A DNA stretch of 64,000 nt, from contig RPFO01000022.1 of assembly GCA_009746045.1 (NCBI GenBank), positions 414,001-478,000 of the forward strand. The letters run 5' to 3'. Position 1 is the first letter of the stretch, and every line of letters begins with the position of its first letter. Below, piece after piece: positions 1 to 64,000 of the stretch. The stretch comes from Mesostigma viride. Taxonomy: Eukaryota > Streptophyta > Mesostigmatophyceae > Mesostigmatales > Mesostigmataceae. Made by a program: the position numbers and the translations under genes. The notes under the pieces were generated by a model, which ran no database searches, was not told the DNA's origin, and saw only the letters and a program-made list of their open reading frames with translations.

Positions 1-3000
1 GTGCTGCCTCTGTTGGTAGACAGTAGGTAGACAACCTTCCTCGTCGGCTCGCGGCTAACAGGCTTCGGGGACAGCCTCTAAATAGTCCCGTTCCACTACC
101 ATGCATCGACCTAACAGTCGACTGAGACACATGGTGGTGCCGGTATCTCGGGCCAGAACGACAGCTCTCAGCAGCAAGATTAGCAACACCCAACGCATGC
201 TAGATTTCCTACGCCTCTGCGTTGCGCAAGCATCCCCGAATACCCAGAGCAGGCGGCAGGCTCGCATCCTACGCTTGCAGGACAAAATAAATGCGATGAA
301 AAGCACTATTTCTACCGCTTCCCTTCCCCCCTCCGTTTCACCCCCACCTCCACCCCCGCCGCACCCACCCCCATCACCCATCGTCGTCCTCCCCTGGTGG
401 GCCAGCAGGCATCCTTGGCCCTTGCCACTTTTAACACCCGCACATTGCTAGATGACGACCATAGCTGCCGGGTAGAGGAGCTAGTCGCATTCTGCATTGA
501 GCATCGTGTGTCTATATTAGGCGTCCAGGAACACCGCCGCACGGTGCCACTTGGCATGGTGAGCACTGATCGCTTGGCGGGTGGCTGGCGGTTTTTCTTC
601 GCTGGCAGCGGTACGTCTGGCCAAGGTGGTGTTGGTCTTTTGTGTTCGCCGCTGGCAGTTGCTAGCCTCAGCACGCTTAAGTTTCTAACGCCACGCCTTA
701 TGGTAGCACACTTCACCTCCGTCGAGGGGCGGTCTAAACACCACCTCACGGTGGGGGTGGGCTACGCACCCCATAGTGGTCTACCTGCGTTGGAACGCCA
801 GAAGTTCTTCGAGGACTTGCATAGCCTTGAGGGGGCCACCCCGGCCCGCCACTTTTTGGTTATGCTGCTAGACGCCAATGCCACGCTCCCCGTGGGTACT
901 GCTGGCAGTCGCTTTGCGCCTGCTGACACTGCTGCTAATGACAACACTCCCCTGTTTTCTGCCTTTTTGCGGGATAGCGGGATGGTTGCTGTCAACTGCC
1001 ACTTCCAACGTCCCTCCCAGGACTTGGTCACTTTTCGTGGCCCTAACGGCCGTCAGGCCTGTCTGGACTACGTGGTGGTACGGCAGCCCAGGTGTACCTC
1101 GGTTCTGGACACCCGAGTGTTTGACACGCCCACGGTGTGCTCTGACCACCGGTTGGTGCGCGCGACCCTTCGGCTCCGGTTCCACGTCCCCGCGCGCCGC
1201 GCCCCAGTGGTCCGCCCTGACTGGTCTGCTCTACGTCCGGTCAAGGGAGATCCTGAGGACTGGACGGACGCCGAGCACGAGCGGAACTGGTGCCGACGGA
1301 AGTACCTGTCGGCACTGGACGCCCGGGCGGACGTCGACGAGCTGGACAAGGGTGCCCCCAACGCAGCCATTTTTGCGGGCTTTGCGGCCCGTGCCCCGTT
1401 GCTGGCGGCCCGGCACCTGCCGGTCATGCCCCGCCGCCGCCCCGGCCCGCTCTACCGCCAGGACCCCAAGGTCTTGGCCGCCCGGCACCGCCTCAAGCGT
1501 AACCGGGACCCGCTGCAGAAACCATTGCTCAAGGCCGCCCTTGTGGAGGCCTACGAGCATGCTCAGGACGCGGAGGCGGCCCAGTGCATCGCGGATGCCA
1601 AGGCCTGCCAGGCTCGCAACCAGGGCAAGGACATGTGGTACCACCTCGACCGGCTCGGCGGCCGGCGGCAGCGCACCCCGGTGGAGCACACGGGGGACGG
1701 CACGGCGCCGGTAAGCCTTGACCGCTGGTTGGCCCACAATGTTTCCTTGACCGGTGGGGCTCGCGCCCCCCCCCGCCGCTTCACCCCGAGACGGCCGCCC
1801 GCCTCGGGGTCGCCGGACCCCCGCCGCCGCCAGCGCCCCCCTCCTCGGCCGCGGACTACCAAGTCCCCGCCTTGAAGGAGGGCTGCCTTGCCACCAACGA
1901 CGTCGTCCACCCCTTCACTTTGGAGGAATTGGACGGCGCCCTTGCTCGCCTGCGGTACGATGCGGCGGTCGGGGCCGACCACCTTTCTGCTGAGCTGCTG
2001 AAGACCCCTGATCTGGCGGTTAGGGATCTTCTGCTGGCGTTCTGCAACCGTGTCCTGCTCTCTGACGAGCCTCCGCCTGCTGAGTGGCAGACGGCCATCC
2101 GCGTCATGCTGTACAAGAAGGGCTCTGCTGCTGACCCCGGTAACTACCGGGGTGTCTGCCTCCAGAGCGCCGCGCTGAAGGTCTTCATGCGCATGATGCT
2201 GCACAGGCTCCGCGCCGCGCTGGACCCACACCTGGGTGAGTCTCAGATGGGTTTCCGTAGTGGTCGTAACACTGTCATGGCTGTGTTTGTCGCGCGCCGG
2301 TTGATGGAGGAGGTGCGTCGCCTTCCCCCTGACAGTTTGCCGCTGGTCCTCATTTTTGTTGACTATATCAAGGCCTTTGACACGGTCCTCTGGGAGGCTC
2401 TTTGGGCCATCCTAGCTCTGGACCGCGTGCCACCAGCGTTTATTGCTGCCATTCGCCGACTGTATGAGGGCTCACAGGCAGTAGTGCGGACTGCGGAAGG
2501 CACCACCCCACCATTCCCCCTTCACCACGGGGTGTGGCAAGGTTGTGTCCTGTCTCCATACCTGTTCATTATTGTCGTGGACCACGTCATGCGCCAGGCA
2601 CGTGCGCGCTTTACTGCTCTTAAGGGGTTCGAGCCAGGCTTGGACATCCTTAACGAGCGTGGGCACGGCGGGGTTAGCACGGGTTACCGCCTGGCTGACC
2701 TGATTTACGCGGACGACACCACCCTCATCGCGCGCCCCGAGCACATTCAGACCTGGCTGGACTGTCTGGGCCTGGAGGCGAGGGCGGTGGGGTTGGAGAT
2801 TAGTGTCAAAACTGAGGCGATGGTGATTGGGGCCTCCAGTCGCCCACCGCTGCCGCGCCTGCTAGACGGGACGGAGGTCCCACTCCGCGACCGCTTCAAG
2901 CTGTTGGGGAGTTGGCTTCCGGACACTGCCGACGATGTGGACACCCGCATCGGCCTTTCCTGGGCCAAGCTCCGTTCGCTCAACACCTACTGGCGCTCCA

Positions 3001-3702
3001 AGGGCCTGGACGAGCACCGCAAGCGCATGCTCTTCAAGGTCCTCGTCCTCACGGTGCTCACGTATGGCGCCGAGGCATGGACACTCACGGCAACACTGGC
3101 AGCCAAGCTAGACGGCACGGTAACCCGGATGCTCCGACAGGTCCTGAATGTCGGGTTTTCTCAGCGTAGGTCCTTAGAGTCTTTGTATCACGGTATGCCG
3201 CGTATTTCGGACGAGATTAGACAGCGTAGGATAGCATTTGTAGGACATCTTGCTCGCACCAGCCAGGTCGACACCGCCCTTGGTCTGGCCGGTCCCCAGC
3301 GGCTCGGCCAACCGGGGCGGCACATTTTGACCTGGCCTGGCCCCAAGAACATTCCTAAAAAGGTAGGGAAACATGCCATGACCTATACCCAGATGTTGCT
3401 GGACGACCTAGTGGTCCCAGCCCAGTTTGAGTACCGCATCCACTCTCTCTCCCGTCTTTGGACTGCCATGCAGGACAAGGAGCGGTGGAAGAAGATTGTC
3501 AAGGCACACACGCCCGACCCTGTGGGCAAGCCACCTCCCCCCAAGCGGAGGAGGCGTTTTGATGAGTAGTGTAGTTAGGCTTTTCTAGATAGAGTTAGGA
3601 TAGTTCGATCACGCGGCTTCCTCCACCCCATCCATCATGAAATATGTGCTACATGACCTCCCCACGGAGGCATGTTATAATTTAATTTAATTTAATTTTT
3701 TA
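1..3702 (+). mobile_element. Non-LTR (LINE-type) retrotransposon, left end not resolved
   Basis: The unit consists of a 5' leader, one long endonuclease-reverse transcriptase reading frame (101-3569, two frame breaks), a short 3' untranslated stretch and an AT-rich simple tail made of TAATT-like units at about 3676-3702. That is the layout of a eukaryotic LINE. I cannot see the 5' boundary because the window starts inside or at the element, and I found no convincing target-site duplication. The C-terminal end of a second, unrelated LINE copy lies at 16,959-17,484. Confidence 0.85.
101..3569 (+). pseudogene. LINE polyprotein: APE-type endonuclease plus reverse transcriptase (two frame breaks)
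   Basis: Three frame segments join into one protein. The first (from 101) has a charged helical N-terminus and a proline run. The second (about 397-1770) is an APE-like endonuclease: ATFNTRTLL near its start, GVQEHR with the catalytic Glu, LLDANATL, and CSDHRLV as the final SDH box. The third (to 3569) is the reverse transcriptase: YKKGSAADPGNYRG, QMGFRSGRNT, motif A FVDYIKAFDTV, motif B GVWQGCVLSP, motif C YADD (2706-2717) and LLGSWL, then a C-terminal region with RQRRIAFVGHLAR. The segments are offset by one missing base in C-rich runs at about 336-360 and 1764-1774, so the endonuclease frame runs into a stop at 1875 while the RT frame is already open upstream. With both bases restored it would be a single ORF. 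Either recent decay or sequencing deletions could explain this. Confidence 0.85.
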
Positions 3703-3948
3703 ATATACATGTATGCTGGACCTCGCGCATCTCAGCCCTCTAAGAAATGTTATTTGAACTCAGGTCTAGATCTAAATATATACATGATCTGGATAATATT
3801 ATACACTTCCTTAAAAGAGCATGAATCGAGCTTTACAATTCAGGACAAGGAACTCGTTTGCAAATCACGGCTGAAAGGCAAGTGCTCACAACGAAGCACG
3901 TGCTCTCAAGGCTGTCCACCTCGTCCAACCAAGCCCGGGCGAGCTGGC
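3570..3948. other. Intergenic: LINE 3' untranslated region and unassigned DNA
   Basis: The first 130 bases are the 3' untranslated part and AT-rich tail of the LINE. From about 3703 to 3948 I see no gene, repeat or RNA. A small plus-strand reading frame here overlaps the 3' end of the minus-strand transposase gene and has no recognisable content. Confidence 0.6.
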
Positions 3949-6900
3949 CTACTGAACAGGTCTCTTCTTGGCCAAGTTCGTGAGCCGTTTCTCGACGTCT
4001 GTCGGAATGGTCAAGATGGCCTGGCGATTGTTAGCTGGGTTGACAACAATGGTGTGTTCGAACCCCGCGTCCATGCACAGGTAGCAATTGACCAAGTTTG
4101 GCTGTTCAGGTTGGCATCGGCGTCCATTTTGAACATCGTCGCCATACCCGGAAATCTGTCCCAGTAGCGCACCCCCACCACCCATTGTCCCTTACGGAAC
4201 AACTCCCTATCGACCTTGCCGTTTCTGTCGGCCACTCGCCTCACGAAAGTAGCGGCCACCTGATAAGGCTCCTGCAAGACTTCCGCTAGCCAATATGGAT
4301 GATCTGGATCGTGGGACTCATCACCAGAGTAGGACTCGACGGCAAAAATGTCTCGCAACTTCAGTCTCCTTCCCATCATCGTCCTCTCTGCCTGTAGTCT
4401 GTTCAGTCGCGTCCCTGCGTGCCCCCCTTGTCCGTTTGGGTTCCTTTGCACTGGCTCCCCCAGTTTGTGGAGCTTCATCCGAGCACCTCCCACATTCCAG
4501 CCGTCCATGTCGGTCCACTCCTTTCGACAATCCCACCACCTTTCCTCGGCGCACGCACCGCCACAATAGCAGGAATACTGGCGCAGCATTAAGCGCGTCA
4601 CATTCGACTTGTCCATGCGCCACCAGTGCGCCTTCTTCACTCCTTTGATTTCGCCGCGCCCTGGGCTGTAAGGAAGCACCTGCGCGTCGAAGACAAGATT
4701 TGCACAAGGGAAAGTTGAAGTTACGAGACCATCGAGCTAGTTGTGTTTTATTAAGCACTCCTGATCGCCAGGACTCCAAGAACGCCCTAGAAACGACGGC
4801 CGGCGTAACTATTCCCTGAACAAGGACTGTACACTTAATTACCTCGGGGAACTCGAAGAAGTTACGCCTGGTCGTTGTGGTCCCGCCCACCGCCCCCGAC
4901 GCCAGATTCTCCACCAACTGGGCGGCCGTCTGTTTGTCCTGGTTCTCTTCCCTGATGTGCCACCTCCTCAACATGCACTTCACAGTCCCACCAGCTCCAT
5001 CCACCTCCCCCTTTCCGTGCTGCTCCCCAAAGTAATTCCACTCAAATGACTCCAGGTGCGGATCCTCCGTCAGCAGCCGGGCCACTTCCGCGATCACATT
5101 CCTTGACTTGAACTGCATGGAGCAATTGTCCGACCACCCAATGAAGCGCTTCACCTCTACCCCTTCTGACCGTAGTGTCGCCAGGATTTTGAGGATAGCA
5201 AAACGGAGGGCCCGCCCGTCCCTTTTCATTCCGCCCTGTCCGATGAAGTGAAACTCCCTTCTCACGACCTTTCCCGACGCTGGATCCAAGTAGCGCACGA
5301 TCCAGGGCATAAGGACAAATGTGACTGGATGCCAATACTGTGCTTGGAGATTGTGATAGGTGTAAGACTGGTAGTTCTCGGCGTAATCTGTGTGGCATAC
5401 AAGGTCCCCCACCCGCATCCTTGAGAGACATTCCTTGGAGGCGTCCGCTTGCCACCACGCGTTGAAGCAATGCTGGATGAAGTCCGGCCACTTGTCCACA
5501 ATCGCCTCCTTTAGCTCCGTTGGTGTGGACTTGACGTCGACTTGCGTCAATCGCTGCCCACCAGCCTTTGCGATCTCGTCACAGTCGTCCTGCATATGCG
5601 CAATGTGCACAACAGAAAAGACATCAACTTCGACCCACCAATGACCTGTAGGAAGAAAAAAGACAGGACCTCAGGAAAAATTGAAAAAGAAACGCCTTGG
5701 GGCGCAACCACTCCACTAAAAATTACCTCTGGCCCAAGAACCTCAGGAAACATTGCAAAAGAAACGCCTTGGGGCGCAACCACTCCACTAAAAATTACCT
5801 CTGGCCCAAGAACCGCACCCGGCGGCACATCCTGCATCTCGTATCTGGTCCATGAAATCAGGTGGTTGGAAGCCTCCTCCCGTTCGCATAACATAAAGTT
5901 CCGAATTCCACACTTGGGAGCCCGGCAAGTGCCCAACACACAAGCCTTACGCCGGATCGAGCAAACCCCCAACTCCTCGCCCAGGTCATGATCGGGCACC
6001 CCTTCCTCGTCGTCCAGCACCCTCCCATGCATGGGCAGATCCTCAAGTTCGCCCTGAAAAGGCTGAACCTGCGGCCGCGACGACCCCACAGACGACCTCG
6101 AACCTCCCCCCTCCCTCATCCCCTCCACCTCACAAGTAAACTTGTTCACCCACTCTGTCGTGTGAGTGGCTTTGAAAATGGAACATGTGGGCACGGACGA
6201 CCCCACGTCGAGCTGGCTACCATGATCGCACGCGTGGCATTCAGGTCCGCACTCGCATCTGGCATGAAAAGTTGCACGAAATTTGGCCAACCCCCCAACC
6301 ATGGACTGCATGGTAGTGTGGTGCTGGCATGCGCACAAGTTCCGCATTTTCCACCGCCCCTTGACGCATGCGGGCATATGCTTGCAAAAAGTAGTGTATC
6401 CCACATGAACTGTGCTCTTCTGATTCGTGCGTAGCATTGACATCCCTGCCTCCGTCTCCAAAATCACCTGATTTCCCCCCCTCACACCCTCCTCTCCCTC
6501 CCCCCCCCCCCTCCCTACTGTCCATCCGCCGCGGTGGCTTCAACTCCGGATGGCGGGAAATGAACACTTCGTAAATCTTCGACTTGGAGACAGTATAGTA
6601 GCGCGCACCCTCCGAAAACGCTAGTGTATGTTTGTAATCCTTTCTTGTCCATTCACAATGAACATCCTTCATGTTCGGAGACGCCCGCGTCAAGTTATCA
6701 TCCCTCCAGCACGCTTGTATCAGGGCAATGACTTCCGTCGGAAGCTCGTCTTTCCTCCTCCTCCTCTCTGGCGCACTCATCAAAAGGTCGTCCTCCCCTT
6801 CTTCCATTCCATCCCTGTGACCCCGAACAGTTGCGACAAAGCGCCTGTCAATCCCGAACGCGCGCTCCACAATCCTGTCCGGGACGCCCTCCATTGCCTT

Positions 6901-7296
6901 CGTAACAAGTCCACACAAGGCCCACCTAAGCCCACGATCCTTCTCAGATGTTCCCAAGTCGCCAAAAGCCTTCTTGATGGTATCCCGAAGAGATTCCGCC
7001 CAACTTTCAGGAAGCCCGTCGTCACAGTTCTTCCTCTTCTTAATGCCGTTGCTCTCCGCCACCATGGCATTTAGTCTTGAAGCTGCGCAAGACAGAACCT
7101 CCGCGCTCATCTCTGGCGTCCTGTGGTTGTTTGCTTTCACGCGTTCCGCCATGATAGGAAAGATGTCATTGGCAATTTTGTACCCCTTGTTCTCGATGTA
7201 CTTGTCGCTCCAGGGACCGCGAAGTGCAGGCTCCCGGTCGTCATTGGACAAGGGACGCGAACCGTCGGAAACGGCCCCCCGCCCCGATCGCGCCAT
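3949..7296 (-). CDS. DDE-type DNA transposase of unassigned superfamily, three introns, one frame break
   Basis: Four minus-strand exons fit: 7296-6519, 6445-5819, 5645-4843 and 4679-3949. The introns are 73, 173 and 163 bases, all GT-AG, with phases 1, 1 and 0. Adding the one base that seems missing in the last exon (about 4130, a CC that should be CCC) gives exactly 980 codons. The central exon carries HTDYAENY, then GWSDNC..QFKSRN, then GEQHGKGEVDGAGGTVK. This is the pattern of an RNase H-fold transposase with Asp in the first two motifs. Exon 2 has a Cys/His-rich stretch (CKHMPACVKG..CACQHH, CECGPECHACDHG), probably zinc-binding. The last exon ends in IPTDVEKRLTNLAKKRPVQ. The ATG at 7296 (MARSGRGAV) is chosen because the upstream frame is unremarkable. 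I recognise the motif set from repeats in several eukaryote genomes but cannot name the superfamily. It could be a domesticated host gene, though its surroundings suggest a transposon. Confidence 0.72.
5669..5812. repeat. 72-bp tandem duplication inside transposase intron 2
   Basis: Two adjacent 72-base copies, 5669-5740 and 5741-5812, differ at only a few positions. Each ends in the same CTCTGGCCCAAGAA stretch. They lie wholly within the predicted 173-base intron (5646-5818) and keep the reading frame open only by chance. This explains the repeated peptide seen if the intron is translated. Confidence 0.85.
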
Positions 7297-7442
7297 CAGA
7301 CTTTGGTCAGACGGCAGCTGATTTTTTTCGCCTCTTAATCCCGCGGCACCGAAAGCCCTGAGGATGAGTAATGATAAATAATCACCATTAAAGACACGAC
7401 GAAAACGATGGGCATCAAACAAGAACGACAAGCGTCATTAAT

Positions 7443-7997
7443 AACGCCGGCCGGCGCAACTGGATACATGTAAACCATACAAAAGTGATTTTATGAAACA
7501 CATACAGTTTGTCATTAATAACGACGGCCGGCGTAACTCGGGCGCAATTAAAAACCATTAAGAAGCAACTCAGGATATGCAGGCAGAAATCCTTCAGGTG
7601 TAAAAAAGATGTACAAACACACTTTTGGTAATGGGGCCTGATTGCGCAACTGCAAGATACCATTGGAAACGCCGGCCGGCGCAACTGGATGCATGTACAT
7701 AAACCATACAAAAGTGATTTGCACAAAACCCCTACAATTTGTCATGAGTAACGACGGCCGGCGTAACTCGGTTGCATTTGAAAACCACAAAGAAGCAACT
7801 CAGGTAGTGAAGGCGGAAATCCCAGAGGTGATAAAATGTTTACCAACACAAAATGTTGATAAGCGTGCAAGCTTTTGCAAGTGCGCGCAAGATACCATTG
7901 GAAACGCCGGCCGGCGCAACTGGAACACCAAAACAAAAAACTTGATTTGCACGAAACCCATTCAGTTCGTCATGGATAACGACGGCCGGCGCAACTT
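7443..7997. repeat. About 230-bp tandem repeat with paired GC-palindromic 18-mers
   Basis: About two and a half copies of a roughly 230-base unit lie just upstream of the minus-strand transposase. Each carries two near-palindromic 18-mers: AACGCCGGCCGGCGCAAC at 7443, 7668 and 7903, and AACGACGGCCGGCG(T/C)AAC at 7520, 7750 and 7978. The second 18-mer also occurs at about 4792, inside intron 3 of the transposase. Regularly spaced GC palindromes in AT-rich DNA could be transposase binding sites near an element end; that role is inference. The short reading frames crossing them are not considered genes. Confidence 0.75.
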
Positions 7998-10305
7998 CAT
8001 GGCACTCACCACTTTCACCAAATGCCATGTCGCCATTATATTGAGGAAAGCGAAGTATGCCCACTTGAAGCTGTGGTCTGCAGAACATTGACACAAAATA
8101 TGCATGGTATTTCAAGCAATGAATGCTATGTGTCAGGCATCAATGTCTTTATTGTATCCAAATGTGGTTAGGACGGAGGTTTACATTGGTTGCTATTTTA
8201 AGACAATGGCGTATAACCAAACATTGCACACACTCAAGAGTGTACTTATGCTGAACTGGAAAGGAACATTAAACCCCAATAAGGTAGATATTTTTCTTTT
8301 ACATTTTAATTTTTTATATACTACTTTATATAATATTATATTATATTATATTATGCTATATTATGTTATATGAAATAACATTAAAATTAACATAAAATTA
8401 AAATTATATATTAATTATAGTATATTATATAATTTATATTATATATTATATTCACGATGCTCTGTGTATTAATGAGATATCAGACACACCTACATCACAT
8501 CGCCTTGATGTTTCCGTTGTATGGGTCCGGTCGGGCGTTGGTAGCTGGTCGACAACAATTCTACATTTCCTAAAAAAAAATGCGACCGTGCCTACATTCG
8601 AAGGCGCGCTGTGGCTGACCTGAACTATCGGTGAACACCTCGGCGTCACTTGACCGGCCTAGGTTGACATTTCGGCAGAGTAACGCTGCTTAAAGGATCA
8701 TTGCGTAGTTCGCGCGATTTGGCTCTTTATATATGTTTTTGGAGACGACGAGCAAGCATCCGATTGGTCAGCCAATTCCTGTCCAGTCCTCGGACAGTGT
8801 CCAATCCGGTGCTTGGGATCCAGAAAACGTGCTCGAGCCTGGCCACTCTGTCGCGGGCGCCGCGCTAGTGGCGTCGCGCCCAAACCTGACCAGGCCATAG
8901 GAAAGGGCGGGGGCGAATGCAAGAATTATTGTTATATCCTGACCTGTCCTGGGGAAGGTCCGGGGCGAATGCAAGAATTAATATACCTGCGTATGCAACC
9001 AACACGGCCGATCCACATACATAATCCGACTGAGCTGGACGGTACGGACCAAATTTCGGTGCAAATTGAGGCCCAAAAGCTATGTCGGCATGGTGCGCGC
9101 ACCCCTTGCGGTAGGGGCCATGGCGACTGCCTTTAGACGAAACGTGACAAATCTGGCACGCGGAAAGCAGAAATGCTCGATTGTTGGAGAAAATTAGTTA
9201 CTGATTCTAATTTATGGCGGGATGGTTGCGATCTATAATGTCGCGGGCTTTTTTTCTTTGCCATCGGCAGGGGGGGTCCGGCCTGAATTTCTGTCGGGAT
9301 GAATAAAGTATATTGGATGCCTGCCGGGTTGATTGTCGATTGTTGCCAGTTTTGATGGTCGTAAGGAAAGCTAGTTTAATGATGTTTCTAAAGCCGTAAA
9401 AATTCCCGCTGCTATCTTTACCTTTCCCGTCATTTTGCGGTAAGATAACATTAGCCCTGCGCGATGCGTACTGCCCAACCACTCCATGAAAGGGTGGACT
9501 TTCTTGTGCGCCTGGGCACGAATAAATGCCCGTTATGGTACGTTCTTGTGTTAAACGTCTTAAGCTTGCGTTTTCCTGCTTTCTTACCTCGTTGAGCGTA
9601 AGCTTTTTGCCTTCTTTCCGGCCAGATGCAGCCAGAAAGTTGCGGGTCCTGGCGCTGCATCGCTGGATTCCTGGGTGTCTTTTAGCTAGTTAATCGTCTG
9701 TGACGTGGCTGGCTTTCTGCAGCGCGTGGCCCGCAACCTGTCGGGAAGGTGTAATGCTTTTATTTCCATGCTTCTCTGAAATTTCTTTTGCTTTATAGAC
9801 AGTTGTGTTCGAGGAAATTCACGCGGTCTTCCTAAGCAGCGGCATCATTTTCCCCAGACACTGACGAGCTGGCACCTGTCTCCTAAAGAGAGCGGCTCGT
9901 GCTTGTTAGAAAGGAGGCAGTGTGCATTTTGCGGGACACAATGCTTTGGTGGCACATGCGTCAGGTAGGCTGTTCCAATGGTCTCTTCACCTTTCCCACT
10001 GAGTAAATGTTAGCATTTGTCATGCTAACCAGAGCAGCTAGCCACAGGTTGGCTGGATAAAAAGTCAGCTTATTTTCTCTTTATATACTGCGTGTGTGGT
10101 CCTCCACGTGTCCGGCTTGTTGGGCATTTTGGAAGAGGGTTTATAATGTGTTGTTGGGTGGAACAACTTGGTTGTTGGCACAAAATCACACATTATTAGC
10201 CTGAGATAGGCATGACATATGCTGCTCAGGCGTGTCGTCCTACCAGCCTTGTTGTTAAGGGTAGACTCACAAGGCTGGCTGTGCCGATGGAGGGGTGGGG
10301 CGTGC
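7998..10305. other. Gene-free host DNA
   Basis: I see no credible gene in this 2.3-kb stretch. It includes an AT-only low-complexity block (about 8290-8455) made of TTATATTATA-like steps. Short reading frames here have no domain signal and do not share the codon use of the other coding regions. Confidence 0.6.
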
Positions 10306-10803
10306 TAGCCCCCCCCCACACCCACGCATGCATGCTAGCCCACCCCCACACCCACGCATGCATGCTAGCCCCGGCCCCGGCCCCCCACACCCACGCATGC
10401 ATGCTAGCCCCCCCCACACCCACGCATGCATGCTAGCCCACACTCACACCCACGCATGCATGCTAGCCCACCCCCACACCCACGCATGCATGCTAGCCCC
10501 CCCCACACCCACGCATTCATGCCAGCCCCCCCCACACCCACGCATGCATGACAGCCCCCCCACACACCCACGCATGCATGCTAGCCCCCCACACACACCC
10601 ACGCATGCATGCCAGCCCCCATACACACCCACGCATGCATGCCAGCCCCCCCCACACTTACGCATGCATGCTAGCCCCCCACACACACCCACGCATGCAT
10701 GCCAGCCCCCCCACACACCCACGCATGCAGGCTAGCCCCCCCCACACCCACGCATGCATGCCAGCCCACCCCCACACCCACGCGTGCATGCCAGCCCACC
10801 CCT
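10306..10803. repeat. GC-rich minisatellite, unit about 27-31 bp
   Basis: Roughly sixteen copies of a unit built on CACACCCACGCATGCATGCTAGCC separated by variable C-runs. Copies differ by one to three bases (GCTAGC versus GCCAGC, and GCATTC or GCGTGC variants). It is open in several frames on both strands simply because of its composition, giving false His/Ala/Pro-rich ORFs. A gene-free stretch of about 270 bases follows before the next satellite. Confidence 0.95.
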
Positions 10804-11073
10804 AGCTTGAGCGTGCTTGTAAAGTTTTTGCATGGTTTATTAAAATGAGTGGAATATGTATTTATTGCATTAAATGTTAATTTTATCATGAATGAAAATG
10901 GTCAACATTGCCGAAGTGCCCCTAAATTGCTCAATATTGTGTGCTCAAGAATTCAATGAGGATTGTCATCATGGAAACCCGCACAAATTCACGATTCCGG
11001 GCATGCATGTGAAAGTATCAAGAACAATTTTCAATTAAGAATGGTATCTCATTGTTCCATGAATCAATATGAC

Positions 11074-14000
11074 TCCATGTACGTAGACAAGCCATGATGA
11101 CCCCATGGGAGCCTGAATCCTCATCATTAAATACATAAATGCCACCCATGTACGTAGACGGGCCATGATGACACCAATGGAGCCTGAATCCTCATCATTA
11201 ATTACATAAATGCCAACCATGTACATACACGGGCAATGATGACACCATGGGAGCCTGAATCCTCATCATTAATTACATAAATGCCAACCATGTACGTAGG
11301 CCAGCCATGATGACACTGTGGGAGCCTGAATCCTCATCATTAATTTCATACATGCCAACAACACGTAGACGGGCCATAATGACACCACGGGAGCCTGAAT
11401 CCTGATCATTTTTTTTTCTTTGACATCCATGTACGTAGGCCAGCCATGATGACACCATGGGAGCCTGAATCCTCATCATTTTTTTTCTGAGACATCCATG
11501 TACGTAGGCCAGCCATGATGACACCATGGGAGCCTGAATCCTCATCATTAAATACATACATGCCATCCATGTACGTAGACAGGCCATGATGACACCATGG
11601 GAGCCTGAATCCTCATCATTTACTATTCCTTGACATCCATGTACGTAGACGGGCCATGATGACACCATGGGAGCCTGAATCCTCATCATTTTTTTTTCTT
11701 TGACATCCATGTACATACGTAGGCCAGCCATGATGACACCAATGGAGCCTGAATCCTCATCATTAATTACATACATGCCATCCATGTACGTAGACAGGCC
11801 ATGACATCTGACACCATGGGAGCCTGAATCCTCATCATTTACTATTCCTTGACATCCATGTACGTAGACGGGCCATGATGACACCATGGGAGCCTGAATC
11901 CTCATCATTTTTTTTTCTTTGACATCCATGTACATACGTAGGCCAGCCATGATGACACCAATGGAGCCTGAATCCTCATCATTAATTACATACATAAATG
12001 CCATGATCATCAATGACCCCATGGGAGCCTGAATCCTCATCATTAAATACATAAATGCCACGGTCCATGTACGTAGACGGGCCATGATGACACCAATGGA
12101 GCCTGAATCCTCATCATTAATTACATAAATGCCAACCATGTACATACACGGGCAATGATGACACCATGGGAGCCTGAATCCTCATCATTAATTACATAAA
12201 TGCCAACCATGTACGTAGGCCAGCCATGATGACACTATGGGAGCCTGAATCCTCATCATTAATTTCATACATGCCAACAACACGTAGACGGGCCATAATG
12301 ACACCACGGGAGCCTGAATCCTCATCATTTTTTTTCTTTGACATCCATGTACGTAGGCCAGCCATGATGACACCATGGGAGCCTGAATCCTCATCATTTT
12401 TTTTCTGAGACATCCATGTACGTAGGCCAGCCATGATGACACCATGGGAGCCTGAATCCTCATCATTAAATACATACATGCCATCCATGTACGTAGACAG
12501 GCCATGATGACACCATGGGAGCCTGAATCCTCATCATTTACTATTCCTTGACATCCATGTACGTAGACGGGCCATGATGACACCATGGGAGCCTGAATCC
12601 TCATCATTTTTTTTTCTTTGACATCCATGTACATACGTAGGCCAGCCATGATGACACCAATGGAGCCTGAATCCTCATCATTAATTACATACATGCCATC
12701 CATGTACGTAGACAGGCCATGACATCTGACACCATGGGAGCCTGAATCCTCATCATTTACTATTCCTTGACATCCATGTACGTAGACGGGCCATGATGAC
12801 ACCATGGGAGCCTGAATCCTCATCATTTTTTTTTCTTTGACATCCATGTACATACGTAGGCCAGCCATGATGACACCAATGGAGCCTGAATCCTCATCAT
12901 TAATTACATACATAAATGCCAACCATGTACATACACGGGCAATGATGACACCAATGGAGCCTGAATCCTCATCATTAATTACATAAATGCCAACCATGTA
13001 CATACACGGGCAATGATGACACCATGGGAGCCTGAATCCTCATCATTTTTTTTTTCTTTGACATCCATGTACATACGTAGGCCAGCCATGATGACACCAA
13101 TGGAGCCTGAATCCTCATCATTAATTACATACATGCCATCCATGTACGTAGACAAGCCATGATGACACCATGGGAGCCTGAATCCTCATCATTTACTATT
13201 CCTTGACATCCATGTACGTAGACGGGCCATGATGACACCAATGGAGCCTGAATCCTCTTCATTTTTTTTATGAGAGGATTCAGGTTACATAAATGCCAAC
13301 CATGTAGGTAGACAAGCCATGATGACACCATGGGAGCCTGAATCCTCATCATTACTTACATAAATGCCATCCATGTACGTAGACGGGCCATGATGACACC
13401 ATGGGAGCCTAAATCCTCATCATTAATTACAAAATCGCCATCCATGTACGTAGACGGGCCATGATGACACCATGGGAGCCTGAATCCTCATCATTTACTA
13501 TTCCTTGACATCCATGTACGTAGACGGGCCATGATGACACAATGGGAGCCTGAATCCTCATCATTAATTACATAAATGCCATTCATGTACGTACACGGGC
13601 CATGATGACACCATGGGAGCCTGAATCCTCATCATTAATTACATAAATGCCATCCATGTACGTACACGGGCCATGATGACACCATGGGAGCCTGAATCCT
13701 CATCATTATATACAAAAATGCCATCCATGTACGTACACGGGCAATGATGACACCATGGGAGCCTGAATCCTCATCATTAATTACAAAATCGCCATCCATG
13801 TACGTACACGGGCCATGATGACACCATGGGAGCCTGAATCCTCATCATTTACTATTCCTTGACATCCATGTACGTAGACGGGCCATGATGACACCATGCA
13901 TGGGAGCCTGAATCCTCATCATTAATTACATAAATGCCATTCATGTACGTACACGGGCCATGATGACACCATGGGAGCCTGAATCCTCATCATTAATTAC

Positions 14001-16958
14001 ATAAATGCCATCCATGTACGTACACGGCACATACATGCTCCATGGGAGCCTGAATCCTCATCAATAATTACATAAATGCCAACCATGTACGTAGACGGGC
14101 CATGATGACACCATGGGAGCCTGAATCCTCATCATTTTTTTTCTTTGACATCCATGTACATACGTAGGCCAGCCATGATGACACCAATGGAGCCTGAATC
14201 TTCATCATTAATTACATACATGCCATCCATGTACGTAGACAAGCCATGATGACACCATGGGAGCCTGAATCCTCATCATTTACTATTCCTTGACATCCAT
14301 GTACGTAGGCCAGCCATGATGACACCAATGGAGCCTGAATCCTCTTCATTTTTTTTATGAGAGGATTCAGGTTACATAAATGCCAACCATGTACGTAGAC
14401 AAGCCATGATGACACCATGGGAGCCTGAATCCTCATCATTTTTTTTTCTTTGACATCCATGTACGTAGGCCAGCCATGATGACACCATGGGAGCCTGAAT
14501 CCTCATCAATTTTTTTTCTTTGACATCCATGTACGTAGACGGGCCATGATGACACCATGGGAGCCTGAATCCTCATCATTAATTACATGAATGCCATTCA
14601 TGTACGTACACGGGCCATGATGACACCATGGGAGCCTGAATCCTCATCATTAATTACATAAATGCCATCCATGTACGTACACGGGCCATGATGACACCAT
14701 GGGAGCCTGAATCCTCATCATTTACTATTCCTTGACATCCATGTACGTAGGCCAGCCATGGAGACACCATGGGAGCCTGAATCCTCCTCATTAATTACAT
14801 AAATGCCAACCATGTAGGTAGACAAGCCATGATGACCCCATGGGAGCCTGAATCCTCATCATTAATTACATAAATGCCATCCATGTACGTAGACGGGCCA
14901 TGATGACACCATGGGAGCCTGAATCCTCATCATTAATTACATAAATGCCATTCATGTACGTAGGCCAGCCATGGAGACACCATGAGAGCCTGAATCCTCA
15001 TCATTAATTACATAAATGCCAACCATGTACGTAGACAAGCCATGATGACACCATGGGAGCCTGAATCCTCATCATTAATTACATAAATGCCAACCATGTA
15101 CGTAGACAAGCCATGATGACACCACAGGCCTGAATCCTCATCATTAATTACATACATGCCATCCATGTACGTAGACAGGCCATGATGACACCATGGGAGC
15201 CTGAATCCTCATCATTTACTATTCCTTGACATCCATGTACGTAGGCCAGCCATGGAGACACCATGGGAGCCTGAATCCTCCTCATTAATTACAGAAATGT
15301 TAACCATGTACGTAGACAAGCCATGATGACCCCATGGGAGCCTGAATCCTCATCATTAATTACATAAATGCCATCCATGTACGTAGACGGGCCATGATGA
15401 CACCATGGGAGCCTGAATCCTCATCATTAATTACATACATGCCATCGATGTACGTACACGGGCCATGATGACACCATGGGAGCCTGAATCCTCATCATTT
15501 TTTTTTCTTTGACATCCATGTACGTAGACGGGCCATGATGACACCATGGGAGCCTGAATCCTCATCATTAATTACATAAATGCCATTCATGTACGTAGAC
15601 GGGCCATGATGACACCATGGGAGCCTGAATTCTCATCATTTACTATTCCTTGACATCCATGTACGTAGGCCAGCCATGGAGACAACATGGGAGCCTGAAT
15701 CCTCCTCATTAATTACATAAATGCCAACCATGTACGTAGACAAGCCATGATGACCCCATGGGAGCCTGAATCCTCATCATTAATTACATAAATGCCATCC
15801 ATGTACGTAGACGGGCCATGATGACACCATGGGAGCCTGAATCCTCATTATTATATACAAAAATGCCATCCATGTACGTACACGGGCAATGATGACACCA
15901 TGGGAGCCTGAATCCTCATCATTAATTACATAAATGCCATTCATGTACGTAGACATGACATGATGACACCATGGGAGCCTGAATCCTCATCATTAATTAC
16001 ATACATGCCATCCATGTACGTACACGGGCCATGATGACACCATGGGAGCCTGAATCCTCATCATTTTGTTTTCTTTGACATCCATGTACGTAGACGGGCC
16101 ATGATGACACCATGGGAGCCTGAATCCTCATCATTAATTACATACATGCCATCCATGTACGTAGGCCAGCCATGATGACACCATGGGAGCCTGAATCCTC
16201 ATCATTTACTATTCCTTGACATCCATGTACGTAGGCCAGCCATGGAGACACCATGGGAGCCTGAATCCTCCTCGTTAATTACATAAATGCCAACCATGTA
16301 CGTAGACAAGCCATGATGACCCATGGGAGCCTGAATCCTCATCATTTACTATTCCTTGACATCCATGTACGTAGACGGGCCATGATGACACCATGGGAGC
16401 CTGAATCCTCATCATTTACTATTCCTTGACATCCATGTACGTAGACGGGCCATGATGACACCATGGGAGCCTGAATTCTCATCATTTACTATTCCTTGAC
16501 ATCCATGTACGTAGGCCAGCCATGGAGACAACATGGGAGCCTGAATCCTCCTCATTAATTACATAAATGCCAACCATGTACGTAGACAAGCCATGATGAC
16601 CCCATGGGAGCCTGAATCCTCATCATTAATTACATAAATGCCATCCATGTACGTAGACGGGCCATGATGACACCATGGGAGCCTGAATCCTCATTATTAT
16701 ATACAAAAATGCCATCCATGTACGTACACGGGCAATGATGACACCATGGGAGCCTGAATCCTCATCATTAATTACATAAATGCCATTCATGTACGTAGAC
16801 ATGACATGATGACACCATGGGAGCCTGAATCCTCATCATTAATTACATACATGCCATCCATGTACGTACACGGGCCATGATGACACCATGGGAGCCTGAA
16901 TCCTCATCATTTTTTTTTCTTTGACATCCATGTACGTAGACGGGCCATGATGACACCA
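11074..16958. repeat. 71-bp satellite array, left block
   Basis: A long head-to-tail array. The conserved part of each unit is CCATGTACGTAGACGGGCCA followed by TGATGACACCATGGGAGCCT and GAATCCTCATCATT. It is followed by one of three spacer types: an AATTACATAAATGCCAT type, a TACTATTCCTTGACAT type, or a T-run plus CTTTGACAT type. Units are also swapped between variants (GTAGGCCAGCC, GTAGACAAGCC, GTACACGGGCC). Larger blocks recur, for example near 11.3-12.0 kb and again near 12.2-12.9 kb, showing higher-order amplification. Long minus-strand ORFs (MMRIQAPMVSSW type) are artefacts of the repeat. Confidence 0.95.
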
Positions 16959-17484
16959 TTAATTAATTAATTAATTAAACTCGTGCTCCCGTTGGGGAGT
17001 CACGGAGCACCGAAGTGCTTTTAATCCCTGTGTGTGCACTACAGGAGAAAGGGCAGAGACCCCCAGTCTCCTTCATGCCAAAGGCATGCCACAGCTGCAA
17101 TCGGGCGCGGCTAGCTAAAAGGACAGGCTAACGATCCGGCAAACTGTGGGTGCAATAAGACCCATGTGAGCATATCATAGCAAGGAGCGTGGGCAAGTAA
17201 TCTGAACATAGCCAGGGCGTAGCATGGCTGTACTAGGACTAGGCTATGGCTGGTTGTGTACCGTGCGTTGGCGGCACGTGACTAGGTGTGTTGGCACAGC
17301 TAGGCAACATTCTAGGCATGGCTGCCTTAGCGGCAGTGACGCCAATGGTTACAAGCTAGGGCTATTGCTATTCTAGCCCGCTGGGGGCGTCCACATCTTG
17401 TGGTTGATCATCAGGTCCCCGCCCCTCCAGTACACCTTGGGCTTCTGGGGGTCCTGCTTATGGCGGAGGTATTCCGGCCACAGG
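16959..17484 (-). mobile_element. 5'-truncated non-LTR retrotransposon copy inside the satellite
   Basis: A 526-base non-satellite insertion sits between two copies of TGACACCA (16,951-16,958 and 17,485-17,492), an 8-bp target-site duplication. Read on the minus strand it starts within a coding C-terminus, runs through a 3' untranslated region and ends in a (TTAA)n tail at 16,959-16,978. This is the signature of a truncated LINE inserted by target-primed reverse transcription. It shows that the satellite is exposed to retrotransposition after its amplification. Confidence 0.85.
17373..17484 (-). pseudogene. C-terminal fragment of a LINE ORF
   Basis: The minus strand encodes a 36-residue tail, LWPEYLRHKQDPQKPKVYWR then GGDLMINHKMWTPPAG, before a TAG. 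The fragment begins abruptly at the 5' truncation point and has no start of its own. I assign it to a retrotransposon because of the (TTAA)n tail and the flanking duplication, not because I recognise the peptide. Confidence 0.6.
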
Positions 17485-20427
17485 TGACACCATGGGAGCC
17501 TGAATCCTCATCATTAATTACATACATGCCATCCATGTACGTAGGCCAGCCATGATGACACCATGGGAGCCTGAATCCTCATCATTTACTATTCCTTGAC
17601 ATCCATGTACGTAGGCCAGCCATGGAGACACCATGGGAGCCTGAATCCTCCTCGTTAATTACATAAATGCCAACCATGTACGTAGACAAGCCATGATGAC
17701 CCCATGGGAGCCTGAATCCTCATCATTAAATACTATTCCTTGACATCCATGTACGTAGACGGGCCATGATGACACCATGGGAGCCTGAATCCTCTTCATT
17801 AATTACATAAATGCCAACCATGTACGTAGACGGGCCATGATGACACCATGGGAGCCTGAATCCTCATCATTTTTTTTATGAAACATCCATGTACGTAGGC
17901 CAGCCATGATGACACCATGGGAGCCTGAATCCTCATCATTTTTTTTTCTTTGACATCCATGTACGTAGACGGGCCATGATGACACCATGGGAGCCTGAAT
18001 CCTCATCATTTACTATTCCTTGACATCCATGTACGTACACGGGCCATGATGACACCATGGGAGCCTGAATCCTCATCATTTACTATTCCTTGACATCCAT
18101 GTACGTAGGCCAGCCATGGAGACACCATGGGAGCCTGAATCCTCCTCGTTAATTACATAAATGCCAACCATGTACGTAGACAAGCCATGATGACACCATG
18201 GGAGCCTGAATCCTCATCATTTACTATTCCTTGACATCCATGTACGTAGACGGGCCATGATGACACCATGGGAGCCTGAATCCTCATCATTAATTACATA
18301 AATGCCAACCATGTACGTAGACGGGCATTGATGACACCATGGGAGCCTAAATCCTCCTCATTAATTACATAAATGCCATCCATGTACGTAGGCCAGCCAT
18401 GGAGACACCATGGGAGCCTGAATCCTCATCATTAAATACATACATGCCATCCATGTACGTAGACAGGCCATGATGACACCATGGGAGCCTGAATCCTCAT
18501 CATTAATTACATACTTGCCATTCATGTACGTAGACGGGCCATGGAGACACCATGGGAGCCTGAATCCTCATCATTTACTATTCCTTGACATCCATGTACG
18601 TAGACGGGCCATGATGACACCATGGGAGCCTGAATCCTCCTCATTAATTACATAAATGCCAACCATGTAGGTAGACAAGCCATGATGACCCCATGGGAGC
18701 CTGAATCCTCATCATTAATTACATAAATGCCATCCATGTACGTAGACGGGCCATGATGACACCATGGGAGCCTGAATCCTCATCATTAATTACATAAATG
18801 CCATTCATGTACGTAGGCCAGCCATGGAGACACCATGGGAGCCTGAATCCTCATCATTAATTACATAAATGCCAACCATGTACGTAGACAAGCCATGATG
18901 ACACCATGGGAGCCTGAATCCTCATCATTAATTACATAAATGCCAACCATGTACGTAGACGGGCCATGATGACACCATGGGAGCCTGAATCCTCATCATT
19001 TTTTTTATGAAACATCCATGTACGTAGACAGGCCATGATGACACCATGGGAGCCTGAATCCTCATCATTTACTATTCCTTGACATCCATGTACGTAGGCC
19101 AGCCATGGAGACACCATGGGAGCCTGAATCCTCCTCATTAATTACAGAAATGTTAACCATGTACGTAGACAAGCCATGATGACCCCATGGGAGCCTGAAT
19201 CCTCATCATTAATTACATAAATGCCATCCATGTACGTAGACGGGCCATGATGACACCATGGGAGCCTGAATCCTCATCATTAATTACATACATGCCATCG
19301 ATGTACGTACACGGGCCATGATGACACCATGGGAGCCTGAATCCTCATCATTTTTTTTTCTTTGACATCCATGTACGTAGACGGGCCATGATGACACCAT
19401 GGGAGCCTGAATCCTCATCATTAATTACATAAATGCCATTCATGTACGTAGACGGGCCATGATGACACCATGGGAGCCTGATTTCTCATCATTTACTATT
19501 CCTTGACATCCATGTACGTAGGCCAGCCATGGAGACAACATGGGAGCCTGAATCCTCCTCATTAATTACATAAATGCCAACCATGTACGTAGACGGGCCA
19601 TGATGACACCATGGGAGCCTGAATCCTCCTCGTTAATTACATAAATGCCATCCATGTACGTAGACGGGCCATGATGACACCATGGGAGCCTGAATCCTCA
19701 TTATTATATACAAAAATGCCATCCATGTACGTACACGGGCCATGATGACACCATGGGAGCCTGAATCCTCATCATTAATTACATAAATGCCATTCATGTA
19801 CGTAGACATGACATGATGACACCATGGGAGCCTGAATCCTCATCATTAATTACATACATGCCATCCATGTACGTACACGGGCCATGATGACACCATGGGA
19901 GCCTGAATCCTCATCATTTTTTTTTCTTTGACATCCATGTACGTAGACGGGCCATGATGACACCATGGGAGCCTGAATCCTCATCATTAATTACATACAT
20001 GCCATCCATGTACGTAGGCCAGCCATGATGACACCATGGGAGCCTGAATCCTCATCATTTACTATTCCTTGACATCCATGTACGTAGGCCAGCCATGGAG
20101 ACACCATGGGAGCCTGAATCCTCCTCGTTAATTACATAAATGCCAACCATGTACGTAGACAAGCCATGATGACCCCATGGGAGCCTGAATCCTCATCATT
20201 TACTATTCCTTGACATCCATGTACGTAGACGGGCCATGATGACACCATGGGAGCCTGAATCCTCTTCATTAATTACATAAATGCCAACCATGTACGTAGA
20301 CGGGCCATGATGACACCATGGGAGCCTGAATCCTCATCATTTTTTTTATGAAACATCCATGTACGTAGGCCAGCCATGATGACACCATGGGAGCCTGAAT
20401 CCTCATCATTTTTTTTTCTTTGACATC
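17485..20427. repeat. 71-bp satellite array, right block
   Basis: Continuation of the same satellite after the LINE insertion, with the same three spacer types. Blocks from the left part recur here: the rare variant ACAGAAATGTTAACC appears at about 15,291 and again at about 19,142 with similar neighbours. This indicates duplication of segments of a kilobase or more. Across both blocks there are roughly 120 units. The array ends in mid-unit after CTTTGACATC. Confidence 0.95.
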
Positions 20428-20440
20428 AACCGCTTCGCGA
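20420..20440. other. Junction between host satellite and viral DNA
   Basis: Within a few bases the sequence changes from satellite (ending TTTCTTTGACATC) to unrelated GC-rich DNA (AACCGCTTCGCGACGTGACC). No transition sequence, transposon end or duplicated target is visible on the left, and the right end of the viral block is outside the window. It may be a true integration boundary or an assembly join. Confidence 0.6.
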
Positions 20441-20686
20441 CGTGACCCCGAGGGACCTTCCCGTACGCTTCCCGTACGCTTCCCGGTAGTTCGCGGTAGT
20501 TCCTACTAGTTGCTAGTTAGTTCCCAGGGAGGGGTGTGGATAGTTCCCAGGGTCTATGGATTTCCCAGGAAATTGGGAGAAGTTCCCAGGAAATCCGATG
20601 AGATCAGGGACTTTCCAGGGACCCAAGGGTGTGCGCCAGGGTCCAGGACATTCCACGTGTCCGGGGACCCAGGGACAGTCCGGATG
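20428..20686. other. Non-coding terminal stretch of the viral block
   Basis: GC-rich DNA with short degenerate repeats (CCCGTACGCTTCCCGTACGC, GGTAGTTC, TTCCCAGG) that grade into the 28-bp array. No gene is supported; reading frames here run through repeats in all phases. Confidence 0.55.
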
Positions 20687-20910
20687 TCCGCGGGACCGAG
20701 GGACATTCCAGACGTCCGCGGGACCGAGGGACATTCCAGACGTCCGCAGGACCGAGGGACATTCCAGATGTCCGCAGGACCGACGGACATCCCAGATGTC
20801 CGCAGGACCGACGGACATCCCAGATGTCCGCTGGACCGAGGGACATTCCAGATGTCCGCGGGACCGAGGGACATTCCAGACGTCCGCGGGACCGAGGGAC
20901 ATTCCAGACG
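20687..20910. repeat. 28-bp tandem repeat, eight copies
   Basis: Eight exact-length copies of a 28-base unit (TCCGCGGGACCGAGGGACAT followed by TCCAGACG), with G/A/T and G/C changes in the middle copies. The unit length is not a multiple of three, so the array is open in all frames and produces four or more spurious ORFs. There are no unique spacers, so it is not a CRISPR array. It lies at the left end of the viral block, where terminal tandem repeats would not be surprising. Confidence 0.95.
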
Positions 20911-21094
20911 TCCGCGACGGGCAGGCGGGTATCCAGGGAGTGTGGTGTCGTAACCGCAATTCGGACGACGCCATATGGCTTGTCATACACCCGCCACGTG
21001 GCGCATATGGATTGGAGGGAAGTACGTGGAGGTCGGGGAACCACGGGGAGTACGAGGGAAAAATGTGTACGGGGGAAGTATCCGGAACTCCCAC

Positions 21095-21646
21095 ATGACC
21101 GTCGCGTCGCCGTACCACAGGCGGGAAGGTGCCGCGCCCGACGCCCGCCGAAAGCGAATGCTGCAGCTCGCCGCCGCGCAGGGGATCCCGCCGGCCGTGC
21201 AGCAGTCGTCCGGGTTCCTCCAGACCGCGTTCAACGGCGTGCTCAAGCTGCTGTTCCGGAAAGTGGGCTCGAAGATTATCCGCGAGGCGATCAAGCGGGA
21301 GGGGGGTCTCCAGGCCCTCCTAAAGTTCAATTCGCCCCTTAAAGCTTTTAACATGGGCGGGCTGCAGAGCTACCTCGGCACCAAAGGGGCGCGCGTGGCC
21401 AGGGCGGTGCGGATCGGCATCCGCGTCGTACGCATTGTCATGATGGTCGGGTACGTCATACCCAAGGGACTCGAGGAGTTCGACGTGATGGAGCTCGCGG
21501 CCGGGACCGCGGCCGACGGGTACGACCGCACGCACGACGCGATCGTCGGGATCGAGGGGGACGAGGACGAGGAGCTGGCGGCGCTCGCGGCGGCGGGCGC
21601 GGTCGAGGAGGAGCTGTCCGTCGACGACGAGATCGTCTATTTTTAG
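21095..21646 (+). CDS. Hypothetical protein with amphipathic membrane-like helix and acidic tail
   Basis: 183 residues from the ATG at 21,095 (MTVASPYHRREG); an earlier in-frame ATG would place the start inside a region that looks non-coding. The N-terminal third is basic. Residues around 110-130 (GARVARAVRIGIRVVRIVMM then VGYVIPKG) form a positively charged amphipathic or membrane-seeking helix. The last 40 residues are Asp/Glu-rich and end DDEIVYF. The codon use matches the other viral genes. It lies 66 bases upstream of the next gene on the same strand. I do not recognise a family; a small virion or membrane-associated protein is plausible. Confidence 0.65.
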   Translation: MTVASPYHRREGAAPDARRKRMLQLAAAQGIPPAVQQSSGFLQTAFNGVLKLLFRKVGSKIIREAIKREGGLQALLKFNSPLKAFNMGGLQSYLGTKGARVARAVRIGIRVVRIVMMVGYVIPKGLEEFDVMELAAGTAADGYDRTHDAIVGIEGDEDEELAALAAAGAVEEELSVDDEIVYF

Positions 21647-21711
21647 CCGACGGGCCCGGCGGCGGCGGCGAAATCTTCTGCGCGAATCGTATCCGGATCC
21701 GGACCCGAACC

Positions 21712-22188
21712 ATGTCCGACGTGCGCGTGCTGACGATCCACTCCGACGCGGCGAACGTGACCGACGCGACCACGAGCGCGGCCAACGAGTGGCTCGTGAC
21801 CGTGTCGGCCGACGAGTCCGCGCCTTTGCTCGGCCCGCGGTGGAAGATGCATCTGCTCTACGCGTGCGTGAAGGGCTTCGTGCCCGCGGGCACCAGCCGG
21901 GTCGTGGGGATCTACTCGGACGGGTTCCTCGGGGCGGCGGACGGGGGGATGACGCTGTTGGCGGCCGAGACGGCGCTCTCGAACCTCGCGTCCGACGTCA
22001 CCGTGGTCAACCAGCAGAATTACTTGCCCGTCGCGAACCCGCGGCTGCTCAGGGACGGGGGCTCGTTCCGCGTGCGCATGTGCCACCTGGACGCGGCCAG
22101 CCCGCTGACCGCGGGCGCGCGGCCCGTCGTGGGCGACTGGACGCTCGTGCTGCGGCTCGAGATGCTGGGCAGCAAGCCGCGGACGTGA
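21712..22188 (+). CDS. Hypothetical beta-rich protein, possible virion component
   Basis: 158 residues (MSDVRVLTIHSDAANVTDAT). Alternating hydrophobic strands and phrases such as NEWLVTVSADES, VVGIYSDGFLG and GDWTLVLRLEMLGSKPRT suggest a compact beta-sandwich. Similar strand patterns occur in the other putative structural proteins in this block (25,088 and 33,298 genes). There is no signal peptide or membrane span. It is the second of two plus-strand genes at the left end, 66 bases after the first, and is followed by 2.4 kb of repeats. Function unknown; a capsid decoration or fibre protein is one possibility. Confidence 0.7.
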   Translation: MSDVRVLTIHSDAANVTDATTSAANEWLVTVSADESAPLLGPRWKMHLLYACVKGFVPAGTSRVVGIYSDGFLGAADGGMTLLAAETALSNLASDVTVVNQQNYLPVANPRLLRDGGSFRVRMCHLDAASPLTAGARPVVGDWTLVLRLEMLGSKPRT

Positions 22189-22280
22189 GCGCGCGCGGGC
22201 GCCGGCGGAGACGAGGGGCGGAGGGTGGCCAGAGGGGGAGGTGCACGATGGCGGACTCGGTTCGGATGTGAGCTTACTCG

Positions 22281-22660
22281 GGCTGATTCCTCTGGAAGGA
22301 GAGATCACAGTGTAAATCCTCTCTGATGTGAGACGATTCGGGCTGCTTCCTCTGGACACGAGGTGCGTGATGGCTGATTCCTCTGGGGAGAAGTGCGTGA
22401 TGTTTGCTTCATCTGGACAGGAGGTGTGTGATGGCTGATTCCTCTGGAAGGAAGAGATCACAAGGTGATTCATCTGCAGAGGAAGACGTCGCCGGGCTGA
22501 TTCCTCTGGAAGGAAGAGATCACAAGGTGATTCATCTGCAGAGGAAGACGTCGCCGGGCTGATTCCTCTGGACACGAGGTTGCTTCATCTGCAGAGGAAG
22601 TCGTAACAGGGGTGATTCCTCTGGAGACGAGGTCCTGCAGAGGAAGACGTCGCCGGGCGA
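22281..22660. repeat. Direct repeats around CTGATTCCTCTGG, including a 62-bp tandem pair
   Basis: The motif CTGATTCCTCTGG and its TTCATCTG(G/C)A relatives recur about a dozen times. Two perfect 62-base copies are adjacent (22,434-22,495 and 22,496-22,557), and partial copies lie on both sides. The minus strand is open across it (LPEESA and QMNHLVISS repeats), but this reflects the repeat and not a gene. Confidence 0.85.
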
Positions 22661-22681
22661 TTCCTCTGGACGAAGGCGAGA

Positions 22682-22990
22682 TTCGGCTCGGCCGGTGTAG
22701 ATTGCCACGTGGAGAGGTTCTATTGGACGGGAGCTTTGGCGCGGCCGGTGTAGAGTGCCACGTGGCGCGATTCTATTGGTTACGAAATTTGGCGCGGCCG
22801 GTGTGGAGCGTGGCCGTGGGGGAGTGGAAGGGGCGCGGGGAGGCCACGGGGAGCCACGGGAAGGCGGGGGAGGCCACGGGGAGGCCACGGGGAGTCACGG
22901 GGAAGGAGGGGAAGGCGGAGGCGTAACCGAAATTCGGCGAATCCGATTGGACGCGAGAATTGGCGCCGTTGACATAGAGAGTGCCACGTG
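22682..22990. promoter_or_regulatory. Repeated promoter-like modules (E2F-like, CACGTG and inverted CCAAT boxes)
   Basis: A 53-base period module is present at about 22,682 and 22,735, with a partial third copy from 22,788. A more distant copy lies near 22,945-22,995. A full module holds TTTGGCGC (an E2F-type core), GCGGCCGGTGTAGAGTG, the palindrome CCACGTGG and then TCTATTGG (inverted CCAAT). No gene starts immediately downstream, so activity is not shown. Alternative explanation: a simple GC-rich repeat in which such boxes arise by chance. Confidence 0.4.
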
Positions 22991-23027
22991 GCGTCGACGG
23001 ATTTGACGGAACTATAAGCGCCGCGCC

Positions 23028-23860
23028 AGAGACGGGTGCACCCTCTGTTCCACCCTCCCTTTTTGCCCTCTTCACCCCCTTTTTTGACCCCCGAAAACCC
23101 CCTTCCCGACCCCCGAAAAAGGCCTGTTCCGGTGTTCCGGCTCCCCCCCCCTGGGCCGGTATCATTCTGAAAAAAAAATTTTCTGGGACCAAAATCCTCC
23201 GTTTCGGACTTAGCCGATTTCGGCCTCTCCTCTTCCCCTTTCTCTCCCTCCCTTCCTTCCTCTCTCTCCCTCTCCTTTCTCTCTCCCTCTCCTTTCTCTC
23301 TCCCTCTCCTTTCTCTCTCCCTCTCCCTCTCTCTTCTCCCCTCTCTTCCCGTCCCTATATATCCAGGGGTATAGGGTTCTATCTATTTATTTTTCCTATA
23401 AAATCAGTTTATAAAAAGATACCGGCACGCCATCCCGGAAATAGGATATATAAGACGGTGTCCTATTCACGCCCCACGGTTAAATAGGACGAATAGCCGC
23501 CTATATATACCGTTCCTATTCCCGGAGGGGGCGTGCTGGTATCATTCTAAAAAGTAGATAGTAGGAAAATATATAGACCCTATACCCTGGATATGTAAAG
23601 ACGGGGAGAGAGAGGAGAGAGAGGGAGAGGGAAGAGGGAAGAGAGAGGAGGAGGCCGAAATCGGCTAAGTCCAAAACGAAGGATTTCGGTCCCAGAAAAA
23701 TTTTTTTTCCGAATGATACCGGCCCAGGGGGGGGGAGCCGGAACACCGGAACAGGCCTTTTTCGGGGGTCGGGAAGGGGGTTTTCGGGGGTCAAAAAAGG
23801 GGGTGAAGAGGGCAAAAAGGGAGGGTGGAACGGAGGGATGCACCCGTTTCGGGCCGAATC
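23028..23860. repeat. Imperfect long palindrome (inverted repeat) of about 0.8 kb
   Basis: The left arm, about 23,028-23,240, is the reverse complement of about 23,655-23,860. Landmarks are the CCGGTATCATTC / GAATGATACCGG edge, the GGTGTTCCGGCTCC stretch and the long C-rich GACCCCCGAAAA runs. Inner parts (about 23,350-23,460 against 23,500-23,590; CCAGGGGTATAGGG against CCCTATACCCTGG) continue the pairing towards a centre near 23,480. Pyrimidine and purine runs sit inside each arm. It could be a replication-related hairpin, a former genome end, or an inverted duplication. ORFs here are artefacts. Confidence 0.8.
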
Positions 23861-24054
23861 GGCGCGGCGCTCCGAGTATCGGCCAATCGGATCGCTCGGT
23901 TTTGGCGGGAAATTGGGGGAATTCGGCGCGGCGCTCTCCGTGGAGATCTCGGGCTGACTCGGGGAGTTTCGGGTCGATCGGGGACTCTCGGGTCGGATCG
24001 GGGACTCTCGGGCCGACTCGGGTCGAATCGGGCCGACTCGGGTCGAATCGGAGG

Positions 24055-24420
24055 GAGAGGGGAGAGGGAAGAGAGAGGGGAGAGAGAGAGAGGAGGCCGA
24101 AATCGGCTAAGTCCAAAACGAAGGATTTCGGTCCCAGAAAATTTTTTTTTCCGAATGATACCGGCCCAGGGGGGGGGAGCCGGAACACCGGAACAGGCCT
24201 TTTTCGGGGGTCGGGAAGGGGGTTTTCGGGGGTCAAAAAAGGGGGTGAAGAGGGCAAAAAGGGAGGGTGGAACGGAGGGATGCACCCGTTTCGGGCCGAA
24301 TCGGCGCGGCGCTCCGAGTATCGACCAATCGGATCGCTCCGTTTCGCCGATGTGACGGATGGCGCGGCGCTCCGAGTAGCGACCAATCGGATCGCTCGGT
24401 TTTGGCGGGAATTTTGGGGA
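24055..24420. repeat. Direct copy of the palindrome's right arm plus CCAAT/E2F-like repeats
   Basis: About 24,055-24,340 repeats about 23,595-23,890 in the same orientation with few changes. It ends in the GCGCGGCGCTCCGAGTA unit, which then recurs at about 24,361. Each of these three units (near 23,865, 24,307 and 24,365) has a CCAATCGGATCGCTC box. Two continue into TTTGGCGGGAAA (23,901-23,912, an exact E2F consensus) or TTTGGCGGGAAT (24,401-24,412). The last unit is 230 bases upstream of the ATG at 24,645. Confidence 0.7.
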
Positions 24421-24644
24421 CGGGTAGGGTCCTGGCACGAGGAGATCCACGGGAAGGTCCACGGGGAGGTCCACGTACGGCGCGCCGGATCCGCGGGACT
24501 CCCGTGTCGGTTCGGAGGATCGGAGGATCGGATCCGTGTCGGTTCGGAGGATCGGGAGGAGTGCGCCTACATGAGCCGCCGAGACCCTCGTCTCCCCTCA
24601 TCCCTTCCTCTCTCCCTCTCAACGATAGAAGCGCGCACGGTAGA

Positions 24645-25037
24645 ATGAACGAGACACGGGACGTGTCCAATAGTCTCGCGGGGACGCCGGGCGAGTCCGA
24701 CGGTCCCGCCGCGGTGCCGGACCCCTCCCCGTCTGTCACCCCCATGGAGGTCGATCCACTCGCGTCCCCCGTGTCCTGTGGGGCGGTCGAGGACGCGCGG
24801 GATGTCCCGAGTGTCCGCGCGCCGATGGACCCCCGGACGCTGTGCCGCGCCGTGTGCGCCTGGAAGGAACTATGGACACTTTGTGATCGTGAGAAAACGA
24901 TTTTTGTACGTTTATTAACACATCAATATTCATTCCATTCAATAAAGCTTCGCGTTTCATTACGAGTCCCGTGGGTATGCCGTCCAATTTGCATGCGTGT
25001 CAGGCACGATTTCTGTGCGTACTCTCTAGCTAGTTAA
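24645..25037 (+). CDS. Small hypothetical protein with possible F-box remnant
   Basis: 130 residues (MNETRDVSNSLAGTPGESDG). The middle contains MDPRTLCRAVCAWKELWTLC, which resembles the second half of an F-box (Leu/Val-Cys-Trp-Leu spacing). The N-terminal 60 residues are Ser/Pro/Asp-rich. The last 50 residues come from a more AT-rich stretch (about 24,895-24,960, containing AATAAA) unlike the rest. The gene may therefore be a truncated or recombined F-box gene. It converges on the minus-strand gene at 25,088. Two other F-box-like proteins occur in this viral block. Confidence 0.4.
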   Translation: MNETRDVSNSLAGTPGESDGPAAVPDPSPSVTPMEVDPLASPVSCGAVEDARDVPSVRAPMDPRTLCRAVCAWKELWTLCDREKTIFVRLLTHQYSFHSIKLRVSLRVPWVCRPICMRVRHDFCAYSLAS

Positions 25038-25087
25038 TCCGTCGTTCCGCGGGCGCGTCCGGTGCGCGTCCGGTGCGCGCGACGCGG

Positions 25088-25615
25088 CTAGTTGTCGGGC
25101 ACGGACGCCTTGTACACGTACCTCACCAGGTCCGGTTCCGTCGCTAACGGGTCGAGTTGCCAGTTCGACAGGGTGCTGTCGGCCGCCTGGAAATCCGCCA
25201 AGGGGACGGCTGGGCCGTTCGAACTCCCCGAGGTCAGGACCAGGTAGTGTCCCGGTCCGACGCTGCCCGGCGGCGGGTCCGGCGCGACCACCGTCAGGCC
25301 GTCGACCGCGTACTCCCCCACCAGGATCTTGGCGATCATGTCGGCCGCGCGCTTGTCGTCCTCGGACGGGGCGCTCGAGGGCCACCATTGGAACCAGACC
25401 TTCCACCGCCTGCCGGTCAAGTCCGCGTTTTTCGCGTACGACCGCTCGGGCGAGGGGGGCGCGTTGTCGTAGGTCACGTACCCGATCCTGGTGTGAGGGG
25501 AGCGGTACATGTCGCTCCAGTTGAACGCGGGCCGGGCGATCCCCGCCTGGGGGAACGCGCTCCAGATGGGGCAGTTGAGCGTCACGAAGGGCATCATGCG
25601 TTGGACCACCGTCAT
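25088..25615 (-). CDS. Hypothetical protein, possible structural protein
   Basis: 175 residues (MTVVQRMMPFVTLNCPIWSA), Trp/Pro/Ser-rich with predicted strands (RWKVWFQWWPSS, HYLVLTSGSS) and no membrane span. The region upstream of the ATG reads GTGTAAGTATAAGACGG, a TATA-like element close to the start. It is 42 bases downstream of the minus-strand gene at 25,658-26,857 and may form a pair with it. No family recognised. Confidence 0.65.
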   Translation of the reverse strand: MTVVQRMMPFVTLNCPIWSAFPQAGIARPAFNWSDMYRSPHTRIGYVTYDNAPPSPERSYAKNADLTGRRWKVWFQWWPSSAPSEDDKRAADMIAKILVGEYAVDGLTVVAPDPPPGSVGPGHYLVLTSGSSNGPAVPLADFQAADSTLSNWQLDPLATEPDLVRYVYKASVPDN

Positions 25616-25657
25616 CTCGCCGTCTTATACTTACACCGAGCGATAAAAAACGGCGCG

Positions 25658-26857
25658 TCAGATGGCGTAGAAGTAAGGGACGTACGGCCACGTATCCGGG
25701 AAGCAAGGGGGCAGGTGCGCGATCGCGCGACCGAACTTGAACGACACGTAGGCCATCTTGCCGGCCGTCCCCTCGTTCATCATCGCGTGCACCCTCTTCA
25801 GCGTCGCGCGGTGCTCGTCCGCCTTCGCGTCGATCTCCGCCTTCTTCGCGTCCAGCCACGCGTCGAACGACGACATGTCGCCGGATCGCACGCACTTGTA
25901 GTCGTCCTTGGACGCGCGGTAGGCGCGGACTTCCATCCCGCGCGGCAACACGCACCGCATGACCTCGTGGTGGAAGTTCTTGATCCGGCGGTTGTCGTGG
26001 ATCGCGTTGCACGCGTGGACGATCGATCGGATCGGCGGCCCGCGCGCCGTGCGCGGAAGTTCGGCCGTCGTGCGGCGGAACATCTCTATCATCAGGCGGT
26101 AGCACCGCCGGCGGGTGTGCGTGCGGAAGAAGATCAGCAGGGTGCACATGAACGCGATCCCGGCCTCCGCCCCGTACGCGTGCGCGAACGCGAACCCCGC
26201 CGTGACGATCGGGAGGGACTTGTGGCCGTCGTCGCCCTTGACCAGGAGGTACGCGGACCGCGTCAGCTCGCCGAAGTGCGCCGCCACCTTGTCCGCGCGG
26301 TCGGAGCTCGGGAGGGGGAAGATCAGGCGGAGGGCGTTCGCGTGGTCGCGCGTCCACGCGCCGGGCGTCGGCTCGAGGGCGGCCGTCGCCAGGTCGAGGA
26401 CGCAGATGTCCGGGGCGGACGCGACGTCGACGGTCTTCGCGGCCGTCCGGAACTCGTTCACGGCCTGGTCGAACAGGACCGCGTCGCCCGATCGCGAAGA
26501 CTCCAGCAACTTTTGCTGGATCGGACGCAGGAGCGTGCGGGCCTTGGCGACCCGCGTCTCCCGCTCGCTCGCCAGGACGTCGCGGACGTCGGCGGCGTCC
26601 TCGCGTCCCTCGAACGCCTGGCGGACCTTGAGGACGGACTCCGTGTCCATGTGTTTGGCGATCTCGTTCCAGATGTGCGCGTTCGCGTACAGCTCGCTCG
26701 GGGCGACGGCGGCCTTCCGCTGCAGGAAGTCGGGGATCTCGAACCGCCGAGGCGCGTGGACGTCCGCCGTGCCCTCCGCGGCCGCGGCGACGGTCTTATC
26801 GGCGGGAGACCCTCCCGTTGGGTTATGGACAATAGGCATGTCCGCCGTGTCCGTCAT
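25658..26857 (-). CDS. Hypothetical 399-residue helical protein with degenerate F-box-like segment
   Basis: The ATG at 26,857 is preceded by GTATAC two bases upstream (minus strand), a motif seen before other genes of this block. Residues about 53-80 (ELYANAHIWNEIAKHMDTES then VLKVRQAFEG) look like an F-box: a short helix, a conserved 'l....v' pattern and a helix. The rest is alpha-helical and basic, with RRRCYRLMIEMFRRTTAE near residue 250. It ends WPYVPYFYAI. In giant viruses F-box proteins recruit host SCF ubiquitin ligases, but a partner-binding domain is not identified here. The alternative is an unrelated helical protein. Confidence 0.65.
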   Translation of the reverse strand: MTDTADMPIVHNPTGGSPADKTVAAAAEGTADVHAPRRFEIPDFLQRKAAVAPSELYANAHIWNEIAKHMDTESVLKVRQAFEGREDAADVRDVLASERETRVAKARTLLRPIQQKLLESSRSGDAVLFDQAVNEFRTAAKTVDVASAPDICVLDLATAALEPTPGAWTRDHANALRLIFPLPSSDRADKVAAHFGELTRSAYLLVKGDDGHKSLPIVTAGFAFAHAYGAEAGIAFMCTLLIFFRTHTRRRCYRLMIEMFRRTTAELPRTARGPPIRSIVHACNAIHDNRRIKNFHHEVMRCVLPRGMEVRAYRASKDDYKCVRSGDMSSFDAWLDAKKAEIDAKADEHRATLKRVHAMMNEGTAGKMAYVSFKFGRAIAHLPPCFPDTWPYVPYFYAI

Positions 26858-26966
26858 CGTATACTCGTAAGGTCTCGGCTTTTGTCTCGAGCGCGGGACG
26901 CGCGGGACAGTCGAGGCGTCCGGACGAGGATTCGGTTCTCGCGAGTGGTGGTGGGTCTGGCCGATC

Positions 26967-27120
26967 CGGTGCTTCGTCCGGTCAGTGTGGGGAATATATT
27001 CGAGCAGGACCCCTAACCGACGGTGCGTGACGACGACGCGTTCATCCTACTCGTTCGTGAAAACCGGTCGCGATCCGACGGCCGTGGATCGGCTGGTCGT
27101 AAATCGTGACGGAAGCGCGC
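26967..27120. repeat. Direct repeat flanking the Ig/LamG gene, left copy
   Basis: About 154 bases from CGGTGCTTCGTCCGGTC to GACGGAAGCGCGCG, similar (about four bases in five by eye) to 28,739-28,900 in the same orientation. It contains GGGGAATATATTCGAG. The two copies bracket the 27,166-28,645 gene. Nothing else is visible in the 308 bases between the neighbouring genes. Confidence 0.75.
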
Positions 27121-27165
27121 GAAGGTGGTACGGAAGATTCGGTGGCGCGAGTGGTCGCGGGGCGC

Positions 27166-28645
27166 TCACTCGGTGCCCCACCGGTACTTAAGGTACGCGT
27201 TGACGACGGCGAGGTCGGACGACGTCTTGCACACGTTGAATACCATCACCTCTCCTATCCACCCGTCAAATGCGTAATACGGACCGACGTGACTCCCGCC
27301 TATCGAAAAGCCACCGTATGGGGGGGCTGAGCTCAGCGTCCCCTGGTAATCGGTCCCGTTCACGCCATCGAGAGACGCGCTCCATACCTTGGGCGTCGAC
27401 GCCGTGTCGTACGCCACGTGCGCGATGTGGGTCTGGTCGTCGAATATATCGGCGCTGTTCGCCAGCGTATTGAACGTACTCACGCCGGAATACGCTTTCA
27501 CGGTCAGCAAAGACACGTCGTACGCGATCCGCGGCATGCCGAACGAGCTCATCCCCCCCGCTACGAACACAACTCCTTTCTCCGTCAACCCGTTGAGCTG
27601 TGGTGTATGGATGTAAGGATCCGGGCGCGCGGAGGCCGTGTTGCGCTGTTTGAAGACGACGACGACGGTACGCGTGCTCGCGTTCAAGAAAGGCCACGAA
27701 ATGTTGTACAAGTATCTCCGGTTCGGGTACGCGTAGAACCTCAGCCACTTGTCGGCGACCCCGCCCGAACGCGCGTCCAGTTCGGGTTGCGTCGACGCGG
27801 TGGTCTGGGACAGGTTATAAGCGCTCTGAGCCTTGTTGGCCATCGTGCGCACCTTACCGCCGACGCTCGCGGTCCCCGTCCCCGCGCTGTCGGTGAGAGT
27901 CGACAGGTCGGATGGGTCGTACCAAGCCATGAGAGTGGAATCGGTCTTCGGATTGTACGCGATATGCGTGAACGAAATGGTGTTCGATGCCAGGTTGGTG
28001 ACCCCCGGTGACGTACCGAGCGCGTTTACCAGTCCCGCGCCGACGGAAATCGTCGTCGCGGTGTATGGCGCGGTCGATTGAACGTAGAACGTATACGACG
28101 CGCCCTCTCCCGCGAGCGAGTTCGCGGTCCCGTTGGACAGCGAAAGCGCCGACAGACTGAAGCCGGCGACCGGCCGATGAACGTGGCCGTCACGAGCACG
28201 GGCGAGTCGTACGTCTCCGCCAATGCCGTCGTCGTCAGTCCACGGTCAGGGGAGGGAGATACGTGAACGAAATGGTGTTCGATGCCAAGTTGGCGACCCC
28301 CGGGGACGTACCGAGCGCGTTTACCAGTCCCGCGTCGACGAAAATCGTCGTCGCGGTGTACGGCGCGGTCGATTGAACGTAGAACGTATACGACGCGCCC
28401 TCTCCCGCGAGCGAGTTCGCGGTCCCGTTGGACAGCGAAAGCGCCGACAGACCAAAGCCGACGACCGGCGCGCTGAACGTGACCGTCACGAGCACGGGCG
28501 AGTCGTACGTCTCCGCCGGTGCCTCCGTCGTCAATTCCACGGTCGGGGGCGGGACCGGAGCTTTCCGCCGAGATCTATGTCTTCTCGTGGCGTGTGGAGC
28601 GATGCCTATCGGCCTCATGAATCGGTCTGTATATGGGTAAGACAT
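27166..28645 (-). pseudogene. Surface protein with two Ig-like repeats and a LamG/concanavalin-type domain (two frame breaks)
   Basis: With two single missing bases restored (about 28,240 and 28,175) this is one frame of about 493 residues starting MSYPYTDRFMRP. A basic N-terminus is followed by two near-identical repeats of about 90 residues, each with ETYDSPVLVT, SALSLSNGT, SYTFYVQSTAPYTATTI and GLVNALGTSPGV. This is the pattern of bacterial-type Ig-like domains. The C-terminal half (from MAWYDPSDLSTLTD) is a jelly-roll of the LamG/concanavalin type ending GWIGEVMVFN..KYRWGTE. In viruses such domains sit on fibres or capsids and bind glycans. The frame breaks were placed by comparing the two repeats, which differ by exactly one base at each site. 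Confidence 0.75.
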
Positions 28646-28738
28646 ATTTGGTCTCGTCGCGCCCTCGTGAGCGGGTCGCGGCGTGTCGCCCGTCGATCGC
28701 ATCGTGCCGGATATCTGACGAGGTGACTCGGACCGACA

Positions 28739-28900
28739 CGGTGCTTCGTCCGGTCGGGCGAGGGGAATATATGCGAGTAGGATGAGGGTCGACCCCGTCC
28801 GACGGTGCGGGATGCACACGCGCTCGTCCTACTCGTTCATGAAAGCCGGGCGAGATTCGACGGCCGTGGTCGGCACGGCGGGGATCGTGACGGACGCGCG
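28739..28900. repeat. Direct repeat flanking the Ig/LamG gene, right copy
   Basis: Counterpart of 26,967-27,120: CGGTGCTTCGTCCGGTC, GGGGAATATATGCGAG, TCCTACTCGTTCATGAAA and ATCGTGACGGACGCGCG in the same order. It ends 45 bases before the ATG of the plus-strand gene at 28,946 and may include its promoter. The left copy would then be a duplicated, orphan promoter. Confidence 0.75.
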
Positions 28901-28945
28901 CGCGCGCGGGATTTGGCGGAGGCCATCGTGTGTAATATCCTCGAC

Positions 28946-29607
28946 ATGACGTGTCGCCGCGCGAACGAGTTCCTTACGCACAACCCCGACACGGCGAGAC
29001 CGGCGCCCGTGCTGGCGATCGTCAACGCCGCCCTGCGCGTCGAGACCATGGGTCACATGGACCGACCCGATCTCGAGGCGGAGGTTGCGGCGACGCGGCG
29101 GATCATCGCGGGACTCGACGGCGACGACGCGGCGAGCGAGGAGGGGCTGGAGGAGGACCGAAGCGGGGAGGGTGAGGAAGAGGGCGACGGGTCCGCGGCG
29201 GACTCGGAGGACTGGACGGAGGAATTCGTCAAGGAGGCCTTGCGCGTAAACGACCCGACCGTCCCCGTCCCTTCGTGTCCGTGCGCGAACTGCGGACTCC
29301 TGCCGGCCGCCGCGCGGAGGTGGGAAGAGTGGGAGCCGAGGACTCGCTCCTCCGCTCTCTGAAGGAGCGCATGCCCGAGATCGGGTGGCACGCGTTGACC
29401 CAGTGCGTCGACTTGGGCGAGCTGGACCCTCGCGACTTCGGGGCCGTCACGGCCTCCGGTGCCGCGTCCGGGCGCCCGTCGCGCGTCGGCGAGTCGGCGT
29501 CTTCGACCACGGTTGATCGGCCCGCGTCGGCCCGTTCTCCTTGCACCTGGCGCGTCGTCCCGCGTCGACCTCGACTTCGACGTCGACGCGACGAGGCGCG
29601 GCGGTAA
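28946..29607 (+). pseudogene. Hypothetical acidic protein (one frame break)
   Basis: The frame from the ATG at 28,946 (MTCRRANEFLTHNPDTARPA) has a helical N-terminus, an Asp/Glu/Ser-rich middle and a CPCANCGLLP motif. It is then lost at about 29,330. A missing G in a GGG run restores continuity into VGAEDSLLRSLKERMPEIGW and on to ELDPRDFGAVTASG, ending at 29,607. The last 25 residues are Arg-rich and may belong to yet another frame. The gene converges on the minus-strand 671-residue gene, so the exact 3' end is uncertain. No family recognised. Confidence 0.5.
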
Positions 29608-31831
29608 TACGAGGCGTCCGCGTTGTGCCTGGCGGGGTCGGCGGCCGGGTTCGCGATCTCGATCCTTTCGTCCGCGTACGGCTCGTCCGGATCGTCCGGG
29701 TCGTCCGGGTCGTCGTACCCCTCGCTCGCGGCGGACGTCGTGACCGGGTCTTCGGTCGGATCGCGCGCGTCCTCGATCGCCTCGCGCGCCGCCGCCATCG
29801 CCTCTCGGATCCTGGTCATCCGTTCGTCCGCGCGTTCGTTGGCCTTGCGCGCGCGCTCCTCGGCGGTCGCTTTCCCCTTCGCGTACTCGCGACTCGCGGG
29901 GGTCTCCCGGTGCAGAGACACACTTGTTTGAGGTGCTCGGCGCCCGGCCAGAAGTTGCCCTTGCGGAACTGGTCGAGCAGTTCCGCGCCGTACTTGTGCT
30001 CGGCGCGGAGGTGGGCGTAATCGGCGGCGTTCATGGACGAATGCGCCCTGCCCTTCAGGTAATGCTCGATGTTCCGCCACGCGAGGAACGTCTCGTTGTC
30101 CAACTCGCGCTTGCCGCACACACGTCCGCCCTGTTTGATCAGGGCCGCGATCGACTTCCGTTCGCCCTTCTTGACCGGCGCGCGGCCGTCCTTGCCCGGT
30201 CGTCCGTCCCTCGTGGCGTAGAGACGCCGCCCGGCGACCCACGTGTCGTACTCGTGCTCCAAGGTCCCGCGGCCCGTCCGTCCGGCTTTCCTCGCCCCCG
30301 CGTTGGCGCGATCCCCGCTCTTGGCCCCGGCGCCCCTCGCCGCGTCTCCGGGCTCGTCGACGACTCGCGCCGCGGGACCGGGCGCGACCGACACGACCTG
30401 TCGGGACTGCGTGATCTCCGTCCTCCTCGGTTCTTCTCGCGCGACGGGGGCGCGATCGACGGACACGGGCTGCCGGGGTTGTGCGACCCCCTCCGCCCTC
30501 CTCGGTTCCTCTCGCGCAACGGATTCGTGGACGCGGCTCGCCTTTTTTTGCGCCTCCTTTTCCGCGCGTCTAGCCCGTCTCTCCTCGTTCAGCGCGCGCT
30601 TCTCGGCTCGATAGGCCTTGCGAGATTGCGCCGCCTTTCCCATTTCGAGCACCGCGTCGGATAGATATCGGAGGGCTTCGTTCTCCGAGTCCATCTCCGC
30701 GGCCCGTTTCGCTAAGTCCGCGAGTTCTGTCCTCCTGGAGTTCTTTGTGGGGTTTCGGACGAAACTGACCGGATCCATCTGGACGAGATCCGGGAAGGAC
30801 CGGTTGTACATTTTCGCGGTCTCGGCGAGGTACCTCTCGTACCTTTCCCTCTTCTCCGCGGCTTTCTCTCGCTCTCGCGCTTCCCGCCTCGCGTCCTGAC
30901 TTTGTCGAAGCGCGGCCAGTTCGGTCGCGGCCGCGTGGGGGTTGGCCATCGGATTCCGCGCCGGTTCGCTCAGCTTCTCCTTGATCAGCCCCCTGACTTG
31001 GTCGAGCATCCTCTTTTTCGCCGTTTCGTGGTTGTAATCGAGCTTGCCTTGAGCGATTTCTTCGGCCGCGCGGCGTAGGCGTCCGAGATTCGGGTCGTCC
31101 GGGTTGTTGGCGTCGATCTTCGCGTGGTAGGGGGCGACGTTGTTATAGGTCGGGACGAACTCGTTCAGAAGCCTCTGGACGCGAGCGTCGTCGTAGTCGC
31201 CGATCCGTCTGTCGAATTTTCTGAGAATCTCTCGCTCTTTCTCGACGGTCGTGTCGTGTTTATACTCGCTCGATGCGCCACCCGCCATGCTAAGAAAATT
31301 CTCGAGGTCTCTTTTGGACGGTTCTTTCCCCGTTGCGGTCTTGTAAGTCTCGATAGCGCGTTGATGGAACATGGCTTCCCTTTGATTAAACGAATTCGGC
31401 AATCTTCCTTGCTTGCCGTCGGTTTGGAAGAACCGTCTCGCCGAAACGTATTCGTCGATGCTCGCGTTAAGCTCTCTCAACCTTTCCTGGTCGTCTTGCA
31501 CGGTTCGGAGCACGTTGACGATGTGATCCAACTCCTCTCCATCGAAGTTCTTGTTCGGTCCGTACAGGCCGAGTTGAGTTCTCTTGCCGTCGTGGATCGC
31601 GGGGGTGTCAGGAAAGGCTTTGTTAAACCTTTTAAGCGCGTACCCCAGCTCGTTTTGGTACTCGTACGCGCGCGTCGTGTGCGTCCTGCGTCGAGCGACC
31701 CCGCGGCGGACGCTCGTCCTCGTGCGCGCGACGATGTTCTTTCGCGCGATCGTCTTCCGTGCGGCCTTCCGCGGTCTTGCGCGCGCGGACGTCGATCGCG
31801 TCGACGTGCGTCTGGATCGGTTCGGGGGCAT
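29229..31831 (-). CDS. Large basic coiled-coil-rich hypothetical protein (one frame break near the 3' end)
   Basis: The uninterrupted part runs from the ATG at 31,831 (MPPNRSRRTSTRSTSARARP, an Arg/Ser/Lys-rich start resembling a DNA-binding or packaging tail) for about 640 residues. It contains long charged helices (ERYERYLAETAKMYNRSFPD) and a C-terminal folded part: YDTWVAGRRLYATRDGRPG, NETFLAWRNIEHYLKGRAHS. At about 29,930 one base is missing (AAA run). The shifted frame continues with a charged helix, KGKATAEERARKANERADER, then a DDPDDPDDPDEPYADE acidic repeat and a basic tail, with its first stop at 29,229. The overlap with the convergent gene suggests the true end is nearer 29,600. Possibly a core or packaging protein; the family is unknown. 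Confidence 0.65.
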
Positions 31832-31927
31832 TCTCTCTCTATATATATGTGATCACGCGCGCGGCGCTCGTACAACAGTAGGAGTAGAAAAGAGAATTCC
31901 GCGCCCTGCGAGCGCGGAGAAAAAAAG

Positions 31928-32889
31928 ATGTCCTCAGTATACGCGGGTCGAGCGGCGGACCGCGTCGGAGGTCGCGCGCGAATGAACGCGCAAAGGGTCG
32001 CCAGGAACTACCCCCGGTTCTGGCTGACCGCGCGGGACATGAACAGGGTCCCGTGGCGGCCTTTCGGAAAGACCACCGTGGACGATCTGCGACGGTTCGG
32101 CAAGTTTCGAGGGCTCGTATTGTACAGAGGACTGCGGAAGAGGTGCATGGAGTGCGCTCTGTGGCTCCATCAGCGCGCGTGCGTGATCCAGCGGTGGGTA
32201 CGTTCCGTCGTGTTGCCGTACCGCCGCGCCAGAGAGGCCGTGCGGAGGAGGGTGTGCATGCGGCCGCGCAACGCGGAGGATCCCATCACGTTGGAACCGC
32301 TGCCGCCGAAAGAGAGGGTGTTCAAGTTCGTGCGCCCCGATCGCAGGGTCGCGGGGTTCGACGCGGTCAAGCTGGCCGAGTACGTCGTCGCGTCGGGGAC
32401 GTTCGAGGACCCCGTCACCAGGTACCCTTTCCACCCGGTCGACTTGCTGCGATTGGACCGGCAGGTGCGGGACTTGGGGTATCAGCGCCTCTCCACGTTG
32501 GAGCTGTGGAAGCGGCCGGATTTCGTCCGGGCGATGCGAGAGAGGGAGTCGCTCGTCGCGGGGATGGAGCGCATGACGGGCGACGTCGTCGAGATGATGA
32601 TCGACCTGTCCAAATACCCGACCGGCGAGGCGGCCGCGCTCCTGAGGTCGGAATATTACCCGCAGTTCTGTTCGAATTTTGTGCAGTTGTCGATGGTGGA
32701 CGTCCACGCGGCGGAGTGCGGCGGTCGGGATACATCGCGCGCGTGAGAGATGAAATGCGGCGAGTGGCCGCCGAAGAAGAGTCCGCCGCGAAAACGGAGA
32801 GGACCGAATTTCTGAGAGAATTGGCTGTCATGTTATCGTGCGACGCGCGCGTGATGCGATTCGTCGTCACGGGAGGCTTTTATGGTTAA
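31928..32889 (+). CDS. Giant-virus IQ/U-box-like protein (one frame break near the end)
   Basis: From the ATG at 31,928. Residues 86-100 (CVIQRWVRSVVLPYRR) look like an IQ-type basic helix. Residues 117-165 hold AEDPITLEPLPPKERVFKFV, GFDAVKLAEYVVASGTFEDP and VTRYPF. The 'DPIT.EP..........F......y......i..sg.f.dPvtr' arrangement recurs in many Nucleocytoviricota proteins and resembles a U-box/RING scaffold without zinc ligands. After residue 263 one G is missing in a GGG run (about 32,715). The other frame continues with ARVRDEMRRVAAEEESAAKT to a stop at 32,889. A ubiquitin-ligase-like role is suggested by the fold type only. Confidence 0.7.
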
Positions 32890-32911
32890 TAAATGTCGCG
32901 AATAAAGCGGT

Positions 32912-33220
32912 TTATTCAATGATTACGATGATATCATCACGGTGCATCGACTTGTCTCTGCGTGTCTCCTCCCCTCTTTGGACACCGAATCTGTTTGCGA
33001 ACTCGGCGGGGGTGGGGTTGCGTTCGGGGTTGGACGAGGCTCGCTCGCACGCGGCCGCCACGAGGTCTTGTCCCTCTTTGGTCATCATCCAAGTGTGCTG
33101 GTCGTTGTAATGCCGGATCCACTTCTGGTACGTGCCGAAGGCGCTTTTGCACGAATAGGACGGACATTTGAACGGTCTCTTCGCGACCGTCGAAGGGGTC
33201 GAAGGGGAAGTTTCCTCCAT
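32912..33220 (-). CDS. Small C2H2 zinc-finger protein
   Basis: 102 residues, starting MEETSPSTPSTVAKRPFKCP. Residues 19-42 form one classical zinc finger, FKCPSYSCKSAFGTYQKWIR then HYNDQH (C-x4-C-x12-H-x4-H). A C-terminal helix follows with NPERNPTPAEFANRFGV. The start was placed at the ATG just before the finger because the upstream frame is shadow. It is convergent with the U-box-like gene (stop codons 22 bases apart) and lies 77 bases downstream of the structural gene. A transcription or packaging role is possible; a single finger gives no specificity. Confidence 0.75.
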   Translation of the reverse strand: MEETSPSTPSTVAKRPFKCPSYSCKSAFGTYQKWIRHYNDQHTWMMTKEGQDLVAAACERASSNPERNPTPAEFANRFGVQRGEETRRDKSMHRDDIIVIIE

Positions 33221-33297
33221 CGTCGGCGCATACAAACAGCGCAGACATTGTGGGGAGACGTGACGCGACGTCGCGCGTCGGCGTCCGCTCGCGCCCC

Positions 33298-34517
33298 TCA
33301 GGCCACGACGCGCATGTTGCGGCTCACCTGCAAGGTCCGGGTCTGGACCACCGGGGCGCCCGGGTTCAGAGGGTCGGACACGTACGACATTTTGTACGCC
33401 GACTCCCCGGCCCGCACGCGGAACAGTAGGAGGCCCTCGGTCACCAGGACGGGGGTGAGGTCGCTCTTCAGGATCTGCCACTCCGTCAGGCTCAGACGCA
33501 CGCGGAACGTGTACTCGTTGACCTTGACGAAATCGTACGCGCCCGGGCCGGACGCCGGGTTTTTGGGGAGCAGGCCGGCCTCTAGTCCGCCTGCGTAGTC
33601 GTTGTTGTCCAGCGGGAAGAAGATGATGTCCAGTTTGTCCATCCCGAAGTTCGCCGTCGTGTTGGCGTCGTTGTGTTCGGCCAGCTTGACCGGGTGATTC
33701 CATTGGACTTCCACGTAGATTTCGCCGTCCACGATTATGAACCCGCCGCTCGTCGCCGGCGTCGTCAGGTTTGGTGGTGCGCCCTCGAGCGGGAAGATGT
33801 CGAACGACAGCGGGGTCGCGAGCAGTTGGAAGAGCGTCGACGCGGACCGGGCCAAGTTTCCGCGTCCGGCCGAGTCCGCCACCGCGTCGCTCGGGAACGT
33901 CGCCGTGATCGTGCCCGTGTTGATGCCGTACACCGACAGGTCGCCGTAGGCCAAGACGAATTGAGGATGTAATCCTTGCCCTGTTCGCCGCCTTCCGCGT
34001 CCGCGAGCGTGAAGTTCTTGATCCTGCCCTCGGATCGCAGCGTGCCGTCGTTGAACACGCGGTTCAGACTGTCCGTCAATGTGATCTGGAGGAGGTTCGG
34101 GTCCGTGAAGTTCACGGCCGCGGGGAAGTGGAACCCGACCTCGAACGTGGCCTCCGTCGGCGTCCGTATAAACGGCAACTCGCCGATGCTGAAGCGGGGA
34201 ACGAGCGGTTCCGGTCGGTTCATCGGGAACGACAGGGCGCTGGGCGCGGCGGGGATGCCGGTCAGTGCGCTCTTCGTGTGCCCCTGGTCCATGTTCAGCG
34301 TGAGGACGCCTTTGGTCACGAACTTGGGGATCTCCGAGGTCACGACGGTGACGGAGTAGTTCTTGTCGTCCTCGCGTTGGATGGACGCGATCGGGAGGGG
34401 CATCGTGATTCCCTCCTGGTCGTCGCGGAAAGTGGCGCGGATCGAGGTCGTGGCGGCGCCCGGGGTCGAGAAGTCGGTCACGGGGGACTGGTATTGGAGG
34501 GGGATGGTGACGGACAT
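33298..34517 (-). pseudogene. Beta-rich structural protein (one frame break)
   Basis: Starts MSVTIPLQYQSPVTDFSTPG and runs to about residue 189, where one base is missing (about 33,950, a TT that should be TTT). The second frame continues with AYGDLSVYGINTGTITATFP and ends TRTLQVSRNMRVVA; the total is about 406 residues. The sequence is dominated by alternating strands with Thr/Val/Ile, and blocks such as PLSFDIFPLEGAPP and IYVEVQWNHPVKL resemble domains of the adjoining giant fibre gene. The start is preceded by GGGTAACGAC, similar to GGGTAAGAG before the fibre gene. A fibre- or capsid-associated protein is likely; the family is unknown. Confidence 0.65.
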
Positions 34518-34587
34518 CGCGGAGGGAGGGACTCGCGCGCCGACGGGTCGTTACCCTACGCGGCGATTAAAAAAGGCGATGCCTGGT

Positions 34588-37500
34588 CTAGAATATCGGG
34601 AACTCGAGACCGTTGAGCGGCGACGTGCCGAATGGTATGGGTACATTCACCTTCTGGTACACCGGGAACGCTTGGACGTTCTTCCCCGTCGCGCCTCCAG
34701 GGAGGTACGGACCGGTCACGGTGTCCGCGGGGATGGTGACGGTGTAAGATGTGGCCAAGACGGATGACACGAGGGCGGGGAGAAGGGGGAAGGGTACGTC
34801 TATCATCCATTTTCCGGCATGTTCGGTCGTGTTGGCGCGGCAAGACGCGGTCTGTTTGTACGTGCTGCTGCCCTCGTTTAGCGTGACGATCGTCCACTCG
34901 ACGTCCGCGTTGAATACCGTCACCGAGAGTTCGGTGTCCTCCGGTAAGAGGTCGAACACCACGAGTTTATAGTCCGAGAAGCTCACTACCAGGTCGGAGA
35001 GCACGACGAGGGAAGGAATGACGGTCGAGTAGGCCGGGTTCGCGACCGTGAACCCTTTGGAATCCGTGAGCCACGACGCCGGATTCGTGATCGTCATTTG
35101 AAAGGTCGGAAACTTCGTGTGATCGCTGAGTCTTAGTTGGATCCATCGGAAGAAGCCGGCGCCGACGAACACGGTGAACGTCTTGTCTTCGATGCTCGAA
35201 ACGACGCTCAGGTACTGGCCGTACAATCTGCTTACGAGATCCGAATCCGTCGGGTCGGTCACGAAAATGGTATTCGATAGGAACGTCTGGGCGGTCGGGA
35301 AACTCGTGATCGTCCTCCCTGTACCGCTGTCCAACAGCTGAATGTTGATGTAGAGTCCGGCCGGTTCGCCGTGCTCGCCCTCCTCGAACAACACGAACTC
35401 CGTGTACCTCGCGGTCATGGGGAACAGGGGTTTCGGGAACAGCGCCGTGGCGCTGCCGATCGCCGTATGGGTCACGACGATCGCCGTGTCGTGACCGTAT
35501 ACCTGCTCGGCGCCGTCGTCCGGGTACCGGAAGAGAGACGACGCGGTGCCGAAGACCACCGACCCGCTCTGGATCGTGCACCTCGTGAACGTCACGTCGA
35601 CCGTCGCGTTGGGGTACGACGGCGTTCCCACGATCGCGCGTGTGTACGCGTAGTTCGTGGTCGGGAGGACCGAGCCGTCCGATCCGCGCACTTCCACGGT
35701 GACGGCTTGTGCTGCCACGTCCGCGAGGTTCGTCGGGAACCGCGCGCATTTGGTGAAGTTCATCTGCAGTCGGAACACCTCGTCCCCCGTCTTGGTCACG
35801 GTCAATGCCGGGTTCAGATTGGGATCGAATAGCAAGGCGGGAGTTGGGAAAGGATTGACCTGTACGCTGATCCCCTTGTCGTCTTTGATGCTTCCGTTGG
35901 ACGTCAAAGCGAATCGGTAATGTCGAAGCATCGCGTTCGCGCCGTCGGGGTCGGTGGTCTCGCTGGAGATCCGCGTCGGGGTCACCGTGCAACTCCATGT
36001 CCCGTCTGGGTTTTCGGCGAGGTCCGTCAACGGGATCGCCGCCGGGACGACCCCGATGCCAAGCGCGAGCGGCTGGAGTAGCAAGTTCCTGACGCTGGAC
36101 GGGATCGTGCTCGTCGACGACAACGTCAACAGCAGCTGGTTGCCCGGACCCGCGTACGCGAGTGTCGGCGCGATTACGACGATCTCCGTGGCAAGTCCCG
36201 CGACCGTGAGGGTCGTCGCGGTCTCCGCGGTGACGATAAAGAACGTGTAGTCGCCGGAGACCGTCAGGAATTCGGACCGGAGCGTGTACGCGAATCGGAT
36301 CACGTCGGAAGCGAACGGGACGGTCGTCGCTCCGCTCGGATCTGACGAGGACGTCGGCGGACTCACCGTGTAGACGGCGCTGACGGTCTTCGCGTCCTGC
36401 GAGAGAACCGTGCTCCCGGGTTTGTACGCGACCGATAACGTTTGTCCCTGGTCATTCGTCGCTCGGAACGACCGACACATGTTGAAGTTCTCCGTGATCG
36501 TCGCGCCGCCCGAGAGAGACGCTGGGTTAGGGAAAGTCGCGGTCAAACGGAAATCGTAGTTCGTGTCCGTCACCTTCTCGACGGTCGTCGAGGACGCGGC
36601 GAACCTCTCGATGACCGCGGAGGAACTCGGCGCGAATGAGATCTCCGTTCCGACGAACGGCGTCAGCGCCGAATATTGCGATACGACACCCGACGCGAGA
36701 CTCGGGCGAAGGACCAGGCGGTTGGACGTCGCGCTGTATCCCCTCGGCGGCAAGCTGGCGATACCCAGTCGGGTGTCCAGGTGGAGAGTCTCGGTCCCCG
36801 CTCCCGACACGTACTTGAACCTCGCGGTCACGTCCGTCCGTTGCTCGGAAGTGGCGCCGTGTTCCAGAACCGCTGTCAAACTCCAATCCGTGTCGCCGAA
36901 CGTCAGGTACCCGTAACTGTTGGTCGCCGCGGGGGCGGGAGGAGTGAGCGTCGTGCCGTCCGTCATACGCATCTGGACCGTGACGGGGATCGTGTACGGG
37001 TACTGGTCCTTGTTCTGTTCGTACCTGTCGAAATCGAGCGCGAACACGAACTGTTTCTTCGGGACCGGGGACACGGTCATCGAGAGCGACGAATCCGGGG
37101 TTCGGGACGGGAACGTCTCGTTCTTGCGTCCGAACGCGTCCGTCACCGTGCCTTGTCCCAGCCTTACCTCGAGCGCGGCGGGGTCTCCCTCGAGGACCGC
37201 GAACGTCACGACCGTCTCGGTCTTCGCGACGTTGGTCTCGATCGCGGTGATCCGGCTCCTCCACGACGCGTGGTTGAATTCCAGCAGCTCCTTAAAGGCG
37301 TCCGCGACGGGGGCGGTCGCCAGGGGTGGGAGTATGTCACCGCCATCGCTACTTGTCCCGGCGCGTTCGAGACCGCCCGCATGGACGTCTGGAACTGTCC
37401 GAGCGGGGTGACGTCGCTGTTCAGCATGAACTCTCCTATGGACATTGCAAGCGTCGCGCCCGACATGTCGCGGAACGTCTTCGCGGGGTCCGCCGCAGCG

Positions 37501-40500
37501 TGGAGGAGTCCGCCGTTCACGGTCGCCCGGATCCGGACGGGGTTGGCGGGCGGGGTGAACGTGACGTCGCCCTTCGTCTGCCACGTGGTCACGGTGAATA
37601 TCGCGTAGTACGCGCCGTCCACGGGCGTGTCCAGGTGATTCTCTTTCAGCTCCGCGTTCAAGTAGAGAGTCGAGTTCCTTATGCTGGCGTCCGCGTACTC
37701 GTACTCGAACCAGAAGGCCTTGGTGAGTTTGTAGCCGTACTCGTTGGAGGTGGCCGTCGGGTCGTGCACTCCGATGAGCGCGGCGATGTCGGTCTCCTGC
37801 ACGGCGCCGCCGAAGTCCACGCGGACGTCGACCTTCGAATGCGTCTCCTTGTCCGCGGACCCCGAGTAGCCGGACGCGGCGCGATCCGAGAACGTCACGC
37901 TCTTGATCTTGTCGGCCTCGAGGTTCGGCAGGATGAAGGAAGCGGACGCCTCGGGAGGGATGTAAGGCACGTTGCCGGCCGTCGGGGTGGTCGTCCGGAA
38001 GAACAGGCTCCCTTGCGTGTATCCAGCCGCGTAGAAGGGAGACACGTCGGCCGTCACCACGAAGAACGTGTCCGTCTGTTCCGACACGACGATTTCGGGG
38101 GGCGCCAGCGTGGTCGCGGGGATCACTTCCCGGTTCGCGTTCCGATAGTGAAGTTCGTAGTATTGGTCTTTCAACTCGTCGTCCGCGTGCAAGTATCCCA
38201 GGGACATGGTGCACCGGAATTCGGCCTGGAGCGACGTCGCGAAGTCGGCGGGGGTGAAAACGGCGATCTCTCTGTGCGCGCTCGCGATGTCGGTTTCCGA
38301 CAACGCCGCGGATATGACGCCCGCCGACGCCACCGCGAAAATGGTCCCCGCGTCGGGGATCTGCTTGACGCCTTCGTCCGCTGTCAAAGTGGTCTCCGCG
38401 GTGTCCTTGACCACGATGCGGAGAGAGGACGCGAACCCGGCGGGCAGAGGTTGCGGGTTGTTCCCCGCGAGCAGTTCCAAGAAGAAGCGGATCGTGTCGC
38501 CCTCGATCGCGGGCGGTTCGACGGACCACTTGCCGCGATCGTACGCGACGTAACTCGCCGAGTTGCGGTATTCGATCGTCAGCAGGGATTTGAGCGCCTC
38601 CGCGGACAGTTCCGTCTGATCCAGCACGCCGTTGAATTTCAGAGAGACGAGGTACGAAGAGTTTCCGAGGGTCTCGGTCCGTCGCGCGATGGCCGAGTTG
38701 GTCTGGTCCACGAGCAGTCGAGTCGCGCTCGTCAGCGTGACGGATTGGGTCACCTTGGGTAACTCGAACCGGGCCGTCTGATCGGACGTGACCAGCAGGG
38801 GGTTGTCGTCCGCGTTCACGAAGTCGAACACGAGATCGAACGAGGTCACGGGGGTGTTGCGCGCCCAGTTCAGGACGGACAGGTCTGTGATCGTGAAGTC
38901 GAACCGGTTTTGCGTGCACGAGACGGTGTAGTCGTTGTACCTCGTGTTGCTTGTCAACCCGCGGGTGTAATTTCGTTGGAATCGGTACAGCTGGCGACCG
39001 TCGGGAGCGAAGGCGCGGATGAACACGTGGGTGGCCAACCTCTCATCGAGAGGCACCAACTGGTAAAACGAGACGTCGCTGCGTCGGGGCGTGAAAGAGA
39101 GCCTGACGCTCTGTGGCGTCGAGTCGGTCGCGGGCGTGTCCGTGACGTCCGCGATCACGTCATGGGGTCGATTCGTGCGATACACTTCGACCGCCGTCTT
39201 GCCGCCGAAGAACGTGATCCCGTCCACCGCTTGGATGGGTCGGTCCGGTCCTCCCACCGCGATGGTGATGGTCCCTTCGCTCGTCGTGAACAGGCCCGTG
39301 AGGACGATCCCCATTTTGTACTTGTTGGCGCCCGATATGGACATCTGCGTGAGTCGAGACGCGCCGCCGCTCGTCACGGAATTGCGATCCACGACCGTCA
39401 TGGACCCCTGGACCCCGCTCACCGTCACCAACACGCGGTCGAGTCCCATCGCGTAGTCGCCGGTCGTCTTGTACGCGGACGGAAACGTGATTTCCGCGGA
39501 CATGGTCGTGTCGTACGCGTCGTCGCGACTCACGACGATGGACGTGATCGGGCCGCCTTCCATGCCGCCCTCGAGAGCCGAGATTCGCTGGTTGATGGAA
39601 TCGTAGCCCGCGAGAGAAGAGATGCTCCCGTCGAACAAGGTGTTGTTCACGCGCGCCGTGTTGCATCGGAGCGTGTCCGTCTTGACGCCTCCTGCCACTT
39701 GCACCGTTTCCCAGACGAAGGGGCTTGGTCGCCGAAATCTCCGAACCGGTATCCCACTTTCCCGCGGTTGTACAGCGTTCCGTTGATCTTGACGGTCGCC
39801 TTCTCCTCGCGGTACACGGGCTTGTCCCCGGACGCGGTCGTCCTGGACGCGCTCAGAGTGTACGTTCCGTCGAACTCGCGCAGGACCGTCTCGTCGTCCC
39901 CGTCCACGTGGAAATAGGCCGTGTCCAGATTGAGACCGCCGCGCACGAAAACGCGCGACTTGGCGGCCGGGATGGTGGCGACCATCGCGGCGGTTGGGGG
40001 ACGAACGCGACGCGGTCGTTCGTGTTGGACGAGTACCTCCACGTGATCGCGCCGGGAGTGGAAGACAGGTCGAACGGACGGTACAAGGACGACGCCAGGT
40101 CCGTGGACAGATCGGTCTGTTGGACGGTGCGGGTGGCGAACACGGCGTCGGCCACCTCGGGCATCTTGAGTTTCGCGGGCGTGACGGCGCCGTCCGCGAT
40201 CTTGGCGGTCGCCACGGCCGAGTCGGACAACTGGGTCGTTCCGACGCTCCCCGCGGACAAGACCGCTGTCCGGACGTCGGAGACGTTCAGACGGTTGGAA
40301 CGGATCTTGTCCTCCTCGTTGGTCGAAATCTTCGCGTTCGTGATCGCGCCGTCCGATATCGCGGACGTCGGGATCGTCCCGGTGGCCAGCTTGGCCGCAG
40401 TCACCGCCCCGTCCGCCAGCTTGGCGGTCGTGACGGAGGCGGCGGCGAGTTTGTCCGTCGTCACCGCGTCCGCTGCGAGTTTGGCGGCCGTCGCGGACCC

Positions 40501-41436
40501 GGACGCGAGTTTGTCCGCCGTGACGGCTCCGGTCGCCAGCTTGGCGGACGTGACGGCGGCGTCGGCGATTTGGGCGGTCGCGATCGAACCGTCGGCCGGT
40601 GCGACGCCGGCGACTTGTCCGGCCAGCGCGGCCGAGACGGACGGGATGTCCAGGAGGTCAGCCGTGATCGTGCCGGCGCGGATCTTGGCGGCCGTGACGG
40701 CGCTCGCCGCGATCTTCGCCTCCGTGACCGCCTCGTTCGCGAGGTTGGTCGTGGCCACTTCCGTCAGTTGGGCCAGTCCTCCGAGGTCGGGCTTGCCCCG
40801 GATCTGGTCCCAGTGCCCCTTGAACTGGACGCCCGTCGAGTCGTCGGCGAACTGGATGTAGTCCACGGACGCGCCGCCGGTGACGCTCAGACGCACGTTC
40901 CGCGACGGAGCGGTGGCGGATCCCAACACGAGGCCGTCGCCCGCGGCGCCGCCAAAGAACCTGCTCCCGCCCGCCCCTTGTATCAGCGTGACATGGGGCA
41001 AAAACGGCTTTTCGGCCAATGCGGCGTACGTCCCGTCGAACCTCTGAGCCTTCGGAAACCGGAGCCAGTCCGCGTCGAGTCCGCCGCGGACGTACACCGC
41101 CCCCGCCAACGCGTTCGACGGAGGCGTCTCGTTCGCGGCCAGGAACACCACTCTCTTCGCTGGGTCGGACGGGTACATCCACGTAACGCCTCCCGTCGTC
41201 GCGCTCGTGAACACGCTCGTGTTCAGCTTGGTTTTCAACGCCGCGTCCAGTTTGCTTTCGGTGATGCTGCCGTCCGTGATGGTCGTCCCGCCGGAATACG
41301 ACACGCCGTTGATCATCAGGGACGGGGATTCGAATTGGAGTCGCGGGGTGGTCAGTCGGATGCTCTCTCGCGACGTCAGCGTCAGGATGCCCGTGTCGGA
41401 ACGGACTTTACGCGCAATGATCTCGTTCAGAGACAT
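34588..41436 (-). pseudogene. Giant fibre/adhesin-like virion protein, about 2,283 residues (three frame breaks)
   Basis: The ATG at 41,436 (MSLNEIIARKVRSDTGILTL) opens a frame that continues to 34,588 once single C residues are restored at about 39,990 (CCCCC), 39,715 (CCCC) and 37,325 (CCCC). Residues about 60-130 and 455-520 are two copies of a domain with TW.Y....RV.F and VRGGL...F.GTY. Between them (about 230-425) lie some fifteen repeats of the type DGAVTAAKLATG, a motif common in tail-fibre and trimeric-stalk proteins. From about residue 590 to the end the protein is a series of beta-rich segments. It ends at VTGPYLPGGATGKNVQAFPV then a short tail. No signal peptide or membrane anchor is visible. 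A host-attachment fibre is the obvious guess, not demonstrated. Confidence 0.75.
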
Positions 41437-41545
41437 CGCGACGTCTTTTCTATCTCTTACCCGGCACAAAAAAAACGTCTGCGCGCCGCGTTCTCCGCGA
41501 CCGCTTTATATTCCGCGCATCTAGTTGTAGATCGCGACCGAGGAG

Positions 41546-42967
41546 ATGTCCACGCGTCTTATGGACGTGGAGGTCGAAGACGAGGCGGATTACGCCACGG
41601 AGTCCGCGCCGGCCGTCCGCGGCGGGTTTCTAGACGCCGTCGATCTCGTGGACGAGGACGATAACCCCGTGGAAACGCGCGCGTTGCCGGACCCCTCGCA
41701 ATTCCGTTCGACCGATCGGCCCGCGGCCGGGTCGGGCGCGTACGCCTCCGCGGGGCGCAAAGCGAGATCGGGCGCGAACGCCAGGACCGGTCCGCGCGCG
41801 GAGCCCAAGGAGGCGGCTCTGGAGATGCTCGCGAACCCGCGCAAGCACCGCTCGGTCTTCGCGCCGCCGCCCGAGCCTCGTGAAGACCCGCCGAACGCGC
41901 GGGACGATTTCGAGTTCGACGATTTCGACGAGGACGGGGGCGGGGAGGATCTGTACGGCGACGACGACGACGGGTTCGACGACGGAGATGACGGATACGT
42001 GGATGACGTGCCGCGTCCGAGCGCGAGCGAGATCCACGCGCGGAAGGTGGATCTCCTCCACAAGATGCACCGGATGAAGGACAAGGGGATCGTGGTCGGC
42101 GATTTCACGATGCGGTCCAACCTGGACGAGATGCAGTTCGAGTACGACAAGGTCATGCACGCGCTCGAGGTGCGCAACGCCATCCAGACGATGCGCCAGA
42201 TCCTGATCGCCGGGACGAGCGCGGCCCAGTTCCTGAACTCGCGGTACGACCCGTTCGGACTCAAGCTGGACGGGTGGTCCGAATCCGTCATGAGCAACGT
42301 GGCGGATTACGACAACGTGTTCGAACGGCTGTACGAGAAGCACAAGAACAAGGTGTCCGTCGCGCCGGAGATCCAGTTGCTGTTCATGCTCGGCGGGTCG
42401 GCCATGATGTTCCACATGTCCGCGTCGTTCGCGAACTCCGGACTGCCCTCCATGAGCGAGATCGCGAAGACGGACCCCGAGCTCATGAAATCGCTTCTGA
42501 AAGTCATGATGGCCAGGAACGAGGGACCCATCGCCGTCGGGTCCGCGGGTCGCCCGCAGCAACCTCCCGCGGGGGCGGGAGGACAGGACCGTCCGCCGTC
42601 CGCGCAAGGCCGGGCGAGAGGAGACGCGCCGTACGTCATGAAGGGGCCCTCCTTGGGAGGGTTCGCGATCGGGTCGATGATGCCTCCCGTGCCCGTGGCC
42701 CCTCGCGCCCCGCCCCCGCCCCCGCCCGATATGGACCAGCTCGTCCACGAGGCCATGAGTCCGATGGCGCGGCCCGAGATGGCCGTCATCGACATCTACG
42801 ATGACGACGGCGAGAGCGTCGCGGACAGTTTCGCGGGCGTCGGCGGGTCGGCCGACGCGTCGGGCGGCGGAGATCTCCGCACGGTCCAGGTGACGGACAA
42901 GAAGTCGAGGAGGAGAGGCGGCAAGAAGAAGGACGCAGACGCGAACAAACTGGTTCTGGACATCTGA
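41546..42967 (+). CDS. DUF5767-like nucleocytoviral protein
   Basis: 473 residues, intact. Residues 1-165 are disordered and strongly acidic (DDFEFDDFDEDGGGEDLYGD). Residues about 168-310 match the conserved core I know from DUF5767 proteins of giant viruses: LLHKMHRMKDKGI, MRSNLDEMQFEYDKVMHALE, LNSRYDPFGLKLDGWSESV, ADYDNVFERLYEKHK, APEIQLLFMLGGSAMMFHMS. The C-terminus is Pro/Gly-rich and ends KKSRRRGGKKKDADANKLVL. The family is found across several Nucleocytoviricota lineages and has no established function; virion location has been suggested. It is divergent from the giant fibre gene with only 109 bases between starts. This is the best taxonomic marker in the window. Confidence 0.85.
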   Translation: MSTRLMDVEVEDEADYATESAPAVRGGFLDAVDLVDEDDNPVETRALPDPSQFRSTDRPAAGSGAYASAGRKARSGANARTGPRAEPKEAALEMLANPRKHRSVFAPPPEPREDPPNARDDFEFDDFDEDGGGEDLYGDDDDGFDDGDDGYVDDVPRPSASEIHARKVDLLHKMHRMKDKGIVVGDFTMRSNLDEMQFEYDKVMHALEVRNAIQTMRQILIAGTSAAQFLNSRYDPFGLKLDGWSESVMSNVADYDNVFERLYEKHKNKVSVAPEIQLLFMLGGSAMMFHMSASFANSGLPSMSEIAKTDPELMKSLLKVMMARNEGPIAVGSAGRPQQPPAGAGGQDRPPSAQGRARGDAPYVMKGPSLGGFAIGSMMPPVPVAPRAPPPPPPDMDQLVHEAMSPMARPEMAVIDIYDDDGESVADSFAGVGGSADASGGGDLRTVQVTDKKSRRRGGKKKDADANKLVLDI

Positions 42968-43071
42968 TCGACCGACCCCTCGTCGGATTCGCCGCGCCGA
43001 CCGATCCGGATCGAGGACCGAGTATTTCCTTGCCATTTCTTGGGATCGGTGAGTGGTTCGTCTCGCAACTC

Positions 43072-43590
43072 ATGAAACTCCCCCGCATCAAGAATCGCCG
43101 GGCGTCCGGGACGTCCAGGATGTCCGAGGCGACGTCGAGGACGTCCGACGCGTCCGATTCGGGCATGGGGGATTTCGCGGCTCTCCCCCCGGACGTGTTG
43201 AACATGATCACGGAACGCGTCGCGGACCACGGGGTGGGGCACGCGATGGCGCTCGCGTCCGTGTCCAAGTCCATGCACGCGGCCACGTGGCCCGCGCTGA
43301 GGGAGATGCTGTACACCCTCGACGAAGGGCCTCGCTCGGCCAGGTTCCCCGCGATCCACCGGTTGTGGGACCAGGACTTCTTCAAGGGGAAGAAGATCGT
43401 CCGCATCGTCGTGCGCGACAAGCGGCCCAACGACGCGACGTTCACCGTGCACCACGACGAGAGGTACGCGCGCCACTCGGGAGTCATGACCGTCACCTTG
43501 CATTGGGACCAGGTCGCCGGGTTCCTGTCTCGTCACCCGGGCATCGACGTCGTGCTTCTAGAAGGGGACATGTACAAGATCTACAACCAC
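43072..43590 (+). pseudogene. F-box protein, 5' part (gene split by a retrotransposon)
   Basis: The ATG at 43,072 (MKLPRIKNRRASGTSRMSEA) opens 173 codons up to the retrotransposon. Residues about 35-70 (MGDFAALPPDVLNMITERVA then MALASVSKSMHAATWPAL) form a clear F-box: L-P-x-D-V-L then S-V-S-K. The rest has WDQDFFKGKKIVRIVVRD and strand-rich DATFTVHHDERYARHSG. The frame stops three bases into the LTR, at TGTTAG. It continues in the same phase at 48,152. Removing the element and one ACCAC copy leaves an open frame of 434 codons, so the break is due only to the insertion. F-box proteins of large viruses adapt SCF ubiquitin ligases to chosen targets. Confidence 0.85.
43586..43590. repeat. Target-site duplication ACCAC, left copy
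   Basis: ACCAC precedes the TG start of the left LTR and recurs at 48,147-48,151 right after the CA end of the right LTR. A 5-bp duplication is standard for Ty1/copia integrases. Confidence 0.9.
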
Positions 43591-44422
43591 TGTTAGGGAT
43601 ATTATATCCACCTGGCCACAATATATCCCAGCCTGATTTATTTCTTGTTGGATTTATTCCATATGGACTGGGAATTTGATAGCTTTGATAAGCTAGATGA
43701 ATTGGGCTCAATGAGCTGATCAATATTCATGTGCCATAGTCCTATACTTGGACATGGATGACTTGTAACCTGAGTCAGCCTAGTAGCATCACGTATTTGA
43801 TTGACAAGTGGTGCTATGGCCTATTGGACAAGTGTTTGGTCCATGAGCTGACAAGTGTTGGCAGCTCATGATGACACATGTTATCACTTACATGATGACA
43901 AGTGGGTAGACTCATTGCATGACACTTGTCACTCCAAGGAGAAGAGATGTGTCACTTTATTAATCATGTTATGTGGCACATTATTACGTAGACACTTGGC
44001 ATCTAGCTATTATGCCAGCTCAAATTGGATCATGTCTAGAATGTTCTAGGAATGTTCTAAGAATATGCCAGGAATATTCCTGGAATATACTGAGAATATG
44101 CTGGGAATATGCTAGGAATATGCTAGGATGTTTCTACAAGCTTCTGTGATGATGTCATTGCTGATGTCATCCTTCCTAGCCTAAAAGGTATAAAAGGAAA
44201 CTGCCCCCTAAGGGCAGGTACCTCCATTCAACCTCCATTCGACCTCCATTCAACCTCCATTCAAGCTCTTCTCCAACTATTATATTCGAATAAAGCCATT
44301 TATTCTTCCACGTAAATTGTCTTCAACCTCTCTTTCTTTCAGCACCTGCAAGGTGTGTGGGTAGCAAGGCCAAGCACAAGGCATTGTGTAAAACCCATTA
44401 GTTTCCTCTCCCAATTCAAACA
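43591..44422 (+). repeat. 5' LTR of the copia-type element
   Basis: 832 bases, TG...CA bounded. It includes a TATAAAAGG box (about 44,189), likely the start of transcription, then a short ACCTCCATTC repeat and AATAAAGCC (about 44,288), a polyadenylation-type signal. It is the same length as the 3' LTR. Confidence 0.95.
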
Positions 44423-44434
44423 TGGTATCGGAGG
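44423..44434 (+). other. Primer-binding site of the copia-type element
   Basis: TGGTATCGGAGG immediately follows the left LTR. It closely resembles the TGGTATCAGAGC site used by many copia elements to prime from initiator methionine tRNA. Confidence 0.85.
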
Positions 44435-44505
44435 TTTGTTACTGAGGAACAAGAAGACCACTGTGAACCCAGAGACATCCAGTTCCATTGGCGACTGAAG
44501 ACACC

Positions 44506-46170
44506 ATGGCTACCAAGGAAGCGTGCTACAAGCAATTCCGGGCAACAAGCAAGTCCATCACAACGTTTGATGGGCGGTCTCTGAGGAAATGGGAAGAAAT
44601 CAAGGCTGTGTTGAAGGCCTTAGCATCGGCCTATTGTGACCTGGTCAAGGTCCTAACTGGAGAGGAGGATTCGCTAAAGGAGGTCAAGACTGCGCTGCTG
44701 GAGGCGGAGGAGCTACTGCACGGAAGGCGTTCTGCTCAAGCAAAGAAGGAGGGCTCCCCTAACGGCCAGGTTTTCCACACTACTACGAAGAAAAGTGGAG
44801 GAAAGAGGCGGTGCAATTACTGCAAGAAGGCCGGGCACGTGGACACCCAGTGCTGGGAGAAGCATCCGGAGCTGAAGCAAGAACGCAAGAACAAGGCAAC
44901 GCGACGGAACCAAGCGAGAAAGGAGCACTCACCAGGTGCCAGCGAGGCGCGTATCACCGAGGAGGCTGCGGAGCGGTCCGGCTTCGTCTTCGCCACCATC
45001 GCCGAGTCGCCATCGCCGTCGGATGCTGCTGCACTCACGCAGTATGAAAAGAAAGCACCGACCAGCTGGGTGCTGGATTCCGCAGCGAGCTGTCACATGA
45101 CGCCATGCCCGTCGGATTTCGTGTGCCTGCACCCTCATGACAGGGAAATCGCCGGCTCAGGCGGCCAACTGAAGGCGACAGCCATCGGGACTGTCAAACT
45201 GAAGCTGCCGGGTCAGGACGCGGACGTGCACCTCCAAAACGCGCTGCTCGTTCCCAGGCTGAGCACCCGACTTCTATCAGTCGGCCAGCTCGTCAAGGAT
45301 GGCCACAAGGTCGACCTCGCCCAGCGGGTTGCTGTGCTGGACAGCAGGCACTGCAGCATCGGGACGAGGAACAACACCTACTTTTTGCCCGCGCACGGTG
45401 CGGACGCAGCGATGGACGCCATCCCAGAGCTGAAATCGTCGGCGACGAGCTTCAAGAACGACGCTGCCTGTCAAGGGCAGAAAATGGCGAGCAGCGAGCG
45501 CAGCATCTCACGTGCCTCGGGACACGCGGCGGAGTGGCTGGCCGTGGGCCTAACGGTCATACTGGCCATGCTTGCCCGTGTATGCGGGATCGGGGGCGGC
45601 CTACTGGGCATTACTCGCACACTGCGTGGCTTTATATACTCTGCGCCGGCCCAGTGGAAGTTCACGCCAATTCGAGAAGTTTCCAGCGCAATGGAGAAGT
45701 CCGTGTCAGACGCTGAAGTACTTCCAGAAACCGCGGTCCAGAACAGCCCAGTGCAGGCGGAGCGCGTTGTCGCCGCCAGCATACCAGGTGATACTGGTGC
45801 TAGTAACCAAAGTCCGGCGACCAGACCAAAGGCGCGGCGCTCGAACGCTGCCAGCCTAACTGAGGGGGAACAAATTCGTGACGCGAGGGCGAAATCGACC
45901 AAGCTGCCAAATTTTTCAAAGTCCTGGACTGCCAAGTCCGGTGCTGGCGCGAGGCCTCGAGCGAGCCGACCACGTCGTGGACAGCGACCTGTCAGCCAAA
46001 GTGCGGTCAAGCACCAACGGTCAAGTCGACTGCAAAATGCTGCCAAGGCATCACGTCGGTCAGTTGACGGTGTTCGGCCAGGCCATGGCATTTGCAATTG
46101 CGCTAGCTGCAACGACCCTTGGAAATTGTCGCCCAGGATGCACAGACCCCACTCCTCAAGGTTGCCCTAA
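44506..46170 (+). CDS. Gag-protease remnant of the copia-type element
   Basis: From the ATG at 44,506 (MATKEACYKQFRATSKSITT) 554 residues are open. The N-terminal capsid-like part is very short. Residues about 103-116 are a CCHC zinc knuckle (CNYCKKAGHVDTQC). At about residue 191 comes the retropepsin active site WVLDSAASCHMT, followed by the usual copia protease blocks (AGSGGQLKATAIGTVKL, NALLVPRLSTRLLSVGQL). After about residue 300 the homology ends and the sequence is Ala/Arg/Ser-rich with no integrase His/Cys motif. A gag deletion plus loss of pol is the simplest reading. The protein could still supply or bind particles for a partner element. Confidence 0.85.
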   Translation: MATKEACYKQFRATSKSITTFDGRSLRKWEEIKAVLKALASAYCDLVKVLTGEEDSLKEVKTALLEAEELLHGRRSAQAKKEGSPNGQVFHTTTKKSGGKRRCNYCKKAGHVDTQCWEKHPELKQERKNKATRRNQARKEHSPGASEARITEEAAERSGFVFATIAESPSPSDAAALTQYEKKAPTSWVLDSAASCHMTPCPSDFVCLHPHDREIAGSGGQLKATAIGTVKLKLPGQDADVHLQNALLVPRLSTRLLSVGQLVKDGHKVDLAQRVAVLDSRHCSIGTRNNTYFLPAHGADAAMDAIPELKSSATSFKNDAACQGQKMASSERSISRASGHAAEWLAVGLTVILAMLARVCGIGGGLLGITRTLRGFIYSAPAQWKFTPIREVSSAMEKSVSDAEVLPETAVQNSPVQAERVVAASIPGDTGASNQSPATRPKARRSNAASLTEGEQIRDARAKSTKLPNFSKSWTAKSGAGARPRASRPRRGQRPVSQSAVKHQRSSRLQNAAKASRRSVDGVRPGHGICNCASCNDPWKLSPRMHRPHSSRLP

Positions 46171-47314
46171 TGTTTTGTCTGTGGGAAATGAACTTGTATG
46201 TCGACTTTTGTGTCGTGTTTGCTGGAAATTGTGAGGCGCCGTAAGAGTGCGTGTTCTGGTTCTTTCTTTGTGTTCTTCCAGCAATTATGTGTTTATTTTG
46301 CCATGCGTTCAGTGGCAATGGCCCACGCATTATTGGATTGTTCCCACGAGACGTTTTCTACGTACCTGGAGTGTATATCCAGAGTGTTTGCACGCTATTT
46401 GTGGCACTGGTATGCGGCGTAGTGAAGCGCCGTTGTATCGTCGTCTACGACCTGTTTTCGTGAGTTAAGTGCCTGTGACGCGTGTGTTATTTTGTTTTGT
46501 GCTGAGAGCATTGCTTTTATGCAAATGCTTACGTCCTTTGTGTCGAATTTGGCTGTGCATTTCGGCATAGCCTGTAATGTCGGACGTAATGTTTACTCTC
46601 GGGCACTGATTTGTGAATCGTGACCAAGTAATCGTTACTTGTGTTCGCCTTTGTGGCGGTAATGTTTTGCACGTCCTGTTTTCTTTGCTATGAAGCGCGT
46701 TTATCTGTTATGGCCACTGTGTATTGTGTTGAAGGTTGTATTGCACCTTGTTTGTGTGGCATTTGTTGCCAATATGTTTGTTTGCTCACCCCGTTTATTT
46801 GGCGTAAAACGTGATGTTGGTGTCATTTATTTCGTGAGATGGCATATTTATGTTGCTCCGTGTGTGTACAGCACGTGTTGTTGCCGTTACCCTACCTCTA
46901 TACCGTTCGGGTTAGCTCATAGGGACTTTCTTTGTTGGCATGTGTTGCCGTATTGTATGTGTGGGACTGTGTGGCCCTATTGTGTCCATGGGCAGCCGCT
47001 TTGAGTGAGGGGGGAATGTAGCATCTAGAGCACTTTTTCCAACTAAGGGTTGGGTATCAGCCATCCAGGATGGGCAGCTAGTGCGTTGCTGCTATGGTAG
47101 GACACTCATTCGCGTTGCCGGGGGGGATCAGTGGCGGTAGTGCGGCTCATGACCGCATGTTGGAGCTTCAAGCGTTTCACGAGGACGGCATCTTCATTTT
47201 CAGTTGCACTATGCTAGCAACTGGACGGCATGCTACGAGCATGTGGTTAAGGGGGGTGTTGAGATTCCACCTACCCAGTCATCTTTTGCTTTGTGCCCAT
47301 GTGGCTAAGGGGGG
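46171..47314. other. Non-coding internal region of the copia-type element with polypurine tract
   Basis: No gene is visible in 1.1 kb between the gag-protease stop and the right LTR. The DNA is T/G-rich with TGTGTT-like words. Directly before the LTR is GTGGCTAAGGGGGG (about 47,301-47,314), the polypurine primer for plus-strand synthesis. A near copy, GTGGTTAAGGGGGGTGTT, lies at about 47,243, suggesting a small internal duplication. Confidence 0.7.
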
Positions 47315-48146
47315 TGTTAGGGATATTATATCCACCTGGCCACAATATATCCCAGCCTGATTTATTTCTTGTTGGATTTATTCCATATGGACTGGGAATT
47401 TGATAGCTTTGATAAGCTAGATGAATTGGGCTCAATGAGCTGATCAATATTCATGTGCCATAGTCCTATACTTGGACATGGATGACTTGTAACCTGAGTC
47501 AGCCTAGTAGCATCACGTATTTGATTGACAAGTGGTGCTATGGCCTATTGGACAAGTGTTTGGTCCATGAGCTGACAAGTGTTGGCAGCTCATGATGACA
47601 CATGTTATCACTTACATGATGACAAGTGGGTAGACTCATTGCATGACACTTGTCACTCCAAGGAGAAGAGATGTGTCACTTTATTAATCATGTTATGTGG
47701 CACATTATTACGTAGACACTTGGCATCTAGCTATTATGCCAGCTCAAATTGGATCATGTCTAGAATGTTCTAGGAATGTTCTAAGAATATGCCAGGAATA
47801 TTCCTGGAATATACTGAGAATATGCTGGGAATATGCTAGGAATATGCTAGGATGTTTCTACAAGCTTCTGTGATGATGTCATTGCTGATGTCATCCTTCC
47901 TAGCCTAAAAGGTATAAAAGGAAACTGCCCCCTAAGGGCAGGTACCTCCATTCAACCTCCATTCGACCTCCATTCAACCTCCATTCAAGCTCTTCTCCAA
48001 CTATTATATTCGAATAAAGCCATTTATTCTTCCACGTAAATTGTCTTCAACCTCTCTTTCTTTCAGCACCTGCAAGGTGTGTGGGTAGCAAGGCCAAGCA
48101 CAAGGCATTGTGTAAAACCCATTAGTTTCCTCTCCCAATTCAAACA
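47315..48146 (+). repeat. 3' LTR of the copia-type element
   Basis: 832 bases, the same length and, as far as I compared, the same sequence as the 5' LTR, ending AAACA before the second ACCAC. Confidence 0.95.
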
Positions 48147-48151
48147 ACCAC

Positions 48152-48937
48152 GTCTACCTGCAAGAACACGCCGTCGTCCTCGCGCTGCTTCACATCCGCA
48201 GGCACCTGGCGAGGTACCCGTGCGACCTGTTCTCGGTCTTGTTCGACAGGGTCGATCCCAACGTCGTCGCGCCTTGCCGGACGACGCGGACGTCCGACGA
48301 ATTCGCTGAGACCGTCAGGGACCTCTTGGCCGCGAACGGGCACTCTTTCTGCGTCGAAGGCCCCCGATCGTTCCTGTTCGGAGAGGGCGTTAGTCACGGG
48401 TTCTACCTGAGTTCCGTCCTCTCGGTGGTGGCGAACGCCAAGAGGATCCGCCGGTGCTTCACGGGACGTCCGGATCGTCCGGCGGGATACCTGTCCACCG
48501 GGACGGATACGACGCTGCACTTTTACTGCGACGCCGCCAAGGTGTTCGCCGAATCGGGCGTGGTGATCGACCCGGCCGTCCCGATCGTACTGTACAGCAC
48601 GAGCATGCGATGGAACCTCCACTTGTCCGACCTGCCCACTCGCTCCCCCGTGCTCGTCGTGGGTGACATCAGCGTGCACCTGTCACAGGGCGTGGTGCAC
48701 GCCTTGGATGACCACGGGAAGACGCCTCGCTTCCAGATCGTGGGAGCGGGAGGTGGCGAGACCCCCGGTGTCTCTCCGACGCGCATCGTTGAATGGGACG
48801 CGACATGTGATGTCAGTGTGGCGCGGGACGCCGCGTGGGTGGTGACGAAGGTGTCGTGGGACGCCGACGAGACGGCCAAGGGACTCCGCAGAAGGATCCC
48901 CTTCGTGTTTGTACGCGGCACGTGTCGCGCGACGTGA
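48152..48937 (+). pseudogene. F-box protein, 3' part (continuation after the retrotransposon)
   Basis: The frame begins VYLQEHAVVLALLHIRRHLA directly after the target duplication, in phase with the 43,072-43,590 part. It runs 261 codons to a TGA at 48,935-48,937. It looks like a folded substrate-binding or beta-rich domain: GFYLSSVLSVVANAKRIRR, DTTLHFYCDAAKVFAESG, RWNLHLSDLPTRSPVLVVGD. It has no start of its own. It converges on the minus-strand gene ending at 49,044. Confidence 0.85.
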
Positions 48938-49043
48938 CCGTTCATCCTACCTATCTGATACATGACACGACCTAGCTAGGCAAAGACTCGTACGTTGTTT
49001 TTATAATGTCGTTATTCGTTATTCATAATAAATCGCCATTCGC

Positions 49044-50132
49044 TCATTTATAAATGAAGTCGTAAGGGACGTTGAGAATGTTGGTGGAGAACTTGATTTC
49101 GGGCTGACATATCGCGAGTTTGTCCTCCCAACTAGCGGACGGACTCGCGACGAACGTGGTCGTGTCCGAATCGATCAGGACCGCCTCCGACGATTCGTCG
49201 CGCGCTAGGTCGACGCGAGACGTGTCTCGCAACACGCTCTCCGCCGTGGGGATGGCCGTCGACCGCAGGGCGAAGAAAGTCCCGATGAGGTAGAGGGCCG
49301 TGTTCGGGACGGACGGTTGCGGTCTCTTCCCCGTCACGGCCTTGAAATGCTTGGTGTATCTCACTTGCGGCGGAGTGCCGCTGAAGGCCGTCGACAGGAC
49401 CGGTCCGTTCGCGTAGTCCGTGGACGTCTGGAAGTTCACCTGGGCGATGTCGGTGGAGTCGTAATCGATCTGCACGCGGACCTCGTGCGGCCGCCCCGCG
49501 GGGCACCACACGTGCAGGTCGATCGCGACTCGATCGTCGTCTAGGGGAGGTCGCGGCGAAAAAAATACGATGGGGCGGGGGAACGGGATCTTGGTGAAGT
49601 AATCCACGGACAGTTTGCGGCGGGTGTGGATGGGCGAGAACGTGAAGGACGGCCACGAGGAGTAGGGCGGGTCGTAGAGGACGGCGGCGGTCGGGTCGCC
49701 GCCTTCGACGAGTCGGACGAAATCCGCGCGCATGGACGTCAGCAGGCCCGTCTTATCGTCGGACGTCAGCGCGGCGTCGGCGGGAGAACCGGACAACAAC
49801 ACGGAGTCCGCGACCGGGTTCACGTGTGCGAACCACCACGTTTCCAGGTCGAGAGAGGGCACCGTCCGAGCGATGTCCAGGTACGCGAGACGATAGTCGC
49901 CGTCTTTCGGGTTCTCGATCGCGGTCGTCAGCGCGTAATGGTCGCGGAACTCGCCGGTGGCGTCGTCCACCGTGCCGAACGATAGGAACTTGTTGCCATA
50001 ACGGTCCCTCGACGACCGGATCTGGAACTCGCCCACGTGAAAGGGGTTGAGGCCCGTCATGACGTCGCCATTCGCGAGGTTGATCTTGCTCACTCGCAGC
50101 GTATCGGCGGTCAAGGCGGACGGTCGCGACAT
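49044..50132 (-). CDS. Hypothetical virion-type protein, 362 residues
   Basis: The start is placed at the ATG 50,132 (MSRPSALTADTLRVSKINLA). The motif S-TAD-LRVS-I resembles the N-termini of the fibre gene (LTSRESIRLTTP) and of other bottom-collar-like proteins. The frame upstream is weak. A TATA-like GTATATATAC lies about 20 bases before the start. The protein is beta-rich with FSPIHTRRKLSVDYFTKIPF, VQIDYDSTDIAQVNFQTST and a C-terminus NILNVPYDFIYK. No membrane span. Its upstream neighbour was interrupted at its very 3' end by the inverted-repeat element at 50,228. Likely a structural or fibre-associated protein; no family recognised. Confidence 0.7.
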   Translation of the reverse strand: MSRPSALTADTLRVSKINLANGDVMTGLNPFHVGEFQIRSSRDRYGNKFLSFGTVDDATGEFRDHYALTTAIENPKDGDYRLAYLDIARTVPSLDLETWWFAHVNPVADSVLLSGSPADAALTSDDKTGLLTSMRADFVRLVEGGDPTAAVLYDPPYSSWPSFTFSPIHTRRKLSVDYFTKIPFPRPIVFFSPRPPLDDDRVAIDLHVWCPAGRPHEVRVQIDYDSTDIAQVNFQTSTDYANGPVLSTAFSGTPPQVRYTKHFKAVTGKRPQPSVPNTALYLIGTFFALRSTAIPTAESVLRDTSRVDLARDESSEAVLIDSDTTTFVASPSASWEDKLAICQPEIKFSTNILNVPYDFIYK

Positions 50133-50223
50133 GCGCGCGCCGAGGGTCTCGTGTATATATACCCTCACATTTTCCGCGACGCGGTCGCGGACGGCGAGAC
50201 CCGCGATCAAGGCTTGAACACGT

Positions 50224-50227
50224 GGAC
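50224..50227. repeat. Target-site duplication GGAC (left copy)
   Basis: GGAC at 50,224-50,227 is repeated at 50,721-50,724, directly outside both terminal inverted repeats of the small element. Confidence 0.6.
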
Positions 50228-50720
50228 GGCCGGGCCCACTTCAAATGTTCCGCCGTCCAAGCCAAGTGTGTGACACTTTTTCGCTATTTTCGCAAAAAAA
50301 AAATAAAATTTCGCACGAGTTCGCGTGATTTTCGCGTGATTTTCGCAAAATTTTCACACATTTTCGCACGATTTCGCACGATTTCGCACAATTTTGCATG
50401 ATTTCGCACAATTTCGCATGGATTTCAACCAAGGGTCGTTTTGGGGAGTGACGTTTGACAAAATTTCGCATGAATTCACACACGTTGTGCACATCAAAAT
50501 TTTTTACCGTCGACATTTTTCACATGAAATTTCGCACAATTTCAGCAAATTTCGCACAAATTCGCACGATTTCAGCAAATTTCACACGATTTCAGCAAAT
50601 TTCGCACAATTTCGCACGATTTCGCACGACGAATCACTCTGCAGAGTGACGATCGTCGAAAAAGTCAAAAAAACGACCAAAAGTGTCACACTTTTCGGAA
50701 CATTTGAAGTGGGCCCGGCC
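50228..50720. mobile_element. 493-bp MITE-like inverted-repeat element with TTCGCAC repeats
   Basis: The ends are perfect 25-base inverted repeats: 50,228-50,252 begins GGCCGGGCCCACTTCAAATG and 50,696-50,720 is its reverse complement. Further weaker pairing continues inside (GTGTGACACTTTTT against AAAAGTGTCACAC). The interior is AT-rich, unlike the virus, and consists of degenerate repeats of TTCGCACGATTT/TTCGCACAATTT. There is no transposase. A 4-bp GGAC duplication flanks it. The layout is that of a miniature inverted-repeat element mobilised in trans; the superfamily is undetermined. Confidence 0.8.
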
Positions 50721-51177
50721 GGACGCGCGATTCGATCACGTTCAGAGGATCCGTCAAGTCCCTCTTCACGATCTCGAGCTCCCCGTCCCCGTTCACGGCC
50801 AGACGGTACCTCACCGACCCTGTCCCGACGTCCACGGTTTCGCCGGACGCGCTGCCCCCGCCGCCCCCGCCGCCACCGGTCCCGAGGTCGCCCACTTCCG
50901 TCCCGTTCAGGTACACGCCTTGGGAGGACACGACGATCCTTCTCCCCGCGCTGCCGGACTTGGACGAGATCGTGACTTGTTCGTCCGAGAACTTGATGTA
51001 CGGCTGATCCGTCTCCGCGGTGTTCGGCTGCTGGTAGTACCAGAACATGTCGTCGCCGGTCTGTTTCATCGTCACCTGGCCGAACGACGTCTTGCTCGAA
51101 TTGTACGCCACGAGGGTCGACGTCCCGATGGACCCGAGGATCGCCGTGCCGGACGCGAGGTTCGGGTTCGCCGCCAT
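50686..51177 (-). CDS. Virion-type protein with glycine linker; C-terminus replaced by the MITE-like element
   Basis: 163 residues from the ATG at 51,177 (MAANPNLASGTAILGSIGTS). A beta-rich head with DDMFWYYQQPNTAETDQPYI and RRIVVSSQGVYLNG is followed by an eight-glycine linker and a small C-terminal domain (VRYRLAVNGDGELEIVKRDL). The last 11 residues (RPGPLQMFRKV) are encoded by the inserted element. Without the insertion and one GGAC copy the frame would end five residues after the insertion point (HVFKP). The insertion therefore changes only the tail and may be tolerated. The VSSQGVYLNGTEV segment resembles fibre-tip or chaperone-like phage proteins; the role is inference. Confidence 0.7.
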   Translation of the reverse strand: MAANPNLASGTAILGSIGTSTLVAYNSSKTSFGQVTMKQTGDDMFWYYQQPNTAETDQPYIKFSDEQVTISSKSGSAGRRIVVSSQGVYLNGTEVGDLGTGGGGGGGGSASGETVDVGTGSVRYRLAVNGDGELEIVKRDLTDPLNVIESRVRPGPLQMFRKV

Positions 51178-51268
51178 GGTCGCTGCTATTACTATTGCAT
51201 GATCAGATAATATAGAGACGGGATTTGATTGCGAAAGGTCGTTTTGTTTTATTATCACCGCGATCCGT

Positions 51269-51745
51269 TTAATTCAGAGGAGTGAGCGTCGCTCTAGGCC
51301 CCGCGGGCGATCCGCCGAGTCTCGCGGGCCTTTCCCTGTAATACATGTAAATCAGCGCGCCCGCTATCCCGGCGCCCGCGAGAAGGAACAAGAACCCGTT
51401 GTTCCGCGCCTCTTGGTTCGCGATCTCTCTCACCCGGTTCTCGAACATCGCCTGCTGTCTCGCCACGCGGGCCGCCTGGTCGACGTTCGCGGGCCGGCGA
51501 CTCATACTGCCCGGAGGAGGAGCGAGCGGGCTGTTCACGTTGATGGTCTCGCGGTCCGTCAGCCCGCCCCCGCCCGACGACCCCGCGTGCGACTCCTTGT
51601 ACGCGAACGGGTTCGACCGGTCCGACGTGCCCGGGAGAGGCGCGACGGGCGCCGACGGTTCGGGCGCGGAGGCTATTTCCCCGCCGCCGTCTTCGCTCGC
51701 GAGAGGCGAGAAGGAGAACGCCTTGCCGAGAGGGGCGCCGCTCAT
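51269..51745 (-). CDS. Membrane protein with C-terminal single span
   Basis: 158 residues (MSGAPLGKAFSFSPLASEDG). The N-terminal 110 residues are Ser/Pro/Gly-rich and predicted disordered. Residues about 117-138 (NGFLFLLAGAGIAGALIYMY) form one transmembrane helix, followed by a basic YRERPARL tail. This topology (long outside or inside arm, one anchor) is common among inner-membrane virion proteins of giant viruses. It lies 79 bases from the next minus-strand gene. No family recognised. Confidence 0.7.
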   Translation of the reverse strand: MSGAPLGKAFSFSPLASEDGGGEIASAPEPSAPVAPLPGTSDRSNPFAYKESHAGSSGGGGLTDRETINVNSPLAPPPGSMSRRPANVDQAARVARQQAMFENRVREIANQEARNNGFLFLLAGAGIAGALIYMYYRERPARLGGSPAGPRATLTPLN

Positions 51746-51824
51746 GTCGGTCGTTTTTCAGCTACTAGTGGATCGGGAAAATAAAGGGATCGGTCGGAAC
51801 GCGCCGCGCGATCGGTCGACGGTC

Positions 51825-52457
51825 TCAATCGACGTATTCCGAAACCGTGGTCCCGGCCACCGACAGTCTCTTGGCGACGACGGCCTTCTTCTTGGCCGCG
51901 ATCGCGGGACGGACGTGGTTCCGGAAGACGCGTTCCAGGAACTTCTCGATGTAATGGCTGTCGGATTTCGTCGGGATCTCCGCCGCTTCCGCCCACTCGG
52001 CCAGCACCTGGAAGAACCGCGCGATCGCCTTCACCTCGCCGGGCTCGCAGTTGGGATACACGTCCTGTGCGAAGAACTTCTCGAATTCCTCGCGGTTGGC
52101 GCACGCGAGAAGGACGGGCACGATCCGTTCGATGACGCGCAGGGCCGTCCGCGCGTCGCCGGAGATGCTCTCCTCCGCCGTCCGCCACCCGTCGAGGATG
52201 GCGTCGATGGCGGTCTTGATGTCCTCCGGCAGGTCCTTCTGGATGGCCATGTTCATCAGACAGACCACCTCGACGTCGTTCACCGCGCCCTCCAGGTCCC
52301 CCGCGTCGATGACGTTCGTGAGACGGACGACCAGGTTCCTCATGATCCGCTTCGTGGCCGCCTCGTCCTCCCCGAGGATGCCCATGCCCGTCTGGATCAT
52401 GGAGGGCGGGAACTTCCACGTGGCCAGCTTACCGCGCAGTTTTACCTTGACGTCCAT
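51825..52457 (-). CDS. Hypothetical helical protein, 210 residues
   Basis: The ATG at 52,457 (MDVKVKLRGKLATWKFPPSM) is chosen because the upstream frame is shadow. The protein is almost entirely alpha-helical (ATKRIMRNLVVRLTNVIDAG, EFEKFFAQDVYPNCEPGEVK) and ends RLSVAGTTVSEYVD. No membrane span or metal site. It is the middle of a three-gene minus-strand run (51,269; 51,825; 52,520). Function unknown. Confidence 0.7.
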   Translation of the reverse strand: MDVKVKLRGKLATWKFPPSMIQTGMGILGEDEAATKRIMRNLVVRLTNVIDAGDLEGAVNDVEVVCLMNMAIQKDLPEDIKTAIDAILDGWRTAEESISGDARTALRVIERIVPVLLACANREEFEKFFAQDVYPNCEPGEVKAIARFFQVLAEWAEAAEIPTKSDSHYIEKFLERVFRNHVRPAIAAKKKAVVAKRLSVAGTTVSEYVD

Positions 52458-52519
52458 GGCGGGCGAGCGTCGTTCTATTGGTACAGGGCAAAAAAAACGA
52501 GCGCGGAACGCGGCGGCGT

Positions 52520-52750
52520 TTACAAGGGGATCGGCAGCATCGGGTTGATGATCGCCCAGAACAGGACCAGGGCCACGAACGTGTACCCCAGGTTCCGCCA
52601 GAAGTACTTCTGGTACAACGGGTCGAGCGGGCGCTTGTTCGCGGCCGAGGACGCGGCGGCGGCGGCGGCGAACGCGATGAGCGACGTGCGGATCGTGTCG
52701 GCCCAGAGCGCGGTATAGAAAGGGGGGATGTACGAGGCCACGTACTCCAT
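52520..52750 (-). CDS. Small membrane protein, 76 residues
   Basis: MEYVASYIPPFYTALWADTI opens a 76-residue protein with two hydrophobic stretches: an Ala-rich one (SLIAFAAAAAASSA) and a clear span, NLGYTFVALVLFWAIINPML, at the C-terminus. GTATAC at 52,771-52,776 lies about 20 bases upstream of the start. Divergent from the plus-strand gene at 52,853, with 102 bases between the two starts. Probably a virion or infected-cell membrane protein. Confidence 0.7.
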   Translation of the reverse strand: MEYVASYIPPFYTALWADTIRTSLIAFAAAAAASSAANKRPLDPLYQKYFWRNLGYTFVALVLFWAIINPMLPIPL

Positions 52751-52770
52751 GGGACGGTCGACGGATAGCG

Positions 52771-52776
52771 GTATAC
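52771..52776 (-). promoter_or_regulatory. Putative viral TATA-like box GTATAC
   Basis: GTATAC 20 bases upstream of the small membrane protein. The same hexamer precedes the genes starting at 26,857, 52,853 and 62,717, and GTATAT or GTATATATAC precede 57,869 and 50,132. It is palindromic, so it gives no direction by itself. The role is inferred from recurrence. Confidence 0.35.
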
Positions 52777-52842
52777 GGTAACGCACACATATTTTGCGGG
52801 TGGCCCGCGCTCCGGTGGGAGGAATTATGTCGTCGCACAGTA

Positions 52843-52848
52843 GTATAC
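52843..52848 (+). promoter_or_regulatory. Putative viral TATA-like box GTATAC
   Basis: GTATAC four bases before the ATG at 52,853, in the 102-base divergent region. At such a short distance it would imply a very short leader, as in some giant-virus late genes. Inference only. Confidence 0.3.
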
Positions 52849-52852
52849 CACC

Positions 52853-53401
52853 ATGTCGGCGATCCAGGCGTTCAACGCGATGATGAGGTCCTTCCTGGAG
52901 GAGCTGGAGATGGCGTTCCCGGACGAGAAGTCCATCGCGGGGGTCAACTCCGCCTTCCAGCTCGCGTGCAAGACCAACGCGCGCATGCCGCTGAACGCGT
53001 ACATGTCGAGCGTCACCCCGCACATGGCCAAGATCTCCGCGAAGGACCCCTCCTTCTTGACCCAGGCCGGGTTCGCGGACGTGCCCTACTTGAAGGACAT
53101 CAACATCCGCAAGCACTGGGACAAGGCGCCCGAGGCCACCAAGGAGGCCATATGGCAGTACCTCCAGACCCTGTACATCATCGGGTACGGCATCTGCGAG
53201 ATGCCCGAGGAACTCCTGCGGCAGGCGGAGGCGAAGGCGCAAGAGTTCGCGGACAAGGTGCGGTCGTCGGGCCAGGACCCGAACAAGGCCTGCGCCGCCC
53301 TCTTCGACGACATGATGTCCGCCGTCGCCCCCCTCGCCGCCGAGCCCAGCTTCACCTTCCCGATCGCCGAGGCCGCGGAAGACGAGGAGGGGTCCAAGTG
53401 A
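52853..53401 (+). CDS. Conserved giant-virus helical protein (FLEELE type)
   Basis: 182 residues, intact. The N-terminus IQAFNAMMRSFLEELEMAFP then DEKSIAGVNSAFQLACKTNA, the middle HMAKISAKDPSFL, and KHWDKAPEATKEAIWQYLQT then LYIIGYG follow the pattern of a widespread unnamed nucleocytoviral protein: 'F..FL.EL...FP', a 'kd..Fl' step, and 'W.....e.k..IW.Yl..L'. It ends in an acidic tail (EAAEDEEGSK). It is a small, soluble, all-alpha protein; no function is established for the family. Good independent support for a Nucleocytoviricota origin. Confidence 0.75.
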   Translation: MSAIQAFNAMMRSFLEELEMAFPDEKSIAGVNSAFQLACKTNARMPLNAYMSSVTPHMAKISAKDPSFLTQAGFADVPYLKDINIRKHWDKAPEATKEAIWQYLQTLYIIGYGICEMPEELLRQAEAKAQEFADKVRSSGQDPNKACAALFDDMMSAVAPLAAEPSFTFPIAEAAEDEEGSK

Positions 53402-53484
53402 GACCGCCGAATCGTCTGCGGTCCGCGGCCGGTTCGCGCGCGTACCACGATATCTAATGCTTTATAATAACAAACGGCCCGATC

Positions 53485-53930
53485 ATGCTCTTCGTGGACG
53501 CGTTCGTGGACGGGCTGGGGGACGACCTCCTCTCCTTCTGGCCGATCGTCCCGGGCATGAGCGCCCGGGACCGGCTGAACGCGCTCAAACGGTTCGGGTT
53601 GTACGCGGCCGTGCTGGGTTCCTCGTGACCCGGTCGGTGAAGTCGGCCGCGTACGGTCTCCTTCTGACCGCGGTGGCCACCGTCGCGTGGGAGTTCGACA
53701 GGAGGTACGCGGTCCGACGCGCGAGGGGCGGGGCCGGGGCGGGCGCGAACCCGAGAACAATTACACGCCCGGACGTCCGCCGGGGTCTTTGTCCCGTACG
53801 CGATGTCGCAGGTCGGTCCTCGCGATACGCACCGTTCGATCGTAGAGCCGTGGCAGTCGGCCGACGCGACCCGGTTCGTGCCCGTGCCTCACGCGGATTT
53901 CGAACGGCGCCGAGATTATTAGCTTCGTAG
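53485..53930 (+). pseudogene. Small membrane protein (one frame break)
   Basis: From the ATG at 53,485: MLFVDAFVDGLGDDLLSFWP, then KRFGLYAAVLG. A missing G in a GGG run (about 53,620) then ends the frame early (GSS, stop). The shifted frame continues FLVTRSVKSAAYGLLLTAVA and EFDRRYAVRRARGG, giving a hydrophobic helix and a basic tail, to a stop at 53,930. A TTTATAATAA box lies about 20 bases upstream of the start. Total about 148 residues if joined; the last 60 may be non-native. Function unknown. Confidence 0.55.
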
Positions 53931-53964
53931 ACAATAGCCGCCTCCGCTCGGATCGTCCGCGACG

Positions 53965-56900
53965 ATGGAGGACGACGCGGACGAGGTCGCCGCCCGACCG
54001 ATCGCCCCCATCCGCCAGGGCACGAGTCATCCGCTGCACGTCCGCAAGCTGATCGCGATGGCCGTGCACACGCGGAAGGAGAGGAAGGAGAAGCTGTATC
54101 AGATCGCCGAGCGGTTCGGCGTCGACCGCAAGACCGCGCGGGTGTACCACAGGCTGTGGGTGGACGACGGCAAACCGGACTACGCGGACGAGGAGGAGAT
54201 CCGACGGTCCGTGTTGCGGCCGATGGCCCGGCGGACGATCGACGAGGACACGGGGAAGTACACGAGCGAGCGCAGACTCACGCGCGGAGAGCGGAGGTTC
54301 GGCACGGAGGAGAAGTGGCGCCGGGTCGCGGCCAAGATCGTGGAGATCCAGACGGCCGCGCCGACGTTCACGGCGTCCGACATCGCGGGGTTCACGAACC
54401 GCAACGGCGCGGACGCCCCGGGGTCGACGAGGACGCTGTTCGCGGAACTGAAGGCGCTGTGCGGCGCCGCAGTGGCTTTGGACGATCGGGACGTCCAGGC
54501 GGCGCGGAAGATGGGCGACCTGACGTACAAGAAGATCGCGTACGACTACAAGGACCGGGACGCGAAGAACGTGGCCGCCAAGAAGAAGGCGTTCGTCGAG
54601 ATCCAGAAGCACCTGTTCGCGGAGGACTGCGTGTTCGTGGACGAGTTCAGCGTCGTCATGAACGCGGTGCCCACGAGGGGGTGGGGAAGAAGGGGGAGAT
54701 GCCGTACGTCCGCAAGAGGGAGCAGACGGACACGCGGACGACGGTCATCGCGGCGATGCGATGGCCGTCCGAGAACCGGGAGAACATGAACCTCCCTCCC
54801 GCCATGTTCCTGAGGATCTTCCCGCCCATCCCGTCCCGCATCTCCAATAACTACCCCGCTCTCAACGCGGTCCAGGATCGGGACGCCGAGAGGTTGCGGT
54901 CCGAGATGTGGTGGGAAGGGCTGGGGTTCGTCATGGGGGACTGGTGCAAGAAGAAGGACGGGGGACGGGACCGCGTCCGGCTCGCGTCTCTCCGAGCCCC
55001 CATCGAGGCCATGGCGAGACGGGGGGAGGCGCTGTACGATTGGATCACGAACGGCGCGGCCTCGTTCCCCTTCGGCATGGACGCCGAGGTGTCGAACTCC
55101 GTCCTCCCCACCGAGTTCTGGGACTTTCCCGCGGACGGGTCCAAGGAGAGACTGGTGAAGGACTCGTTCGCGAGGAGCGCCATGTGGGCGGACTACTGGA
55201 ACCACCTGCCCGGCCATCCGATCGCCGACCTGGTGGAGCACACGGACGACCGGAAGGAGAAGGTGACGTTCGTCCTCCGTCTGGCCGCGCACGACTACTT
55301 CTTGTGGGCGCACGTCCGCATGCACAACTACATGGTGGACGGGGCCCAGTTCGGGGAGAGGCCGCCGTTGGGCGCGTCGTGGCTCGCGTCCGGCGACGCG
55401 TCCCTGATCGTGGCCAAGGTGCTCGAGGGGACGAGGACCCGCGCCGAGAACAGTCTGCTGAAATACGACGACACCAAGGGCACGTTCGACGACCAAGACG
55501 ATTCGGAAGAGAGCATTTCCAAGATGTTGGGAGAGCTGCACGGCCTTTTTCGGAACTCGGACTACGAGACCATCTTCTTTTCGCTTTTCGAGACCGTCAC
55601 GGCGGACCACGAGAGGAAGTTCACGCACTTGCACAACCTGTTCTTCAAGGAGACGAGCGTGTTTTATTCGAGAGATTACGTCGACGGTTACAAGAACCGG
55701 AACACGACCTACGACTTCCTGTTGGCCAGGGAGATCTACAAGAACCTGAACCTCGCGTTCAAGAGGGACGGCGCGGCGAACCAGTCGCTGGGGAAATGGG
55801 AGATCGCCGCGCACGTGTGGAAGATGGTGCACACGTACGGGGGCGACAAGGACCGTCTGATCGACCCGACGCTCGACTCCGTCCGTCTGGCGTCCGTGGC
55901 GGAGACGGGAGTCCCGTACACGTTCGGGGACCGCGGGGAGGAAGACGCCTTTTTCAACGGCGATTTTTACCCGGACAAGTTCGCGCAGTACCTGCGGGAC
56001 AACGAGCGTGTCCAGATCAAGCAGACGCGGGCCCAGGTGTCGCGGATGTCCTTCGCCCGTTCGCAGATGCGCGAGCGGTACATCGGCGCCGCCCCGATGT
56101 CCGTGGACGGGTGGTTGTTCAAGGAGTTCCTGAAGAACCTCCCCGACAGCTTCGTGGTGGACAAGACCGTCATCATGGACGGCGCGGCCATCCACGCCCG
56201 GCCGACGGACGGCGAGATCCGATTGAACTCCAAACTCCCCGACGCGTTGTCCGTGTTCCCGGAATCCGAGTTGAGTCCGTTGGCGCAACTGCTCAGACGG
56301 CGCGGAGGGGGCGACGGCGTGTTGTTGCCGCCGACGAAAGAGACGTTCTTCGAGTACGGTTTGGACGCGCAGAATCGTCGAGTGGTCCGAGGTCTCGCTC
56401 GCCGTCCCGCGCTGCTGTACACGCCGCCGTACTCCCCGGAGTTCAACCCGATCGAGTTGGCGTTCAATCCGGGAAAGAAGTTCATACGGCGAGAGGTCGC
56501 GCGGCACACGCGGACGCGGTGGAACCTGTCGATCGCCATCATAAACGCGCTCAACGTCCTCACGCGGCCTCACGCGATCAAGAACTACATGCTCTGTTCG
56601 GGCTATCGCAGCAAGGCGATCGGGGTGACGCCGTCGCTGTCCAGGACGATCGTGACAGAACCGGACGACGCCGCGAACCCGAACGCGAACGACGCCTTTT
56701 ACACGAACGTGAGGACGAAGAGGACGGGCGCGTGTCTCGGGAAGATGGCGGAGGGGAAGTACCCCGATCCTTCCAAACCCCCCTCGCGCGCCTTGACGAC
56801 CGTCGTGCGCGCGGACGAGAAGAAGGATTTCGAGAGGGACGAGACGACGTACTTCTGTCCGGCTGCGAACCCGGTCGCGCCCGGCGCCGAGTACTTCACC

Positions 56901-57689
56901 AAGTACGACGTGCGGAAGGGCGACGATGGCCAGATCCGAGCGGTCCAGTGCGTCCGGAAGGGCGTCAAGGACTACAAACTAGGCGAACACGTCCGCGTGT
57001 TGTGGCAGGGCGCGTGGCGGCGCGCGAAGATCGAACGATTGCCCGAGGCGAACAAGAACACGCGCACGCCGTCCAAGACCAAGGTCACGAACAGCCCCTG
57101 GTTCACCGTGTCCCTCTCGGACACGAACGAGTCCGTGCGCGTCATGATCTCGAAGATCCGGCCGTCCAAGGGGAAGATCCGCAAATTGATGGCCAAGCAC
57201 GAGCGAATGGTCGAAGAGATCGAGGCGCGCAATCGGGACGTGATCGCGAAACGGGTCGCGGAATGGACGGCGCAGCGCCGCCGCGCGACGGACCTGCGCG
57301 CCGACCTGCGAATGTCTCGCGCGTTCACCTCCGCGGAGGCGCTCGACGCCGTCCGAGTGGCCGCGCGGAGGATGGAGAAACACGAAGACGCGGTGCGCGA
57401 GTCGATCGCGCCCGCGTTACGGGCGTGGAGCGCGTCGAACGCGGCCGAGACGCCGGGGGCTACTCGACGCGCCGCGGCTCTCCGTCCCGATCCGGCGCTG
57501 ACGAGGTCGCGGACCGCTCGCGGCGGAGTCGGTCTCCCAGGTGGCGGCGGTACCACATCCGGCGCCGTTCCTTCCGCGACGGGCGCGGCGGGGGCGGCGG
57601 GTCCGTCTGCATCTCCGACTCCGGCGCCGCCGCCGGTTCCGAGACGCGAGATGGCTCGGCTGCCTCGAGTGTACGCGTCTTTCTACTGA
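53965..57689 (+). CDS. Giant IS630/Tc1-mariner-type DDE transposase with large inserted domain (one frame break)
   Basis: About 1,240 residues once one G is restored at about 54,680 (GGGG), which yields RGWGKKGEMPYV, the expected IS630 sequence. Residues 43-65 hold a helix-turn-helix (QIAERFGVDRKTARVYHRLW). D1 is D226 in CVFVDEFSVV. D2 is at about 738 in KTVIMDGAAIHA (codon 56,178). The final Glu is at about 830 in PPYSPEFNPIEL (codon 56,454). D1-D2 are thus about 510 residues apart instead of about 90. The extra domain (about 270-700) is helical with WDFPADGSKERLVKDSFARS and LRLAAHDYFLWAHVRMHNYM. D2-E is about 92 rather than about 34. A C-terminal part (about 950-1,060; KLGEHVRVLWQGAWRRAKIE) resembles a Tudor/SH3-like barrel, followed by a Pro/Ala-rich tail. 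All three catalytic residues are kept. It could drive viral or transposon integration, or be a repurposed protein. Confidence 0.8.
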
Positions 57690-57759
57690 CGAGGATCGCG
57701 CACGGGAGCAGGAGGGAGTAGAACGTCACGAGCGTGAGCGCGAGGACGAACGTGATCAT
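57460..57759 (-). CDS. Possible small membrane protein overlapping the transposase 3' end
   Basis: 99 residues from the ATG at 57,759: MITFVLALTLVTFYSLLLPC is an uncleaved signal/anchor. A basic-proline tail follows (DPPPPPRPSRKERRRMWYRR). It overlaps 230 bases of the C-terminal Pro-rich tail of the transposase on the other strand. Both frames read well, and I cannot tell which is real there; the transposase frame from 57,460 to its stop may be the spurious one. Confidence 0.5.
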   Translation of the reverse strand: MITFVLALTLVTFYSLLLPCAILVSRKTRTLEAAEPSRVSEPAAAPESEMQTDPPPPPRPSRKERRRMWYRRHLGDRLRRERSATSSAPDRDGEPRRVE

Positions 57760-57868
57760 CGCGAAACGCGGGTTCTTCGAGAATGCGGGAGATTCGAAAT
57801 GCGTCCCGCTGACCGCGCGTCGAAAAAAAATATGTGTCCGTACGTGTATATCTCACCGTCCGAACGCC

Positions 57869-58198
57869 ATGCCAGTGGGTAGCCGCCGCCAAGTTCTGAA
57901 CGGGACCGTCGACCGCACGAGCGGAGGGTTGGATCGCAGCGATCTCACCGTAAACAAGCGCAACCGCATCGTCTCCAGGAAGAAGATCACGCAGGGGAGG
58001 AAGCAGTTCAAGAACGTGTCCGATTGGAACAAGCTCGTGACGTACATCAACGATCACACGGGCAAGAATCTGCGGGATTCCATGATGCACGCGAAGAGGA
58101 TGACGGCCAGCGAGCTGAGCCGGCGCAGGCTGTCCGCGACGCCCGCGAACAAGCGCAAAGTGTGGCCGTACCTCATCGATCAGATGAAGCGAGGATAG
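57869..58198 (+). CDS. Small basic conserved giant-virus protein
   Basis: 109 residues, Lys/Arg-rich (MPVGSRRQVLNGTVDRTSGG). NKRNRIVSRKKITQGRKQFK then N.SDWNKLVTYIND and KRKVWPYLIDQMKRG fit a family of small basic nucleocytoviral proteins with a 'KRgRiVSkKk...Gkk.yKn...W' signature. Probably DNA-binding and virion-associated. The start is the ATG that is 28 bases after GTATAT; the upstream frame is shadow. Confidence 0.75.
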   Translation: MPVGSRRQVLNGTVDRTSGGLDRSDLTVNKRNRIVSRKKITQGRKQFKNVSDWNKLVTYINDHTGKNLRDSMMHAKRMTASELSRRRLSATPANKRKVWPYLIDQMKRG

Positions 58199-58347
58199 GA
58201 GTAGAAGGGTTTCTCAGTTACGACTCATCTATCTTATTCGTTAGATAGCGCGATCGCGCGGCGTACCTTTCCGTGGTAAATAATGCAATATAATACGAAT
58301 TCCGTCTTTTTTCTCGCGAGACCTTGTATATCCCTGACAGTGTGTCC

Positions 58348-58566
58348 ATGCAGTACGCGAACCCGATCGCAGTATTGTTGTTACTCTTCATATTGGCGTC
58401 CACCGTGGCCGAGACCGGGCGGGTGCGAGCGTACCTGGAGACGTCGCGGTCGCTCCCCTTGACCAGGTGGATGGTGCGCAGGGTCGTGCCGTACCCCGCG
58501 TTCGTCATGAACCATTCGGAAATGGCCGTCCGGCCTCCCGAAGATGTCGGGATCGGCGGGTCGTAG
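58348..58566 (+). CDS. Small membrane-anchored protein, 72 residues
   Basis: MQYANPIAVLLLLFILASTV is a signal or anchor helix. It is followed by a 50-residue soluble tail, RVRAYLETSRSLPLTRWMVR and PYPAFVMNHSEMAVRPPED. GC-rich third positions match the neighbours and favour this strand over an overlapping minus-strand frame. Same strand as the preceding and following small genes (58,590), 23 bases apart. Function unknown. Confidence 0.6.
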   Translation: MQYANPIAVLLLLFILASTVAETGRVRAYLETSRSLPLTRWMVRRVVPYPAFVMNHSEMAVRPPEDVGIGGS

Positions 58567-58589
58567 GTCCGTTATTTTTCGCCGTTTAC

Positions 58590-58949
58590 ATGTACTACTG
58601 CACCATCGGTTCCATGATTCCATTGCACGCGGTCGCCATCTTCGCGTCTCTCGTCGCCCTTCTCGCCCTGTTTGCCGTCCGGTACGCCGGCGATTCGAGT
58701 GTCAGGAGGGTCTTGCGAGAAAGCGCCGAGGAGCGGATGGCGGTTCTGGACGCGCAGATCGCAGACAGCGACGCGCGCGTTCGGGAACGCATCGACAGGA
58801 TAGAAGCGCGGACCGGGCGGTATTGGAAGGACACGGCGAGCGCGTGGTGGGTGCACGCCATGAAGAAACAGGCCGACGGGGCGAGGGCCGAGAGGAAGGC
58901 CTTGTCGAAGAAAACGCGAAAGGGTCTTTTCGGGTTGGCGGCGTCGTAA
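58590..58949 (+). CDS. Small membrane protein with coiled-coil tail
   Basis: 119 residues (MYYCTIGSMIPLHAVAIFAS). One transmembrane helix, AVAIFASLVALLALFAVRYA, is followed by a charged helix predicted as coiled coil (RRVLRESAEERMAVLDAQIA then DSDARVRERIDRIEAR). A basic end RKALSKKTRKGLFGLAAS closes it. It is the last viral gene before the retroelement, whose first repeat begins five bases after the stop. Confidence 0.7.
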   Translation: MYYCTIGSMIPLHAVAIFASLVALLALFAVRYAGDSSVRRVLRESAEERMAVLDAQIADSDARVRERIDRIEARTGRYWKDTASAWWVHAMKKQADGARAERKALSKKTRKGLFGLAAS

Positions 58950-58954
58950 AATTC

Positions 58955-59075
58955 TTCTATTAACCGTGGAACTCCAGGGTAACCAGACTCTTTATTAAAA
59001 CAATGAGTGGAGCACATACAAAAGGCAGGCCACATCCCGGCCGCCGATGCTCATGGGAACACTTATTGCTTGGCA
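58955..59075 (-). repeat. Split direct repeat b, distal copy
   Basis: 121 bases, TTCTATTAACCGTGGAACTC to TATTGCTTGGCA on the plus strand. Same length and, by eye, same sequence as 59,549-59,669. Its edge is the left end of the element. The end of the RT frame (ISVPMSIGGRDVACLLYVLH) is encoded in both copies. Confidence 0.9.
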
Positions 59076-59116
59076 AAGGCTAGCCTCACCCCCAAACACG
59101 CAGGGAGGGTGGGCGG

Positions 59117-59549
59117 GAAAAGAAAAGAGGCCGACCTTAGCTAGGTGGGTTTGTTTTTGTCCTTTTTTGCGTGTCATGCGGCCTTGGCCCGGACGGCATT
59201 TTTTCGCCACGCAAATGTTGCGTCTGAACAAATGACGCAATGTGGCGTTCTAATTGCCGGCAGCTTACGTAAGGCTGCCGGGGCTATTAGGTCACATATT
59301 GCGTGAGAGAAAGAATCTAGATCTAGTTAATCACTACGCCATGAGCCAAGAAACCTAGACAGTGGCAGGTTTATATCTCAACGTAGCTCCTGCCACCTGG
59401 CCAAGAAAAACTGGCCAAAGCTTTGGCCACGACTGATCCGGATCAGGCCGCACCGGCCTCAAAAGGTATGTCACGTGAACCCAATAACCTAGCTATAGCG
59501 GCTACCCTTCCATCTCACTATAAAGAAACTATGTTCAGAGAACCACGAT
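59117..59549 (-). repeat. Split direct repeat a, internal copy
   Basis: 433 bases from GAAAAGAAAAGAGGCCGACC to TTCAGAGAACCACGAT, matching 62,249-62,681 in length and, as far as I compared, in sequence. It abuts repeat b at 59,549. Confidence 0.9.
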
Positions 59550-59669
59550 TCTATTAACCGTGGAACTCCAGGGTAACCAGACTCTTTATTAAAACAATGA
59601 GTGGAGCACATACAAAAGGCAGGCCACATCCCGGCCGCCGATGCTCATGGGAACACTTATTGCTTGGCA
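59549..59669 (-). repeat. Split direct repeat b, proximal copy
   Basis: 121 bases that include the 3' end and stop of the RT reading frame (59,589). They are directly fused to repeat a. Confidence 0.9.
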
Positions 59670-61427
59670 CCACCGCCCCAAGACGGCAGCCAGCCCCTCG
59701 GCCGTAGCTCGGCCTCGAGTGAGTATAGCCTGCGTGTGGGCGATCACAAGGTTGAGCTGCTTGACCGTTGGTTCCAGCACGCCGTTCCGTCGGTGCACCA
59801 CCCCTAGGGCTTCTAGCTCGTCCCCTTCCAGGCTCGCCATCTTAGTCTTCTCCTGAGACGGCACAAGGTTGTTAGGGAGGTAGCCTTCCTCAATAGCGCG
59901 CGTGATGAGCTGGTTCACCGCCTCGCAGGTCCGCCCGTTGCTGGCCACCAAGTCATCAATGGTGATTGACAGCATGGGGGCAGGGGGCTTTTCCAGGTCA
60001 ATCTGAAGCTCCCCGGCGCGCTCCTCCTTGTACTCGATGGCCAAGCGCAGTGGCTGGCCACACTCGTCGCGCACCAAGGTGAGCTCACCTGCGCTTGAGA
60101 GGTAGTTGACCTGGCGCCTCGGATCCAGGGCACCGGTCATGTAGAGCACCATCTCATGGATGGCCTCCCCCAGCGCCACCGCATGGGAATGTCCCATGGC
60201 CAGCACCTTGAGCACGGGCCACACCTTCCGCCTCGGCCCTGCCAGACCTACGCTAGTCGACCACACACTAGGAAGCCCTTGGTAGTCCCACCACCACTCG
60301 GGCACCTCGATGGAGTAGTAGTATGACACGAGGTCGCTCTTGGCGCAGTAGCACCAGCCCTTGATGTAGACCTCCACGAGGATGCCCAGGTGGGGTAGCA
60401 GGATCTTGGGCGGGTCCACCCACAGCAGGTTGCCCAGCTTCCTGTTGACGATGAACCGAAGCTCGCCCACCCCCTTGGCCACTCCAAAGCAGCCATCCAC
60501 CCACTTGGGCCGCCGCTCCCGGAACGCCACCATGCCCACGCCCGCTGCCCGGCTCATGAGCTTGCCCCATTCATCCATGGAGCATCCCCGGCTGGGCTTG
60601 GGCACATTCCAATACTTTGCGCTCGCCACGACCGCTGGCTTGATGCAGTTCTCTTCGCTGGCATATATCTCCCGCCAGCTTGGCCGCATAGCCAACAGGT
60701 CGAGCAGCCGTGCCTTCCCCGCCACCTCCGCCTTTGGTAGACTCACCGCGTCCGCGCGCAGTTGTTCATACTTATTCTGCTTCCCATATATTGCATCAGC
60801 ACCTTCTTGCTCCTGGCCTGTCGCAACGCCCCCTACGCGGCGACTGTGCCAGGTGCAGTGCCTCTTGACCCTCGCAAGGGCCTCCTCCCTCCCCTTAGAG
60901 CACGCCCCTCTAGGGTTAGGAGGAGGGTCTTGCCCCCCTCCCCACAGCCAATTAAGCCAACGCACTACCTTGCATTGCAGTGTGTACTCGCGGTGGCGGC
61001 GCGTGGCACGCTGTCGCCGGCGTGCCGATCTCACCCTGCCCCACGCGGTGTACGCTGGCCTAAGTGGGTATGGCAGCGGGAAAAGGGAGCGGTCCCGCTG
61101 GGATTCTATTTCCCTACTTGTTGAGCCTTGCTGAGCTTGTCCAAGAGGATCGCAGTTTGGAGAGCTGCCTTGACAGCCGGGGTGGCTGACAGTGCAGCCT
61201 CCTCCCCCAATGGCAGGAGGTGGCTGGCCACCTTCCACCCCCCCCCTCCTTGCCCCTCCACCTGCAGCAAGGCCGCCCCCACCCTCATTAGGTACTCCAT
61301 GCCCACAAGCTCCCCGGCTGCTGAGCCCAGCTCCTTGAGAAGGGTGTCCATGGCCAATGCAATGTTCATGACAATTTTCCTGTTCTCCATGTTCCGCCAA
61401 TTTCCAGGCTTTACCGTCATGACCCAC
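59589..61427 (-). CDS. Reverse transcriptase of the PAT/DIRS-like element
   Basis: The frame is open over 612 codons; the first 110 overlap gag and are probably untranslated, so the protein likely begins near 61,100. RT blocks are LRFIVNRKLGNLLWVDPP, motif A CYCAKSDLVSYYYSIEVPEW, motif B VLAMGHSHAVALGEAIHEM, and motif C MLSITIDDLVASNG with the two catalytic Asp. The thumb region then has LEALGVVHRRNGVLEPTVKQ. This pattern fits DIRS-like rather than LTR or LINE enzymes. The frame runs into repeat b after LAAVLGRW and stops, so the RNase H and recombinase parts are deleted. Confidence 0.8.
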   Translation of the reverse strand: MGHDGKAWKLAEHGEQENCHEHCIGHGHPSQGAGLSSRGACGHGVPNEGGGGLAAGGGARRGGVEGGQPPPAIGGGGCTVSHPGCQGSSPNCDPLGQAQQGSTSREIESQRDRSLFPLPYPLRPAYTAWGRVRSARRRQRATRRHREYTLQCKVVRWLNWLWGGGQDPPPNPRGACSKGREEALARVKRHCTWHSRRVGGVATGQEQEGADAIYGKQNKYEQLRADAVSLPKAEVAGKARLLDLLAMRPSWREIYASEENCIKPAVVASAKYWNVPKPSRGCSMDEWGKLMSRAAGVGMVAFRERRPKWVDGCFGVAKGVGELRFIVNRKLGNLLWVDPPKILLPHLGILVEVYIKGWCYCAKSDLVSYYYSIEVPEWWWDYQGLPSVWSTSVGLAGPRRKVWPVLKVLAMGHSHAVALGEAIHEMVLYMTGALDPRRQVNYLSSAGELTLVRDECGQPLRLAIEYKEERAGELQIDLEKPPAPMLSITIDDLVASNGRTCEAVNQLITRAIEEGYLPNNLVPSQEKTKMASLEGDELEALGVVHRRNGVLEPTVKQLNLVIAHTQAILTRGRATAEGLAAVLGRWCQAISVPMSIGGRDVACLLYVLHSLF

Positions 61428-62161
61428 GACCGGATTCCCATCCCATTGTCGCTGGCGTCCTCCAACACCCCCGGCAGCACCCGCTCCGAAATCCGATATT
61501 TCACGCTCTTGGCTCGGCTTGGCAGCGCCACCCCTTTCGAGGCCTTGAAGTGGCTTCCCGCCCCCTCCATTCCTCCCAGCGCTGCCTTCAAACCTTGCAT
61601 GAATTTCTCGGCTGCGACCTCCCCCTCCTCGTCCTCCTCGTCCTCCTGATTTTCGGTTTCCGGAGGTGCCCCAACGAATGTCGCCAACCTCGCCCTCATT
61701 TCCTTTCCGACAGCCCCCCCACCTGCCGAAACCTTGGCCGCGCCTTTCGGCTTGGCCATTTTTCGTTGCGCAGGTGTCGTTGGTGGCAGCGCCTGATCCT
61801 CCTCCTCGTCCGCCGCGAGATCTGCCACGGCCAGCAGTTTTGCCACCAACGTTCCGTTTGGGTCACGTGCGTCCAACACGTCGCCAACATCAACGTGATC
61901 GGCCAGCAACTGCACGACAGACTTCAGCTGGCTCGAGCTCCACGAGCTGGCGTCCGTCACCCAGTCCTCGGCACCGAAGACCTGCTCGACTGCCCCCACC
62001 GCCTCTGCGGGGCTGATGCACTTGGCGAGCAGAGTGGCGAGCTGCTTCTTTTTGGCGCTGAAGGCGACTGGCGCGTGACTGGCGGCAGCAGCCCGCGGTG
62101 TGGGCGTCCCGTCCTCCCCGCGCGCTGCCTGCCCTCCTGTAGCTTTGCGCCCCTTCGGCAT
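61106..62161 (-). CDS. Gag-like protein of the PAT/DIRS-like element
   Basis: 351 residues, starting MPKGRKATGGQAARGEDGTP 88 bases after the 5' repeat. Basic N-terminus, helical SAKKKQLATLLAKCISPAEA, an acidic linker (NQEDEEDEEGEVAAEKF) and a helical C-terminal domain (MTVKPGNWRNMENRKIVMNI). No zinc knuckle. The assignment as gag rests on position before the RT and size, not on a recognised family. Confidence 0.65.
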   Translation of the reverse strand: MPKGRKATGGQAARGEDGTPTPRAAAASHAPVAFSAKKKQLATLLAKCISPAEAVGAVEQVFGAEDWVTDASSWSSSQLKSVVQLLADHVDVGDVLDARDPNGTLVAKLLAVADLAADEEEDQALPPTTPAQRKMAKPKGAAKVSAGGGAVGKEMRARLATFVGAPPETENQEDEEDEEGEVAAEKFMQGLKAALGGMEGAGSHFKASKGVALPSRAKSVKYRISERVLPGVLEDASDNGMGIRSWVMTVKPGNWRNMENRKIVMNIALAMDTLLKELGSAAGELVGMEYLMRVGAALLQVEGQGGGGWKVASHLLPLGEEAALSATPAVKAALQTAILLDKLSKAQQVGK

Positions 62162-62248
62162 TGCTGCTCAGGGCCAAAAATGGCTCCGACAGTACAGGTT
62201 CGTCAAACCAGAGGTTCGTTTCCCCTGGCTTGCTGTCGCCGCCCTCGT

Positions 62249-62681
62249 GAAAAGAAAAGAGGCCGACCTTAGCTAGGTGGGTTTGTTTTTGTCCTTTTTT
62301 GCGTGTCATGCGGCCTTGGCCCGGACGGCATTTTTTCGCCACGCAAATGTTGCGTCTGAACAAATGACGCAATGTGGCGTTCTAATTGCCGGCAGCTTAC
62401 GTAAGGCTGCCGGGGCTATTAGGTCACATATTGCGTGAGAGAAAGAATCTAGATCTAGTTAATCACTACGCCATGAGCCAAGAAACCTAGACAGTGGCAG
62501 GTTTATATCTCAACGTAGCTCCTGCCACCTGGCCAAGAAAAACTGGCCAAAGCTTTGGCCACGACTGATCCGGATCAGGCCGCACCGGCCTCAAAAGGTA
62601 TGTCACGTGAACCCAATAACCTAGCTATAGCGGCTACCCTTCCATCTCACTATAAAGAAACTATGTTCAGAGAACCACGAT
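62249..62681 (-). repeat. Split direct repeat a, 5' terminal copy
   Basis: 433 bases, identical in length to 59,117-59,549. The right edge (CCACGAT followed by CCCGTGTATGGG) is the element/virus boundary; 36 bases later the next viral gene begins. Confidence 0.9.
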
Positions 62682-62716
62682 CCCGTGTATGGGTATACAC
62701 ACCCGCACGCTCGCGA

Positions 62717-63064
62717 ATGGCCGCGGCCTTCATCGAGTCCCGCGTGTTCGGCGAACAGCAGCGAGCCACCGGAAGGAATCTCGACCCGGCCCTGGATAAT
62801 AACAGGACGTTCCCCGTGACGCCCGACCAGCTGGAATGGAACCTCTCGATGGGAGCGCGGATGGACCCATCCCTCCACGACATGAGGAAGAGGGGAGGCG
62901 TGAACGCCGCGAACGGGAACACGGTGCTGCTCACCGACGAGCGATTCACGAGTCCGTTCCTCAACACGCTGTGGCCGAGGCTGAGGAAAGAGTCCAGCCG
63001 ATTGGACGACCAGCTACTGATGACCAACCTCCGACCGACGGGCGCGCACAAGTACAGCTACTGA
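62717..63064 (+). CDS. Hypothetical protein, 115 residues
   Basis: The ATG at 62,717 (MAAAFIESRVFGEQQRATGR) is the first start on the viral side of the retroelement boundary; the longer upstream frame lies in the retroelement. GTATAC is 24 bases upstream. The sequence is polar with NNRTFPVTPDQLEWNLSMGA and ends TNLRPTGAHKYSY, without a membrane span. The retroelement has separated it from its former upstream neighbour but left at least 35 bases of promoter. No family recognised. Confidence 0.7.
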   Translation: MAAAFIESRVFGEQQRATGRNLDPALDNNRTFPVTPDQLEWNLSMGARMDPSLHDMRKRGGVNAANGNTVLLTDERFTSPFLNTLWPRLRKESSRLDDQLLMTNLRPTGAHKYSY

Positions 63065-63144
63065 TCGAGGCCGCGGATATGATCGTCGAGTCCGTTCAAT
63101 ATTATGTCGCGAGATACGTATAGTGGGATCCCGCGCACGAACGA

Positions 63145-64000
63145 ATGCTCGCCGTCATGTCCGCCGTGGCGTTCGCCGGATACCTGTTTCGACCCATGGG
63201 GGATTCGTATCGCGCCAGTTCCGTCTCTTTGAGCGTGCCGTCCGTCGCCACCGAACACCCGAACGAGTTCAGAGAAGTCCCGACGCTCGGGTACACGGGG
63301 ATCCCGAACTTCGGGGCTCGAGGAGGGTACGGCGAGGGCGAGCCCGGGTACGTCGCCGCCCCCACGCACGCGTTGGGACGAGCCAGGGACACGGACCAGT
63401 TCGCGTTCCACGTCCGCCCGCCCGTCGAGGACGAGAACGGCGTCCGATACGCGCCCGGAGGCGCGCCGTATCCGGCCGGGTACACGGACAAGATCATGCC
63501 AAGTGACGGAACGTATCGCGGGATCGTGGGACCGCAGGTGACGATGGAACGCGGCGCGGTCGCGCGGGAAGAGGTCACGGGGCCCGTGCGGCCCGACAGG
63601 TTATTCGAGGGCGAGAAGATGCGCGCGTTCAACGGCGAACGGGAACGCGACGCGCGATTGGCGCCGGATATCTTGAACAGGAGGTACGAGTTGCCCGAGA
63701 ACCGGTTGCGAGTCAACCGGCCCAACCCGCAGCAGGCGCACGTCGATTCGGGCGCTCTGCCGATCACGACGTACGGCCGCGTCCAGACGCACTTGAGAGC
63801 GGGGACGCGGAACCGCGCGCCGATCCCGGACTTCGAGACGGGCAATCGCATGCGGTCGGACGCCGGGACGTGGACGACGTCCGTGTTGCCCGAACGCGCG
63901 GCCGTACTCCCGACGCGCGAGAACGTGTCCGACGCGATGGACAAGGGCACGCCGGCGACGTGGGCGCGCATGCAGGTCACGGGTAACCGCGTCAACCCGA
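63145..64000 (+). CDS. Hypothetical virion-type protein, runs off the window
   Basis: From the ATG at 63,145 (MLAVMSAVAFAGYLFRPMGD) the frame is open to the last base, 285 codons, and incomplete. The short hydrophobic N-terminus could be an anchor. The remainder is polar and Gly/Pro/Arg-rich with EVPTLGYTGIPNFGARGGYG, NRRYELPENRLRVNRPNPQQ and NRMRSDAGTWTTSVLPERAA. A low-complexity, extended protein of this kind, with an N-terminal anchor, is typical of virion scaffolds. The minus-strand frame across the same bases is a shadow. Confidence 0.7.
   Translation, partial: MLAVMSAVAFAGYLFRPMGDSYRASSVSLSVPSVATEHPNEFREVPTLGYTGIPNFGARGGYGEGEPGYVAAPTHALGRARDTDQFAFHVRPPVEDENGVRYAPGGAPYPAGYTDKIMPSDGTYRGIVGPQVTMERGAVAREEVTGPVRPDRLFEGEKMRAFNGERERDARLAPDILNRRYELPENRLRVNRPNPQQAHVDSGALPITTYGRVQTHLRAGTRNRAPIPDFETGNRMRSDAGTWTTSVLPERAAVLPTRENVSDAMDKGTPATWARMQVTGNRVNP

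What the first reader, a model, noticed from the sequence alone, without database searches (positions are those of the whole stretch)
53965..57689. A giant DDE transposase in viral DNA with about 500 residues inserted between its catalytic aspartates
The protein keeps the full IS630/Tc1-mariner logic: HTH, VDEFSVV, RGWG.KGE, VIMDGAAIH, PYSPEFNPIEL. But D1-D2 spacing is about 510 residues and D2-E about 92, against about 90 and 34-35 in the family. It also has a possible Tudor/SH3-like barrel and a long tail. Viral-type codon use and neighbours suggest it is a resident viral gene. It is a candidate for an undescribed integration or DNA-processing system of a giant virus. What is seen: motifs and spacing. 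Inferred: activity.
Basis: partly seen in the sequence, partly recalled or inferred. Interest (0 to 1): 0.88.

Follow-up and report, generated by a model that had tools for sequence, protein, structure and literature searches.

The report
Outsized transposase-like gene of algal proviruses
Giant viruses lying dormant in the genome of a green alga share a gene for an oversized transposase-type enzyme, with a large extra domain in its catalytic core and usually a chromatin-reader-like tail, which may be the tool they use to insert themselves into the host.

Summary
Two overlapping frames at 53965-57689 encode one protein split by a one-base break; an intact relative (P0001, 73% identical) reads straight through. 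By homology D1-D2 is 513 and D2-E 92 residues. A block of 42 IS630 transposases aligns its D-D-E on these residues; a reversed control does not. With IS630 rows in the alignment an intact relative folds as a mariner/Sleeping Beauty RNase H core with a helical domain of about 435 residues between strand 3 and helix 1; without those rows the core did not fold. A Tudor-like barrel follows in 10 of 13 aligned members.

The gene is resident in the virus. In the window's own 440-Mb genome (Mesostigma viride-type alga) it lies at 34 places, the window included. DVNP follows at all 16 diverged places read, and a giant-virus capsid gene lies within 37 kb in 22 of 34 (none was listed for the window's own contig). 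Selection is purifying; no inverted repeats flank the gene.

The long D2-E spacing is known (Submariner); the D1-D2 insertion and the barrel are new. Best guess: a viral integrase. The viral edge is base-exact beside 13 flanks, but no second end, target duplication or activity was shown.

The parts
53965..54789 (+). Frame A: N-terminal part with helix-turn-helix and first catalytic aspartate
   Evidence: ORF; 70% identical over 233 positions to P0001 residues 10-239
54699..57689 (+). Frame B: rest of the protein (insertion, second aspartate, glutamate, Tudor-like barrel, tail); open from 54156, in-frame ATG at 54699
   Evidence: ORFs; 72% identical over 1005 positions to P0001 residues 241-1233; Pfam DDE_3
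54680..54700 (+). One-base frame break between frames A and B in a purine-rich run; intact relatives and an intact near-identical copy exist
54037..54175 (+). Helix-turn-helix (predicted DNA-end binding domain; approximate limits)
   Evidence: HTH_23 at E 0.0041, below Pfam cut-off; helices 18-63 of the L021 model
54640..54642 (+). D1 codon (VDEF)
   Evidence: IS630 block aligns D1 here (on the relative L021 D235)
54828..56100 (+). Inserted helical domain, about 435 residues in L021, between strand 3 and helix 1 of the RNase H core (approximate limits by homology)
   Evidence: model elements; absent from IS630 rows
56178..56180 (+). D2 codon (MDGA)
   Evidence: D in 13 of 13 family rows; IS630 block aligns here
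56202..56402 (+). Longer D2-E stretch (about 57 residues more than a spacing of 35; approximate limits)
   Evidence: PMC4495683 section 8
56454..56456 (+). E codon (PPYSPEFNPIE)
   Evidence: E in 13 of 13 family rows
56970..57166 (+). Tudor/chromo-barrel-like domain (approximate limits by homology)
51269..51745 (-). Conserved upstream viral gene
   Evidence: tblastn: found in 9 of 16 diverged loci
51825..52523 (-). Conserved upstream viral gene
   Evidence: tblastn: found in 10 of 16 diverged loci
52853..53401 (+). Conserved gene directly upstream
   Evidence: tblastn: found in 11 of 16 diverged loci
57869..58198 (+). DVNP gene directly downstream
   Evidence: Pfam DVNP E 2.6e-13 on 57734-58195; found in 16 of 16 diverged loci, weakest E 8.5e-5
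20427..20457 (+). Left edge of the proviral DNA: exact terminal sequence abutting minisatellite that I take for host DNA
   Evidence: the same 31 bases lie at 29 places; 22 of them read, 13 distinct flanks

Best explanation
The gene is a resident gene of a group of endogenous giant viruses (Nucleocytoviricota) in a Mesostigma viride-type green alga. It encodes a DDE recombinase of the IS630/Tc1/mariner type. Shown by sequence and prediction: an N-terminal helix-turn-helix; an RNase H core with D1 on strand 1, D2 after strand 4 and E at the start of the last core helix; an added helical domain of about 435 residues between strand 3 and helix 1; in most members a Tudor/chromo-like barrel; and a long tail. 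Inferred: the helix-turn-helix binds the ends of the viral genome, the D-D-E site cuts or joins them to host DNA with two metal ions, the added domain holds or pairs the DNA ends, and the barrel steers the complex to chromatin, much as chromodomains do in some retrotransposon integrases (recalled). In short, it is most likely the integrase of these viruses.
Confidence: 0.5

Rival explanations
1. A former transposase kept by the virus for another DNA job, such as processing or packaging viral genome ends, resolving replication intermediates, or organising viral chromatin next to DVNP. Catalysis may be kept, but integration is not the point.
For: Constant position directly before DVNP in 16 of 16 diverged loci; a Tudor-like barrel; an ORF that I read as a packaging ATPase lies about 12 kb further on (L037).
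Against: All three acidic residues and the PPYSPxxNPIE motif are conserved, and the viruses do sit in chromosome-sized contigs with an exact edge.
Confidence: 0.3
2. A selfish IS630/Tc1-type transposon that merely sits in the virus and moves by itself.
For: Family resemblance; giant viruses are known to carry transposons (PMC4495683, PMC13236599, passages read).
Against: No flanking inverted repeats above shuffles in the near test; gene order around it kept in diverged viruses; near-identical copies share the flanks as well. A moving element would be found at changing places.
Confidence: 0.06
3. A decayed or mis-assembled relic: the frame break is real and general and no full protein is made.
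For: The window copy and 6 of 7 fetched near-identical copies are broken in one or more places, 5 of 16 diverged loci are broken or short; gene models leave out stretches (P0002, P0003).
Against: 11 of 16 diverged loci have one long open frame; P0001 is intact; dN far below dS.
Confidence: 0.05
4. The integrase of these proviruses is another enzyme, for example a tyrosine recombinase as in phaeoviruses or a retroviral-like integrase as proposed for punuiviruses.
For: Both routes are described for other endogenous giant viruses (PMC13236599, passages read); no target duplication was shown here.
Against: Neither was seen among the 24 ORFs scanned with Pfam, but that is only a part of the provirus; the edge lacks a fixed preceding dinucleotide.
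Confidence: 0.25

Closest known systems
IS630 family transposases (bacteria)
   Same: D-D-E order, motifs DE[TS], [LM]DN...H, PPYSPxxNPIE and the C-terminal helices align
   Different: D1-D2 80 and D2-E 35 in the five rows printed, against 513-551 and 75-92 here; about 435 extra residues in the core; a Tudor-like barrel in 10 of 13 rows; here a fixed viral gene
Tc1/mariner transposases (Mos1, Sleeping Beauty)
   Different: Inserted domain, Tudor-like barrel, no inverted repeats found around the gene, TA in only 1 of 13 flanks at the viral edge
Submariner subgroup of Tc1/mariner (Acanthamoeba, aphid, nematode, bacteria, an archaeon; linked to Pandoravirus MITEs)
   Same: D2-E 75-86 there (PMC4495683) and 75-92 here
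   Different: The text read mentions no long D1-D2 insertion or Tudor domain; there the virus carries short non-coding copies, here a resident gene. No tree was made
Retroviral-like DDE integrase proposed for punuiviruses
   Different: Pfam at E 0.01 finds DDE_3 in 13 of 13 rows and no retroviral rve match
Tyrosine recombinase of phaeoviruses
   Same: Possible role: integration of a giant virus into an algal chromosome
   Different: Different enzyme class; phaeovirus edges have a CC dinucleotide (PMC13236599), CC in only 2 of 13 flanks here
Tc1-like DDE protein of Sylvanvirus (A0A3G5AK55, 805 aa)
   Same: Another long DDE protein of a giant virus, listed by Foldseek
   Different: E 1.5 only; a lead, not a relative shown

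Membership tests
IS630/Tc1/mariner superfamily | D, D, E/D triad in order within an RNase H fold | tested here: met
   (fold only with IS630 rows in the alignment; not resolved)
IS630/Tc1/mariner superfamily | Pfam DDE_3 match | tested here: met
   13 of 13 rows; window frame B 32.4 bits, cut-off 28.6
IS630/Tc1/mariner superfamily | N-terminal helix-turn-helix | tested here: met
   Helices 18-63 of the model, Mos1 alignment starts at residue 14; HTH_23 itself stays below Pfam's cut-off
IS630 family as curated by NCBIfam NF033545 | Score above the curated cut-off of 100 bits | tested here: not met
   61 bits for P0001
IS630/Tc1/mariner superfamily | D1-D2 spacing about 80-90 residues | tested here: not met
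   513-551 in 12 of 12 rows that cover both
IS630/Tc1/mariner superfamily | D2-E spacing about 34-35 residues | tested here: not met
   75-92 in 13 of 13 rows
IS630/Tc1/mariner superfamily | Terminal inverted repeats around the gene | tested here: not met
   Near test (575 and 621 bases): best score 10, shuffles 8-13. Wider test: one 14-base match (20 shuffles at most 12), both arms inside neighbouring coding sequence
IS630/Tc1/mariner superfamily | TA target-site duplication | tested here: inconclusive
   Only one edge of the provirus found; preceding bases TA in 1 of 13 distinct flanks
Submariner subgroup of Tc1/mariner | D2-E spacing 75-86 | tested here: met
   75-79 in 11 of 13 rows; 92, outside the range, in P0001 and L016 (the window's own type)
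Submariner subgroup of Tc1/mariner | Grouping in a tree with Submariner members | not tested
   No Submariner sequences were at hand
Retroviral-like (rve) integrase | Pfam rve match | tested here: not met
   Only DDE_3 (13 rows) and HTH_23 (1 row) at E 0.01
Nucleocytoviricota gene | Lies in DNA with giant-virus marker genes | tested here: met
   Capsid_NCLDV within 37 kb in 22 of 34 loci, among them near-identical copies of the window's virus, though none is listed on the window's own contig; DVNP, DUF5767 and DUF5764 nearby
Tudor/chromo-barrel domain | Barrel fold | tested here: inconclusive

The most novel reading that the evidence does not exclude
A third kind of giant-virus integration machine beside the tyrosine recombinase and the retroviral-like integrase: a mariner/IS630-derived integrase enlarged by a new domain between its catalytic aspartates and fused to a chromatin reader. 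It is kept as a core gene in about ten diverged proviral lineages of one streptophyte alga and uses a fixed viral end with free choice of target.
Probability: 0.4. Interest if true: 0.86.

Novelty: new variant of a known kind. Interest (0 to 1): 0.73.

Why it matters
How most giant viruses enter host chromosomes is unknown. Here is a candidate integrase with about ten diverged natural versions, a defined viral end to test it on, and an unusual build. If true, it shows that a cut-and-paste transposase was turned into a giant-virus integrase and gained a chromatin-reading tail, and that the RNase H core tolerates a large domain between strand 3 and helix 1, whereas large insertions in other transposases usually lie between D2 and E (recalled).

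Tried and rejected
Tried without result: the phage collection and viral contigs with the protein and with neighbouring genes gave no confirmed relative. Genome contigs with P0006 gave none. The protein database gave P0001 and two gene models of the alga (one search scored only the 7986 candidates sharing most words) and otherwise three weak IS630-type hits at E 0.33-0.36. Sequence search of solved structures gave no transposase core. The first fold without IS630 rows left the catalytic core under pLDDT 50. The viral fold library gave nothing at E 0.001 or better. MAFFT of P0001 with three short IS630-type proteins alone put their D1 on P0001's D2; with 13 family and 42 IS630 rows the triad fell in register.

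Considered and rejected: an ordinary transposon inside the virus (synteny, no inverted repeats); programmed frameshifting as in some IS630 elements (recalled), because diverged relatives read through in one frame; a family-wide pseudogene.

Left open: the right end of the provirus and its target duplication. The genome search tool was mostly unreachable: 3 of 25 calls were answered (51, 93, 123). Seven contigs carry the same GC-rich stretch in front of the viral terminus; this could be a shared duplication or a head-to-tail join, and I could not tell which. Seven of the 29 terminus places were not read.

Full report
What is there. The gene at 53965-57689 lies in two overlapping frames. Frame A carries a helix-turn-helix and the first aspartate; frame B carries the rest. 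P0001, a 1233-residue protein (source 'lgn', organism not given, contig of 11,985 bases), matches frame A (70% over 233 positions) and frame B (72% over 1005 positions) as one open frame. The window copy is therefore the same protein with one frame break. Its spacing by homology is D1-D2 513 and D2-E 92.

Is it more than chance? Pfam DDE_3 passes its cut-off on frame B and on P0001 and matches 13 of 13 aligned family members at E 0.01. NCBIfam's IS630 model matches P0001 at E 1.2e-16 in two stretches, below its cut-off of 100 bits. A profile comparison of 13 family members with 8 IS630-type proteins gives probability 98 and E 2.3e-13, over the D2-E part only. I then aligned the 13 members with 42 bacterial IS630 transposases. 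Of the 80 loci kept I examined 57; 49 had no stop and the expected motifs; 42 were left after removing near-duplicates. All 42 put D1, D2 and E on the same three residues, and reversed rows put none there. These rows are related and align as a block, so this is one strong agreement, not 42 independent ones. Their spacings are 80 and 35 in the five rows printed; in the family they are 513-551 (12 rows) and 75-92 (13 rows). Against this, a sequence search of solved structures found no transposase core.

Where it lives. Two EukProt gene models of Mesostigma viride match at 98-100% over 31-35% of the query; they leave out stretches of the gene, P0003 including the place of the break. The window lies at 414001-478000 of a 5.8-Mb contig of a 440-Mb genome. 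A protein search there lists 52 rows (39 of 9541 candidates scored, so lower bounds), which I group into 34 places, the window's own included. Near-identical copies (L014-L020) share not only the gene but the flanks, up to 58955 on the window; 6 of these 7 are broken somewhere, one is open over all that its contig holds. Sixteen further places (L021-L036) are diverged; of the 11 of them in the alignment, ten are 35-67% identical to the eleventh, L021. They fall into about nine lineages, which with the window's makes ten (my grouping; some places are near-copies of each other, so counts below are not independent). DVNP lies downstream in 16 of 16, gene 52853 upstream in 11, gene 51825 in 10 and gene 51269 in 9; some misses are at contig or fetch ends, but L026 and L030 miss the upstream genes with sequence present. 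Eleven of 16 have one long open frame covering P0001 from residue 20 or earlier to 971 or later; five are broken or short. Synonymous change exceeds non-synonymous change, for example dN 0.162 and dS 1.43 for L022/L025 and 0.004 and 0.03 for L030/L031; 9 of 13 pairs have dS above 1.5 or saturated. In 22 of the 34 DDE places one lies within 37 kb; in 12, the window's own among them, none is listed within 60 kb; 71 of the 93 capsid contigs pair with no DDE place. DUF5767, DUF5764 and an ORF that I read as an A32-like packaging ATPase (recalled motif; Pfam gives only AAA_10 below cut-off) lie on the same contig, the last about 12 kb beyond the gene. The gene is thus a resident gene of endogenous Nucleocytoviricota, kept under purifying selection across about ten lineages.

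Is it a transposon of its own? No inverted repeats flank it above shuffles in the near test; a wider test gives one 14-base match with both arms inside neighbouring genes. The gene order is fixed. That speaks against a moving element.

The edge of the provirus. The left edge in the window is at 20427, where minisatellite DNA gives way to DNA shared with another copy. The terminal 31 bases occur 29 times in the genome with up to 3 mismatches, and the control pattern 0 times. I read 22 of these 29 places: 13 flanks are distinct, and the boundary is at the same base. The two bases before it are CT, GA, AA, AA, CC, GC, TA, AT, GC, GT, CC, AT and, in the diverged C1579 version, CT. So neither TA (mariner) nor CC (phaeovirus) is required. 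Against a simple picture: no second end with this sequence is listed on the window's contig; seven rows share one GC-rich flank that may be viral; in one row (L138) the inside differs after the first 31 bases; and one diverged pair on C1579 lies inverted 103 kb apart with identical flanks, so its repeat is longer. No target duplication could be read.

Mechanism. Shown or strongly supported: triad, fold class, extra domain, viral residence, selection. Likely: the barrel. Inferred: end binding by the helix-turn-helix, two-metal strand transfer, DNA holding by the insert, chromatin targeting by the barrel, and hence integration of the virus. I give the integrase reading 0.5. The main rivals are another viral DNA task (0.3) and a different integrase in the same virus (0.25); these overlap in part.

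What is known. The D2-E length matches the Submariner subgroup (75-86; PMC4495683, section 8 read in full, and passages); the window's own type, at 92, lies just outside. In PMC13236599 (passages) phaeoviruses are said to integrate with a tyrosine recombinase at CC, and punuiviruses are thought to use a retroviral-like DDE integrase. PMC12455990, PMC11244446 and PMC10120064 were read in passages. Searches for papers on giant viruses of Mesostigma and on IS630/mariner with Nucleocytoviricota listed none on this subject, judged by titles and starts of abstracts; the library holds only openly licensed papers.

Verdict. It is a new variant of a known kind: mariner/IS630-type chemistry and fold, but not a member of the IS630 family in the strict sense, since spacing, cut-off score and flanking repeats were tested and not met.

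Noticed in passing
whole genome G000: Very heavy load of giant-virus DNA: at least 150 Capsid_NCLDV matches on 93 contigs.
   Followed up: partly
window 20427: Exact viral terminus next to minisatellite DNA; same terminus at 29 places, 22 read, 13 distinct flanks.
   Followed up: partly
window 58956-62680: Insertion of about 3.7 kb with a reverse-transcriptase-like ORF (59589-61427, my reading; no Pfam match) that six fetched near-identical copies (L015-L020) lack; the copy on C1499 (L014) is interrupted close to the same place by other DNA.
   Followed up: partly
window 11000-20430: Long array of a unit of about 71 bases (from match offsets) directly against the viral edge.
   Followed up: no
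window 20647-24500: Terminal 4 kb of the provirus is rich in short tandem and inverted repeats.
   Followed up: no
L121 and L122 (C1579:9786025 and 9889254): Inverted pair of a diverged terminus 103 kb apart with about 85 identical outer bases.
   Followed up: partly
L037:6148-6969 and 4425-5066: ORF resembling a packaging ATPase (weak AAA_10) and a DUF5764 gene beyond the window's right end.
   Followed up: partly
P0002, P0003: Public gene models of the alga leave out stretches of this gene; P0003 skips the place of the break, as if spliced.
   Followed up: no
BFVD A0A3G5AK55 (Sylvanvirus): An 805-residue Tc1-like DDE protein in another giant virus, weak fold hit (E 1.5).
   Followed up: no
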